NCBI GenBank assembly: GCA_032768795.1
Contig: CP136495.1
Span: 2,234,501 to 2,298,500 of the forward strand
DNA length: 64,000 bases
Reading direction: 5' to 3'
Source of the DNA: Tremella fuciformis
Lineage: Eukaryota > Basidiomycota > Tremellomycetes > Tremellales > Tremellaceae
Made by a program: the position numbers and the translations under genes. Below are positions 1 to 64,000 of the stretch, in pieces. The notes below the pieces were generated by a model that had not been told where the DNA came from, did no database searches, and saw only the letters and a list, made by a program, of their open reading frames with translations. Numbering within the stretch: the first letter of the stretch is position 1; every line of letters starts with the position of its first letter.

Positions 1-349
1 CGGCTGATGGGCGCAACCGGTGCGGCGTATGCCTGTGACATGTTGACGGCATCATCCGGTATTATGAGATCTCAGGACGTTTTGCGATGTCTGTCACAGT
101 TGTAGTTGTGGGCTGCTCATGATAAAGAGCACTGGCCTCAGATCGGTGATGTGGAGACACCTCAAGGGCACCATTCTCTATCGTTAGTGGGCATCGGACC
201 GCCAGCCAGACTGGGAGTTCCCCGACTGTGAAGCGTTGGTCTTCGGGTCCGATACTAGAGAATACCCCCTCTAAATAGGAAAATGGCATCCCTCTATGAA
301 CAACTCCAGATATGTACAACTCCCAACTCGTTTTGTAAAGAGCGGAGGA
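1..349. other. Intergenic stretch, no gene seen
   Basis: No reading frame here resembles a known protein. One minus-strand frame of about 85 codons (62-319) has no recognisable motif and may be chance or the 3' end of a gene lying off the window. Confidence 0.4.
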
Positions 350-2068
350 TCACTTGATCCACTTCTCCGCCGCAGCCCTGACCGCCCAAGTCATCTCGTA
401 TGTGCCCACGGCATCTTCATATCCACACAGAATCCTCTCCTTGCTACCCTTGCCATCGATAACGTCTACGAATGCGTCGATCTCGGTAAAGTAAGCATCG
501 TCGTCCACCGGAGTGGGGATGAGCACAAGCGAGTCCGAGCCGGGTTGGCGGACATGTAGCTGGGGTGCGCCCGAGGTCCCGAAGGGATTCGAGAGGCTGT
601 ACCGTCAGCAAGTACGCATGCAGTGATAGATTGGCACGGCAAGCACTCCGAGAAGGGGGATGGCGATGAACAGGGGAGAAAGGGTAAGGCAAGAGGTTGC
701 GCACATGAGTTGATACCCGTCGGCATATACCTCGAGTTGGGAGGTGTATTCGACTCCATGTAATGCGATGGCATGCAGGAGCATACCGACTCCGCCAGAC
801 TTGTACTTCCTGTGTAGTCAGTCATTCTTGATCTTTCTCTTATGATCAGGCGAATCGCACCAGGAAGCGGTGGTGGCTCGAGGAATCCGGTCATGTAGCG
901 GGATCTTGCTCTCGTCAAATCTCAATTTGGTGAGCTGGCCCGGCTTATCTTTGGCCTCCAGGGCGTGACGTCAGCATGAAGCCTGAACGTGGGCGTCTAA
1001 GACAAACGAGATCGTGTTCATGTCCACCTCACCACCGATGAACCGTATCAGATCGACGAAATGGGTCATCTGCTCGATGATGGGGCCTTGAAGGATCGAG
1101 GTCGTCCACCAGTCCTGCAAGTGAGCCATATCCAATCTGCCTCGCCGCGTCGCTTGTCCGTGAGAGCTAAGAGTTGGGAGAGGCCAACGTAACGTACAGT
1201 CTTGACGGCTAGCTCGTACGCCGTGACACAACGAGCGACCACCGCCATACTTCGCATCAGCCGCCTCCCTTCGTGCCTCGCTTCGAGACACTCACACTTG
1301 GAGGTCGTTCTCCTTGATGATTCGTTTGATCTCCTGCGTTGCCTTCAGATACCTCAAGACGTAGCCGATAGATACAGGGCCAGTGTGCTTCTCATTGAGC
1401 GTCCGCGCGACCTCTCGGGCCTCGCCAACGGATTCGGCCATCGAGGGACCGGTAGCAACTGGTTTCTCGAGAAAGATGGGTGTGGTTGGAAAGAGCGAGT
1501 TGAGGGTCAGCTCGAGGTTGCGCGGGGGATGAAGGCCGCCCCGGAAATTGGGAGGCGTGGCGACGAAGATAGCGCTGCGAGTGTGAGGGGCACGAGGAAG
1601 AGTAGGCGAGAGATAGGCAGAACAGGGAAGAGTCTCAGCTCGATCCTGCATGTTCTCCCTGTGTGTCACTCACCTAGGATTTGAAAGCTCCCCCTGCTTG
1701 ACCTTCGCCTCAAAGTCCTCGACAGTGCGAAGGATCACCGTCCCTTCGTAGCTTGCAGCCCACTGCCCAGCGCGTTTCTTCTCCAGCGCGGCCTCGGCTC
1801 GAGGGGGGTCGACCTCGATGACAGCCACGACGTTGAGGCGGGGCCCGAGCTTCATCTCGAGCCGCTTGGTGATGTTCCATGGGCCCTCGGGGGTGCCAAA
1901 CATGGCCTGTGATCATGGGAGAAGGGCGCGGTGAGGTTGTGATGAGAAGCGGGATGAAGCGATCGGACGGGAACGCAGCGTCAGCTCAGGCTTGACCAGG
2001 CTCCAACAGGGATGACCCACGAAGCCCCCGCCTATCAGAAGGGCATTGAACTGCTCGTCGCTGGACAT
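350..2068 (-). CDS. Gfo/Idh/MocA family NAD(P)-dependent oxidoreductase
   Basis: Multi-exon gene for a soluble dehydrogenase of the Gfo/Idh/MocA family, which oxidises or reduces sugars, inositols or similar polyols. The chosen start (2068) gives MSSDEQFNALLIGGGF, a Rossmann strand with the glycine-rich nucleotide-binding turn, followed after an intron by NVVAVIEVDPPRAE, the second Rossmann strand with an acidic residue. The EKPVATG motif (Lys-Pro of the family) lies near 1460. Downstream exons carry GPIIEQMTHFVDLIRFIGGEV, where the His-x3-Asp region of the active site is expected. The last exon ends RAAAEKWIK and a stop at 350-352. An in-frame upstream ATG at 2125 is possible but less family-like. 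Substrate cannot be told from sequence. Confidence 0.8.
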
Positions 2069-2451
2069 TGCGACGAAGGATTCTGTAGTGGAATGAAGAA
2101 CAGAAGGGAATGCACCATGGACCATTGATAATATGCTGGCATGGCTTGGCTTTACGATGCGATCGGGCCGATGATGGCGTCACTCTTTGTAAGTCTTTTA
2201 TACTCCGGGATATCGGAGCCCCCAATGCTCATATGCATGACTGTGTACGGGACCAAAGACTATCACATCAGGCAGGCAGTGAGAGCGCTTCCATGGCATG
2301 CCGCCGCCGTCCGAGGGCATCAAGGAGTCGAGCGGCCGATATTGGGCGCTGCAGGCCGCACATGCCATCTCACATGCCATTGTGATGCCATGGCTAGCGG
2401 GCGCTACTTGCGGTCACCTTGCCTGGGCTCTCGCAGTCTTGACTTCTCGCA
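2069..2451. other. Intergenic, nothing recognised
   Basis: Overlapping short frames on both strands show no family resemblance. It serves as upstream region of the oxidoreductase and downstream region of the MFS gene. Confidence 0.4.
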
Positions 2452-3927
2452 TCACCCAGCGCGCACTTGATTTCGTTTAGACTCCACGACCACCCAAAAC
2501 ACAGAAGCTGATGCCGACGCGAGTAGCGAGCCGACAAGGAGCGCCACGGGCCAGTATGACCAAGGAGATGTAGCGGTCAACGTCGAGCCACGTATGAGAG
2601 CACCGGCCAGCGGGGTGCCTAGCAACGACGCGAACCCCCGTGCCATGTAAAGCACCCCGTTGACACCAGCAAAGTGTGCAGGCCCGAACAGCTCCACAAG
2701 GGACGTCGGGAAGAGTGATATGTACGCAGACGCGAAGATGCCGTAGGTTACGGCGTACGTGACGAATAGGCCTCGCCCAGCCGCCGTGTCGCTCGTCATG
2801 GTGGACGGGAGCCAGAGGCACAGGCAGACGAGCGCACTGGCCAAGGTGGTATACAGCAGTGCGTGCATGCGGCCGTACCGGTCCGCCAGAAATCCAATGA
2901 CAATCTTGCCAATGGCGTTGCAGGCGTTGGTGATGGCGATGAAGGTTGCCCCTGTCGTCGACGAGTACCCTAGGGTGCGCGCATAGGCGGAGAGGAAGAA
3001 GACGGGCGTGTAGTACGCGGCCGACTGCAGGAACGCGCCAATGAGGTGTGCAATGAAGGTGCGGTTCTTGGTCGCCAGCTGCCAGTCCATGAGCGGGACA
3101 GCGAGCAGCTGGCGCGGTCGGAGATGCCCCAGTCGCGCGTTGTCCGCTTGCAGGCGGGCTTTTGTTGCATCGTCCCAGTCCATAAAGAGCGATGCGACGA
3201 CGATGAGACCCCCGGTGATAGCGCCCGACATCCTCAGCGACGTCCTGAATCCAAACCTGGCTACGGTCGCACTGATCGCAGGCGCCCACACCACACCGCC
3301 CACCCCTGTACCGGAGAGAATGATGCCCATCGCAACGCCACGGCGGGAGGTGAACCAGGGCGGGGAGACGGTGACGGCTGGCATGTACGCCAGGCAGGTG
3401 CCCAGGCCGATCATGAGCCCCTGGGCAAGCTCAAAGTGCCATAGCTTCGTGCCGAGAGAGGCAAAGAGGTGGCCGAGGAAGAAGAGGAGGCCGCCGGTGC
3501 AGATGACAGCTCGGGGCGAGAGTCGTTTCGACCAGGCGGTAGCGAAGGGTGCTCCGATGGTCATGAACGCGACGCTCAGCGTGCCGATCAGGTCGATGAC
3601 GGCGGGCGAGCTGCCGGTGAAGGGCGTCCCTGGTTGCCTCGCCATTTGCTCGTAGAGCTCCTGGTACACGCCAAAGGCGAAGACGGTCCCGCACGAGGTG
3701 AAGACGATGAGGAAGGAGGCGAGGCACACAATGACGGCCCGGCTGATGATTAACCAATCATCCTCGCGACTATGTACAATGACGGAAAGATCTCCTCACT
3801 ACTTGTGATAGGTCCCACTCCATCTCGATGCTGACGGACGGTCGCCGAGGTCGAGATGCTGCGAGGTGGCCGGCCGCAGCTCGAACTCTTCCCGAGCGGT
3901 CCTCGTGCTTGATATTGGCACTGACAT
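2452..3927 (-). CDS. MFS transporter, monocarboxylate-porter-like (MCT family)
   Basis: Membrane carrier of the major facilitator superfamily, closest in look to fungal monocarboxylate transporter homologues. Exon 1 starts at 3927 (MSVPISSTRTAREEFEL) and codes a short hydrophilic N-terminus. A 33-base intron (GTAGTG...CATAG) then joins it in frame to the main exon at about 3768. The main exon encodes about 12 hydrophobic segments, beginning ISRAVIVCLASFLIVFTSCG and including the family features FGVYQELYEQ after TM1 and a central charged loop near 3150. In MCT-like fungal proteins this type moves small carboxylates with protons, but the substrate here is unknown. Total about 480 residues, a normal length. 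Confidence 0.83.
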
Positions 3928-4461
3928 GGTGAGGGCACCGTGTGTCGGATCCGTGTGTCTATCTGCTACAACTCATGAGCCTTTGCTACAAACAGAAAGC
4001 TTGGTATGTATAAAGATGGTAGTCAAGCGGAATCGGAAGGCTTCGGATGCCTGCTTCGAGTCGGCGACATGGAGATGACCGAAACGTCTGTCAGGTTTCT
4101 TACACCGTTTTAGCTGCCTTGCAGCAGTATACATATCACAAAACACGAGGACAAAGACCTGCTGGAGCGCATGTGCAAATCTACAACCAACAGCGGGACG
4201 AAGCAGGTTGGCGTCATCAGACTCAAATGAGAAGAACGATGCGTCCTGTCCTTAGCCGTACCGGTCGCCAAGGGCTCGGCAGATCCCGTACAAGCCCATC
4301 ACTCCTGCGGTATGCGCCGTCGATGGTACGCGCAGTCACGGCCAGTTCACTGCATAACTCTGATCTATCAAAGCCGGTACGGGTCGGTCCGTCACTGCTG
4401 GGTTCGAGCGCGTTCTAGTCAACTCTCTTGCTCTCAAGTTGAAGACTTTCGAATACATCGT
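3928..4461. other. Intergenic, nothing recognised
   Basis: Separates the start of the MFS gene from the 3' end of the RTA1-like gene. Reading frames present are short and without motifs. Confidence 0.4.
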
Positions 4462-6019
4462 TCACAGTTGCGTCAGGATATGAGGGGGGAGTACGACGTA
4501 CGTCCCGGCAAGGAACATCTGCCAGCATCATCCGCTGCACCGAGAGTCCCAGGCAGACTCACCATCAGGAGCGCTTCGAGGATGCAGAAAAGGGTCTGGT
4601 TCACAGCGATGGGACCCTGCCAGCCGTCCAGCAGCTCGCAAGAGCGGAAGAGACCCCTACGAGTGTCGGCTCCACCTCGCAAGACAAGTCGTCGGACCTA
4701 CCTGACAATAAGGAGGAAAGTCGTCCAAGTGAGCGCCCAGAGAGCCGCCTTGGAGCGCTGCGGCTCGTCGCGGAAGTAACGGGACCGCTCGCTCTTTGGC
4801 GTGTGCTCAAATGGCGATGTTGACGAGCTTTCTTGACCGCGAGGCAGGTGGACCTGGGTCATCTCTACTGGGGCTCGATTCTCGGACCGACGACCACATC
4901 GCCAGTTGCCGCAGGGGTTGTACTGTCTCCCCACAGGCAGCTGGCGAAATCGCCGCCAGGCAAACTCGCCAAGCAGCACCGCGAAGACGATGGTCACCAG
5001 GACTGTGCGTCAATATATACCCCACTCAGTAAGGAGAAATAGCTGGCGCACGCTGTATGATGATGCCCGCCGACATGAGCTGAGCGCCGTGATTGGCTCC
5101 TGCGGTAGTGGCGGCAGTACCCGCCCATGCACCGCCGCCTGCCTGCACCAGAAGACAGATCCAGTCGGCGCTCATGAGAATGATGGCCATGCTCTTAGAA
5201 TGCAGGCTGCTGTACGTTCCACTGAACATCAGACTACCTCCTCTCCTCGACCCGCAAAGCTCACCTGGTGTTCGAGACGAGTCTATAGCAGATCAGCAAC
5301 ATCCTAACGTGGACTCAAGACTGTATGCTTACCTCCCGAGGATGAGATAGTTCGTTGCGGAGAAGAAGACCGGGGCAATTACCAGACACACCTCCCTTGT
5401 CGAGTCAGCGTGATTCAAAACGTACGCAGCCGACCCGACTGACTGGGTTATGAACGAGTTGCCGTTGTCGGCCCAAAGGCCACCGTAATTGACTTCCCAG
5501 TACCACGAGTAAGCACTCCAGATACGTCCGCCCCACTGAGTCCGGATGAGCTCAGACTGTGTCCCAGTGCACGCGTACTCACGCCGACACATTCGACTGC
5601 AGGGATGTCAGAAAGCGCTCCCACCTGCAAGAAAAACGGCGTACCCGTGCAGCCAAAAGCCATAAGACCCGAAGCCCACTTGAAGGGTCGAAGATAAGCC
5701 AGAGCGACATATCCCACTGGACATCAGCCGAGCCCAAGGAGAGCCGGTTCAATGGGACTTACACCAGAAGAGGCCGAACAAGGAGACGAAACTGTAGCGA
5801 TCAACAAGGCGCCGTGTGGACTGGAAGCGCATCTGACACGTATGCGACCCATGGCTTCGGCTCGTAGCCGTAGTCTTGATAGGTCACTTGACCCAATACC
5901 GTGTTTGCCGAGCCATTCACATAATTGCAAGGTATGGTGATGCTCTCCGTGGGAGATTTGACGAATGAGCCTGGGTGATCAGCAGTGGAGCGCACGGGGA
6001 GAAGGACCTTACAGTTCAT
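4462..6019 (-). CDS. RTA1-like family seven-TM membrane protein
   Basis: Gene with many short introns for an RTA1/RTM1-type protein (lipid-translocating exporter family), integral membrane proteins linked to resistance to membrane-active compounds and to sphingoid base or lipid movement. Start at 6019: the first codons MNC are followed by a 42-base intron, then an N-terminal segment with YGYEPKPWVAYVSDAL, the usual Y-x-P region before TM1. Later exons show APVFFSATNYLILGR, the most conserved RTA1 block, then DWICLLVQAGGGAW, the D-x6-Q-GGG block, followed by QLMSAGIIIQ. The final exons give RYF...LLIVRS and, after an intron near 4555, the end MMFLAGTYVVLPPHILTQL with stop at 4462-4464. It is divergent from a Zn2Cys6 regulator, a possible controller. 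Confidence 0.8.
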
Positions 6020-6377
6020 AGTCTTTGATTGCTTGTGAGAGATCCCGGGAGTCCATCGTGGGAAGAGACACCGCTCTGCACTCCTATATACGCTTGCATG
6101 ACCATGAGCACGATATCCGGTCGCATGGGCTCGTCACCAGGTAACACAAGCTGTGCAGTGCGAAGCCGAAGCCGAAGCCGTAAGGGTGCCACAAAAGTGA
6201 CCGGATTAGCTTTCGTGACAAAGTTGAGATTAGCGGAATCAAATCCTCGACCCCCCATTACAATTTCCTAACACTGGTCACGTTTGTTGCAACTACCTCT
6301 TAGCCGAAGCCGTATTGGACTACCGGCTTCGGCCCTCTTCATGCCTTCAGCGGCCTCCCGTTCGCCAGTCAAGCATC
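6020..6377. promoter_or_regulatory. Divergent promoter between RTA1-like gene and Zn2Cys6 gene
   Basis: The 358-base interval holds the upstream regions of both divergent genes. It contains CCGAAGCCGAAGCCG (6166-6180) and a perfect 10-base inverted repeat, GCCGAAGCCG (6303-6312) and CGGCTTCGGC (6324-6333), 11 bases apart. CGG/CCG triplets are the half-sites read by Zn2Cys6 proteins, and such a protein is encoded immediately to the right. Confidence 0.45.
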
Positions 6378-8691
6378 ATGGTGCAGAGGCCAGAGCCATA
6401 TCGACCTCGCAGTACGTATCTTCCTAGTCCTTCCCGTAGCCAGTCGTCTGACGAAAACAGAAAACATCAAACGGTGGGCAGCCCCCATTGCTGTGCAGTG
6501 TCCGTGCTCACATCTTTGCAGGTTTCATGCGTGTACCAACTGCTATGTTCGCAAAATCGTACGTCAACATGAGCGTGTCCAGTTAAGGTCTCATGCTGAT
6601 GCCACCAGCGATGTTCCGGGGAGCGTCCCACATGCCGCGCATGCCAGAAGGCGGCCTTGGACTGCGTCTACGCGCCCAAGGAATCGCCGAAGGAGTCGAG
6701 GACACGGTCGGGTCAAGCGTCCACCTCAACACGTGCTCCAGCGGAGCGTAGCTGTGCCGCACTCAGCAAATCTCCTCTTGAGTTGTCTCCACTCCATGGG
6801 ATGTCGCTCGACCCTGTGGGTGACCTGATAGGGCTACAACCCGTCCCAGAGCCATTCGCTTTCACCTTCGACACGAACACCTTTCACTTTGATGTTCCCT
6901 TCCCAACCGCTCCTCTCAGCGCAGATGCCAGCTACAACGCGGTACCAGGCGGAGTGGGATCTCCCCTCAGTGACAGGGATGCTGTTTTGGAAGGTCTCTT
7001 GACGGCAGAGCAGGAAGAACAAGTGTGAGTCCTCATCAGAGAACGCACGGCTGACCGTCCAGCCTTTTCCTCTACTTCCTCCATCAGCGGACCTTTGGCT
7101 CGGAGATTCACATCCCCACCTTCTTCGCCCAACGCAATGACGCCGACCCATCGAAACGTCCACATCGATGTCTGATTCTCGCAATGGTATGTGTCTCCGT
7201 GCTTCATTGAACGGGCTGAACGGTCCTGCAGATTCTTGTGACTTCGGGCGCTCTCCCCTTCTTGCGCGAGCGTGAGTCGGAGATCTACTCTGCATGTCGC
7301 ACAAGCATGGACCTAGCCATTGGTCCTGAGCGTAAACCATTCGATGCACTGCGTGCGGCAACTCTCATGGTTACATGGTTAACTAGTCGTGGTGACTACA
7401 TCCCGGTGAGTAGCCATGTTCAAGCGTCCAGCCTTATCGACTGTACGTCGCTGACAATAGGCCTTCACGATGGTCGGCACGGCCGTCAGGCTGGCCATCT
7501 TCTGCGGCCTCGACCTGATACCCAGCTCGTGGATTGACAGGGTCTCTCAAGATCTGCCGGTCGTACGCCGGAGTGTGGGGTCATGTCTCCCTTTTCCTTC
7601 CTCTCAGATCGAGTTGGCCGAAAGAATATACGCCTTGTAAGTCTGGCTGCGCCGTCCGACTCCTGCTGAGCGTGTCAGTTGGACGGTGTTCCTCGTGGAT
7701 AGGTTCATGGCGATTGGGTGCGACTGGCCGCCCGTCCTGGACCACCGTAATATCCTGACGCCACTGCCTCGCTCTTGGGGGGAGTATCTGGGCGAGAGCG
7801 CGGCTAGACTTCCAGAGGAGCGGCTACAGGACGTGTTTGCTGCTGGCCCTGCGGCTCAATCGTCTTCCCAGACGCAAGCATCGCTCGTTAGTAGAAGACC
7901 CTTGCTGACCGTGATAGAACGCTCCTCATCAAGCTGTCCCTGCTGCTCCACCAGTCTTCCCTGCGAAACAAGCTGGTACCCCCTCACGAGGGATCGTTCC
8001 GATTCCCCACCATGCCCGACGACGAATTGCAGACTGCTCTGCGGAAGGTGGTGCACAGTATTCCTGCGGGTGTCATGGCAGTGACGGGCGAGAGGGGCAA
8101 AAGGAGCATCACGGCCTGGGGCGCCATTCTAGTTCGTGACTGGTTGTCATCGCATAGAACAATGCTCACTTGGCAGCATCTGCTCGTTGGAAACGTGGAG
8201 ATGTACCTGTACGACACCAACTCGTATTACGAGGATAACAGCAGGGCGCTGGCGGCTGTACGGAGGATGATAGTGATCATGCGACTCCTAGGTGACGAGG
8301 TGAGATGGTTGTCATGCGGCGATGCAGTGTTGACTGGTGACAGGAGATAGGGGATCTGAGCCTCTTTGTGGTCATGTGAGCGCTTAAGTACCTTCAAAGG
8401 GCGATACTGAGACAGGCAGGATCTGGCACTTCATGGTACAGTTGTTGGTTATGGAGGAAAAACGGCTCCACATTGAAGATCGAGCGCTAGGTGCAGTATT
8501 CGGGGGCTACCCGAATCCCCGCTGACGCTGCAGAAGCAGAAACTGTGAAGGCAGAGATTGACTTTGTGATGGAGTGCATGCACCGTAAGGCGGGTGCGCA
8601 TCCGTTTGCTGGTCTGCAGGCGACCGGACTGGATGAATGGCGGACTCGTGCGCCGTCGGAGGAGAGAGTGGCGGCTGCGGTCGAGGATTGA
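6378..8691 (+). CDS. Zn2Cys6 (GAL4-type) transcription factor with fungal-specific regulatory domain
   Basis: Nuclear DNA-binding regulator. Exon 1 starts at 6378 (MVQRPEPYRPR); two introns interrupt the zinc cluster. After splicing the motif is exact, C-x2-C-x6-C-x6-C-x2-C-x6-C: ACTNCYVRKI in one exon, RCSGERPTCRACQKAALDC in the next (about 6607-6670). An acidic/Ser-Pro linker follows to 7028. Then come helical exons such as LFLYFLHQRTFGSEIHIP (7063 on), WTVFLVDRFMAIGCDWPP (7680 on) and the C-terminal HRKAGAHPFAGLQATG, ending at 8691. The W-T-V-F-x-x-D-R block matches the Fungal_trans region, where such proteins sense a ligand. Its target is unknown; the divergent RTA1-like gene is the obvious candidate. 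Confidence 0.82.
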
Positions 8692-9000
8692 GCAGGACAT
8701 GCAACAGTGTTGAGTGTCAATGTGTTCTCGCCAAGAAGGCGGGGGGCCTTGCCTCAGCCGCCCAGCCCAGTTAACTACTGGCGCGCTGCGGGAGGCGTCG
8801 GGGATCCGGTCACATGGGCTCGCTTAGGCTGGATCTCACTTTGCCATCGTCCGATTTTGACGGAAGAAGCCTTTTTACATAGCGTACGCCTTATCGCGTG
8901 CTAGAAATGTAGCTCGGCCTTCTCATCCCATAACGATACAATAGCATGTCTGTAGAGACTTTCATCTCCCCATCTCGTTGATACCAGTCTTCCACTCATC
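8692..9000. other. Intergenic, promoter region of permease gene
   Basis: About 310 bases between the regulator stop and the permease start. No gene, repeat or clear motif seen. Confidence 0.4.
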
Positions 9001-10854
9001 ATGACTGATGTCGAGGCGCAGAGGCTGGCTCGCCAGCGGGATGTAGACGAGATCACACCGGCCAGAGTCGTCTCCGGCGATGGCTACCTGGACGACAAGC
9101 ACGCGGTCCGGCCGATAGCAGAGGGCGATGTTCTCACCGAACACGAGAGGAGGAATCTCAGTCGGGGCTTGAAGCAAAGGCACCTGTCCATGGTGGCTTT
9201 GGCTGGTGGGTCTGTCCGTCTCGAGCCTTCATAACTGATTGCCAGGTGCCATCGGAACGGGTCTGTTCTTGGGATTGGGCGGGGCCATAGAGACTGGTGG
9301 ACCCCTCGGTGCGCTCCTCGGCTATGCCATCATCGGCCTCGTGGTCTGCGCTGTCCAGTTCGCGCTGGGAGAAGTCACGGCCCTCCTACCTGTCTCGGGC
9401 TCGTTTGTCCGGCACGCCGAGTTCCTGTTTGACCCGGCTCTGGGATTCGCATTGGGGTGGAACATTGTGTATGGGAATTGGCTCAGCATACCTACCGAGA
9501 TCAGCGCCATATGCGTCTTGTTCCATTTCTGGACCGACGTCAACTCGTCGGTGTGGGTGAGTTGAAGCCCCGACCTATCCAGAGGCTCCATGCTGAAGGC
9601 AGATTGTCGTCTTCATCATCCTCACCGTCGCGGTGGGCATGGCCAAGATCGGCATCTTCGGCGAGGTGGAGTTCGCATTTGCCATCCTGAAGATCCTCCT
9701 TGTCGTCGGGCTCATCATCCTCGGTCTCATCATCGATCTCGGCGGGACCCCCGGCTCAGAGAGGATCGGCTTCCGGTACTGGAACACGCCAGGACCGTTT
9801 GTCCCCTACATTGCCGACGGCGCATGGGGCAACTTTCTCGGTTTCTGGTCCGTGCTCATCAGCGCCGTCTTCTCCTTTGCGGGTGTGGAGAGCGTGGCCA
9901 TGGCAGCGGCCGAGACGCGACATCCTCGGCGAGCGATCCCACGCGCCGTCAAGCGCGTCTTCGCGCGTGTCTCTCTATTCTACGTCCTCGCCGTCCTCAT
10001 CGTCGGCATGCTCGTAGCTTCTGACGATCCGCGGCTGGAGGACGAGTCCGGAACAGCCGCACAGTCGCCATTTGTCATTGCCGCCAGTGCCGCGGGCATC
10101 AAGGCCATTCCGTCAATCGTCAATGCGGTAGTCATCACATCGGCATTCTCATCCTCCAACCAGGCCCTCCTGGCGGGTACACGAGTCCTGTATGCTCTCG
10201 CCATCAAGGGTCAAGCGCCCAAGGTGTTCCTCAGGACCACACGCTGGGGCACGCCGTACACCTGCGTCGCGGTCTTCACGGCATTCATGTTCCTCGCATT
10301 CATGAGTCTTTCCAACGGCGCCTTGACGGTGTTCTACTGGTTCCTCGATCTCGTGGGCTGCGGCGTGCTCATCTCCTGGATTGCGATATTGTTTAATCAC
10401 CTGCGTCTCCTCGCGGCGATGAAGAAGCAAGGGATAAGCCGCGCTGCCCTGCCGTGGTCGAACTGGTGGACCCGTGAGTCACCATCCCACCCTTCAGGCC
10501 ATCAAGCTGATCCACAGCGTATGCCTCTGGCGCAGCACTATTGTTCTGCGTCATAGTGTTGCTCACAAACGGCTTCGCGGTGTTCACAAAGGGCAATTGG
10601 GACCCGGCGAGCTTTGTCACGGCGTACCTGTCAGTGTAGACGCTCTTCATTTGGCACGAGCTAGCTGATCGCCAAGGGATATCCCCCTCGTGCTCGTTGC
10701 ATACCTCGCTTGGAAGTTTATCAAGGGTACAAAGATCGTTGCACTGGCGGATATACCCCTCGAGACGGTTCTAGAGGGCATTGCTGAAGACGAGGAAGAG
10801 GAGGTGCCGGAGGAGAAGAGCGCTCTCAGGTGGATATCATGGGTATGGGATTGA
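9001..10854 (+). CDS. Amino acid permease (YAT family, APC superfamily)
   Basis: Plasma-membrane amino acid/proton symporter. The start at 9001 gives a hydrophilic N-tail ending LSRGLKQRHLSMVALAG; a short intron leads to GAIGTGLFLGLGGAIETGG, the TM1 signature of fungal amino acid permeases (M-I-x2-GGxIGTGLFxG type). Further exons show the conserved PVSGSFVRHAEFLFDPALGF after TM3, FSFAGVESVAMAAAET and PRRAIPRAVKRVF in the central part, SSNQALLAGTRVLYALA, and a C-terminal acidic tail (DEEEEVPEEKSALRW). Introns lie near 9205-9245, 9556-9603, 10473-10517 and 10636-10673. Length of about 570 residues fits the family. Preferred amino acid not predictable. Confidence 0.87.
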
Positions 10855-11474
10855 GTATTGTCGTATATGTATCGTCGTCTCAAAAGGCCTTGTGTGAATG
10901 AAATCGGAGGACAATGGACCTGGACCGCGTCACACGTGCAGACGATCACCTACGTGTTGCTGGAGTTCCACTCGTGTAACGCCTCGTGCTAATTGCTGGT
11001 ATGCTCCGCCAAGCCAAGCCCCCGCAAACCCTCTCGTAAAAGCATCCAAGTCGGCGCAACCTTAACCTCGTCCAAGTCGCCGAGGACAAGAACGTCGTCG
11101 ATCTTCCGGCCAGAGAGCTTATTGACCCTTGACGCATCAACCTTCCCCATCCGGTGGGCCAATTGGTCGTTCCTCTGAGTCTCGTTCATTAACATGCTGC
11201 ATCATCGCTCTCCCATCCATTGGGATCCATCCATGGACCTGGCTGCCGTCCCTCAATCAGGCCCGAGGTCCGACGGCGCGATACGCTCTCGCCTTTGTTT
11301 CATCCGCAGCCCCAAATCAACACTCGCTGACGCTTGATTGACGATGGAGCTCGCTATAACAAGTGGGGCCGCTGGTGCTATGTCTTCGCCACTCCCACTA
11401 CCGCTCGCCTTATCCCTCAGCACTTCTGTGTCTCGTCCTACTCGCTCAGAGCCGCTGCGGGCCAGCGACCAGCG
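10855..11474. other. Intergenic, nothing recognised
   Basis: 620 bases between the permease stop and the WSC gene start. Small overlapping frames only. The WSC frame is open upstream to 11334 but that stretch looks like 5' untranslated sequence because a signal peptide follows the ATG at 11475. Confidence 0.4.
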
Positions 11475-14400
11475 ATGTCGCTCTTTTTCCTGCCCACACT
11501 CGTTTATCTCCTCCTCTGGCCGCTCGGCACATTCGCCGGGAACTGGAATACCAATGTGCGACCCCTCGTGGTCGAGCGGCTCGACCCCATCGTAAGCCCT
11601 AATGGGGTCGCCTCGCACATGCACGATGTGATTGGCGGCTCGGCATTTGGGGCGTCGTACAACTACGCCGACGCGCTCAAGTCGTCGTGCACCTCGTTCC
11701 CCATCTCTGTCGACAAGTCGAACTACTGGATGCCCAAGCTGTACTGGATCAACCAGGGCGGCACATCGTTCACCCCGCTCACCGCCGGGCACAGAGTCTA
11801 CTATTTCAGGTCAAAGTCGTCCCCCGCGCCAGACGCGCCGAACTCGACGATCCAAGCATTCCCGCCCGGACTCAGGATGCTCGCCGGCAGCCCCAACGCC
11901 AAGACGCCAAACGCTCTCGCGATCAACATGATCTGTCGCGTCGACGACACATTCATGGGACCCGACGATATCGCCAGCACCGATTTTAACTTTGCCCGCG
12001 ACTGTCCCAAATCCCTGCTGGTGCAGATCAAGTTTCCCTCGTGCTGGGATGGCGCGAGCCTCTACAAGGCCGACCAGTCGCACATGTCGTACCCCGTCTC
12101 GTCGGGCGCCACATGGGGATCATGTCCCTGGACCCACCCTATTCGCCTCCCGTCCATCATGCTCGAATACTACTTCTCGACGAGCCAGTGGGCACCAGGC
12201 CAGGCCCTCAAGGGCAACCTCGCTTGGGCCAATGGAGACACGACGGGATATGGCGCACACGCCGATTTCACCAATGGGTGGGACGTTGATGTCCTGCAAA
12301 AGGCGCTGAACGACCCAACGTGCGATGCCGACGCCGATATGACCTTTCAGAGTTGTCCCGTCTTTGCACCCTACGTCCACGATGCGGCTTGTTCCCCGGA
12401 CAAGGGCAGGATGGACGAGTCCACGGGCAATGCCGATTTGATTCCAGTTCCCACTCTGCCGGGATGCAATCCCCTGTGGGCCTCTGGCACCAAGCCGACG
12501 TGCTCGGTGCAACCTTCCACACCAGATGTCACCCGCTTCACAGGCACCGATGGGTCTCTCGTCCCCGCAACATCGCAGCAGCTTGTCCTGCCAACCACGC
12601 CAGGATGGCAGCCTCTTGGCTGCATCCAGGACACGGGCAACATGTTGCTCAACGAGACGCGGTACTCCGACGCCAACCTCACCCAGGCGACCTGCTTCGA
12701 CTCGTGTCTCAGATCGGGCTACTCATACGCCGCGGTAGGCAAGATGTGGGGCACGACGTGGGACTGCCACTGCGGTAGCGGCGTCAGCCCCATCGCCTCA
12801 ATCTATCCGCGCATGTGCAACGCAAGCTGTCCGGGCAACTCGTCGCAGCTGTGTGGAGGATCCAGCGCGCACCAGGTCTTCTATGCCCCGGCGGGCACCA
12901 AGACCGTCGCGACATTCTCCAACAACCTCGGATGCTATGCGGACCCTGCCGCCGGTAAGCCGTCACTTGAGCTGCAAGCGTCGTACAACTTCACCTCGTG
13001 GGACAAGATGTCGACGTCTCTCTGCTTGCAGGCGTGTGCCGACCGCGGACTGGGCTGGGGCATGGTCCGCGCCGGCTCGACCTGCTATTGTGGTTCCAAC
13101 GACAAGTTCGCCCTGGGCAGCGGCAACTGGGTGTCAGCCAATACGTGCAGTACCAAGTGTACTGGCAATGCAACGGAGTCGTGCGGCTACTACAACGGGG
13201 CCACCGTGTTCAATACCACGCTGTCGGGCTACAAGCAGACCGTCATCAATAAGCCCCCTGGCTACCTTTGTGCGTCCACGTTACCAGCTAGGATGACGCT
13301 GACTGCAGATTGCTTCTCCGGGGGCAACACCTCGCTTACCGGCACGTCGTTTTGGGACGCGACGCTCACACCTCAAAGGTGCTCGTCGAGCTGCTATGAG
13401 CTCGGATATCCTCTTGCAGCGGTGTGGAATGCCAACAGTAAGGCCCGATTTGTTCCTTGCTCTGGCTTTCAAGGCTGATTTCAGCGTGTATGTGTGGCAA
13501 GACGTACCAGGGCGGCGGTCAGCTGCCCATAGCTATGTGCTCCGGCAAGTGCCCGGGCAATGCGACCCTGACCTGCGGCGCTCAGTGGAACATCGGCGAG
13601 CTGTACAATACATCAGCACAAGCCACCAGCGTTCAGGGAGCCATAGCGTCCCGACCGGCCGGCTGGCAAGGTGGGTCTTTCATGAGCCAAGATTTGGGGC
13701 TGATTGCAGGCTGCTATGCCAATGGCGATACACTCCTCCCGGACTTTGTGGTTTCCGATAGCAAGATGACCGTTGAGAAGTGTCTGGCCTCCTGTGACGA
13801 GCTGGGATATCCGTTTGCGGGAGTCCAAAACCAATCGCGTCAGTCGCGCCTTGTTACAACGAGGATGTGAAGACCTGACGTGCAGAGTGCCGATGTGCCA
13901 AGACGGGTCCGACGACTAGCACTGTTCCCGTTGCCTCGCTCACCAACTGCAATGTCCCGTGTAGCGGCAATGCTTCCGAGACGTGTGGGGGCTGGGGAAA
14001 GATCGAGGTTTACAAAATCACCCCGACCAAGAAGGCAGGCGGAACGGCAGCCCTTCCCGGATATCAAGGCCCGTTTTTTTTCCATCCTCGGACTATGTTC
14101 GCCCTGACCGCTAGGCTGCTTCAACGGTACTACGGGTCTGAGTGCTTACAAGTGGACCGACTGGAACGAGATGACCATCGAGTCGTGCACCAAGGGTTGC
14201 CGGGAGCTCGGCTACAGCTTGAGCTCTCTCACTCAGGCCACTGTAGGTCGGTTATTCCATTATGGCCCTCGCTGATATGCAAGTGCTCGTGTGGCAATGC
14301 GTGGGCCGGCGGGCCTCAGCTGGCGACTCTCTCCTGCAACCTGAACTGCACCGGCAACGTAGCGGAAAGATGTGGCGGCTGGCCCACCATGTCCAGTGTC

Positions 14401-16098
14401 TACTCCTCGGCTGTCGGAGCCGCAGTCTCGTTTCCTGCGGCTTACAAGGGGTGCTATAACGACTCGCTCCCAACCAAAATCCTCACCGGGTTCTCAACCT
14501 ACTTGTCCGAAGGGAGCTCCGTTACGAGTTGCCGCGCGATCTGTTCAGCGAAAGGTTATGCGCTGGCGGGGTCGGAGAATGCCAATTGTGGATCTGGTCT
14601 TGCGCTTCCTATATCGGCATGCTGACATGCAGGGTGTTATTGCGGCGACTCGATCTCCGCTGCCGCTGTCAGGCAGACGTCTGACTTTTGTTCCAGCGCA
14701 TGTCCGGGTGATGCGACACAGAAGTGTGGCGCGTGGAACTACGCCTCGGTGTATGCCACTAGCGGGAACATGACGATTCCTGTCCCCTCCAATGTCACGT
14801 CTAGCGCGAGCGCAATTGCTAGTGCCAGTGCGAGTGTAGGCTCGACTGCCAGTAAAGTCAATATCACCGTTGGCACGTCAACAAAAGCGTCCCCCGTCTC
14901 AGCTTCGAGCACATCCGCGTCGATATCTAGCTCAAGCGTCAAGTCTCAGGTTTCTTCCGGCGGGTCGTCCAGCCAGTCTTCATCACCAGCAATCAACACC
15001 TCGTCAGCCACATCACGAGTCGTCTCAGCGTCAGCCTCGTCAGTCGCCTCATCTAGCAGATCGGCCGCAGGCTCCACCTCGTCTTCCGCTTCCACCAGTC
15101 CCAAGTCGGTCACCGCCTCAACGTCATCATCTACGGCAATCTCCCTGTCATCCTCCCGCTCGTCCGCCATGACCTCGACCGCCCTCGGTTCTCAAAGCTC
15201 GGCCTCTCGTCTCCAAACCAATGCAGCCCTGGTGTCGAGCTCGTCCACTCAACCGAGCACCACTGCTCTGAAATCTTCGGCATCCGTGTTGTCGATGTCA
15301 GCTTCGTCGTCGTCAAAACCTTCGACATCCAGCAGCTCGATCGTTGCCACCTCCACCTCCCGCAACACCAGCAGCAGCAGCAGCTCGGCCAAGGCGCTCT
15401 CATCAACGATCACCTCTACGTCTGGGACGAGCTCAAAGGCGGCAGTCTCAAGCTCGAGCTCCGGCTCGAACCGGGCATCATCGACATCTTCCAGCACGAG
15501 CCCTTCCTCCTCTCCAACCGTCGCGGGTTACCTCGGCTGCTTCGCCCCCGGGAACTTTGTTAGCCAGGCTCGCAACCAAACCACCCAGGCCGGTATGACG
15601 GCCGAGTTCTGCCGCCGCTTCTGCAGCATCTCGGGGAGCACTACCGCCGCCTTGTCCGGGAACACGTGCTCCTGCGGGCCAGCATCGTCGCTCGGACCCA
15701 TTGCAGCCGCATCGTCTTGCACGACCAAGTGCTCCGGCAACGCTGCCGAGTTGTGCGGCTCATCATCGCTCGTCTCGGCGTACAGCGCTGCTAATTCCGT
15801 GTCTTCGCCCTTTACTGCAGACTTCATTGGCTGCTTCTTGTCATCCTCGGCTGTGCTCGATGGCCCTTCCGCTAGCAGCAGCTCCCTCACGGTGGCCGAG
15901 TGCGCCGCTACCTGTCATGCGAAAGGAGAAACGTACTACGGACTCCATGGCGGCAACACCTGTCAGTGCGGCAAGACGTTACTCACCGGCACGATCGTTC
16001 CCGATGGGAATTGCGTGTCGGCATGTTCGGGCGGCGGAAGCAGTCCGTGCGGATCTGCTTCGGGGACAGCGGTATACGCTGTGGAGATCATCATGTGA
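11475..16098 (+). CDS. Secreted DUF1996 protein with eight WSC domains
   Basis: Large extracellular or wall-bound protein. The ATG at 11475 begins a signal peptide (MSLFFLPTLVYLLLWPLGTFAG). Next is a DUF1996 domain (about 11530-12480) with the usual N-W-x-x-R-P-L-V and HMHDVIGGSAFG blocks. Then come six WSC domains (12600-14760), a Ser/Thr-rich stretch of about 260 residues (14770-15520) and two further WSC domains (15529-16095). Each WSC unit shows the GC-(F/Y), C-x3-C, CxCG and C...C-x-G-(N)-x5-CG cysteine pattern. Short introns fall inside WSC 3 to 6 (13439-13484, 13849-13886, about 14078-14114, 14241-14280, about 14585-14631), and probably one at 13270-13309. WSC modules bind polysaccharides; the Ser/Thr stretch is a likely O-mannosylated spacer. 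No C-terminal membrane helix or GPI signal is visible, so secretion is more likely than anchoring. Confidence 0.85.
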
Positions 16099-16583
16099 GA
16101 GATGGCGGGGGCAAAGGCTTCATGGACAATGACCCGGGATACCAATCCATCCAGTACATCATCTGGTTACTATCCAGCATCATCATCATACACCGCCATG
16201 CATACGATAAAGATAAAGCGCCCTCCACTGATGACCCAAACTGTGTGTGAAAACTTCGTGTTTTGAGCTAATCTTGTACGAATGGTGGTCGTCCGAGCCA
16301 TCTAACTCAGAGACTAACGGACCAAGTGTGGCGGGTGCGATGCCGGACAGATTACGCCTTGCAACCGGCCCATCTCTATTGGGCCATACAGCCAGTGGTT
16401 ATACACGTATATGTGATGGCTAGCTCACGACCAAGCCGCTCGTACCTCTGTTCTCCTTCGCGGTTCGTGGAGGCTCAGTAAGCAGGTCAGCAGCATGGTA
16501 CATCAACGAGCTTTTTCGACTTGCTCGAACATCATGACTACAAAACGCCGCACAGGTGGACCATGTCTACAGATAAGACCACC
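16099..16583. other. Intergenic between convergent genes
   Basis: Lies between the convergent 3' ends of the WSC gene and the dioxygenase gene. No coding or structured element recognised. Confidence 0.4.
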
Positions 16584-18372
16584 CTACTGGTCTTCTCCCG
16601 GCCATCTAGGGGAGGGAACATCCGCATGCGCAGCCGCACGAACCATGTGCCTTCGGGCCGAGCCTGTGGAGGGGTCAGAGCAATGGACCACACTTAACCG
16701 GCAGGAACGCACCTTTCCAGTCTCTGGTCGCAGTGTGCGCGGAGGTTCGGCTGTTTCCACGTCAGCGGGGAGCTCTCAGAAGACGGCTACGCACTTGTCC
16801 CATACAACAACCGTTCGGTCATCGTACGAGGCCCGGACCTGGAAGTCGACGCTCTTCTTGTGAAGGTCATTGAGGAAGTTGAGCAGGTAGTCGCTCTCCT
16901 CTTTCTTCCAGCCCACAATGTGGGTCAGCTGTCCCAGCACTTGCAAGCTCTTCCTGCCGGTGACGGGATGCACGCGGACTGCAATGAGTCAGTCACACAT
17001 TACACTCAACCAAAGAGTAGACACGAACCCAAAGGATGCTTGACTTTGACAGCTTGGCGGCGCACGGGCCCATCGACATTCTTCGAGTTGTTGATTTGAA
17101 GACTGTTGTCGTGCTGCACCCAAAGGCCTTCCAGACGTCTCTTGAAGTCGTCGGAGAGCTGTCACAATGAGCTTGGAAATCATGCGACTATCGCGAGAAA
17201 ATGACCTTCTCGTATACCAGCTCTGACGAGGCGTAAACGGTATCCCCGCCTGAGGGAGGGGTCTCCAATGCCCAGAAGCTGCGGACTTCAGCTTTGTCCC
17301 AAAGGATGGGCTTGGCGAACTCACAAAGTGATTCCCGGAGGCTGAATCTCGGCGGTGTGGTCAACATGCCAGCCAATAGTGCTGACGCTTTCTATTCGTT
17401 CGCCACCGAACCGAAGGTTTCCGCTGCGGATAGGTCAACCGAAGGAGGGTGACCAAGTATGATCAACTCACAATATGGTGTCATCTTGGGGATCGCGGTA
17501 CACGACTCGGAACTGGGAATTGATGAGAGACTGCAGGTGTCAGGAGCAGGGCTTCTTACCTGAGGGTAGCCCTCGGGATGACACTCCGTCTCCAGACTCA
17601 GCTACATTGCATATACCTCTGGCAGCGATGCTCACGGGGTGCTCGTGGAGGCGACCAAAGTAGCTCAACTTCTCGGCCTGGACCTCGATGGGAAGGTCCT
17701 GAAAACTGATTGAGCCGAAATCCTAGGTATGCCAAAGGGCTCCTCACCTTCCAGTCTTGGTCTCGGAACACCAAAACACCACGCTCCGCAGCATATAGAG
17801 CTAGATCATCAAGCCCCTCTTTTGTCAGCTGAGACAGCTGGACGCCCTGGACATCAGTACTCCCAAGAGTCACATTCACAGTGCGACCTGCCTTGACCTC
17901 CGTGCCGAAGTCCGGAGTAAGGTCCTTTTGTGTGGTCCCAACAAGGAGGTGCCGTTTGTCGGGCGTACCGCGAGTGCCCGGGTCCACATATGGCACTTCC
18001 TTGATCTCCGGGGTAATCTCTGCCACATCAGTGCCGGTGCGCGTCCTTCAAGACATTCAAAAGGCTCACTCTTCTCCCATACGGGGAGATATCGAGGATA
18101 TTTCACGGGGTTCTAGAGTCTTCAGACCGGTTGACCGCGGGAACTCGCTGTGACTTACGGTCTCCTTGTATCCCTTGAGGCGAAGGACCTCGCCTTGATC
18201 TTTGCCATCACCTTGAGGGGCTTTCTGCGCATAACTCAGCGGTTTCATGACTCGGGTTCCGCCAGTGGTAACCGACCTGTTCATCCTCGACCGATCCTCT
18301 CAGATGCAAGACCTGGGCAGGGGCATTGGCGGGTGCAGCATCTGCCGTGATGGTCGCAGTCAGAGTGGACAT
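16584..18372 (-). CDS. TauD/TfdA family 2-oxoglutarate/Fe(II) dioxygenase
   Basis: Multi-exon gene for a cytosolic dioxygenase that couples 2-oxoglutarate decarboxylation to hydroxylation of a substrate; family members release sulfite from taurine or cleave aryloxyacids. Start at 18372 (MSTLTATITADAAP). Visible blocks in order: YPRYLPVWEKSEPFE (18100), PDFGTEV and LALYAAERGVLVFRDQDW (17870-17760), YFGRLHEHP (17660), FRVVYRDPQDDT (17500), the iron-binding WHVDHTAEIQPPGIT (about 17370, H-x-D), TPPSGGDTVYASSELVYE (17260), HPVTGRKSL (16975), and WDNRTSAHTATRDW with the distal His formed by splicing a 46-base intron near 16735-16790. The end reads RRHMVRAAAHADVP, holding the Arg for 2-oxoglutarate. 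All iron and cosubstrate residues seem present. It is divergent from an MFS carrier. Confidence 0.83.
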
Positions 18373-19134
18373 GGCTGTAGCGACGAGATGACTAGTCGTA
18401 CAGCCGGCGAGGAAGCTGTGAAGCTTATGTGAGTAGCAAGTGTCTAGGGGGTGCGAGTACTGCAGGTGACGTCCGACAAGGTGAAGCTCAGCGTCGAAAA
18501 GAAACAATGATGCAATATCCTACCCGAATGATGCATAATCATGACTGTGGCGGTGGCGCCGCCGCCTGACCCCGCGCGCACGCAACATTGTCGAAACATG
18601 GCGCGACCGGAGTCGACTTGGGAGTGAATATTGCCTCTTTCAGTGAAAAGTTCCGAAATGGAGGAATGGATATCCCGGTCGACTGGCCCCTGTCAGGTAA
18701 GCACGGAGAGCAACGGACACGGACGGGGCTGCGTAAGGACGACGCGCGCAAGTAACTATCAGCTTCGGGCGCCATGCCAGGAACGGAGATAAGCATAGTT
18801 GTGACACACGCTTATCAGCTCAGCGCGAGAATCACCAAGCATAATTCCAGTCTCAGGACGCTCTTACCGGTTGACAATTTGCTCGTCCTTGTCTTGGCAG
18901 CGGTGGTGTGATGAGAGGGAATCTCGAACATCCACTCCTCTGCCGCAGACAGTGGTGATCTTGCAGCATTCGCGGTGTCGTTTGCGCCATCTTCCGTCAC
19001 AACTGCTCTTCTCGAACGGCTTGAGAAAAAGAGCATGTCGTTGTATTAGTTCTCTCCCATTCAACTGTATAAATTCCTGAACTGTCGATCCCGAGTCGCA
19101 ATTGAGGACGAATCAAAACAAAAGAAATAATAAC
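18373..19134. promoter_or_regulatory. Divergent promoter region between dioxygenase and MFS genes
   Basis: 762 bases with no convincing gene. It must contain the promoters of the divergent dioxygenase (start 18372) and carrier (start 19135), which suggests coordinate control (inference). No confident factor site was identified. Confidence 0.35.
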
Positions 19135-21205
19135 ATGGCGGCGGTAGAAGAGCCTGTTGCTCCCGGTAGTAGGGCACCTCTCGGCACACTTTCAGGAGGA
19201 GTCGCTCAAGATGAATTCGACGACAGCAAATCAGAAGAGCTCAGCCATGGAGCTCTTGACAACGATGAGCCGACTGACGAAGAACGCCGGGTGAGTTTCC
19301 TTGCTGGACTCGCAGAAAGGTTGCATGACTAAACTCGGTGACAGATTGAGCGTGGTCTCGTTTGGCGTCTCGACTTGATCTTCCTTCTGTATGGTTTCAT
19401 TGGCGGTGAGTACAAATCGTACACGCACACGCCACCGTTCAGTCCTGATGATCCTAGCCGTCTTCAAACAGCTTGATCAGACCAACATTTGTGAGAGGCT
19501 TCGAGTTGTGCTGAGGCGACAAGGCTGACAATTATTCAGCCAATGCATACGTGTCGGGGATGCAGGAGGATCTCAAGCTTAACGGCAACCAGTCAGTCGC
19601 GACGGCAGTGGCCGAGCTCTCTGACCGTCAGACTGAACTATTTCACGACGTACTTCAACATTGGATACATCGTCATGCTGTATCCGTCGATCGTCATCAT
19701 GTCTTGGATCGGCCCACAATATTGGCTGCCCACTCTCGAGCTCGTCTGGGGTGTCTTGACGTGCTGTTTGTCGACTGTCAAGACCTACGAACAGGTATAC
19801 ATCATCCGAGCCTTCATTGGCTTGGCGGAAGGGTGATTCGTGCGCTAGATCATCGTCCGCAAACAGCTGATCGTGTAGGTCCGCTTGGCCTGGGTTCTTC
19901 ACGCTATTGGCCTTGTGGTATACGCCCCAGGAGATTGCGAAGCGCGGTGCACTGTACGGCAGCGCCGGGTATGCCGCGTCCATGTTCTCGGGCGCCCTAC
20001 AAGGCGCCCTGTACACGACCTTGAATGGTGTGCATGGACGAGCTGGATGGCGATGGCTTTTCCTCGTCAACGGGGTGCTCACCTTGTTTGTTGCCTTGGC
20101 GGGGTACTTCTGCTTTCCGGGTTTCGTGAGACATTTTCTCAGTTCAAGTGTGAACCGAGCTCATCCGTGTGTTTTCAGCCCGACCGTCCGAACCCACTTG
20201 CCAGATTCTGGCTCACCGACAAATATGTCGCTGCCGCGAATCGCCGACTGAAGCGAATCCGCCGTCAGCAAGTCAAGCCCATCACTCTCCGTCGATTCGG
20301 TCGGGTCTTCCTTCGGTGGGAGCTATACGTGTTTGGCCTCTTATGCTGGATGTTGGTGGATCTTCATGTCAAGGAAGACCGATCTCACAAAGCAGCTCAG
20401 CCGTTATGAACTATGGCAACAGCTACTTCAACCTATACCTGAAGAGGTGAGCAGTTCAGAGATACGCCTATTCCCAATCGTACCCCATCTGACCACTCAG
20501 CCTCAAGGTGAACGGCAAGTCGCGGTACACCACCCCACAGCTCAACTACATTCCGATCGCAGGCAGTGGTCTTGGTAAGTGGTCTTGTCTCTCCCGCTGG
20601 GTCAGTCATTGATGACTGCAGCCGCCATATACACGATCATTATTTGCACAATATCCGATCGAACGGGATGGCGTGTCCCCATCCTCCAGTTGAACGCATT
20701 GATCATCATCTTCGGCAATGCCGTTATCGGAGCCAAGCCGACAAGCATCCCTCTCAATTACGTTGCATTCTTTGCGCTATACATCGGACAAGGTGGCCTG
20801 TATATCTTCTGGTCGTGGATCAGTGACTTGTGCGCATATTCGGCGGATCTGCGCACCGTGATCTATGCAACTGGAACGACCGCATCGTATATCCTCTCGG
20901 CCACGGTGCCGCTTCATGCTTGGCAAGCCTCACTAGCTCCAGTGCGTGGCACTCTGAGCTGTCCGGGCCGGGAGACGCTGACGTTCGTCTAGCACTGGAA
21001 GATCGGCCCTTGGATCAGTGTGGCGACTTTCTCCTTCGGCATCTTCGTCGCATGGCCCTTGGGCGCTTATTTGCACAGGAAGCAGCGCCTCAAGCAGCAA
21101 GGTTGGGCCGAGCACCCGGAAACGGTCCCTCCGACCACCGGCTACTGGCCTGTCCAGGGAAAGGAAGACAACTATCTGGAGCTGCGAAAGGAGGACGGAT
21201 ACTAG
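19135..21205 (+). CDS. MFS transporter, anion:cation symporter (allantoate/pantothenate permease-like)
   Basis: Twelve-helix plasma-membrane carrier of the family that includes yeast Dal5, Tna1, Fen2 and Seo1, proton symporters for organic anions and vitamins. Start at 19135 gives a long acidic N-tail ([17 protein letters not shown]). Exons then show [17 protein letters not shown] (TM1), [17 protein letters not shown] (TM1-2 loop), [18 protein letters not shown] (TM2), the motif-rich [34 protein letters not shown] (TM4-5), a central loop near 20230, [12 protein letters not shown] (TM7) and the end [14 protein letters not shown]. About ten introns, all short. With the flanking dioxygenase, hydrolase and aldolase it may import the substrate of a small catabolic cluster. 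Confidence 0.83.
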
Positions 21206-21480
21206 GCGGTATGCCAATGAGGACCCGAGGGAGAACGGAAACGCCATCTCTAGCTAGTGATATCAGTCTATCTACGTTTTCTTCTCACTGGCTCGCCCGC
21301 CGGTATGGATCACAGTCGATGCAGCGGTGGATCACTCCACAGTCCTAGATGGTATGGCGTGATCGCATGCCATACACAATACCATCCGTCCGCCAGCTTG
21401 ACGTTGATACACATACGAGTAGAAATCTTTATTGTGGATAGCAGTGTGAAGACTTTGCACTTCGACAGCGCCTAACCAAG

Positions 21481-22454
21481 ATGTCCAACCCCAACTACGT
21501 CTCAATCGATCACAGCAAGTCCTTCGCGGGGCAGGCCGACTGGGTTCAGGCGGAACCTCTTCAAGAGACGCTGTTGCCCAGCGTCTCCAAACACACTGCG
21601 ACTGTCATCTTTCTTCACGTGAGCTGTCCAAACCTTTGTGAAAGGAGTGTAGTTCAAATGGTAACAGGGCTTTGCGAACAGCGGCGCAGCCTGGCTACCC
21701 ATTGCGCAGCACCTAGGGCACGTCCCAACTTCCGCAATGGCTCAAGACTGATCCGCCAGCAAGGCCCTGCCCTACGCGCGTTTCCACCTGCTCAACGCCC
21801 CGCTCATCAATGTTCATGTTCCGCGTGGTGAGGCTACTTTGCCCGCGTGGTGGGATTCTCACTTGACCGGCAAACCTTTCACTTGGGAGGAGAGGATCAC
21901 CCCGATCATTGATCAGGAGGGTCTGAAGCGAGCCAAAGAGACGGTTGCCGAACTCATCGCCGCGGAAGCCCGACTCGTGGGAGCTGGTCGCGTCTTTCTC
22001 GCTGGCTTTTCGCAAGGAACTGCCTTGGCGACGGCAGTGGGGTTAGAGAATGGCCAGGTTGGTGGGATTATAGGTGCGTATGATGCCTCTGAGACCTTCG
22101 CCGGGCTCAACCGCAGCACTGTCGTCCTGGCTCCCTATTCCGGACGCTTTCCAATCGGAGAGCCCTTCTTCTGCTGTGAAGGAGAAAGCCATCTTCTGGG
22201 CACATGGCAAGGACGACTTCCTTCCGTACAACTGTCCGCTGGTCTCCATCATACCTCAGCAGAGCTGATCTTCAGTTGCGGAAAACTCAGTTGAATATCT
22301 TATCCAGCACGGAGGGCTGAAGAGTATCACTACAGATCAAAAGCCACAGCCAGGCACAATTACGTTCAAGCTGTACGACGGCCTCGGACATGCCACCAAG
22401 ACCGAAGAAGTGGAGGACGTCACGCGATGGTACGCGATCGATCCTTGGTCTTAA
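21481..22454 (+). CDS. Alpha/beta hydrolase, acyl-protein thioesterase / carboxylesterase-like
   Basis: Cytosolic serine hydrolase of the phospholipase/carboxylesterase (APT1-like) family, which splits thioester or ester bonds. Start at 21481 (MSNPNYVSIDHSK). ATVIFLHG (21600) with GFANSGAAWLPIAQHL after the first intron forms the oxyanion region. RVFLAGFSQGTALATA (about 21990) holds the nucleophile in G-F-S-Q-G; FWAHGKDDFLPY (22190) gives the Asp; LYDGLGHATKTEEVED (about 22370) gives the His. The product ends AIDPWS at 22454. Family members average about 230 residues; this one is slightly longer. It sits 3' of the MFS gene in the same direction, so it may act on imported ester substrates rather than on proteins. 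Confidence 0.78.
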
Positions 22455-22786
22455 GAGCGCTGATATCCCCTCAGGCTGAAGGTAGCCCTGCCCGAAAAAT
22501 AATTGATGGAGGGGAGAGCGAAGGATGCGAGATGAGGCCAGGGTGATGCAAAACATGCACAATCTCACCGTAGATGCCGTAACTTTGCGTGATCACGGGG
22601 CGAGTCCACCCTTATCACATCAAGCTGATTGGTATTATTCCGGAAGGTCCGCGGATTTAGTGAGTGCGTCAATACTCGAGGAGGTCCACGCTCAGATGGC
22701 TGTCGATGACACAATATTGCATTCCTAACGTCGGTGTAGCAATTATGAATAGGACGGTAAAGTTGAACTCGTAGACAATCGCCGAC
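22455..22786. other. Intergenic, promoter of aldolase gene
   Basis: About 330 bases between two same-strand genes. No gene or clear element seen. Confidence 0.4.
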
Positions 22787-23797
22787 ATGTCCCAGCCAAG
22801 TGTCGCGCAGCGCGTCAACCATGTCCGCAAAGCCTGGCAAGAGGGCCGACCCGCATACGGTGTCATCTCCAAAGCGCCCGGGGCGAGTCTGGCACGCACT
22901 CTTGCTGGACTGCGCCGATACGGCTTGGACGTGAGTCGAGGCTGAATCTGGACAGCCGAAAGCTCAACGACAGTTCATTGTGACCGACGCGGAGCATGGA
23001 GACTACGACGATTCCTCGCAACACGACGCAATTCATCACATTGCCTCTCTTGGGGTGTCTCCGGTAGGTTGTTTCGAGGGTGAGTACCATGTCTTACAGC
23101 GTTGACACGTGAATACAGATTGCGCGAGTGCCTGGAATGGGCAGTGAACAATGGGGCATTCGCAGAGCGCTAGACGCCGGAGCCCACGGCGTGATCGTCC
23201 CCCTGGTGGAGACAAGAGTGAGCCAATCTCTGCCGGAGCCTCAATGTTTCAGATACCGACAACACAGGAACAAGCCGAAGACATTGTTCACAGATCCAAA
23301 TTCCCCCCTCAAGGCGGACGGACGTCGGGGGGCAGCTTTCACACACAAGCCTTCAGTCCAGATCATTTCCGTACTTTCACCCAGGAGGAGTACGTGAGAA
23401 ACGCCAACGAAGCAACCCTTGTCATCGCCATCATCGAGACCCGCAAAGGACTGGAGAACATCGAGTCGATTGTGTCGGTTCCAGGACTCGGTAGGTCACA
23501 TTGCTCGTCATCTTATACTGACAGCAATCAGATGCTATTTTCATCGGGCAGTTCGACCTTGCACTGTCGTTGGGATCCCTGCCTGTCGATCATCCCGACG
23601 TAGTTCAAGGCGTGGAAACGATTTTTCAATCCGCGAAGAAAGCCGGTGTGCCCATCTTTGCTTGGGCTCCGGGGTCCCAAGCCAAGACAGCTGCGGAGAA
23701 GGGTTACGAGGCTATAGCGGTCGGGCTCGACACAAACCGTATCACATCCGCTTTTGCCGATGATTTGGCCAAAGCCGGAGCTGTACAGCGGTGGTGA
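22787..23797 (+). CDS. HpcH/HpaI family aldolase
   Basis: Metal-dependent class II aldolase of the HpcH/HpaI family, cleaving 4-hydroxy-2-oxo acids to pyruvate and an aldehyde. The start is in a short exon beginning at 22787 (MSQPSVAQRVNHVRKAW). The next exon gives FIVTDAEHGDYDD, the family's F-x-x-x-D-x-E-H-G block. Then RVPGMGSEQWGIRRALDAGAHGVIVPLVET (about 23128) shows the substrate-binding R and D-x-GA-x-G-(V/I)-(I/M)-V-P blocks. LVIAIIETRKGLENIES (23410) contains the metal-ligand Glu of the I-E-T region. DAIFIGQFDLALSLG (23525) has the second metal-ligand Asp. The stop is at 23797. Introns near 22931, 23065, 23215 and 23490. With the TauD-like gene it suggests degradation of an oxo- or hydroxy-acid (inference). 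Confidence 0.84.
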
Positions 23798-24483
23798 TTG
23801 GTTCGATGGAATGGAGCAGGGGATTCGGGGACGCAACGCTGAATATGCCCGTGCTGTGTCCGACGCCCGGCAGAGTGTCGTCTATATGGCTGAAGTGGAG
23901 GCTGAACCAGGATTCGTGATGAGGAACGTATCGTAAGAGTGCATCACAGTCTTTCACAAATCAGCAATGAGAGAACGAGCAGACTCGGGCAATCTGGGCC
24001 GAGAATGATAGCTGTCGTCGAGTATTATTTTGAGAAAACTCCTGTTGAAGAGGATCAGGGCATTCAGTATTGGCCACATCCAGCGATCCTGCGCTGCCGT
24101 GGCCGTCAGATGGACTTTAGTTGTTCCTGCAACGTTGGTAAGGTCAGACCAAGAGGGATAGTCGGCCTATTCCTGGCAAGTCACAGTCGGTACCATTCGT
24201 CATTGGGCATGTCAGCGGGACGATGAGAGTTAGTGGGAAGGTTCTGGGTCGTCAGGGAGCAGTAGACCAAGGTGAAGGCTGGTAGCGTTTACAGGACGGA
24301 TCGGACGTTGATGGAGAGATGGAGGGTAAGGTGAGTCTCTGTTGGGGCGCTCGAGCGGCGTAGCTGGACGGTCGTCTTGACATCGATGCTGATATATATA
24401 TGAGAGCTTGAGATATGCGTCGTACCATCAGAGTTTTGCGCGGCGTTGTCGCATTTCTGAACCGGGGGGACCCAAGCACCTGA
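23798..24483. other. Intergenic between convergent genes
   Basis: About 690 bases between convergent 3' ends. No protein family, tRNA or repeat recognised. Confidence 0.4.
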
Positions 24484-26297
24484 TCACCCACCTATTCCTT
24501 CCTCTCCCTTGCCTCCCTTGTTCTCACCAACACTAGCAGGCGCTAAGGCTGAGGGCTTAAAGGCGCCAAAACCTCTAGCTTCGTACAGAAGATCCGTGCG
24601 AATCACAAATTTGCCTCCTTCAGGTCCCACAGCGCTACCTTCGTGCAGCAGCGACCCGGCAGTGTCCCCGTGAGCTGAAGCGTTAGCTTCCTCCTGTGCA
24701 TTCATTTGTGGACTCGCGAAAGCACAGCACGGCGCCTTGTATAGGCCGCACCGCCACGGACTCCATTATGCCCAGTGTGGATGATGGGAGAAAGAACGTT
24801 GTTGAGCCTGTCCCCACCGGGATGTCGGAATTGAGGTACACGAGAAGCGTGTAACGAGACCAGAGTGGGTCGTCGGGGGATGAGGAGCTTAATGTCAGGC
24901 ACTCATGAAGAGACGGCAGTTGGCTCACTCGTGTAGATATCCCCCGGTCACGGGATCTAGACCAGCTGCTGGCCAGGCGCCGTCAATGTGGGGCTTAAAT
25001 CGTTCAGCTCGAGGTCGCATGGGAAGGGACCAACTCACTCGGTACGTTTGATTCGGACGATACTCATATACTCTGAACCTCGCGTTGATGCCCCTGACTC
25101 TCCCTCCTCCTTCCCCCTTGTCGGATACAGGTGCATTTTGTGGCACAAACGGCAAAATGCCCTTATAGAAGTGATCGAGCAAATCTCGATCTGCCAGCCA
25201 GACGAGGTTTCGAGCGAGTATCTGGATGTGTGAGCCGTTGCAATAGTGGTCAGACCCGGAACTGACGGATGACTTGAATCTAGCGCTCCCTTCCACAGCC
25301 TCATCTTTCTCCATACCGATGCCCATAGCAACTTTTACGATCTGCTCGCATTCCCCTGGGGTGAACACGTCGAGGACCATGAATGCACCTGGAACACCTG
25401 GTACCTCTACTTTCTGCGTCGGTCGCCGGGACGGGGCCGGAGTGAGGGATATCGTCGAGGGAAGAGAGGCGTAAACCGTGGATGCATAACGATTTGGCGG
25501 TCGTCGCAAGTGACCAGGTGTATGCGACACTACCCGGAACCCGGGATACGAGCCAGACGAAGGCGATGCTATCGAGTCAGTCCGGACCGACGATAGCTGC
25601 GTTGGACCATGCGAATGGCAAGTCTCACGTATAGATCCATCTTGTATCTTCCGCCAGATATCGATCTCGCCGTCTATATCTCCCCGCGCCGACCAGACAT
25701 CCCCGCTGATCACTTGCTCCGCCCTCCGCTTGCCCTTTTTGTCCATTTCGGGATTGACAATCCTCAGCATCAAGTCCAAACATCTCATCGCATCTTCGTC
25801 CCGTTGGTCCTCGAGCAACCCTTCCTCCGTGGCGTCCGTGCCTCTATTCCTGTTGACAGTCGCGATTGCGTCGCACTCTCTGACCCATCTCTGCAGAGCC
25901 CCGAGCTTGGGCGGGATACGTTTCGTGTACATTTCCAACAGCAGCACAAAGGCATCGTCGAATCGGCAGTCTCGGAGTGCTTGCGAGATTCGAGCGGTGA
26001 GCGAGTTCCCTTGAAGTCAGCGCCTTATACTTGCGGCCCCGAGGGCATGTACACACCTGACGCATCTCCCATCAGATGATTGACCATCCGGATGGATTTC
26101 TTGAGATCTCGCAAATGCGGACTCGCCAGTAATGCCGGTCGGGTGGACAATGTCGACAAGACCGACAGGCATATTTCAAGATCTTCAGGAGGGATGTCAT
26201 CTTCATCGAAGTTGCCAGTGACGGTGACCGCAAACTTCTGCTCGATAGATGACTGCAGCCTTCTCCTCTTTTTCGCCAGCACTGCTCGTTTGCCCAT
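24484..26297 (-). CDS. Prolyl 4-hydroxylase-like 2-oxoglutarate/Fe(II) oxygenase
   Basis: Start at 26297 (MGKRAVLAKKRRRLQSS). The N-terminal third, through ALRDCRFDDAFVLLLEMYTKR and LGALQRWVRECDAI, looks like a helical repeat region without a clear family. The catalytic part follows (about 25420-24560): GAFMVLDVFTPGECEQIV, typical of P4H-type domains; FRVYEYRPNQTYR joined by a 45-base intron to PHIDGAWPAAG (H-x-D iron ligands); SRYTLLVYLNSDIPVG; and TAGSLLHEGSAV with KFVIRTDLLYE (distal His and 2-oxoglutarate Arg). All three iron ligands are visible. Substrate unknown; cytosolic because no signal peptide is present. It shares a 223-base divergent promoter with the vWA gene. Confidence 0.76.
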
Positions 26298-26520
26298 GTT
26301 GGATGGTGGAGTATGGTAGAGTCCAATTGAAGCTATGCAGAATTGAAGTCTGTATAGCAGCCTTGAACGGTGATCGCCGCCGAGCTTCCCTCAAGGACGC
26401 GTGGATTACTAGCATAGCCTCGATACCTATTCAACTCGACTCTCATCGCTACTTTGAATCCAATCAGCAACTGTTCTACTCTGCTTTCTGCTGCCATCCA
26501 GGTCCGCTGTGATCCTCACA

Positions 26521-28511
26521 ATGGGATTTGCTAGTAAACTTGGTACGCCGTATCTGTGACCCCGCGCGATATGATGGCTGATAGGGGTCACAGCTCAAGC
26601 CAACGCCGGTGCCCTTGGCGCTGGCCTTGCCGCCGCTGTGAGGCCTACCGGGACACAACAGTACGGTCAGCAGGGGGCGTATGGGACCACCACGCAGCAG
26701 TACGGTGGGTCTCAATACGGTCAAACGCAGGCGGGCTATGGACCCAACCCCGGCCAGTACGGACAAGGGCAGCAGCCCGGACAGTATGGCCAGCAGCAGT
26801 CGCAATACGGACAGCCTCAGTCACAGTATGGGCAGCAGCCTGGTCAATACGGGCAGCAGCCCAGTCCATATGGTCAACAGTCCAACCAGTACGGTGCCCA
26901 GTCTCCCCAGTATGGACAGCAGCCCCACGGTCAATACGGTCAACAAGCTGGTCAGTATGGACAACCACCGGCCCCCAACCAGGCATCCCGACCGCAGGGT
27001 CAATATGGTGCACCCGTCGGTGGAATGGCCGCGGGAGCTATGGCAGGACAGTACGGTGCAGGAGCATATGGTCAGGCTCCGGGGTATGGTCAAGCTCCCG
27101 GGTATGGTCAGCCTCCCCAAGCTGGACCACCAGGAGTGGGCGGTGTCAATGTCGGATACGTCACTCAGGTCCTCCAACAATGTGTGCAGGACGTCAGTGA
27201 ACACTCTCCTGCTATATCTGGCCAAGCTGATTCGGTGCAGCAGAATCTCCAAGGTTTCTACCGAGATCCTGGAGCAATCAACGCCATTGCTCAACGAGTT
27301 GTCCAATCTGGGGCCCTGCAGACCCTCGCATCGGCATGGCGACTACCTGTCGAGCTAGCTAGTGATTTGGTCAAAATTGCTTTGTTCGATGTTGTCGTCC
27401 TGGTGGATGATTCAGGAAGTATGGCTTTCGAGCAGAACGGCGAACGTATCGAGGACCTCAAGTCGTGAGTGATGTCTCTTCCCGATTGATCGGGCTGATA
27501 TTTGAAGGATCCTAGGCAAAGTCGCATTTGCTTGTGCACTGTTCGATCAAGATGGCATGTGAGACAGAGCGTACGCAATAGAGATCAAATCGCTGACGTT
27601 TATAGTCAAGTCCGATTCCTCAATTCAAACATCCAGGGGAACAATATCAACTCGGAGCAAGCGGCCATGTCGCTTGTCCAGCAAGTCAAGTTCAGCGGCA
27701 CGTCAAGTTACGTGTCACTGACATGGGCTGATGCCTCAGGCCTGACCCCGCTTGGGACTTCCCTGGATGCCAAAATCCTGCAGCCACTGTTGCTCGGACC
27801 AGCTCGATCCAACGCCTTACGAAAACCTTTGCTTGTCATCGCCATCACCGATGGTGAGTGACCCATGTATCTCCAAACCGATTTCTAGCTGACCGATAGG
27901 TGCGCCGGCGGGCGAACAGACAGATAAAGGCAAGTCGTCCACTTCGACATGGGTGTCACACTGACTCTCCAGTCAGCCAAGTCATCGCGAACGCCAACAG
28001 AGAGCTTCAACGGACCCAATGTGAGACAGCTGATAGACTATGAGACAACAACACTGACCGAACGCAGACGGACCGGATGCCGTGTCGTATCAGCTATCTC
28101 AAGTCGGAAATGACAAGTCGGGTGTGTCTGACAATGCTCATCAGATGTGTCGCTGACCGCGACTCAGCGCAGAAGTTCCTCTCGAGCTTGGACGACGATC
28201 CGTTGATCGGCCGATTGATTGATCAGACCATGGACTACGAGTATGAGCAAGCGCAGATGCTGCAAAAGACGGGGGAAGATATGTCGCCTGAGATGTGGAT
28301 CATGAAGTGAGCACAAGCGCTTCGAGGGCGGATGTATGCTGATCCCAGACTTTTGCTTGGACCGATTGATACGTGAGCTCACGTGCAACAAGTATTGACC
28401 GCAGCTGACCGACGGTGCAGATCTTATGACTCCAAGGGTATGTCCTTTACTACGCGGGTAATGTAATTGCAGTTGACATTTGTCACAGATGAAACCCACC
28501 CCCGACGGTGA
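26521..28511 (+). CDS. vWA-domain protein with Gln-Tyr-Gly low-complexity N-terminus
   Basis: Exon 1 (MGFASKL, from 26521) is joined over a 50-base intron to a 200-residue Gln/Gly/Tyr/Pro-rich region (26640-27130) built of Q-Y-G repeats. A vWA-like fold begins at [20 protein letters not shown] (27387), with the D-x-S-x-S-type metal site read as D-D-S-G-S. It continues in several small exons: [34 protein letters not shown] and [23 protein letters not shown]. The end is a tiny exon giving DETHPRR and a stop near 28511. Fungal relatives are cytoplasmic and uncharacterised. The QYG region resembles prion-like domains that drive condensates. Final two exon joins are tentative. Confidence 0.74.
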
Positions 28512-29637
28512 TTAGCCTGGAAGCGCTGCTCAGGCATGTTGCACAACGACGACGACTATGCATTCGTTCATCACTGCAACTCTGTATATAGGTTTCATCG
28601 CTCTGACGGTCTGTGCAACGCCACTCGCTCATGGGCCCTCCTACTTTTCCTAACTGACTTACTGATTAGTGTTGCTCTGTGTGACATTGACTATTGCGAA
28701 GGAACCCAACACAGCTATCAATCTTACAGACAGAGGCTGGCATTATTATATGTAAGGAAGAAGGTAAACTGTTTCCACACACAGCTGACCTGACCCTTTA
28801 CACGAGTGCAAGAAAGCTATGAGAAGTAACTACGAGAATCGATCTCTGAAGAGGAGATCTCTAGGTCGGAAACGGACCTCCTTATATAGACCTCAGACCC
28901 CTCTACGCCGAAGGCTATTTGCCACCCATTCCGCTTGAAAGTTTTCCTAGCACTCAATATTCCTCGACTGCAAGCGATTCTCCTTGCTGCAGTGGCTTGT
29001 AAAGAATTACTCGGAATGGTAAGGGGGCTTGAGGTCGGTGAGCCAGGTCACCGGGAAAAGTACTGACTCCAGGGAAGGTCACCGATAATAGTACTGAGAT
29101 CACCGATAAAAGTATTGACTTAAGGGAAGGTCACCGATAAAAGTACTGAGATCACCAATAAAAGTAGTGACTGTGGCTTGGGTTGGTGGAATAAGTATAG
29201 TGTTTTGTCGGTGATTGCCAGGGTAAGTGCTGACTGTGGCTTGGGTCGGTGGAAATAGTATAGTGTTTTGTCGGTGATCGGTGGAATAAGTATTGACTGT
29301 GGCTGATGTGTCGTTCGTGTTATGAGCCGAGTTGCAGGGTCATAACACGGGGCTCCCCTTTCGGCAACGGTGGTAGAGAGGATGGCTGCGGCTATGCTTG
29401 CGAAGGCTCGATCCATCACTGGCGAGCATTCGTTGACAGTCGCGGACATGGACCAGCCCGAGCTGCTAACGACCCCACGACGTAAGAAGAGCCGTAGGAA
29501 CGACGCCTCCCCCCAGTTGTAGTTTGTCGTGTGTTTGTAAGCTTTCATGCATGATAGACGTGACCGGGAGAGGCAAGGATAGGCATGATTTGGCATTATT
29601 CCGTTATACGCCTCAAGCTCTGGACAGCCACCCAAAT
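28512..29637. other. Intergenic region with degenerate repeats
   Basis: About 1.1 kb between convergent genes. Apart from the repeats at 29040-29290 no gene is convincing. A stretch near 28840-28960 has a TATATA box and resembles a decayed promoter or LTR, but no ends could be defined. Confidence 0.35.
29040..29290. repeat. Imperfect short repeats (GTCACCGATAAAAGTACTG type)
   Basis: The unit ggtcaccgataaaagtactg recurs four times with changes between 29080 and 29170. A second pair, gtgactgtggcttgggt and tatagtgttttgtcggtgat, is repeated at about 29167-29217 and 29230-29280. Confidence 0.6.
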
Positions 29638-30161
29638 TCAGTCCGGACTCCTCCGGCCCTGACTTCGTATATCTATGGATTGCATGTAGGTCTTCCTGGA
29701 GATTGACGCCATTTGCCAGAATCTATCGCCTAGCTTTGATACTTCTCCGTGGTATTGTACCACATCGGCTCGTAAATGAAGGTATCGGTTGCCGAGGATG
29801 AGAGAAGCGTTTGCCACAAGGAGGTATCTGCGGTCAGTCGGCATTGCTTTGGAGGACTTGCCTGTTTCATTTGCATTGGCGGTCGTTGCCTGCGACCCAG
29901 GCGAAAAGAATCGGTTCCAATCGTCAATGGTCACTTGGTCTGCCAACGGCTGCGGCCGATCCGTGTCGTCGTCGACAGTCTCGGGTATGGATGAGTCGGG
30001 TAGCGAGATGAAAGTCTCGATGGGATCCCAGCTTGCCGCAAAGTTGATAGTAGCGTGGCGGTGACCTGGGTTCAGTGATTGCCTTGCACTCGACTCACCA
30101 TTTGCTCGCTGCTCCAGTATGTTCCGCACGTACCCCGCACCCGCCCAATACCGTGCCATCT

Positions 30162-30166
30162 TCTCC
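30162..30166. repeat. Target-site duplication, left copy (tctcc)
   Basis: The five bases before the left LTR, tctcc, are repeated directly after the right LTR. Confidence 0.88.
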
Positions 30167-30364
30167 TGTCGGGGTCGGTGAACGCGAGTTGGTATGTGAG
30201 TGACTGCCTTGCTGGTCGACTGATATGCCAGGATGAGTTACCAGGTGACAGATGAATAATACATTCTTCGAAGAAGGTATCCTCTCCTTCTCAGTCTGTA
30301 TATGTAGAGTTCTCACAGGTAGTCGGCTACTACGGACATGTCCGTGATGACGTATTCCATTACA
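30167..30364 (-). repeat. 3' LTR (198 bp)
   Basis: Begins TGTCGGGGTCGG and ends CCATTACA on the plus strand, matching 36925-37122 throughout. Confidence 0.93.
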
Positions 30365-30379
30365 GTCGCCTCCTCCTTT
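30365..30379 (-). other. Polypurine tract of the retrotransposon
   Basis: On the minus strand AAAGGAGGAGG followed by CGAC stands directly before the 3' LTR, the position where plus-strand DNA synthesis is primed. Confidence 0.7.
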
Positions 30380-30584
30380 GTGCTCGGGCGTCGCGACCGA
30401 GCCTAGCGACAGGGCGTCTCCTTGACGACGGTCGTGAGGGTGTCGACATGAGAACTGCAGAGTAGGGCGTGCAGTGACGGGCGCGGTGATATATGAACCA
30501 GCCAGGTTGGGCGCCCGTTCTTCGTCCATCTCTCTTCTTTCTTGAATCCTCGAGCGACACCCCAACTTGCCAAGTACGTTAACG

Positions 30585-31512
30585 ATGCCTGCTCGTATCT
30601 ACACCGCCGCAGACGTGTCTGTATCCCCTCCTGCCTCGTACGCCATCGTCGATGCCAACGACGATTCGACTACATACCGCATAGGCAACGGTAGAACGTA
30701 CCGAGCGCGACATGTCGGCTTTGACGGGACCCTCACTCAAGCCAAGAATCGGGCGGCGGTACGTGGCAGCTACTGAGTGGTATTCGCTGACCAGCAGGAT
30801 CTCTCCAACCAGCTATCTTTAACCTTAGCGGCGATGTCGGTTGATGAAGCTGGCCGGCACCGAGCCCATGTGATGCGCACGGCCGTGGCGTTCATAGCAG
30901 CGTGGGACGGTCGGCTGAGGATCGTAAGGGCCGCCGACAGTAAGTCTATTCCGCGATTACACAGCTTATTACCAGAGTGTAATGCCTGCGAAAAGGCTGG
31001 CAAGCCTTGTGTCGTAGCCGCTATTGTACTCCAGGGAGGCGGTTCCCGCGCAGTTTCCTCGCAAGTACTGTTTCGTTCCTGCCAGCTACGCTTACCTCAG
31101 CTGCGTGCGTTGTCACTCCCAGCATGGAGTTTCTTGCGACATCCAACTCGGTCTTGCCCTAGGCAAACGTCCTCGGGGCACCGTTCGTGAAAGTGCCTGG
31201 CAGGAACTGGGCTCGACTCTGCAGGATCTACGAAGCGAGCTGTCGTCTGCTGACCGCATGACCGCCCATGACAAGAAGCGATGGAAGGGGTACATCGGGC
31301 GAGCCTTGTTTGTACGTTAGCATATTCGGTCCCTTACGGTTGCTAATTGGTAGATAGTCGACGGATTCCAGGTCAAGACGGAGCACAAGTCTCCCAAAAG
31401 GCCAGTTGACTATTCCAAGTATAGAGGCCGCGGTGGCTATGCACAGGAGTCGGACCCATCCGACGACGAGCCGACCGATCAGGAGGACGCAGAGGCCGAT
31501 GACGATGCGTAG
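30585..31512 (+). CDS. Antisense spliced accessory gene of the retrotransposon, six-cysteine protein
   Basis: Lies inside the element, opposite to gag-pol. Exons 30585-30758, 30798-30939, 30976-31010, 31054-31311 and 31354-31512 keep frame and give 255 residues; the third intron could instead be 31026-31053 (260 residues). Introns are 36-43 bases with GT-AG ends. The N-terminus reads MPARIYTAADVSVSPPASYA. The centre has C-N-A-C-x6-C and C-V-R-C-x7-C, six cysteines spaced like two halves of a Zn2Cys6 cluster with a longer linker. The C-terminus is acidic (DPSDDEPTDQEDAEADDDA). TATA-like gatatatgaa lies about 95 bases upstream. Function unknown; DNA or RNA binding is a guess from the cysteines. 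Its stop is 123 bases from the gag-pol stop. Antisense placement would protect introns from removal during retrotransposition. Confidence 0.7.
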
Positions 31513-31624
31513 TAGGTGTTGTAGATTGGCGCTTCCTTCCTCTTCCGGGGTGTGTTGTACATGATTATGCGTCCTCTTGCATGTAAAGACCGTCGCGTAG
31601 TTGGAACAACGAGTGTGGGTTATT

Positions 31625-31650
31625 AACAGGTACGCTCACGCGTACCTGTT
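31625..31650. other. Perfect inverted repeat spanning the gag-pol stop codon
   Basis: AACAGGTACGC and GCGTACCTGTT form an 11-bp stem; the loop on the minus strand is GTGA, containing the TGA stop of gag-pol. It sits between the convergent gag-pol and antisense genes. Confidence 0.7.
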
Positions 31651-34600
31651 AGGTACGAATCTCTTTCTCCTACTCTGGCTCTCCGAGCTTGAGTAGGCGT
31701 CGTACATGGTGGTGAAGGCAGGGTCGCTTTCCACCTCTGCCGCTGGTTCCCATGTACTGTCACTGATAGGCCATCCTATCCACTTGATACGGTAGTGTTT
31801 GGAGGTAATCCCCTGTTTGTCCTTGACCATTCGTTCGTCAAGGATCGCCTCGTAGGTATAGCCGTTGTCATCTAACACTATGTCGCTGACGGGCGACTGC
31901 GTAGGTTGTAACTGGCTAGTACTTGCTTCCTCTGAGGTGTAGAAGGGCTTCAGGTATTCCACGTTGATCACGTCGTGGATCCTGTAGGACTCGGGGAGGT
32001 GCAGCTTGTACGCGTTGTCGTTGACCTTTGCTGCCACCTTGAATGGTCCTAACCACCGGTTATCTAGTTTGGCTGACGTCCTAGCTCCTTTGTAGTTTCG
32101 AGCAGAAAGTAAGACTAGGTCGCCCACTTTGAAAGTCTGTAACCGGCGTTTACGGTCATATTGTCGCTTGTTCTGTGCCCGTGCGTGCTTGATCTGTTCT
32201 TGAAGGTACTTGAATCTTTCAAATATCCTGCGTGTATACGTCACCCCCTCCTCGCTTTCGTGCGAGGAACTTCCCAATGGGTCTGTCATATTCTGCCTAG
32301 GGGTGTAGCCGTACCAAGCATCGTAGGGGGTCATTCTGGTGGTTCCGTGCACCGTGGTGTTGTATACGAATTCTGCTGTAGGAAGCAGCACGGACCAGTC
32401 ATCCTGTTCGTAGTTGGCATATACGCGTAGGTACTGTCCCAGCCACTTGTTGACTATCTCGGTTTGCCCATCCGTTTGTGGGTGGTACGCGGTAGAGAAC
32501 TTGAGGTCACAGCCAAGCTTACTGGTTACTGTGCGCCAGAAAGCTGACACGTACTGTGCTCCTCTGTCCGAGATGATACGGTCTGGTAACCCCGTTCTTG
32601 GGTAGACTTTCGTAAGAAACGCCTCCGCCAGGGTAGGGGCGTCGAGCTTGTCGATAGGTATAAAGATCGCCGCCTTCGTTAGCTGGTCTACCCAGACACT
32701 GATGTTGGTATAGCCCTTGGAGTCCGGTAGTTTGGTGATGTAGTCGGTAGATACAGTTGACCAGGGTCGTTCTGCCACAGGTATGTCTAGCAGTAATCCT
32801 GGTTGTAGTTGGTTGGTATGTTTGGTCTTTTGGCACGTTCCGCAATGCTTTACCCATGTTTTGACGTCTCGTCGCATCCTCGGCCACCAGAATCTTGCAA
32901 GTAGCCTGGATGTGGTCTTGGCCACCCCCGGGTGGCCAGCCGTCGGTAGGTTATGAGCCCATATGAGGACCGTGGTTCGTTGCTTCTCGGGCACGATAGG
33001 TAGGTCGTGGTAGTAGAAGAGGCCGTCCTTGTGTTTGTATTCTTCGGGATGGCTCTCCGTAAGAGCCACGTATTTTTGTTGTTCGTGCACATCCATGGCG
33101 CCCTTAAAGTCTTCTTGAGCCATAGGGTCCTTGTATTCGACCCTAGTTGCCAGGTACTGTGCTGAAGAAAGCAACGCCTTGAAGTTGTGCGCGTTGAGTT
33201 CTGGTGACAAGGTGGTTGCTTTGGTGTCCGTAGGTCGATAGTCTGGTCGTCTGGACAGGGCATCCGGCTTGGTAGCTTGTTTGCCTGGCCTATATTGGAT
33301 GACAAAGTCGAAATCGGCCATGTACTCGCTCCATCTAGCTTGCCTCCTTGTCAATTGCTTGGTGGTTAAGAAGTACTCTAGGCTTCTGTGATCGGATAGT
33401 ACGACCACTCGTACTCGGGTACCTTCGAGGTAATGTCGCCAACTCTTGAATGCGTACACGATGGCTAGGAACTCCTTGTCGTGAACTGGATAGTTGAGTT
33501 CTGCCGGATCCATCTTCCGAGAAGCATATGCGATGGGTCTGGTCGTACCATCTGGGTAGGTGTGTGACAGGATCGCACCCAGAGCGTAGTCCGACGCGTC
33601 CGTTTCTAGTAATAGGGGAAGATTTGGGTCGTAGTGGCTGAGTACGGGAGCCGTAGTCATCGCTCGCTTGAGAGAATCGAAAGCGTCCTGCTGTTTGGGT
33701 CCCCATTGGAAGGGCGTTCCCTTCTTGGTTAAGTCGTGTAAGGATTTGGCTATTACCGAAAAGTTCCTGATGAATCTGCGGTAGAAGTTGGCGAACCCTA
33801 CAAACGACTGTGTCTCCTTCAAGTTCGTAGGCGTGGGCCAGTCTTGTACCGCCTCCACCTTCTTTGGGTCCATCTTGATGCCGTTTTTGTTAAGAACGAA
33901 ACCCAGGAACTCCACCTCGTTGCTGTGGAATTGGCATTTCGAGAGTTTGGCGAATAGCTTATACTCTCGTAGTCGTCGCAGGACTTCCTGTACGTGGCGG
34001 GTATGGTGTTCCAGATCCTTGGAGTACACCAATATATCGTCGAGGTATACAGCCACGTACTTGTCGAGTAGGTCGTGGAAGACGTGGTTGATAAATAGCT
34101 GGAACGAGCCTGGTGCGTTGCAGAGCCCGAAGGGCATGACCAGGTACTCGTATTGTCCGAAGGGTGTCCGGAAGGCTGTCTTCCACTCATCCCCCTCCGC
34201 TATGCGGACGAGGTTGTATGCTCCCCGTAGGTCTAACTTGGTAAACACGGTCGACCCACGTATTTGGTCGATTACGTCGCCTATCAGGGGCAAAGGGTAT
34301 TTGTTCTTGATTGTCATGGCGTTGAGCTTGCGGTAATCGACGCATAATCGCAGACTTCCGTCCTTCTTTTTGACGAATAGGACTGGTGCTCCTGCGGGGG
34401 ATCGTGACTCTCTGATGAAGCCTTTATCCAGGTTTTCTCGCAGGTACGCCATTAGTTCTTCCCTTTCTCGTGGGCTAAGTGCGTAGATAGGCCCAGCTGG
34501 TGGTACCTTGTCCGAGCTCAGTTGGATGGCATGGTCGAATTGCCGATGTTCTGGTAGTTTATCGGCCTGTCCTTTATCGAATACGTCCTTGTAGTGTGCA

Positions 34601-36888
34601 TATTCGGCAGGTAGCTCTGTCTCAGTAGGCGGTTCCGCCGTCGTAATGGCGGTGTAGAGCCACGCAGTGGCCTGGTCTGACGTCTTGTCTGTTGTGTCCC
34701 GTGGTGCTAGAGTTCTCGCGCTCCAGTCTACCACAGGCTGCACTTTGTCCAGAAAGGGCATGCCTAAGATCAAGTGTGCTATGCGTATCGGGGAGACTAT
34801 GAAGTCGGCGTGATAAGGTTCGAATCCCCTTCCCAGTAGGACGGTGAGCTGTACTCGGTGGGTTAAGAGTCCGTACTCGGATACCCTGCCATCCGCCATT
34901 ACCAATGGCGTTGGTCGTTTGAGTTTTGTCATGGGGAGGTGATGTCGAGCCACATACTCGTCGTCGACAAAGTTGGACGTCGCTCCCGTATCTAGGAGGG
35001 CCCTAGCGGTCTCTCCAGGGATTTGTGATAGGCCAATTGGGACGTTGAACAGCCTTGTAGGCGTTTCATAATTGGCGCGTACGCCGTCCTCTTTTGATGT
35101 TCTTTTGGACCCTTCGAGGGGTTCCGTTTTGGTTAAGTACAAGGCAGACGGATCTGCCCTGCACGTCGCCTTCCTAATGTAATTGCGTACTACGTTCTGT
35201 GTTTTAGCTACATACGTCTTCTGTTCCGCCTGTTCAGGCGTCAAATTCTTCTCGTTCCCCCCTTGAATTTCTTGATAGCCTAGATCCGGTATCACCTTGT
35301 GTAGACCTTTGTATTTGGCCATTACCCGGTTGAAACTGTCTCTCAAGTTTCTTTTCTGGGGCTCGCTTGGTGGAGTGAGTCTGACGTTCACTCTCTCTGT
35401 CGCCATCGAACCTTCTTGGCTGTTGACGTCTGCGTAATTGCCTGTTACGTGGTTCTCTGTGGTCTGATCGGTTGTGTCGGTTTGGGCTACGTTGATCCGG
35501 TGTGGCGGTAACTTGTTCTGTGGTCGAGTCCAACAGTTGTTGATCGTGTGGCCCATTTTCCCACAATAGGTGCAAGCCCCTGCCTCTATACGGGCCTTAC
35601 GTTCTTCCTCCGAGAGAGGTCCTCTCGGCTGTTGCGTGAACGTCCTGCCACTTTGAGGCTTAGGGGTTGTAGACTTGTTCGTCGTGCGTGGTGGTGACTC
35701 TCTGTTACTTGCAGTGTCCAATCCCGCTTTTGGGCGGAAATGCCCTCGTACTTGTTGACTAGGGGTGTTGAATCGGGTATTTCCTTGGTGTCGGCCCGGC
35801 GGGTTTGGTCCCTGAAATGGGTGCTTGGGGTGCAACGCACGGACTTCTCGGTCTGCGTCGTCAATAGACAGGGTACGCTCGACTAGGTCGTTGAAGTCGC
35901 TGAATGTAGGGCGTGGTCGTTGCGTCATGAGTTCGCGTTGCAGGTACTCACGCAATCCCTTATAAAAGGCCATGCACTGCGTATCCGGTGACTGATTGGT
36001 CCGTGCTAGGATAGTACGGAACTTTACTACGTACTCAGAGGCCGACATGTTGCCTTGTCTGAGTCGGTCCAGTTCGAAGTAGGCCGAGAATTCCTCATGG
36101 TGACGGCCAAAGGTTCGTCGAAGCTCGGTCATAAACCCTACCAGGGTGGTAGGTTCTTGATTGTTGTCGACTAGGCCAGTGTACCACTGCTCCGCCTCGT
36201 CGCGTAGGTAGCCAGAAGCAAAGATCACTTTGAGCTCTTCGGTCGGGTAGATAGGTGCTGCGATTCGCAGGTATCTTTCGACTTGGTGCACAAAAGCATC
36301 CAGCTTCAGTCGGTCTAAATCGCCTCTAAAGACATCCGGCTTCTTGATATTCTTGGCGGCCTCGGCGGCCACTTTGATGTCCACGGGTTGATTCAGCCCC
36401 GTAGTTGTCATGTACGGTTCTGTAGTCGACGTCCTCGGCTGTGTAGGTTCTCGGACAGGCTGTCTTCGTGCCTGCTCCATCTGTTGGAGCTGCATCTCGA
36501 TCCTAGTTCGTTGGTCGAGTAGCTCTTGATACGTGGGACCTTGGCTAAGGTGCGGGGGATTGCCCCGCACAAAAGGGGTAACTCGGGGAATTTCTTCCTC
36601 CGCTAGTCGAGTTGATAGATAGTGCGAACCATGTACTCCGTTCGTATCCACCGTGTACGTAGTCGGTGGAGCCTCGAGTGGAGCGGTTCTCGAGTCGCTG
36701 TTGCCAGTCGTCGGCTGTTCTTCGAGTGGTTGCTCGAGGTTGGACAACGGCGACGAGCGAGTAGTAGGTGACAAAGGTTGAGGGTGTATCTGAAGGCTTG
36801 TGTCTCTGTTATCGGCAGGTAGGGCCACCTGGGCGTCGATTCCCGGCGCTCCTCCTGTTGGATTCTGTCTCGTAGGTCTTCCTGACAT
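31636..36888 (-). CDS. Gag-Pol polyprotein of Ty3/gypsy chromovirus
   Basis: Single frame of about 1750 residues; the frame is open further upstream into the LTR, but ATG 36888 (MSGRPTRQNPTGG) is the first downstream of the primer-binding site. In order: gag capsid region (about 36330-35850); zinc knuckle C-TY-C-GKMG-H-TINN-C (35575); aspartic protease with LLDTGATSNFVDDEY (35000); reverse transcriptase with YVAVYLDDILVYSKD (34040); RNase H with LLETDASDYALGAILSH (33590); integrase with the HHCC finger and the D, D, E core (DRGAQYVSAFW near 32545); and a C-terminal chromodomain with YRIKWIGWPISDSTWEP (31760). No internal stop or frameshift seen, so the element may be autonomous. Cytoplasmic particles and nuclear integration are expected from the family. 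Confidence 0.93.
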   Translation of the reverse strand: MSGRPTRQNPTGGAPGIDAQVALPADNRDTSLQIHPQPLSPTTRSSPLSNLEQPLEEQPTTGNSDSRTAPLEAPPTTYTVDTNGVHGSHYLSTRLAEEEIPRVTPFVRGNPPHLSQGPTYQELLDQRTRIEMQLQQMEQARRQPVREPTQPRTSTTEPYMTTTGLNQPVDIKVAAEAAKNIKKPDVFRGDLDRLKLDAFVHQVERYLRIAAPIYPTEELKVIFASGYLRDEAEQWYTGLVDNNQEPTTLVGFMTELRRTFGRHHEEFSAYFELDRLRQGNMSASEYVVKFRTILARTNQSPDTQCMAFYKGLREYLQRELMTQRPRPTFSDFNDLVERTLSIDDADREVRALHPKHPFQGPNPPGRHQGNTRFNTPSQQVRGHFRPKAGLDTASNRESPPRTTNKSTTPKPQSGRTFTQQPRGPLSEEERKARIEAGACTYCGKMGHTINNCWTRPQNKLPPHRINVAQTDTTDQTTENHVTGNYADVNSQEGSMATERVNVRLTPPSEPQKRNLRDSFNRVMAKYKGLHKVIPDLGYQEIQGGNEKNLTPEQAEQKTYVAKTQNVVRNYIRKATCRADPSALYLTKTEPLEGSKRTSKEDGVRANYETPTRLFNVPIGLSQIPGETARALLDTGATSNFVDDEYVARHHLPMTKLKRPTPLVMADGRVSEYGLLTHRVQLTVLLGRGFEPYHADFIVSPIRIAHLILGMPFLDKVQPVVDWSARTLAPRDTTDKTSDQATAWLYTAITTAEPPTETELPAEYAHYKDVFDKGQADKLPEHRQFDHAIQLSSDKVPPAGPIYALSPREREELMAYLRENLDKGFIRESRSPAGAPVLFVKKKDGSLRLCVDYRKLNAMTIKNKYPLPLIGDVIDQIRGSTVFTKLDLRGAYNLVRIAEGDEWKTAFRTPFGQYEYLVMPFGLCNAPGSFQLFINHVFHDLLDKYVAVYLDDILVYSKDLEHHTRHVQEVLRRLREYKLFAKLSKCQFHSNEVEFLGFVLNKNGIKMDPKKVEAVQDWPTPTNLKETQSFVGFANFYRRFIRNFSVIAKSLHDLTKKGTPFQWGPKQQDAFDSLKRAMTTAPVLSHYDPNLPLLLETDASDYALGAILSHTYPDGTTRPIAYASRKMDPAELNYPVHDKEFLAIVYAFKSWRHYLEGTRVRVVVLSDHRSLEYFLTTKQLTRRQARWSEYMADFDFVIQYRPGKQATKPDALSRRPDYRPTDTKATTLSPELNAHNFKALLSSAQYLATRVEYKDPMAQEDFKGAMDVHEQQKYVALTESHPEEYKHKDGLFYYHDLPIVPEKQRTTVLIWAHNLPTAGHPGVAKTTSRLLARFWWPRMRRDVKTWVKHCGTCQKTKHTNQLQPGLLLDIPVAERPWSTVSTDYITKLPDSKGYTNISVWVDQLTKAAIFIPIDKLDAPTLAEAFLTKVYPRTGLPDRIISDRGAQYVSAFWRTVTSKLGCDLKFSTAYHPQTDGQTEIVNKWLGQYLRVYANYEQDDWSVLLPTAEFVYNTTVHGTTRMTPYDAWYGYTPRQNMTDPLGSSSHESEEGVTYTRRIFERFKYLQEQIKHARAQNKRQYDRKRRLQTFKVGDLVLLSARNYKGARTSAKLDNRWLGPFKVAAKVNDNAYKLHLPESYRIHDVINVEYLKPFYTSEEASTSQLQPTQSPVSDIVLDDNGYTYEAILDERMVKDKQGITSKHYRIKWIGWPISDSTWEPAAEVESDPAFTTMYDAYSSSESQSRRKRFVPNRYA

Positions 36889-36909
36889 ACCTGTCGTCCA
36901 CAAGTATGG

Positions 36910-36921
36910 GAAGAATGTATT
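36910..36921 (-). other. Primer-binding site, self-priming type
   Basis: Three bases inside the 5' LTR the minus strand reads AATACATTCTTC, which is fully complementary to GAAGAATGTATT within the LTR itself (37016-37027). This is the arrangement of Tf1/sushi-type elements, whose mRNA 5' end folds back to prime reverse transcription. No tRNA match was sought by computation. Confidence 0.65.
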
Positions 36922-36924
36922 AAC

Positions 36925-37122
36925 TGTCGGGGTCGGTGAACGCGAGTTGGTATGTGAGTGACTGCCTTGCTGGTCGACTGATATGCCAGGATGAGTTACC
37001 AGGTGACAGATGAATAATACATTCTTCGAAGAAGGTATCCTCTCCTTCTCAGTCTGTATATGTAGAGTTCTCACAGGTAGTCGGCTACTACGGACATGTC
37101 CGTGATGACGTATTCCATTACA
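36925..37122 (-). repeat. 5' LTR (198 bp)
   Basis: Identical by eye to 30167-30364. On the minus strand it precedes the primer-binding site and gag-pol. Confidence 0.93.
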
Positions 37123-37127
37123 TCTCC
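37123..37127. repeat. Target-site duplication, right copy (tctcc)
   Basis: Matches the five bases before the left LTR; host exon sequence resumes here. Confidence 0.88.
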
Positions 37128-39504
37128 ATGGCGGCTATGATGGTCCACATGTTGTGTCTTGCCTGTTGCGCAATGTAGCTCTGCGAGCTTCCCGCATCCA
37201 ACGTCGTGATGCGAATTTGATACGCAAAGACGAGACTAGCGAAATACAACGCATGAACAACATGGGGCGAGCTCACAAGAGCCTCGTCGTCCAGTAGCGT
37301 TGATGCCACGAGGCATTCACAGACGGTCCGAGACGCGGACAGTGAGAGGTCTACCGCATTGTCGAGGAGCTGGGTGATAGGTGTGTCCGGTCCACCGGGC
37401 TTGTGGATTGTGGCGGGGTGATGTGTGAGCGAGAGCACTGCATTTGCCCAAACATGGATTGAGAGAAAGACGCCCTGCGTGTCAGTTGATGGATTGAGCC
37501 TCGACTTACACCCTGACGCCGACCACAATGAGCCTTGAAATTGAATGGCGACCACCTCAGTTCTACTGGAGCGGAATTATACAACTCAACAAGTGAGAGC
37601 TGTTGAGATCGCAGTGCTTCGGCCATCGCCAAACCAGCTTGTGTGTTGTCTTGAAAGGTACTCGTCGTGCCGCGATTGCCATTGAGCATGTCTCCGATCC
37701 GGCCGCACTTTTCCATGATGCGAATGTAGAACGTCTGAGCTCCAGGCGCAGGAAGCGGAACCTCGACTATATCGGAGGAGATCGAGGTGGGTCGCCCCAT
37801 ACCGAGTGACGTTATCCGGTCCTTTCTGGTCAAAAATGTCATGCAAATCAACCCACAATCAAGAACACCGACCAAAAAAGGTCTTCTACCATGCGCTTGA
37901 GCCAGCGAGGGCTGTGATGAACGTCCATGTCCTAACGATTAGCCAATCCAGAATACTCGTATACCCACCTTGTTCAACCCCAGATCTATCGCCATGTGCA
38001 CGGCCATCCGGGCAAATTGCTATCCGTCAGGACAAAAAGTACAGATGCGACCCACCCAAAGACCAGCTTCCGAGTTCTGTCATCAGCTCTGTGCTCGTAT
38101 GTCTTCATTCACCTGGCCAAACTCCGACCACGCAAGTAGCAACAGGCCAGCCGTGGTGTCAAGTGTTGGGCAACGTAACAACGGCACGACCATGTCTTGT
38201 ACTTTCGCCATGAAGATGTTCCCTCCCTTCTATCAGCCAAGTCGTGCGGTGTGGACTCACGCTGGCGGGGTCATGCGAAACGTAGGGAGAGAACCTATTA
38301 TTAGCGTAATCTCGAATACGGCTCACCTCGCAGCTACCGCGCAGACCGCTGGTCGTTAGCCCCGACTTACTTGAGTTCTCACCCAGTATCAGGAAACCAG
38401 ACACATGTTCCCGCTGAAGTGAATCCTTCAAAGACACCGTATCGATGCCAGGAAAGTGCTGCCCAAGCTTCTCATCAAACAAGTCGATCAGGTGCTGCGT
38501 TATCTCGAGTGGCGGCAGGCCGGTCCTGTCGTCAAAGGCGAGGGAGGCAAAGCCGGTTGGTGATCCCAGGTTTACGCCTTGTCCTCGTAGTACCTTGATC
38601 CCTATTCGGTTGATCCCCGGGTGTATTGAGGTGTTTCCTGCCTGGACGTAAACCAGAATATGCTCCAGTTGCACGCACCACTCGCTTGTATCCCAATTTG
38701 AGATATCGTCGACCTGCAGGAGATGTCTGCACTTCTTGCCGCCCATTCGCTTGCGCCACTCTCGCTCGAGGGGTAGACTATGCCTCAACTGAAGTCAGCT
38801 GTAGAGGAAACACGCACGTGCAAGCTTGCCAGTCCAAGCAACGCATCGATGGAAATGGCGCTTTGATTGGGTGGGGCCAGGTCAAGGTTGATATTTGAAT
38901 CAGGGGGCAGGGATGGAGGGGTGAGCCCCGAATGTGAAGGAAGAGCCGCATCAAACGCGGATATGGGCTGACTCTGTGGGATCGATGCCTCCACAAAGGC
39001 ATCCGCCCACGTCTGCTGGTATTCTCGCCGCTCCTTGTCAGGGTTAGTCGGATTGGCGCTCCTCCTCCTTCTCGTGATGGGCCAGTCGCAATGTACACTG
39101 TCATCCTTGCAGTGAGCACAGTCCTGAGGGCCAGTTAGACTCGGTCCCGGACAGCGGATCTTCCTCTTTCTGCATGTCAAGCAGGCGCGCTGAACACGTC
39201 TCACATTAGCTCGCCTAGCATTGCGCACGTACTTACCGTTTGCCGGCCTGCAGGACCATACTATCGCTTGAACGTCGTGAGGTGGATCCGCTCGTGTTGA
39301 CCGGATCCTGGACCATCGTCGCACATGGTTGGATGAATTGAGACTCTGGGAAGCTCATTGGGATGTGTAGCAGGTCGCAAACTGAGAGGACGCGGGCATC
39401 TGCGGGGTACTGTCAAGGCCACATGGTTAGAGACGGGGGCCGTTTCGGCTCACTCGGCCCGATTCGGACCGGACCCGTCATAGATGCAAATGCATGCTTT
39501 AGTT

Positions 39505-40941
39505 CTAGTCCTTCTCTCGCGCCGTCGTCACATCGAACGGTTGACGATGCGGCACATAGTCTACCAGGCCCGCGGCCACCATAGATGGATGCTGCTGGTA
39601 GCCAATCATGTGTGGGTCCAACCCAAACTGACAGAGTCAGCCAGAAATATAGTTTATACAACTCACTTCTGTCATCGGGAAGCCGTAGTCGAACGGCCAG
39701 GCAGAATCCAGTGCTGCGATTTGCTCCTTGGTGAGGTGGATGTCGAGCGCGGTCAGGTTGTCTTTGAGATGTCTTTTCTTAGCCATGTTCACCTCGATGA
39801 CTCACTCGATCTTGCGTCCCCCGACAACGGGATAGACGTAGGGGTACTTGGCCATGACGTATGCGAGAGCGACAGCTGTGATGCTCTCGACTTTGAGCTC
39901 GTCGGCAACCTTTTCGAGTGCCTCGGAGACCTTGATCTCAACCTCGGACATCTTGACCGCGCTTCGGCCGTCTTTGGATTTTCCGAAGTCCTTCTTGCGT
40001 TGAAAACGACCCTGTCCGATGGCACCCCAAGGTGCGATCGCCAGCCCTTCGGAGATGCACATGGGCAGAATGTCGCGCTCCATGTCTCGAACAGCCGCGG
40101 ACCACCGTCCCTGATAGATCACCTGGTATTAAGCCACTGGGCTCCTTTGCGCAGACTCACAAATTGAGCCAGACCGTGGCTGCGTGCATATTCGTTGGCT
40201 CGGGAGACCACCCACGCGGGCGTGTCCGAGACACCAAGGTAAAGGACTGAATGCGTCAGCGATGAAAGAAGTGGTAGCATACCTTTGCCCATCTTGACAA
40301 GGTTGTTGAGGCCCTGCATTATCTCGGGGATGGGTGTCGCCCCTAAGGTCAGCGGGCAGAGTAGCTGGGATCGGCCACTCACAATCGTACCAATGAACAT
40401 CTGATCACATGAGCCGGAGCAGTAACGAGCAAATCCCGCCACCTACACAGAATGTCTACGTAAGATGTTTGAAGCTTCTTGAGAGAGTCCTCCAGCGATA
40501 TATACATCGACTTGTAGGAGTTGCCTGACCTACCTCGTCAGCGATGTTCCTGCCTAGGACGCACCTGTTGATCTGAATCGGCCACTCTTTGGGGCGATTC
40601 ATTTTGTAGTTGGCCGTGTACTTGGTAGCAATGACAAGGTCGTCACGATTGCCTACTCTTGAGCGGCCGTCAGAGTATAATCACTAACCCCTCTTGTTCA
40701 GCCATTCACCGATCCAAGTCTCACTCTCCTCGTCGTTGTAGACATTGGCCGTGTCGATGAAGTTACCGCCTAGATCATAGTACGCGTCCAGGAGCTTGAA
40801 GCTGCTGTCCTTATCCATAGACCCCAAGCCCCAAGCTTGACCGATGCTCATTGCCCCGAGCTGTAGCGGGGAGACACGCAGACCACATGATGGGCTGAGG
40901 ATACGGTAACGGCCAAGCTTCGACGGAGGTGGGAGTGCCAT
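39505..40941 (-). CDS. Aldo/keto reductase, aryl-alcohol dehydrogenase-like
   Basis: NADP-dependent cytosolic reductase of the AKR9/AAD type, acting on aryl aldehydes or related carbonyls. Start at 40941 ([15 protein letters not shown]). Exon 1 carries [13 protein letters not shown] and [21 protein letters not shown], with the catalytic Asp and Tyr of the D-T-A-N-x-Y block. Following exons show [16 protein letters not shown] with the catalytic Lys, [27 protein letters not shown], and [14 protein letters not shown] for cofactor binding. A 55-base intron near 39630-39665 leads to [14 protein letters not shown], the usual AAD C-terminus, with stop 39505-39507. The gene is just 3' of the inactivated Zn2Cys6 regulator start, so it may have lost its controller. 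Confidence 0.86.
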
Positions 40942-41386
40942 CGTGATTCCTTCCTTCAAGGTTGTCGAGCTGGTGTTGTGGAGACACGCTGCTTATACCT
41001 TGATCTCAGCCCGGCCCGGCAAGCACTGACCTTCATCACTAATCACGAGATAGACCTCTTCGGCCGATCCATGAGTCGGACTTTAACCGGACTGCCAAGC
41101 GCAAGGGGGACTGCACTCCTCTAAACACATGGTTACGCGCTCGCCAAGTGTTCATTCCCGGCAGAACTCTGACAAGGTGTGGCGTTCGGGTTCCCCCCTC
41201 GGTAGAATAGCGGAATTCCGTACTCAGCCACGCGTTTAACGATTAGGACGGGGAAACCTTGTGGGGTTTTCCGGGGAACTCTTGTGGGATGTCCCGGTAC
41301 TGTGGAGCAACCTGGGGCAACATATATTCAGGACCCTCGGCGCCCTAGATCGTTACATCACTCCTCCCAGTGCTACCGTCACAATC
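40942..41386. promoter_or_regulatory. Divergent promoter of aldo/keto reductase and sugar transporter
   Basis: About 445 bases. GTGGGG (41261-41266) and CCGGGG (41271-41276) fit the SYGGRG sites of CreA/Mig1-type repressors. A TATA-like catatatt (41321-41328) lies about 60 bases before the transporter ATG. Confidence 0.4.
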
Positions 41387-43174
41387 ATGTCTGAGCACAT
41401 TGCCAACGACGTCGAGAAGGAGAAGGACACCCATCTCGAACATGTCCACGATGCCAACGTGGCCATCATTCACCAGGCCATCAGTGCCGAGCAAGACGAA
41501 CAGATGCCAGTTCTCAAAGCACTACGCATCTTCCCCAAGGCGACGTTCTGGTCGTTCATGGTGTCCTTCTGTATCGTAAGTAACCCTAACACATAAGGTA
41601 GACGCTCACGAGAACAGATTATGGAGGCTTATGATTCTGCGGTAAGACTTTTCTCATCCGGTGAAAGATGCTGACGGCAGCTCATCGGTAATCTGATGGC
41701 TCAACCCTCCTTCCAAAAACAATTCGGTCAGCCTGTCGGCGACGGAACATACCAAGTCCCGGCAGCCTGGCAGAGTGCTTGCAATTACGCCTCGACTATT
41801 GGAGCCTTCGTTGGCATCCTGATCTGTGGCCAAGTCCAGCCCATGTTCGGCTACAAAAAGTGTACCCTGGCGTCTCTGGTTGTCGTCACCGGCTTCATCT
41901 TCATCACGTTCTTCGCCAGTACTTTGCCTGTCTTGTTCGCGGGCGAGTTCCTGCTAGGCCTTCCGTTTGGGTTTTACAACGCCATCGCCCAAGCATACGC
42001 GTCGGAAATCGCCCCCACCCCTCTGCGTGGCATGTTCACAATGTACAACCAGATGTGCTGGTCGACGGGTCAGCTGCTCGCTGCCGGTATTCTATACGTC
42101 TTCTCGGACAACCCTACAAAAGTAAGCAGGACTCTGGCGAATCGGACTGACGAGTAGTGGGCTTACAAGGTTCCGTTTGCGATTCAATGGGTCTGGCCTC
42201 TCCCAATCTTTGTCCTCCTGTGCTTTGCCCCCGAATCCCCATGGTGGTTAATCAGTCGAGGCAAGCTGGAGGAGGCCGAGATGACCATCCGTCGCCTGGA
42301 AGGCAAAGGCTCTAAACGGAATCCTATCGATGTCATTGCTATGATACAACGCACCATCGAGATCGAACAGGCCACGAGCAGGGACACAAGCTATCTCGAC
42401 ATGTTCCGCGGCATCGATCTTCGGAGGACAATGTGAGCAACTACCACATCTGTTCATACGCACAGCTGAGCTCCCAGAGTCGCACTGATGATCTTTGCCG
42501 GTCAGAATTGGTCGGGCGTCGCTTTAGCCAACCAGGTCAGTCGCCTCAACTCATCCGGGTCTCGCTGACAATAGGCAACCTACTTTTACAGCATCATGGG
42601 TCTGGATACGAACACCTCTTTCGGACTCGGTTTGGGGACGATAGGCATGGTTTGGGTCGGAATCGTCATCTCCTTCTGGGCCACCTCGAGGTTCGGTCGA
42701 CGTCCGCTCTACATGTCTGGCGTCATCTTCCAAAGCTTGTGCATGCTTCTCATCGGAATCATCGCCTCCGCCACCAAGACGACGGGAGGCTACTGGGGTC
42801 AGGTCGTCCTCGTCATGTTCGTGTTCTTCTCATACGGTATCACCGTTGGTCCACTTACGTTCGCAATCGTTGCCGAGGTGTGCTCCATCCGCCTTCGAGC
42901 CAAGACATGTGCTTCGGCTCGAGCCTTCTTTTACGCCCTCGCCATCCCATTCGGCTATATCTGTTCATATTCTCTCAATCCTACGGCTTGGAATCTGGCT
43001 GGCAAGAGCGCCTTCATCTGGCTGGGCACCGGTCTGTTCATGCTCGGCTTTGCTTACTATATGGTACCCGAGACGAAAGATAGGTCTTGGCGACAGCTCG
43101 AGATCTTGTGGCGTCGTGGCACGCCGGCGCGCAAATTCAAGGAGACAATTGTTCGCGATGACGAGGATGAGTAG
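41387..43174 (+). CDS. MFS sugar transporter, alpha-glucoside/maltose permease-like
   Basis: Twelve-helix sugar:proton symporter. Start at 41387 (MSEHIANDVEKEKDTH). After two tiny exons (MEAYDSA, the E-x-Y-D block of TM1), the long exon from 41690 carries GYKKCTLASL, FAGEFLLGLPFGFYNAIAQAYASEIAPTPLRGMF, in which the motif before TM5 normally reads P-x-x-LRG. PFAIQWVWPLPIFVLLCFAPESPWWLISRGK matches the classical P-E-S-P-(W)-W-L of sugar carriers. After TM6 come RFGRRPLYMSG, GPLTFAIVAEVCSIRLRAKT and PETKDRSWRQLEILW, the PETKG-type signature. Length about 540 residues, ending DDEDE. Substrate likely a di- or monosaccharide (family-level inference). Confidence 0.87.
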
Positions 43175-44091
43175 GATGTGTCTGTGCCGTGATTAAGCTG
43201 GAAAGTGTTCCAAGGTGTGGAGAGAAGATTCGAAAGAAGAGAGTCAGAAGTGTGGCCGTATATGCAATGGTAGGATTTACAGAACGCACGCGAATTGCTG
43301 GCATCGCCGATGTCTGCCAAATTTCGATGGACAGCGAGTCAGAATCGTGGTCCCCTTCCTCCTATCGCCGCACGTCGCGCTCGACAAGCGATAGGCTCCA
43401 TATGCAGTGCTCTCGTTCATTCCCATCAGGCCGACGGCAGGGCTTGCCGGCGTCAACTGTACTCCTGATTTGCACAGCGTCTCGGCAGTTGCCGCACATA
43501 GCAACGAGCAGAACAGGCCTCCGCTTGATCACCGGCCTCGTAAGAATCTGATGGGAATGACCGTCACCGCATGCAGTGAAACAAGCTTCCAGGTGAAAGT
43601 GCCCCCGAAAACCCCGAGATTGTTGAACAACGATGAGAGCCATGCATTCGTCCCTCTCTGCAGCTCTGTACATATATGAGCAGCGCTCTGGCGGCCTGTG
43701 CGTGGCCGCTCGCTCATGGTCTTATTGTCCTGCTCCGCATCCTACCCAAAGAGGCAATTCTGACCCTATGAGGCGTCCCTCGGGGCCCATTGTTCAACAG
43801 AGATGGACCTTCAGTGGCCATTTCAGCTGTAGACGATCCCTCGGCGACATCCGATGATTGTGCGCGTCGCTTTCGTCGCGGACCATGGAAGCCCGACCCC
43901 GGTTAGCACATTCAACATGCCCTTATGCTTTGGCCGCTACGCCGAACTGAGAAGCCTTCTGGCTGGCCTGCCGCCCGACAAAGTCTCGCGATTGGATGAG
44001 CAGGTTGTCTTCAGTAAGCGACGGCTACTGAGAAGAGGCGCAATGAGCGTCAATTACTTATGTGAGGGCGGACATTTGGAATCTTGGACTG
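43175..44091. other. Intergenic, nothing recognised
   Basis: About 900 bases without a convincing gene. A stretch near 43629-43735 resembles 28546-28650 (reported as a finding). Confidence 0.35.
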
Positions 44092-44451
44092 TCAGATGAC
44101 ATCGTCCTCGAGACTGAGGAAATTTGCAATGTCTAGCAGTATGTCAGCATCATTAATGGCGATGTCACTCATAGAGTCCCCAGCATCGACCGACATGAGT
44201 GGACCGAGATCATCTGAATCACGAACAGGTGATGACCAGGTACTAGTATGGGCATGGGAAGAAGCAAACGACGTTGGGACTGGCATGACTTTGCCAGAGA
44301 GCTCGCAAGCAAGCATTCGAGATGTGCGCCTGCAAGACCAGACAAATCTATGACCCGCTCGACTCGTATTTGTCATAATCTGAGGCGTAAACTGTGCGGT
44401 CTTCTGCGTCATGCTAGACCAGGCCATGTCAGTTTGCCTCCGGCTTGTCAA
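44092..44451 (-). pseudogene. Possible 3' remnant of an unknown gene
   Basis: A minus-strand frame of 119 codons ending DADILLDIANFLSLEDDVI has the look of an acidic regulator C-terminus, but no domain is recognised. Its upstream side runs into the 5'-truncated MFS pseudogene at about 44450, so if real it is broken at the same point. Could be chance. Confidence 0.25.
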
Positions 44452-44465
44452 GTGCTTAATCCAGA

Positions 44466-45581
44466 TTGACGACCGCGATGCCTACCATCGGCGAGTAACT
44501 CGGGGACGCCGATCGCAGTGGCTGGCTCGCTACTACCAACTTTCTGACCACAACCGCTGTTCAACCATTTTCTGGGCGGTTCTCCGACATTTTCGGTTGC
44601 AAAGCGGCTCTACTGGCCAGTTTGTGCATCTTCTTCTTTGCCACCTTGGCAAGCTCCTTGGCACAAAGTCTTGTACAACTCATAGTCTTTCGGGCGTTTG
44701 CCGGCCTCGGCGCTGGCGGAATCACCAGTCTAACCATGATCGTTGGTGAGTTGCATGTGGAGACTAGGCTGACGGAAGTCTCCGATGTTGTGACGTTGAG
44801 AGAGCGTGGCAAGTATCAAGGAATCATGGGTACCACATTTGCGCTGTCTGCATCGGTGGGACCGATCCTCGGAGGTGTCTTCTATCAGATCGGCTGGCGT
44901 TGGTGCTATGTGAGCGGTCCAGGTCTTCAGAAGTTGAAGGCTGAGACTAGTACATCAGCCTTCCCATGACCGCGCTGTCGGCCGAGATCAAACTGGCCAC
45001 ATTTCCCCTGATCCCTATGTTCATCTTCCGCAACGTGACTGTCGCCGCGAGCATGGTCACCACGGCCTTCAACGGTGCGGTCTACTACGCCACTATCTAC
45101 TACCTTCCTCAATACTTCCAAGTTGTTTGAGGCGAAACCCCTCTTCGATCTGGGGTACTGGTCTTACCTCTTACCCTGATGACCACCCTTTGCTCAATCG
45201 CCTCCGGATATGCCGTTGCGTTTACGGGCGATTACAAGTGGAATCTTGTGATTGGTTTTAGCATGTGGACCATGGGCATCGGATTTGCTTCGACGATTGA
45301 CCCGACCACGTCTCTCGCTAGGCTAGTAGGATATCAGCTGTTGATCGGCGTCGGCGCTGGTCAGACGTTCCAGACAAGCCTGCTCGCCATCCAGGCGGGG
45401 TTCGCCCACAAGATATTGCGGCCGCGACTGCTTCTGGTTCATGACGGGGCTGGCGACACTTGTTACATTCTTCTTGGTCAAGCAGTTGCCGTTGCGGCGA
45501 GAGGATGACCAAGCTCGCAAAGCCGAGGCGAGAGACTGGATCAAGCAGAGGAGTGAGGCGCGAGCTGCATATCGCGAGTGA
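44466..45581 (+). pseudogene. DHA2-type MFS drug transporter pseudogene
   Basis: Remains of a 14-helix multidrug carrier. Recognisable pieces: LTTAMPTIG followed by an in-frame TAA (about 44496), WLATTNFLTTTAVQPFSGRF (the family's W-V-x-T-x-Y-L-L-T-x-x-A-x-Q-P-L-x-G-x-x-S), FRAFAGLGAGGITSLTMI, YQGIMGTTFALSASVGPILGG, YYLPQYFQVV then TGA (45128-45130) where the family has Arg, and LIGVGAGQTFQTSLLAIQA. After that two frame changes separate DIAAATAS and FMTGLATLVTFFLVKQLPL before the stop at 45581. The N-terminus including TM1 is missing. The TGA stands where CGA would fit, suggesting C-to-T change at a CpG. Confidence 0.8.
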
Positions 45582-46201
45582 CTGTGTCGTGGAGCGGCCA
45601 GCTCAGTCATGTTTAACTGCTTTGCTATGTGTCTGCGGAATCGTGCCTTGTCCGGCAATGCATCTGCCACCGCTAGCCAGCCGCACGTTTTTCTGGCGCA
45701 AAGCCTTCCCCGGCCAAAGAATAGCGTCCATTCATGTCATCTATTGCCTAACTCAATCCATTATGAAAGACGCTTGCGTTTCATAACGATGTTGCACACC
45801 TCTGGAGCCCTCCCCATCCTAATCCTTTCCTGGGATCTTTGGCGCGGATTGCATGCCATACCCGACTAGTTGAGAAGATTTGCTGATCTCGGCATCCTGA
45901 GGAAGCCCTCTACCTGTACGGTGGTAACACAGTCCGGCTGCGAGGATCGATAGGATAGAGCTGGCTTGTGGACGAGGAGCACTTCCTGTGGTCTGATGTT
46001 CAGGTGGGACATGCTGAGCGGTACTAGCATGGTGATCCGACACTGATGAACTGGTCAATCATGGATCCATAAGGTGAAAGACATAGCCGTCGCTTGGCGA
46101 GCCCCTGATCGTGAAAAGCGGTCGGTTGTGGGTGGCTTTTCTACGGTGCAGTATTTTAGCCCCTCTGAGCCTCAAATCACTACTGTAAGAGTCCCACCAC
46201 G
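45582..46201. other. Intergenic, nothing recognised
   Basis: 620 bases; includes the promoter of the cupin gene. No motif identified. Confidence 0.35.
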
Positions 46202-46662
46202 ATGTCCAAAGCTATACCTTTGATTGAGATCTACCATAATGCCAAGGAGTTCCCACTCGTCCACCTCAAGCCCGGGGCATGGGCCGGTCAGTCTAGCTCT
46301 CAGGGGGCAAGGGTTGAGTCTGACTGGCAGTGGATATGGGCTCGAGCGAGGTCAACGAGAAGCCATACACCGGAGGCATATTCACAAAAGACGACGAGGC
46401 GGTAGATCTCAAGAACGACAGCTTTCCCGGCAACGAGGTTAGCAGTTTGGGGCGGTTGTCAGGCTGACAGTCAGTGGAAGTACATCCTCGAGGGCGAGTG
46501 GCAGTGCGTGACTTTCCCCTCATCGACTGCGAGGACTGCGAGCTCACGCATGGCAGTATCGTGCAGAATGGCGAGCTTCGTATTGCCAGGGCGGGAGACG
46601 TTGGCTTTCTTCCCAAGGGTACGGCCTTTCAGTTGCTCAAGAACCCTTTCAAAGCTTTCTAG
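46202..46662 (+). CDS. Small EutQ-like cupin-domain protein
   Basis: Four short exons. Exon 1 MSKAIPLIEIYHNAKEFPLV...GAWA; a 44-base intron; exon 2 VDMGSSEVNEKPYTGG to SFPGNE; a 37-base intron; WKYILEGEWH across a 53-base intron; then IVQNGELRIARAGDVGFLPKG, the cupin G-(D/E)-x-x-x-x-PxG motif, ending LLKNPFKAF. The arrangement matches fungal proteins related to the cupin part of ethanolamine-utilisation protein EutQ. Role in fungi unknown. A further 3' exon is possible because a donor (GTGAGC) overlaps the stop codon. Confidence 0.68.
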
Positions 46663-46935
46663 TGAGCCTCCCGCTCGTAACACGGCATGAAAGTGACGGT
46701 CCTAGTGTTACCAACCGTGGTTCCAAGCATCCCGCTCAACAGTAGAGTATATGACTAGATGCATTCTGTTTCAGACCCGAAGTTTGAGCCTTCTGTTTGT
46801 ATTGATGAGAGAGAGGATCATGCTGTCAAATTCACATAGGTGGACAGGGCCCTTGAGGCCCGTGCTCGCCACAGTGGCGATGGGGCGGGCTCTGTTCTGT
46901 GCATCGACTACTACTTACAATAGCTGATCGAGGTA

Positions 46936-47647
46936 CAGTGCCCTTCGGGAATTGATGGAACGATTTGATGGTACCTAAACGCGTCGCGTCGACCCCATCT
47001 CCTGGAGCACTGTCCTCTTTGTTTACTTGTTTGTTGCAGCGAGGAGGCCTATGCAGACCATACACACCGCTTGCACTGTTGCCTCATGTCCCAGCAATGC
47101 CGGGCAAGTGCTATTCGCCCTCAAAACGAGCCACAATGGCGGAGGCAGCAAAACACATGCCTCTGAGCAAAGTGGCTGCTCGCTTTGGCTGCTCCAAATC
47201 AACTGTTGCTCGTGCAGTTGCTCGACAAGCCCAGACAGGCCACAGCTTCTCACCACCTCGCTCTGGCCGCCGTCTGACCTTCGACTTCATGGATCGAATC
47301 CGAATTCGACGTCTCATTGATGAGAATCGATGGTTATCGCCTTCCCAGCTCGTGACCCTTCTTGCCAACAACGGTTTCTCAATGGGGCTCACTCAATTTC
47401 GATTGCTGTACAAGAAATTGGGCTTCAATCGACACATTGCCCTTCAGAAACCTTTCCTCACCCCCGAACACATGTCTGAACGTCTTGCCTACGCTGTTTC
47501 TCGCTCCACAGACACTCTCATCGATCACAGGAGGGTCATCTATATCGACGAGGCATCATTTCGGCTCAACATCACCTACAAACGATTTGTGTCGAGGAGA
47601 AAGGGAGAGCGCAAGCGCAAGGACCTGATGGTACCCAAGCTATTGTA
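46936..47647 (+). mobile_element. Truncated Tc1/mariner transposon
   Basis: The left end probably begins at a TA dinucleotide (46934-46935) followed by CAGTGCCCTTCGGG, a Tc1-type terminal sequence. The right half including the right inverted repeat is missing; unrelated sequence starts at about 47648. Confidence 0.6.
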
Positions 47648-47693
47648 CTGTCACGCTGGGGTCGGATGTACGAGGAGTGACCTGGAGGGTTAA
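47097..47693 (+). pseudogene. Tc1/mariner transposase, C-terminally truncated
   Basis: Start at 47097 (MPGKCYSPSKRATM). The N-terminal helix-turn-helix region reads LSKVAARFGCSKSTVARAV, then a second helical region RIRRLIDENRWLSPSQLV. RVIYIDEASFRLN supplies the first catalytic Asp. The frame is open but leaves transposase homology after KDLMVPKLLYCH, before the second Asp and the third acidic residue, so the protein cannot be catalytic. Confidence 0.8.
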
Positions 47694-47862
47694 GGGGGTA
47701 GTCTCTGACTTGTCTGAACGAGAGTGACTGAGGGTACTGAGGTTGTTGGGTTTGAACCAACTGTGTGACTTTGTACAAGGAAGTACAAGATACATCGCTG
47801 AAGAAGAAAAGCAATGTCAAACGAACTACAGGGTTTATATAGTCTACCTAGAGAAAATTACC
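47648..47862. other. LTR-like or unclassified sequence between transposon and subtelomere
   Basis: Begins tgtcacgctggggtcgg, a TGTCA start as in many LTRs, and contains tttatatagtc (about 47833), a TATA-like site. It is cut by the first TTAGGGG-linked repeat. No second copy is in the window, so the LTR idea is untested. Confidence 0.3.
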
Positions 47863-48139
47863 TTAGGGGTTACAGGCAGGTCCTGGGGGGGGGACTTTCT
47901 CGCGCATCGAGATTTTCAGAATTTTTTTTTGGATTCAAAAAGTTCGACAAAAAAGCTATTCGTAAATGTAATGACCTTCCCGATCGGGTAAAAACTGACG
48001 GATTTACGGGCATCCAAAGTTGGCTGGGTATTTGACTTTGGTTGGCTGTGACGCGGTCAGTAATTGGAATATTGAGTTGATTGTCGAAGTAAGTAGCCTA
48101 ATATGGTCCCAAATATAGCTGGGATGACTCTCGCATGCA
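47863..48139 (-). repeat. Subtelomeric element copy a, truncated
   Basis: Starts TTAGGGGTTACAGGCAGG on the plus strand and follows the 2460-bp unit's left end as far as gactctcgcatgca, where the next copy begins. Confidence 0.85.
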
Positions 48140-48820
48140 TTAGGGGTTACAGGGAGGTTTGGGGGGGGGGACTTTCTTGCGCATCGAGTTTTTCGAGAAT
48201 TTCTTTTTGGATTCAAAAAGTTCGACAAAAAAGCTTTTTGTAAATGTAATGACCTTCCCAATCGGGTAAAAACTGACGGGTTTACGGGCATCCGAAGTTG
48301 GCTGGGTATTTGACTTTGGTTGGCTGTGACATGGTCAGTAATCGGAATATTGAGTTGATTGTCAAAGTAAGTACCCTACTATGGTCTCAAATATATGTGG
48401 GTTGACTCTCACATGCATCCCTGACTTCACGTAAAACGGTCCAAGGGGGGACCCTTGGAGCTCATATGGCCCAAGGGGGGACCCTTGGAGTTTGCTGGTT
48501 GTGACTGAAATTATTTTGGTTATGTGAAGGTTGCTACTATACTCTATTTGACGAGCTGATTCTGAATCTCTAACCCATTCCCGGATCAGAGCGAAACTGG
48601 CGGAGTTAATCCCTCCGAAAGTCCAGTACGTCTGCCCAAGGGGGGACCCTTGCAGCTTTTTCCGGTGCTGGATAAATTTATTCTGCAACTCTAATGGCCG
48701 GTACTATACACTATTTGACGAGCTGATTAAGAATCTCTAACCCATTCCCAGATCAGAGCACACCTGGCGGAGTTAATCCCTCCGAAAGTCCAGTACGTCT
48801 GCCCAAGGGGGGACCCTAAC
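48140..48820 (-). repeat. Subtelomeric element copy b, truncated, diverged
   Basis: Starts TTAGGGGTTACAGGGAGG; about 680 bases including four CCAAGGGGGGACCCTTGG-type hairpins, the last one broken at the ggaccct junction to unrelated sequence. Confidence 0.83.
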
Positions 48821-49656
48821 AGTATTCTGCGGTTACTGGGCCCCCCCAGTAACTTTTATTTTGGACCTCCTCTCTTTGGAGCGAGTTACTGGGGTCCATA
48901 CCCGGGTCTACCCCCTGTTACCGGGGGTCTTTCTTGAAGAAGAGACGCAGTTCCCTCCAGCCATGGTCTCGGATTTGAGCTGGGAGCAACATGTGCGGAG
49001 AGATCAGCATTCGTGGAGAGAGAACATGGTCGGATGAAGTGTCTCCCGACTTCCACGAGGCCTCTGAGAAAAGTTACTGGGCCCCCCTTGTCTTTGGAGT
49101 GAGTTACTGGGGTCTGTACCCGGGTCTACCCCCAGTTACCGGGGTCCATTCTTGTAGAAGAGATGCTGCTCTTTCTGCCTCTGCGACTGGATCCGCTGCA
49201 GCCGTCCTGGTTGGGGAGATAGATGCATTCGTGGAAAAGTAGAGGTCCAAAAGGCAGCTTATCCACGAGCATCCTCCAGCTCCCGCTACACAGTCCCACG
49301 AGAGCCCTCCAGCTCCACGGTATCCACAAGCGTCCTCTGGCTCCACGGTACCCACGAGTTCCCTACAGCTCCACGGTCTCCACGAGCGCCCTCCTGCTCC
49401 ACGGTAGCCACCTTATCCACAATGTCCTCCCCTCAATGTCGCCTTGCCTCGGCCTCCTTGGCTGTATGAAGCCGCATAGCACGTCTTGTCCGCTTCGGCT
49501 TGCTCCATCTTGCCCTGGTCACCGCCATGTCCTTGTCTCCTTGTCATAGAGCCCTCCATCTCCAAGCCAACCCTGCTCCTTCATGCCTCATTGGAGGTCT
49601 CATTCCCGGACAGCATTCATAGCAAGCGCTTAGGGCCATCAGGGCGCCTGAGTCAC
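48821..49656. repeat. Subtelomeric segment X1, related to helicase upstream region
   Basis: Begins CCCTAACAGTATTCTGC plus a hairpin (GTTACTGGG / CCCAGTAAC, 48832-48853), like segment X2. Contains a repeated gttactggg block (48832, 49074) and, at 49260-49420, imperfect repeats with CCACGAG and CTCCACGG. Ends where a TTAGGGG repeat begins. No gene supported. Confidence 0.55.
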
Positions 49657-49934
49657 TAGGGGTTAGGGGGTTACAGGCAGGTCCTGGGGGGGGGGGACTT
49701 TCTCGCGCATCGAGATTTTTTGAAATTTTTTTTTGGATTCAAAAAGTTCGACAAAAGAGCTATTCGTAAATGTAATGATCTTCCCGATCGGGTAAAAACT
49801 GACGGATTTACGGGCATCCAAAGTTGGCTGGGTATTTGACTTTGGTTGGCTGTGACGCGGTCAGTAATTGGAATATTGAGTTGATTGTCGAAGTAAGTAG
49901 CCTAATATGGTCCCAAATATAGCTGGGATGACTC
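49657..49934 (-). repeat. Subtelomeric element copy c with interstitial telomere repeat
   Basis: Begins with telomere-type TAGGGGTTAGGGGGTTAC (49657-49674) and is cut after ggatgactc. Confidence 0.85.
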
Positions 49935-50132
49935 TTAGGGGTTACAGGCAGGTCTGGGGGGGGGGACTTTCTTGCGCATCGAGATTTTCGGAATTTTTTT
50001 TTTGGATTCAAAAAGTTCGACAAAAGAGCTATTCGTAAATGTAATGATCTTCCCGATCGGGTAAAAACTGACGGATTTACGGGCATCCAAAGTTGGCTGG
50101 GTATTTGACTTTGGTTGGCTGTGACGCAGTCA
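49935..50132 (-). repeat. Subtelomeric element copy d, truncated
   Basis: About 198 bases, from TTAGGGGTTACAGG to gtgacgcagtca, where copy e starts with GGGTTACAGG. Confidence 0.85.
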
Positions 50133-50606
50133 GGGTTACAGGGAGGTTTGGGGGGGGGGACTTTCTTGCGCATCGAGTTTTTCGAGAATTTCTTTTTGGA
50201 TTCAAAAAGTTCGACAAAAAAGCTTTTTGTAAATGTAATGACCTTCCCAATCGGGTAAAAACTGACGGGTTTACGGGCATCCGAAGTTGGCTGGGTATTT
50301 GACTTTGGTTGGCTGTGACATGGTCAGTAATCGGAATATTGAGTTGATTGTCAAAGTAAGTACCCTACTATGGTCTCAAATATATGTGGGTTGACTCTCA
50401 CATGCATCCCTGACTTCACGTAAAACGGTCCAAGGGGGGACCCTTGGAGCTCATATGGCCCAAGGGGGGACCCTTGGAGTTTGCTGGTTGTGACTGAAAT
50501 TATTTTGGTTATGTGAAGGTTGCTACTATACTCTATTTGACGAGCTGATTCTGAATCTCTAACCCATTCCCGGATCAGAGCGAAACTGGCGGAGTTAATC
50601 CCTAAC
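50133..50606 (-). repeat. Subtelomeric element copy e, truncated
   Basis: Nearly the same sequence as copy b, ending at gttaatccct, then CCCTAACAATATTCTGC begins segment X2. Confidence 0.85.
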
Positions 50607-51128
50607 AATATTCTGCAGTACTTGGACCCCCCCAAGTACTCAGTACTTGGACCCCTCCTTTGGTTTCGTGGGAGTACTTGGACCCCCCCTCCACGAATTC
50701 GTGGGAGTACTTGGACCCCCCATCCTCCAATTCGTGGGAGTACTTGGACCCCCCCTTCACTTTCGTGGGAGTACTTGGACCCCCCTCCACGAATTCGTGG
50801 GAGTCCTTGGACCGGATCCACGAATTTGTGGAGATACCTCGCTCTTTCCACGAAAACATTGGAGTACTCACCACGAAACCGGGGGACTACTTTCCACGAA
50901 ACCGTGGGACTACTTGCCCTTTTCCACGGATTTGCGGGAGTACTTTTGGTTTCCACGAGGGACCTCTGTCCACGAGCCCGTGGATGGTGTGCTTTCCACG
51001 GATTCCGCATCCCCCCACCATACAGATATAACCCCCTAAAACTCGGTCACCTCTTCACCACCTTTCATCTGTTTTTCCACCCTTTGTTTGCTACTGCTGC
51101 ATACCAGATACAACAGTGATCCAGAACA
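50607..51128 (+). promoter_or_regulatory. Segment X2: tandem CCACGAA / GTACTTGGACC array upstream of helicase gene
   Basis: Starts with a hairpin (AGTACTTGG / CCAAGTACT, 50617-50640). Five units of about 45 bases then repeat gtacttggacccccc and cacgaattcgtggga; the palindrome CCACGAATTCGTGG is complete at 50691-50704 and 50787-50800. Decayed ccacga units continue to about 51000. The helicase ATG follows at 51129, so this is its 5' region and possibly its control region. Confidence 0.6.
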
Positions 51129-54100
51129 ATGGACGACTCTCAGCCAGAGACAGACTGTGGAGATGAAATCCAGCTGCTGTCATGTTCTCCCACAGCACAC
51201 GGTGAGTGCATTCTTGGCTCTGCTCTGACTGACACTCAGACCAATCTTTCTATGACATTCCCCTGACCATACCTGAGGGGTTTGAGTCCCTTGGCTATGG
51301 GTATCATTCATTGCTCAAGTACTACACCTGCATGAAATGCAAGCAGGGAGTCAGGGGTGAACACCTTATAGGTCACCTCCTTGATTCTCACAACAAAAAG
51401 GTCGAGGATGAGGTGATCAAGGGGATGCTCTCTGCCTATCCGAGTCACCCTGGCCAGCATCCGGAGATCCCTGCTTTCCCCAATGGATTGCCAATCATAT
51501 CTCTCCCTCTGCTTGCCATCCAGCCCGGCCTGTCCTGCAACCTGTGCAGTTACCACTGCACTGCGACGAGCAGCATCAAGAATCACTTCACCACCAGTCA
51601 CAAAGGTCAACCTTATCACCGCAACCATACCAACACGGCTCTCCAAACGATCTACCACCAAGGCAACAGACAGTTCTTCCCTGTCCAGCCATCGGAAGAT
51701 GCGATCTCTGGGATCACGCCTTACTTGATGTTCCTCCGGTCACTCCCTCCTGTGGACAGATCGTCTATCATCAAGGAGGGGGCAGAACATGAGCAGGCCT
51801 CATGGATGGGAAGGCTTGGATGGTTCAAACATGTGGAAGGACAGGATGCCAAGGAGCTTGTCGGACTTGTGGCCAAACCTGGATCCGATGAGGAGTTGTT
51901 GCACAGGATGAAGAAGATGTGCAGGCAATACCTGATGGACATCGAGGAGAGGATCAAGAAGAACCCAGAGCAGTTGATCCTGCATCTGCTGAACTCTGAG
52001 ACACCCACAGAGTCAGTTCTTATTGCAGAGAGGAGCTGATGTCTCAGAGTCTCACACGAACCCTTCAAGGCTCTTCAGAACCAAGAGACCTTTGACAAAT
52101 ACAGCCTCCACTTCTGCAGGCTGTTCTGCTTCCTGATGAGGAAGGCCTGTGGGCGAGCGCACTCCTACCCCATCCAGGTCTCTGCAGAGCAGGTCAGGCT
52201 CTGTGAAGAAATGATCAAGATCCTGTCATCTGGGGAAGATCAACAGTCATTTGACACCGTGTTCCATGCTCTGGCGTACTCCCTGCTCACGACGTCTTCC
52301 TATCAAGCCATGGTGGATTCACACCTGTACCCGCTGATCTGCTTCAACACCCTCTCCAACCTGAAGCCGGACGGACACTTCAACTCTGTCACCGAGATGA
52401 CGCCCAAGATTGCCATGCTTCAGTGGGCCTTCAAGCTGGTGGTGTTCAAGCAGGTCCAGATGAGAGTGGATGAGGAGATTGTGAGCAGGACCTCTGATCT
52501 TGAGGAGTGAGTGATCGATACCCGAGGACAGGGCTGACGTCAGTCTGATGAAAGAGGAGATCTCCTTGCTCCACAACGGTCACATCTCCCCATTCTCCTG
52601 CCTGCTGTCGATCAAACATCTTGTCAACCACGTGGCCTATCACCAACCTGGTCTCCCCACCGTCTACTGGAGAGACAAGCAGAAGACACAGCTCGTCGTC
52701 AATGGGGAGCTGTTGAAGCTGGACAATCTGAGGAGTGGGGTGCATCAGCTGGAGAAAGAGCTGTCAGAGTACTTTGAGGAGCATCTCCTTCTTGGCCTGC
52801 CCATCCAAAGCTTCAACTATCCGGATCCTGCTCAGGTGGTGGATCACCTCCCAGAGGATGAGGTCGGCTACAACTTTTTGGAGGATGACGCCAACCCATT
52901 CAAGGAGAACAAGTGGACCTTGGTCCGGCAGATCCTAGAGGATGACGTGCTCAGAGGTGTGTTCTTAGGGGTTAGGGGGTGCTGACAGTCCAGACAAGTT
53001 CATCCCATACAGGACAGAAGACACACTGTTCTGGAACCCACACGAGATCAGGACGTACCTCCAGAGATGTTCCGGCTTCATGGACAAGCTCATCTGCCTC
53101 ATCCACCTGACCTATGGTGCACCCGCAAGGAGGACGGAGCTTCTCAGTCACAAGCTCACCAACACCCAAGCCGGACTGAGGAACATCTTCTTCATCAATG
53201 GCAGGATCGTCCTCTTGGGCAGATATCACAAGGGAAGCAACCAGACCTCTCTTGACAAGGTGATCCTCTTGGGGGGTGTAACATCAGGTGCTGACTGCAG
53301 ACACTGCCAAGGTTCCTGCCCTGCTCGCTGACGAGGATGCTCACACTCTACCTGGCGTACGTGAGACCGTTCGAGGTGTTTGGCCTGTCAAAGATCGACG
53401 ACATCCAAGGATCGAGGCTGCACTCTTCGCACCTTTTCACCACCAACGGCAGCATCATGAAGCAAGATCACTTCAGCTCGATGTTGAGCTCTGTGACGCA
53501 TTCTTATCTGGGAGCGAGGATCAACCCGTCCACCTGGAGGCATGCCTCCATCGCCATCTTCAAATCCAGGAGCATCAGGAATCAGCTGGAGCATGGAGAG
53601 GCTGTGCAGGACATCCAAGCAGGTCACACCACCCGGACGGCAGAGGAGCACTATGCCCTGAACAAGGAGGACATCATGTCCATGGGGGAGTCCACCTTCC
53701 TGCTGTTCTTTCAGAGCAGCACGGAATGGCAGAACCTGCTTGGGTATTTCCTCCAAGGACAGGAGGAGGATCAAGCTGTGGCGGGGGTGGAGATGGAGGG
53801 CCTCCTGGCCAGGATCTCTGCCAAGCTGGACCAGATGGACAGGGAGCAGGGGGACAGGCAGGCCATCAGAGGGGACCAAGCACCATCTCAAGCGTCTGAC
53901 AAGATGGGGCAGCTCATCGCAAGACTGGAGAGCAAAGTCGACAGGCTGGGAGCAAAGCTGCACGAGTTCATGGAGATGCCGCCACCGGCACACAACCTTT
54001 CGAGCTCGAGGAGACTGCAACCGCTGGGCCTGTCAAAGACGAGCACAAGCACCGGCACCAGCACCGGTTCCTCGTCCTCCCCCTTGGGACTCAGCCTCAT

Positions 54101-55973
54101 CAGCCTGAGCAACACTTCCACCAGCACCAAGGTGACCAGCAACCCAGAGATCACCAAGCTCAGCGCCAACCTGGTCACCGGTCTACAGAAGCTGTTTGGA
54201 TCTGGGGCCAAGTGGAGGAGTGATTGGCAGGAGCGAGGATGTCAGCTCGTGCTGGACAAGGCCACCAACCTGCTCATGGTCGGTCCCACCTCTGGGGGGA
54301 AGAGTCTGCTCTGGCTTGTGCCGGTCATGAGCGGATTGGAGAGGGGGATGGTGACGGTGGTCATTGTGCCACTGTCAGCACTGTTGCAGGACATCAAGCA
54401 CAAGCTCGAGTCCCATGGGGTGAGCCATGAGCTCTGGAGCCCCTCTGCCTCTGGCGAACGCTCCAAGATCATCCTCATCTCCGTGGAGAACTGTGTGAAT
54501 GACCAGTTTCACAAATGGATCAAGAGGATCAAGATCGTGAGTGTGTCTTTGGAGAGCACACCTGCTGACGCCCAGGCAAGGGTCGTGTTTGAGGAAGCAC
54601 ACATCCCCCTCACGTCCTTCACCTACAGGGCTCAGATGGACGGCCTTGCCAAGCTGAGGGCTATCCCTGCTCCAAAAGTGCTCATCACTGCGACCTGCCC
54701 ACCTACTCTGAGCGATCAGCTGCTCGGCAAGTTCCACCTTTCTCAAGTCACCCAACACAGGACGTCCACCAACAGGGGGGAGATCCACTACTCTTGCACC
54801 TCACCCGTCGTCAACAGCGAGAACATTGCCGTCCTGGCCAGGCAAGCGGTCGAGCAGATCTCCCCTCATCTCCACCCTCGAGATCAAATCCTGTTGTTCT
54901 GCAGGAGCAAGGTGGACTGCCAGATGGTGTCCGAAGCTCTGGACTGCCCTCAACACCACTCTGATCTTGGGGACAAGAACAACATCCTCAAGGAGTTCAG
55001 AGCAGAGATCTTGGGGAGGGTGCTGGCGTGCACGAGTGGACTGGGTGCGGGTGTGGACCTGCCCCTTGTTCGTGTGACCATCCACCTGGGAGAGCCGAGC
55101 AACCTGGTCGACGGTGTGCAGGAGATGGGCAGGGTGGGCAGGAAAGGCCAGGAGTCATGGTGTCACATCATCAGACTCGAGCTGTGGTGGGGCAATCCAG
55201 GACTCGGAGCAGACTACCTGCAGAAGATGCTCAACGGCAAGCAGTGCCTCAGGGCTGGGATCACAAAGTTCATGGATGGGGAGGAGAGAAAGTGTGGGGG
55301 GAGGGATGAGATGTGCTCCAGGTGTGGTCACTCGCCATTCATGACTTCACCCCTGTCGACCCCTCTGACGACGACGGCTGGGACCCGGACGACGACGTCA
55401 CTGTCCAGCCTGGAGGGCAGACAGTCCAGGTTCAGAAGCTCCCAGAGCCTGATGCCAAGCCCTTCGCCTAGGACCTCTCTCCTGAGGGATGCCGCATCCC
55501 AACAGCAAAAGGAAGAGTCGAGGTCCGAGTTGATGAGGGAGCTACACCTGCAGGTGCAAAAGCTCAAGGGGGCATGCCCCAAGTGTCTGGCTCTGGGGCT
55601 CTTTGAGACCCACCAGATCCAGAAGTGCAGCCCACCAGGCTGGCTCCCCGACGTCGCCCAACGCTTCAGGAAGGGGACCAAGTTCCATGGGAACAAGCAG
55701 ATGTGCTTCACCTGCTGGTTTCCCTGGCCATCCGGAGACTCATGGTTCCACAAGGGATCCAGTGGCAGGTGCTGCATCTACCCTTCATTCTTGCCAGAGC
55801 TCATGGCCTCTGCCTTGGAGTCTGATGAGTATCAGGTTTTCGCGCGGGCGGCGGGCTTGGAGATTGAGGATTGGCAGAGCTGGCTTGGGGGAGTGAGCAA
55901 TGTGCCCATCCACCATGTCTGGGTGGCAGCTCATTGGTTCCTTGCCAGGGTCATAGACCAGAACAACCTGTAG
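51129..55973 (+). CDS. Telomere-linked helicase: C2H2 fingers + tyrosine-recombinase-like + RecQ-like helicase
   Basis: Six exons (51129-51201, 51240-52011, 52048-52506, 52544-52960, 52989-53259, 53301-55973) total 4665 bases, exactly 1555 codons. Order of parts: two C2H2-like fingers (YTCMKCKQGVRGEHLIGH and SCNLCSYHCTATSSIKNH); a region with YGAPARRTEL, STWRHASIAI and QAGHTTRTAEEHYA, which fits the Arg, His/Arg and His...Tyr boxes of tyrosine recombinases; a linker; then an SF2 helicase with NLLMVGPTSGGKS (Walker A), VVFEEAH (motif II, Glu for the usual first Asp), KVLITATCPP (III), ILLFCRSKVDCQ (IV), ACTSGLGAGVDLP (V) and QEMGRVGRKG (VI); and a Cys-rich tail. RecQ-like telomere-linked helicases are known beside fungal telomeres. 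Nuclear DNA role expected. The gene ends 65 bases before telomere repeats. No disabling change seen. Confidence 0.82.
52965..52979 (+). repeat. Telomere-type repeat within helicase intron 4
   Basis: TTAGGGGTTAGGGGG makes up over half of the 28-base intron 52961-52988. Confidence 0.75.
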
Positions 55974-56037
55974 TCTAGTCTCCTATGCTGCTCGTGCTTT
56001 TTGTGCTTTTCGTGGTTCTCGTGCTTTTCGTGGTTTT
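55974..56037. other. Short T-rich repeats after helicase gene
   Basis: Imperfect repeats of cgtgctttt / cgtggtttt run from the stop codon region to the telomere-type repeat at 56038. Confidence 0.5.
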
Positions 56038-56329
56038 TTAGGGGTTAGGGGGTTACAGGCAGGTCCTGGGGGGGGGACTTTCTCGCGCATCGAGATTTTT
56101 TGAAATTTTTTTTTGGATTCAAAAAGTTCGACAAAAGAGCTATTCGTAAATGTAATGATCTTCCCGATCGGGTAAAAACTGACGGATTTACGGGCATCCA
56201 AAGTTGGCTGGGTATTTGACTTTGGTTGGCTGTGACGCGGTCAGTAATTGGAATATTGAGTTGATTGTCGAAGTAAGTAGCCTAATATGGTCCCAAATAT
56301 ATCTGGGATGACTCTCGCATGCATCCCTG

Positions 56330-57960
56330 ACTTCATGTAAAACGGTCCAAGGGGGGACCCTTGGAGCTCATATGGCCCAAGGGGGGACCCTTGGAGTTTG
56401 CTGGTTGTGAGTGAAATTATTTTTGTGATGTGAAGGGTGCTACTATACTCTATTTGACGAGCTGATTAAGAATCTCTAACCCATTCCCGGATCGGAGCGA
56501 AACTGGCGGAGTTAATCCCTCCGAAAGACCAGTACGTCTGCCCAAGGGGGGACCCTTGTAGCTTTTTCCGGTGCTGGATAAAATTATTCTGCAAGTCTAA
56601 TGGTTGGTACTATACTCAGTTTGACGAGCTGATTCCAAATCTCTCACTCGTTTTCCGATCGGAGCAAAACTGGCCGAGCTATCCCCACCCGTAACCCAGC
56701 TCGACTGCCCAAGGGGGGACCCTTGTAGCTTTTTCCGGTGCTGGATAAAATTATTCTGCAAGTCTAATGGTTGGTACTATACTCAGTTTGACGAGCTGAT
56801 TCCAAATCTCTCACTCGTTTTCCAATCGGAGCAAAACTGGCCGAGCTAACCCCACCCGTAACCCAGCTCGACTGCCCAAGGGGGGACCCTTGTAGCTTTT
56901 TCCGGTGCTGGATAAATTTATTCTGCAAGTCTAAAGGTTGGTACTATACACTATTTGACGAGCTGATCAAGAATCTCTAACCCATTACCAGATCAGAGCA
57001 GAACTGGCGGAGTTAATCCCTCCGAAAGACCAGTACGTCTGCCCAAGGGGGGACCATTGCAGCTTTTTCCGGCGCTGGATAAATTTATTCTGCGAGTCTA
57101 ATGGTCGGCACTATACACTATTTGACAAGCTGATTAAGAATCTCTAACCCATTTACTGATCGGAGCAAAAGTGGCGGAGCTATGTGCCACTTAGCATGTA
57201 TTATGTGTAACCCAATATAGGCAAGTAAAACTCAGCAGACCTTCACCCCTCTGGTTTGACACAGTGGTTAGTGTCATTTCGGCCCGCTGTAGGGTGCTGT
57301 CTGCCCTAATTTGGCTGTGACTAGGTTCGATTCCTGGTTGGGGTACACTTTTTGGATCTTATGTCTGTCAAATGGCTTATTGACTTTTGCCCCCCTTGAT
57401 GACTGTCTTCTTCGATTGTAATGCTTACTACTATACTCAGTTTGGCGAGCTGATTCTGAATCTCTCACCCGTTTTCCGATCGGAGCAGAACTGGCGGAGC
57501 TACCCCCTCCCGTAACCGAGCACACCTGCGCAAGGGGGGACCCTTGCAGCTTTTTCCGGCGCTGGATAAATTTATTCTGCAAGTCTAATGGTTGGTACTA
57601 TACTCTATTCAAAGAGCTGATTCTGAATCTCTCACCCGTTTTCTGAACGGAGCGAAACTGGCCGAGCTATCCCCACACGTAACCAAGCTTGACTGCCCAA
57701 GGGGGGACCCTTGGAGCTTTTTCCGCAGCTGGATAAAATTATTTGGCAAGTCTAATGCCCATTAGCATACACAATTTGACGAGCTGATTCCAAATCTCTC
57801 ACTTGTTTTCTAATTGGAGCAAAACTGGCGGAGCTATCCCCACCCGTAACCCGGCACAACTGCCCAAGGGGGGACCCTTGGAGCTTTTTCCGCAGTTGGA
57901 TAAATTTATTTCGCAAGTCTAATGCCCATTACTATACACAGTTTGACAAGCTGGTTCCGA
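56330..57960. repeat. 166-169-bp sub-repeats with CCAAGGG-GGGA-CCCTTGG hairpin (unit 1)
   Basis: The hairpin core recurs at about 56347, 56375, 56540, 56709, 56875, 57041, 57529, 57695 and 57864. From 56540 on the spacing is 166-169 bases, apart from a gap filled by the tRNA-like block. Each sub-repeat also has a common gctggataaa-ttattctgcaag and ttgacgagctgatt block. The same layout recurs in units 2 and 3. Confidence 0.85.
57250..57353 (+). ncRNA. tRNA-like Pol III element, copy 1
   Basis: TGACACAGTGG (57257-57267) fits the A box at 10 of 11 positions and GGTTCGATTCC (57324-57334) is a perfect B box. GACAC/GTGTC forms a D-like stem, CTAGG/CCTGG a T stem, and TTTTT (57349-57353) a Pol III stop. 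The acceptor stem and anticodon are not canonical, so it is not a working tRNA; a tRNA-derived SINE-like promoter is more likely. Confidence 0.5.
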
Positions 57961-58010
57961 ATCTCTGACTCATTTCTCACTTACTTGAGAACTGAGAGAG
58001 TCAAATGCAT

Positions 58011-58454
58011 CTATCTACCAAACAACTCATCTGCAGTTACTAAGTTCTCATAATGCTCACTTGCTAAGTAAAGGCCAATACTATCCTCACCTTCTCCTAT
58101 CTCATACCACTGATGGCTGCCATCATTATGCCGCTTGTAGACTCTGATCTTGACATTGTATGCCCCACTCAAGGCCTTAAGCATCAAGTCGTCACCCCAT
58201 GTCCCCGCCTTGCCCATACGCCTGAGGTATGCACCCATTGACTCGCTTTGACTCTCTAGAAATGGGAAGAAGTCATCTTGGAACTTCCGAGCATAAGCCA
58301 CTGCTGCCCGCCTTGCTCCGAGATGTGTCAAGCGTGGTATTCCAAGTGCTTTGACTATTGCGGCGAACATGCAATTACCATCTCCCTTGATCCAGTTCGT
58401 ACGGTAGAATACCGGCTGACCGTCAAGTCGAGTAAGCTGATTACGACTTGGCAA
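58011..58454 (-). CDS. OTU-like cysteine protease domain, copy 1
   Basis: 147 residues counted from a TTG codon; no ATG lies before the catalytic motif. The frame is open to the element's 5' edge, where TAA from the adjoining CCCCTAA closes it. WIKGDGNCMFAAI is the OTU nucleophile block (D-G-N-C, Cys about residue 28). TWGDDLMLKALS follows, then IRVYKRHND and YLASEHYENL, where the His (about 134) is the general base. The family removes ubiquitin or ubiquitin-like tags. Catalytic Cys, Asp and His are all kept, yet the start is missing, so this is the C-terminal part of a longer protein or needs a non-ATG or fused start. Identical in all three units. Confidence 0.68.
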   Translation of the reverse strand: MPSRNQLTRLDGQPVFYRTNWIKGDGNCMFAAIVKALGIPRLTHLGARRAAVAYARKFQDDFFPFLESQSESMGAYLRRMGKAGTWGDDLMLKALSGAYNVKIRVYKRHNDGSHQWYEIGEGEDSIGLYLASEHYENLVTADELFGR

Positions 58455-59709
58455 TTCGAATCGTCCTTGGACAAATGGCTGAGTCGCTTCCTGCTGGGTT
58501 GAGACTTAGGGGTTACAGGCAGGTCCTGGGGGGGGGACTTTCTCGCGCATCGAGATTTTTTGAAATTTTTTTTTGGATTCAAAAAGTTCGACAAAAGAGC
58601 TATTCGTAAATGTAATGATCTTCCCGATCGGGTAAAAACTGACGGATTTACGGGCATCCAAAGTTGGCTGGGTATTTGACTTTGGTTGGCTGTGACGCGG
58701 TCAGTAATTGGAATATTGAGTTGATTGTCGAAGTAAGTAGCCTAATATGGTCCCAAATATATCTGGGATGACTCTCGCATGCATCCCTGACTTCATGTAA
58801 AACGGTCCAAGGGGGGACCCTTGGAGCTCATATGGCCCAAGGGGGGACCCTTGGAGTTTGCTGGTTGTGAGTGAAATTATTTTTGTGATGTGAAGGGTGC
58901 TACTATACTCTATTTGACGAGCTGATTAAGAATCTCTAACCCATTCCCGGATCGGAGCGAAACTGGCGGAGTTAATCCCTCCGAAAGACCAGTACGTCTG
59001 CCCAAGGGGGGACCCTTGTAGCTTTTTCCGGTGCTGGATAAAATTATTCTGCAAGTCTAATGGTTGGTACTATACTCAGTTTGACGAGCTGATTCCAAAT
59101 CTCTCACTCGTTTTCCGATCGGAGCAAAACTGGCCGAGCTATCCCCACCCGTAACCCAGCTCGACTGCCCAAGGGGGGACCCTTGTAGCTTTTTCCGGTG
59201 CTGGATAAAATTATTCTGCAAGTCTAATGGTTGGTACTATACTCAGTTTGACGAGCTGATTCCAAATCTCTCACTCGTTTTCCAATCGGAGCAAAACTGG
59301 CCGAGCTAACCCCACCCGTAACCCAGCTCGACTGCCCAAGGGGGGACCCTTGTAGCTTTTTCCGGTGCTGGATAAATTTATTCTGCAAGTCTAAAGGTTG
59401 GTACTATACACTATTTGACGAGCTGATCAAGAATCTCTAACCCATTACCAGATCAGAGCAGAACTGGCGGAGTTAATCCCTCCGAAAGACCAGTACGTCT
59501 GCCCAAGGGGGGACCATTGCAGCTTTTTCCGGCGCTGGATAAATTTATTCTGCGAGTCTAATGGTCGGCACTATACACTATTTGACAAGCTGATTAAGAA
59601 TCTCTAACCCATTTACTGATCGGAGCAAAAGTGGCGGAGCTATGTGCCACTTAGCATGTATTATGTGTAACCCAATATAGGCAAGTAAAACTCAGCAGAC
59701 CTTCACCCC

Positions 59710-59813
59710 TCTGGTTTGACACAGTGGTTAGTGTCATTTCGGCCCGCTGTAGGGTGCTGTCTGCCCTAATTTGGCTGTGACTAGGTTCGATTCCTGGTTG
59801 GGGTACACTTTTT
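59710..59813 (+). ncRNA. tRNA-like Pol III element, copy 2
   Basis: Same sequence as copy 1, 2460 bases on; B box at 59784-59794. Confidence 0.5.
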
Positions 59814-60470
59814 GGATCTTATGTCTGTCAAATGGCTTATTGACTTTTGCCCCCCTTGATGACTGTCTTCTTCGATTGTAATGCTTACTACTATACTCAG
59901 TTTGGCGAGCTGATTCTGAATCTCTCACCCGTTTTCCGATCGGAGCAGAACTGGCGGAGCTACCCCCTCCCGTAACCGAGCACACCTGCGCAAGGGGGGA
60001 CCCTTGCAGCTTTTTCCGGCGCTGGATAAATTTATTCTGCAAGTCTAATGGTTGGTACTATACTCTATTCAAAGAGCTGATTCTGAATCTCTCACCCGTT
60101 TTCTGAACGGAGCGAAACTGGCCGAGCTATCCCCACACGTAACCAAGCTTGACTGCCCAAGGGGGGACCCTTGGAGCTTTTTCCGCAGCTGGATAAAATT
60201 ATTTGGCAAGTCTAATGCCCATTAGCATACACAATTTGACGAGCTGATTCCAAATCTCTCACTTGTTTTCTAATTGGAGCAAAACTGGCGGAGCTATCCC
60301 CACCCGTAACCCGGCACAACTGCCCAAGGGGGGACCCTTGGAGCTTTTTCCGCAGTTGGATAAATTTATTTCGCAAGTCTAATGCCCATTACTATACACA
60401 GTTTGACAAGCTGGTTCCGAATCTCTGACTCATTTCTCACTTACTTGAGAACTGAGAGAGTCAAATGCAT

Positions 60471-60914
60471 CTATCTACCAAACAACTCATCTGCAGTTAC
60501 TAAGTTCTCATAATGCTCACTTGCTAAGTAAAGGCCAATACTATCCTCACCTTCTCCTATCTCATACCACTGATGGCTGCCATCATTATGCCGCTTGTAG
60601 ACTCTGATCTTGACATTGTATGCCCCACTCAAGGCCTTAAGCATCAAGTCGTCACCCCATGTCCCCGCCTTGCCCATACGCCTGAGGTATGCACCCATTG
60701 ACTCGCTTTGACTCTCTAGAAATGGGAAGAAGTCATCTTGGAACTTCCGAGCATAAGCCACTGCTGCCCGCCTTGCTCCGAGATGTGTCAAGCGTGGTAT
60801 TCCAAGTGCTTTGACTATTGCGGCGAACATGCAATTACCATCTCCCTTGATCCAGTTCGTACGGTAGAATACCGGCTGACCGTCAAGTCGAGTAAGCTGA
60901 TTACGACTTGGCAA
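60471..60914 (-). CDS. OTU-like cysteine protease domain, copy 2
   Basis: Identical translation to copy 1, again open to the unit edge with no early ATG. Confidence 0.66.
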   Translation of the reverse strand: MPSRNQLTRLDGQPVFYRTNWIKGDGNCMFAAIVKALGIPRLTHLGARRAAVAYARKFQDDFFPFLESQSESMGAYLRRMGKAGTWGDDLMLKALSGAYNVKIRVYKRHNDGSHQWYEIGEGEDSIGLYLASEHYENLVTADELFGR

Positions 60915-60965
60915 TTCGAATCGTCCTTGGACAAATGGCTGAGTCGCTTCCTGCTGGGTTGAGAC

Positions 60966-61120
60966 TTAGGGGTTACAGGCAGGTCCTGGGGGGGGGACTT
61001 TCTCGCGCATCGAGATTTTTTGAAATTTTTTTTTGGATTCAAAAAGTTCGACAAAAGAGCTATTCGTAAATGTAATGATCTTCCCGATCGGGTAAAAACT
61101 GACGGATTTACGGGCATCCA
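60966..61120 (-). repeat. Truncated partial unit between units 2 and 3
   Basis: Only the first 155 bases of the unit, to gggcatcca, where unit 3 begins with GGGTTACAGG. Confidence 0.9.
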
Positions 61121-62320
61121 GGGTTACAGGCAGGTCCTGGGGGGGGGACTTTCTCGCGCATCGAGATTTTTTGAAATTTTTTTTTGGATTCAAAAAGTTC
61201 GACAAAAGAGCTATTCGTAAATGTAATGATCTTCCCGATCGGGTAAAAACTGACGGATTTACGGGCATCCAAAGTTGGCTGGGTATTTGACTTTGGTTGG
61301 CTGTGACGCGGTCAGTAATTGGAATATTGAGTTGATTGTCGAAGTAAGTAGCCTAATATGGTCCCAAATATATCTGGGATGACTCTCGCATGCATCCCTG
61401 ACTTCATGTAAAACGGTCCAAGGGGGGACCCTTGGAGCTCATATGGCCCAAGGGGGGACCCTTGGAGTTTGCTGGTTGTGAGTGAAATTATTTTTGTGAT
61501 GTGAAGGGTGCTACTATACTCTATTTGACGAGCTGATTAAGAATCTCTAACCCATTCCCGGATCGGAGCGAAACTGGCGGAGTTAATCCCTCCGAAAGAC
61601 CAGTACGTCTGCCCAAGGGGGGACCCTTGTAGCTTTTTCCGGTGCTGGATAAAATTATTCTGCAAGTCTAATGGTTGGTACTATACTCAGTTTGACGAGC
61701 TGATTCCAAATCTCTCACTCGTTTTCCGATCGGAGCAAAACTGGCCGAGCTATCCCCACCCGTAACCCAGCTCGACTGCCCAAGGGGGGACCCTTGTAGC
61801 TTTTTCCGGTGCTGGATAAAATTATTCTGCAAGTCTAATGGTTGGTACTATACTCAGTTTGACGAGCTGATTCCAAATCTCTCACTCGTTTTCCAATCGG
61901 AGCAAAACTGGCCGAGCTAACCCCACCCGTAACCCAGCTCGACTGCCCAAGGGGGGACCCTTGTAGCTTTTTCCGGTGCTGGATAAATTTATTCTGCAAG
62001 TCTAAAGGTTGGTACTATACACTATTTGACGAGCTGATCAAGAATCTCTAACCCATTACCAGATCAGAGCAGAACTGGCGGAGTTAATCCCTCCGAAAGA
62101 CCAGTACGTCTGCCCAAGGGGGGACCATTGCAGCTTTTTCCGGCGCTGGATAAATTTATTCTGCGAGTCTAATGGTCGGCACTATACACTATTTGACAAG
62201 CTGATTAAGAATCTCTAACCCATTTACTGATCGGAGCAAAAGTGGCGGAGCTATGTGCCACTTAGCATGTATTATGTGTAACCCAATATAGGCAAGTAAA
62301 ACTCAGCAGACCTTCACCCC

Positions 62321-62424
62321 TCTGGTTTGACACAGTGGTTAGTGTCATTTCGGCCCGCTGTAGGGTGCTGTCTGCCCTAATTTGGCTGTGACTAGGTTCG
62401 ATTCCTGGTTGGGGTACACTTTTT
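62321..62424 (+). ncRNA. tRNA-like Pol III element, copy 3
   Basis: Same sequence as copies 1 and 2; B box at 62395-62405. Confidence 0.5.
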
Positions 62425-63081
62425 GGATCTTATGTCTGTCAAATGGCTTATTGACTTTTGCCCCCCTTGATGACTGTCTTCTTCGATTGTAATGCTTACT
62501 ACTATACTCAGTTTGGCGAGCTGATTCTGAATCTCTCACCCGTTTTCCGATCGGAGCAGAACTGGCGGAGCTACCCCCTCCCGTAACCGAGCACACCTGC
62601 GCAAGGGGGGACCCTTGCAGCTTTTTCCGGCGCTGGATAAATTTATTCTGCAAGTCTAATGGTTGGTACTATACTCTATTCAAAGAGCTGATTCTGAATC
62701 TCTCACCCGTTTTCTGAACGGAGCGAAACTGGCCGAGCTATCCCCACACGTAACCAAGCTTGACTGCCCAAGGGGGGACCCTTGGAGCTTTTTCCGCAGC
62801 TGGATAAAATTATTTGGCAAGTCTAATGCCCATTAGCATACACAATTTGACGAGCTGATTCCAAATCTCTCACTTGTTTTCTAATTGGAGCAAAACTGGC
62901 GGAGCTATCCCCACCCGTAACCCGGCACAACTGCCCAAGGGGGGACCCTTGGAGCTTTTTCCGCAGTTGGATAAATTTATTTCGCAAGTCTAATGCCCAT
63001 TACTATACACAGTTTGACAAGCTGGTTCCGAATCTCTGACTCATTTCTCACTTACTTGAGAACTGAGAGAGTCAAATGCAT

Positions 63082-63525
63082 CTATCTACCAAACAACTCA
63101 TCTGCAGTTACTAAGTTCTCATAATGCTCACTTGCTAAGTAAAGGCCAATACTATCCTCACCTTCTCCTATCTCATACCACTGATGGCTGCCATCATTAT
63201 GCCGCTTGTAGACTCTGATCTTGACATTGTATGCCCCACTCAAGGCCTTAAGCATCAAGTCGTCACCCCATGTCCCCGCCTTGCCCATACGCCTGAGGTA
63301 TGCACCCATTGACTCGCTTTGACTCTCTAGAAATGGGAAGAAGTCATCTTGGAACTTCCGAGCATAAGCCACTGCTGCCCGCCTTGCTCCGAGATGTGTC
63401 AAGCGTGGTATTCCAAGTGCTTTGACTATTGCGGCGAACATGCAATTACCATCTCCCTTGATCCAGTTCGTACGGTAGAATACCGGCTGACCGTCAAGTC
63501 GAGTAAGCTGATTACGACTTGGCAA
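63082..63525 (-). CDS. OTU-like cysteine protease domain, copy 3
   Basis: Identical translation to copies 1 and 2, same missing start. Confidence 0.66.
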   Translation of the reverse strand: MPSRNQLTRLDGQPVFYRTNWIKGDGNCMFAAIVKALGIPRLTHLGARRAAVAYARKFQDDFFPFLESQSESMGAYLRRMGKAGTWGDDLMLKALSGAYNVKIRVYKRHNDGSHQWYEIGEGEDSIGLYLASEHYENLVTADELFGR

Positions 63526-63576
63526 TTCGAATCGTCCTTGGACAAATGGCTGAGTCGCTTCCTGCTGGGTTGAGAC

Positions 63577-64000
63577 TTAGGGGTTACAGGCAGGTCCTGG
63601 GGGGGGGACTTTCTCGCGCATCGAGATTTTTTGAAATTTTTTTTTGGATTCAAAAAGTTCGACAAAAGAGCTATTCGTAAATGTAATGATCTTCCCGATC
63701 GGGTAAAAACTGACGGATTTACGGGCATCCAAAGTTGGCTGGGTATTTGACTTTGGTTGGCTGTGACGCGGTCAGTAATTGGAATATTGAGTTGATTGTC
63801 GAAGTAAGTAGCCTAATATGGTCCCAAATATATCTGGGATGACTCTCGCATGCATCCCTGACTTCATGTAAAACGGTCCAAGGGGGGACCCTTGGAGCTC
63901 ATATGGCCCAAGGGGGGACCCTTGGAGTTTGCTGGTTGTGAGTGAAATTATTTTTGTGATGTGAAGGGTGCTACTATACTCTATTTGACGAGCTGATTAA
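63577..64000 (-). repeat. 2460-bp subtelomeric unit 4, cut by window end
   Basis: First 424 bases of another unit, starting TTAGGGGTTACAGG; the array continues past the window. Confidence 0.9.

Follow-up and report, generated by a model that had tools for sequence, protein, structure and literature searches.

Yeast Y' elements form identical tandem units of telomere and subtelomere, and one sequence occurs at many chromosome ends; both borders of the Y' element are constant and a helicase lies inside it. A Y'-like element was considered for the repeated unit described here from Tremella fuciformis and rejected, as the distal border of the unit is variable and the helicase belongs to a separate block.

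The remaining systems are compared below. In Magnaporthe oryzae, the telomere sequence between MoTeR copies ranges from half a repeat to more than 20 repeats, and the MoTeR arrays are copied in blocks and can be identically truncated (PMC7367193). The T. fuciformis unit resembles them in its head-to-tail, truncated copies at chromosome ends, in the recurrence of identical truncations and in block copying; however, MoTeR1 has a reverse transcriptase (RT) and MoTeR2 has the 5' and 3' ends of MoTeR1 (PMC7367193), whereas long copies of the unit encode an N-domain/OTU protein, with no RT in the copies read. CNL1 of Cryptococcus, from a likely related host group, also forms 5'-truncated subtelomeric arrays between TAACCCCC repeats, but its ~2.5-kb ORF codes for an RT domain near those of the R2 group (PMC12810828), and no such domain was seen in the unit. 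The FoTeRs of Fusarium oxysporum share with the unit the telomere motifs flanking the copies and the co-localised telomere-linked helicases, but possess RT and REL endonuclease domains (PMC12857005). In Terminons and telomeric Penelope-like elements the 3' end similarly stands on G-rich telomere repeats, the 5' end is cut by telomere repeats and host genes lie between copies, while the RT and the hammerhead motif of these elements were not found in the unit (PMC6431247). Finally, roll-and-spread telomere elongation is known in Kluyveromyces lactis, where identical tandem telomere and subtelomere units occur and one sequence reaches many ends, as here; those events concern telomerase or capping mutants, whereas in T. 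fuciformis telomerase is encoded, the unit has a conserved gene and its cut points are many (PMC3486848).

Unit copies in the window

The window, i.e., the whole analysed stretch of 64,000 bp, belongs to a contig that stops 4 kb past it, within the array and without telomere. A pattern search revealed ten GGGTTACAGG starts at the right end of the window, where the earlier note had counted at least eight copies starting at a telomere repeat followed by TTACAGG. The GGTTACAGG motif is located at positions 47868, 48145, 49669, 49940, 50134, 56051, 58511, 60971, 61122 and 63582. Each unit starts with a telomere repeat followed by CAGGCAGG or CAGGGAGG, and since the telomere phase of the seeds extends to GGTTA, the constant boundary lies between TTA and CAGG. 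The distal cut point varies (48139, 48817, 49934, 50132, 50603, 58505, 60965, 61120 and 63576, the tenth copy running past the window edge). Thus, the stops proposed earlier at 48139, 49934, 50132 and 61120 stand, while those at 48820 and 50606 are moved to 48817 and 50603.

All ten copies are on the plus strand. Copy 1 (47863–48139; 277 nt including the TTAGGGG seed) is preceded by single-copy DNA past a Tc1-like ORF. Copy 2 (48140–48817; 678 nt) is of an older lineage, is cut at GGACCCT and abuts a block beginning with AACAGTATTCTGC, a second chromosome-end family, which together with more subtelomeric DNA occupies 48818–49658 (plus strand). It is followed by copy 3 (49659–49934; seed GGGGTTAGGGGGTTA), copy 4 (49935–50132; seed TTAGGGGTTA) and copy 5 (50133–50603), the 471 nt of which are 100% identical to 48144–48614. 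Copy 5 is separated from copy 4 by GGGTTA alone, is cut at AATCCCT and abuts AACAATATTCTGC. The cut ends at 48817 and 50603 meet the second repeat family (CCT/AACARTATTCTGC) and not telomere repeats, and before the starts at 50133 and 61121 the telomere is reduced to GGGTTA.

The next block (50604–56037, plus strand) has an AACA-type start, contains a telomere-linked helicase and ends at the tract TTAGGGGTTAGGGGG. Within it, an OrsD-domain ORF (51311–52039, plus strand; PF12013, E 6.8e-07) and a helicase ORF with DEAD and Helicase_C domains (53337–55973, plus strand) were found; the helicase protein is 100% identical at the left ends of contigs C4 and C7. Copy 6 with its telomere tract (56038–58505) opens a series of 2460-nt periods, and copy 7 (58506–60965) shows 0 mismatches to it over this period. 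The array continues with copy 8 (60966–61120; 155 nt, seed counted), copy 9 (61121–63576), joined through GGGTTA only, and copy 10 (63577–64000), which extends past the window.

Distribution and copying of the unit at contig ends

In total, the start pattern occurred 104 times in 28.1 Mb and 0 times in the reversed control; its abundance is beyond chance. Ninety-five of the 100 starts listed (of the 104) lie at most 21 kb from a contig end and are oriented toward it, and starts are present on 20 of 22 contig ends. Mapping against telomere repeats, proposed in the earlier note, revealed a telomere tract of 5–70 nt, ending in GGTTA, before all 68 copies read, although in 11 of these it comprises merely 5–8 nt. 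The minus-strand 3' end of the unit is constant, CCTGTAACC. This confirms the suggested geometry: on the minus strand the 3' end is fixed at telomere repeats and the 5' end is variably truncated, with a chromosome-end location and uniform polarity.

An exact 14-mer placed 50 of the 68 copies; the 18 dropped ones belong to older lineages, adjoin the AACA family, are masked or are cut by the contig. The mapping gave 26 distinct junctions, and many distal cuts run into fresh TTAGGGG(G) repeats. The overlap at the 24 junctions with known continuation is 0–5 nt (mean 1.5); at the C9 junction at 5286 and the C2 junction at 5764, where the continuation is unknown, overlap values are not meaningful, and without both the mean is still 1.5. 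Cut points are skewed to very short copies: of 25 distinct ones, 7 fall within 200 nt (uniform spread over 5286 nt, P 2.9e-5; over 2757 nt, P 0.0016). At the left end of C1, the junction of the first copy lies within a Ty3-type polyprotein ORF, resembling a healed break.

Amplification was seen both within and between arrays. Neighbouring units with periods of 851, 881, 2460 and 2768 nt, telomere tract included, showed 0 mismatches in all seven equal-length pairs tested. Multi-unit blocks are also common to different ends: C1 left 8624–16460 corresponds to C6 right 14499–22335 (oriented coordinates; 7838 columns, 0 mismatches, 2 gaps), and C3 left 12836–15834 to C5 left 16216–19214 (2999 nt, 100%). 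As neighbours are letter-identical and multi-unit blocks are common to two ends, en-bloc DNA copying operates, and the array evidence requires copying at the DNA level.

The perfect tandem periods could also be produced by unequal crossing-over between telomere seeds alone, or by an assembly artefact; the lengths of C1, C5 and C6 are all divisible by 500, and the right end of C6 stops within the array. We consider this very improbable. The arrays at the left ends of C1, C3, C5, C9 and C10 continue into 190–270 nt of terminal telomere, and the many truncations followed by new telomere repeats, spread over most contig ends, call for more than exchange; crossing-over by itself, the alternative named in the earlier note, would hardly account for the junctions.

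Gene content and reverse transcriptase searches

Long copies encode a conserved 750-aa gene, in which an undescribed N-domain of ~500 aa is combined with an OTU protease; the OTU fusion is found in some lineages. The N-domain gene is contained in the 5.3-kb unit at the right end of C2, and in the window a 3' fragment of it (58014–58505, minus strand; 164 aa, GDGNC motif) recurs at 60474–60965 and 63085–63576. Many copies are too short for the gene. In all matches near contig ends but one it is oriented centromere-ward. Its dN/dS is 0.125–0.194, an approximate range, as the three compared copies are mosaic; the fourth (C7) is saturated at synonymous sites. The gene shows purifying selection.

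Several lineages of the gene coexist in the genome, mostly near ends, with longer matches ~38–45% identical; a C4-internal lineage (~40% identical) likewise opens with TTACA straight after telomere repeats, and relatives of the protein include Kwoniella and Tremella proteins. These features, and the low dN/dS, would agree with a mobile element whose enzyme is the N-domain protein, with or without OTU, cutting or priming at telomere repeats and driving insertion at ends. No known enzymatic fold or family was found for the N-domain with a structure model of moderate quality, however, and the gene is possibly a passenger, given the copies too short to hold it; such an element appears quite unlikely. 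It is also doubtful that the unit represents a new class of telomere-colonising element, in which the undescribed protein, product of its sole conserved gene, and not an RT of its own, would drive or help the attachment of the fixed end to telomere repeats.

The statement of the earlier note that the window has no RT did not hold: a Ty3/chromovirus polyprotein ORF with RVT_1, RNase H, integrase and chromodomain lies at 31636–37074 (minus strand). It is ~11 kb from the nearest unit and is not part of it. In the unit-bearing regions read, no RVT_1 was detected in 100 of the 106 de-duplicated ORFs of at least 120 aa, the other six spanning read-segment boundaries and being unscanned, and right ends being mostly represented in small part or absent; within unit copies this search reaches the 5' limit of the longest, about 6 kb. 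Among the 150 of 339 genome-wide RVT_1 candidates scored, no listed match lies distal to any of the starts near contig ends. The RTs adjoining units are Ty3-type: one is interrupted by the first C1-left copy, and the other (gag, protease, RT; plus strand), opposite in strand to the unit's gene, is 4.9 kb beyond the internal start C5:360772. An RT with REL endonuclease, as in MoTeR, Cnl1 and FoTeR, is absent from the long copies read, which encode N-domain/OTU. Rfam hammerhead matches were found neither up to E 5 in positions 47800–58600 of the window (10.8 kb) nor up to E 1 in L010, L017 and L036, and the final 150 nt of the putative RNA show no unusual degree of structure (z -0.76, -0.34, 0.64). 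The genome encodes TERT (TERT RNA-binding domain, E 3.0e-33).

These results bear on a telomere-primed retroelement of the MoTeR2, Cnl1 or Terminon kind, in which reverse transcription of a minus-strand RNA ending in CCUGUAACCCC would start from the exposed G-rich chromosome end as primer; the copies would be 5'-truncated and non-autonomous, the RT acting in trans or having been lost from truncated copies. This reading fits the polarity and the truncation pattern (constant 3' end, variable 5' end), as well as the very short copies and the 5–8 nt seeds. Terminons attach through reverse-complement telomere repeats at the 3' end; telomere repeats cut off their 5' end, the copies are arrayed head-to-tail, and pieces of 6 kb represent the 3' parts of elements of up to 40 kb (PMC6431247). 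The lack of RVT_1 and of hammerheads in the searched regions, the unremarkable RNA end, the occupation of the C2-right unit by the N-domain gene and the block-wise movement of arrays argue against it, and we regard it as possible but rather unlikely. The geometry behind the original diagnosis of a telomere-targeting retroelement is retained; the diagnosis itself is not supported, as the long copies read hold a non-RT gene.

Possible mode of spread

We favour, with some reserve, the view that this is a gene-bearing subtelomeric unit, present at most contig ends, which likely spread by DNA copying seeded at telomere repeats. A broken or eroded end would receive a few repeats from telomerase, and its short G-rich 3' end would anneal to an interstitial telomere tract of another subtelomere or of an excised circle. 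The unit would then be copied outward by break-induced or rolling-circle replication; synthesis would often halt early, and the new end would be healed again.

Several observations count against telomere-seeded DNA copying. Seeds of 5–8 nt are short for ordinary homologous recombination; the skew to short copies is compatible with any form of aborted synthesis, also on an RNA template, or with repeated erosion; and in Magnaporthe and rotifers, retroelements produce similar structures. Given the short seeds and the skew, copies may have an RNA-primed start. With 150 of 339 RVT_1 candidates scored and right ends read mostly in small part, the first copies may be of retro origin, and a Cnl1/MoTeR-type RT may lie elsewhere in the genome. 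The benefit to the unit may be that of a selfish passenger: its gene shows purifying selection and, in all matches near contig ends but one, is directed toward the centromere.

A fixed end on telomere repeats combined with a ragged other end is usually read as a telomeric retroelement. Here the same architecture occurs with no RT in the copies read, with a selected gene, block copying and an encoded telomerase. In T. fuciformis it can thus be tested whether a selfish gene can persist and spread at chromosome ends through telomere-seeded recombination alone, and what share of the "telomeric retroelement" signature is due to recombination.

Unit starts at the contig ends

The genome comprises 28.14 Mb in 11 contigs (C1-C11), with the window at C6:2234501-2298500. 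An unbroken TTAGGGG/TTAGGGGG run of 184-270 nt was found at eight of the 11 left contig ends; at the C11 left end the run is broken, and C6 and C8 left are masked in this survey. A TERT gene is present in the genome. For Cryptococcus and Kwoniella the telomere motif is given as TAAC(4,5) in the available text of PMC11185503. The sizes of C1, C5 and C6 (8650000, 2357500 and 2302500) are all divisible by 500, and an array is still running at the C6 right terminus, so these ends may have been cut in assembly.

All 68 copies of the unit that were read have the same order: cut DNA, a telomere tract of 5-70 nt ending in GGTTA, and then CAGGCAGG or CAGGGAGG. Their direction is toward the contig end. 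One of the 68 is the internal copy at C9:414130, and in 11 of them the telomere seed before the unit measures only 5-8 nt. The GGTTACAGGVAGGTY pattern of the start revealed 104 matches genome-wide (58 on the plus and 46 on the minus strand), against none for its reversed control. Among the 100 matches listed, 95 are located no more than 21 kb from a contig end, all pointing outward, and such starts occupy 20 of the 22 contig ends, with none at C7 left; the four matches beyond the 100 listed are plus-strand, going by the strand counts. Outside the end zones, unit starts lie at C4:269295, C5:360772, C9:414130 and C9:418709, and the bare 15-mer at C6:110121.

Two stretches, L032 (C9:414130 plus, 418709 minus) and L038/L041 (C4:269.3-273.6 kb), contain units that face inward and have interstitial telomere tracts of at most four repeats; these are interpreted as remnants of end-to-end chromosome fusions. 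For the Kwoniella and Cryptococcus species examined, the available text of PMC11185503 reports no arrays of at least two telomere repeats outside chromosome ends. At C11 left (oriented ~17150-17414, stretch L019) an interstitial telomere tract of 264 nt precedes a start-less unit fragment, as would result from the joining of a complete telomere to a broken end.

Truncation points and probable block copying

In total, 26 distinct junctions at 25 positions were obtained from the 50 assignable copies of the 68, the nearest cut point lying 16 nt past the start and the farthest over 5 kb from it. At its distal side the unit passes into telomere repeats with an overlap of 0-5 nt (mean 1.5; 24 junctions with known continuation). 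Seven of the 25 cut positions lie within 200 nt of the start, a skew toward short copies with P = 2.9e-5 against a uniform distribution over 5286 nt and P = 0.0016 over 2757 nt. Telomere-primed reverse transcription would yield a geometry equal to that of DNA copying, and it fits the shortest seeds and the shortest copies well; the arrays, however, speak for a DNA route. Neighbours of equal size (851, 881, 2460 and 2768 nt) are letter-identical in all seven pairs, a multi-unit block common to C1 left and C6 right spans 7838 columns with no mismatches and two gaps, and C3 left and C5 left have 2999 nt in common at 100% identity. These identical neighbours and shared blocks appear to have arisen by en-bloc DNA copying. 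Repeated identical truncations and telomere tracts are unexpected from independent insertions.

Judged by their uneven identity, the long units are a mosaic: those of C10 right (L042) and C2 left (L010) show four mismatches and 36 gap positions in their final 627 columns, and for the C9 and C2 copies identity per 400-column step varies between 78.9 and 99.8%, with the minimum in the tandem-repeat part.

Two other repeats are associated with the ends. The protein of a helicase ORF (window 53337-55973) is 100% identical at C4 left, C6 right and C7 left, and partial copies lie near C11 right and at C4:91919; from the identical copies at several ends, this block seems to be spreading as well. A second chromosome-end family, with the start CCTAACARTATTCTGC, is found at window 48818 and 50604. 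CCTAACARTATTCTGC has 32 genome matches (vs none for VAACARTATTCTGCRG), 29 of them near contig ends in one polarity and three internal. A stem-loop comes directly after the family end; its sequence varies in step across three subfamilies, and seven of the eight distinct ends read keep an exact stem of 6-9 nt. The family resembles a site-specific element that has a structured end.

The gene of the unit and the search for a reverse transcriptase

Long copies contain a 750-aa ORF on the minus strand, which is therefore read centromere-ward. Its C terminus is an OTU protease domain (PF02338, E = 4.4e-12; 4.3e-12 in the C2 copy), and a C-terminal OTU fold is predicted in the AlphaFold model of a relative; the N-terminal ~500 aa (N-domain) match no Pfam family, and a fold search with them gave none assignable. 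Complete copies are located at C9 left (two), C9 right, C10 right and C2 left, and an 871-aa open frame at C4 left. Other lineages, ~38-45% identical in the longer matches, occur at further ends and inside C4 and C9; a single near-end gene match, at C10:21338, runs the opposite way. Among three close copies dN/dS is 0.125-0.194, and the protein relatives include Kwoniella heveanensis and Tremella mesenterica, which suggests a tremellomycete-like fungus as the source of the genome. In L041 (~600-3600) a divergent lineage has the start GGTTACACGCCCGTCC after telomere repeats, and its ends form an inverted pair enclosing an N-domain gene with ~40% identity, the match covering only 98-578 of 750.

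The telomere-targeting reverse transcriptase predicted by the earlier note did not emerge among the ORFs scanned and the candidates scored. No RVT_1 match was found in the 100 ORFs scanned out of 106 of at least 120 aa in the unit-bearing regions read (right ends in part), and the 5.3-kb C2-right unit, which exceeds all other right-end units without an OTU match, contains the N-domain gene. Genome-wide, no RVT_1 match listed lay distal to a near-end unit start; this search for a Cnl1-like enzyme covers the genome only partly, as 150 of 339 candidates were scored and right ends were read in part. On the opposite side are two Ty3-type reverse transcriptases beside units: the first copy at C1 left has its junction inside a Ty3-type polyprotein, and a plus-strand Ty3-type element with gag, aspartyl protease and reverse transcriptase is located 4.9 kb past the unit start inside C5 (C5:360772). 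Neither enzyme qualifies as the predicted one, because their domains are LTR-type and the C5 element runs opposite to the unit's gene. Rfam gave no hammerhead match in window 47800-58600, L010, L017 or L036, and the last 150 nt of the putative RNA's 3' end fold unremarkably.

Membership in MoTeR, Cnl1 or FoTeR was rejected because a reverse transcriptase was sought in the copies read and none was found, and membership in Terminon because neither reverse transcriptase nor hammerhead was found in the stretches searched.

Proposed healing and outward copying

Based on the array evidence, the missing reverse transcriptase and hammerhead and the unremarkable folding of the RNA end, we favour a DNA route. 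A broken end would be healed with telomere repeats, and copying would then begin at the telomere tract and proceed outward. Block copying and identical truncations are shared with MoTeR arrays, as described in the available text of PMC7367193, and the roll-and-spread of K. lactis works alike according to that of PMC3486848. Healing followed by outward copying would account for the constant start, the variably cut distal side and the new telomere repeats, as well as for block copying and for the joining of units to arbitrary DNA, for example to the Ty3 ORF of C1 left.
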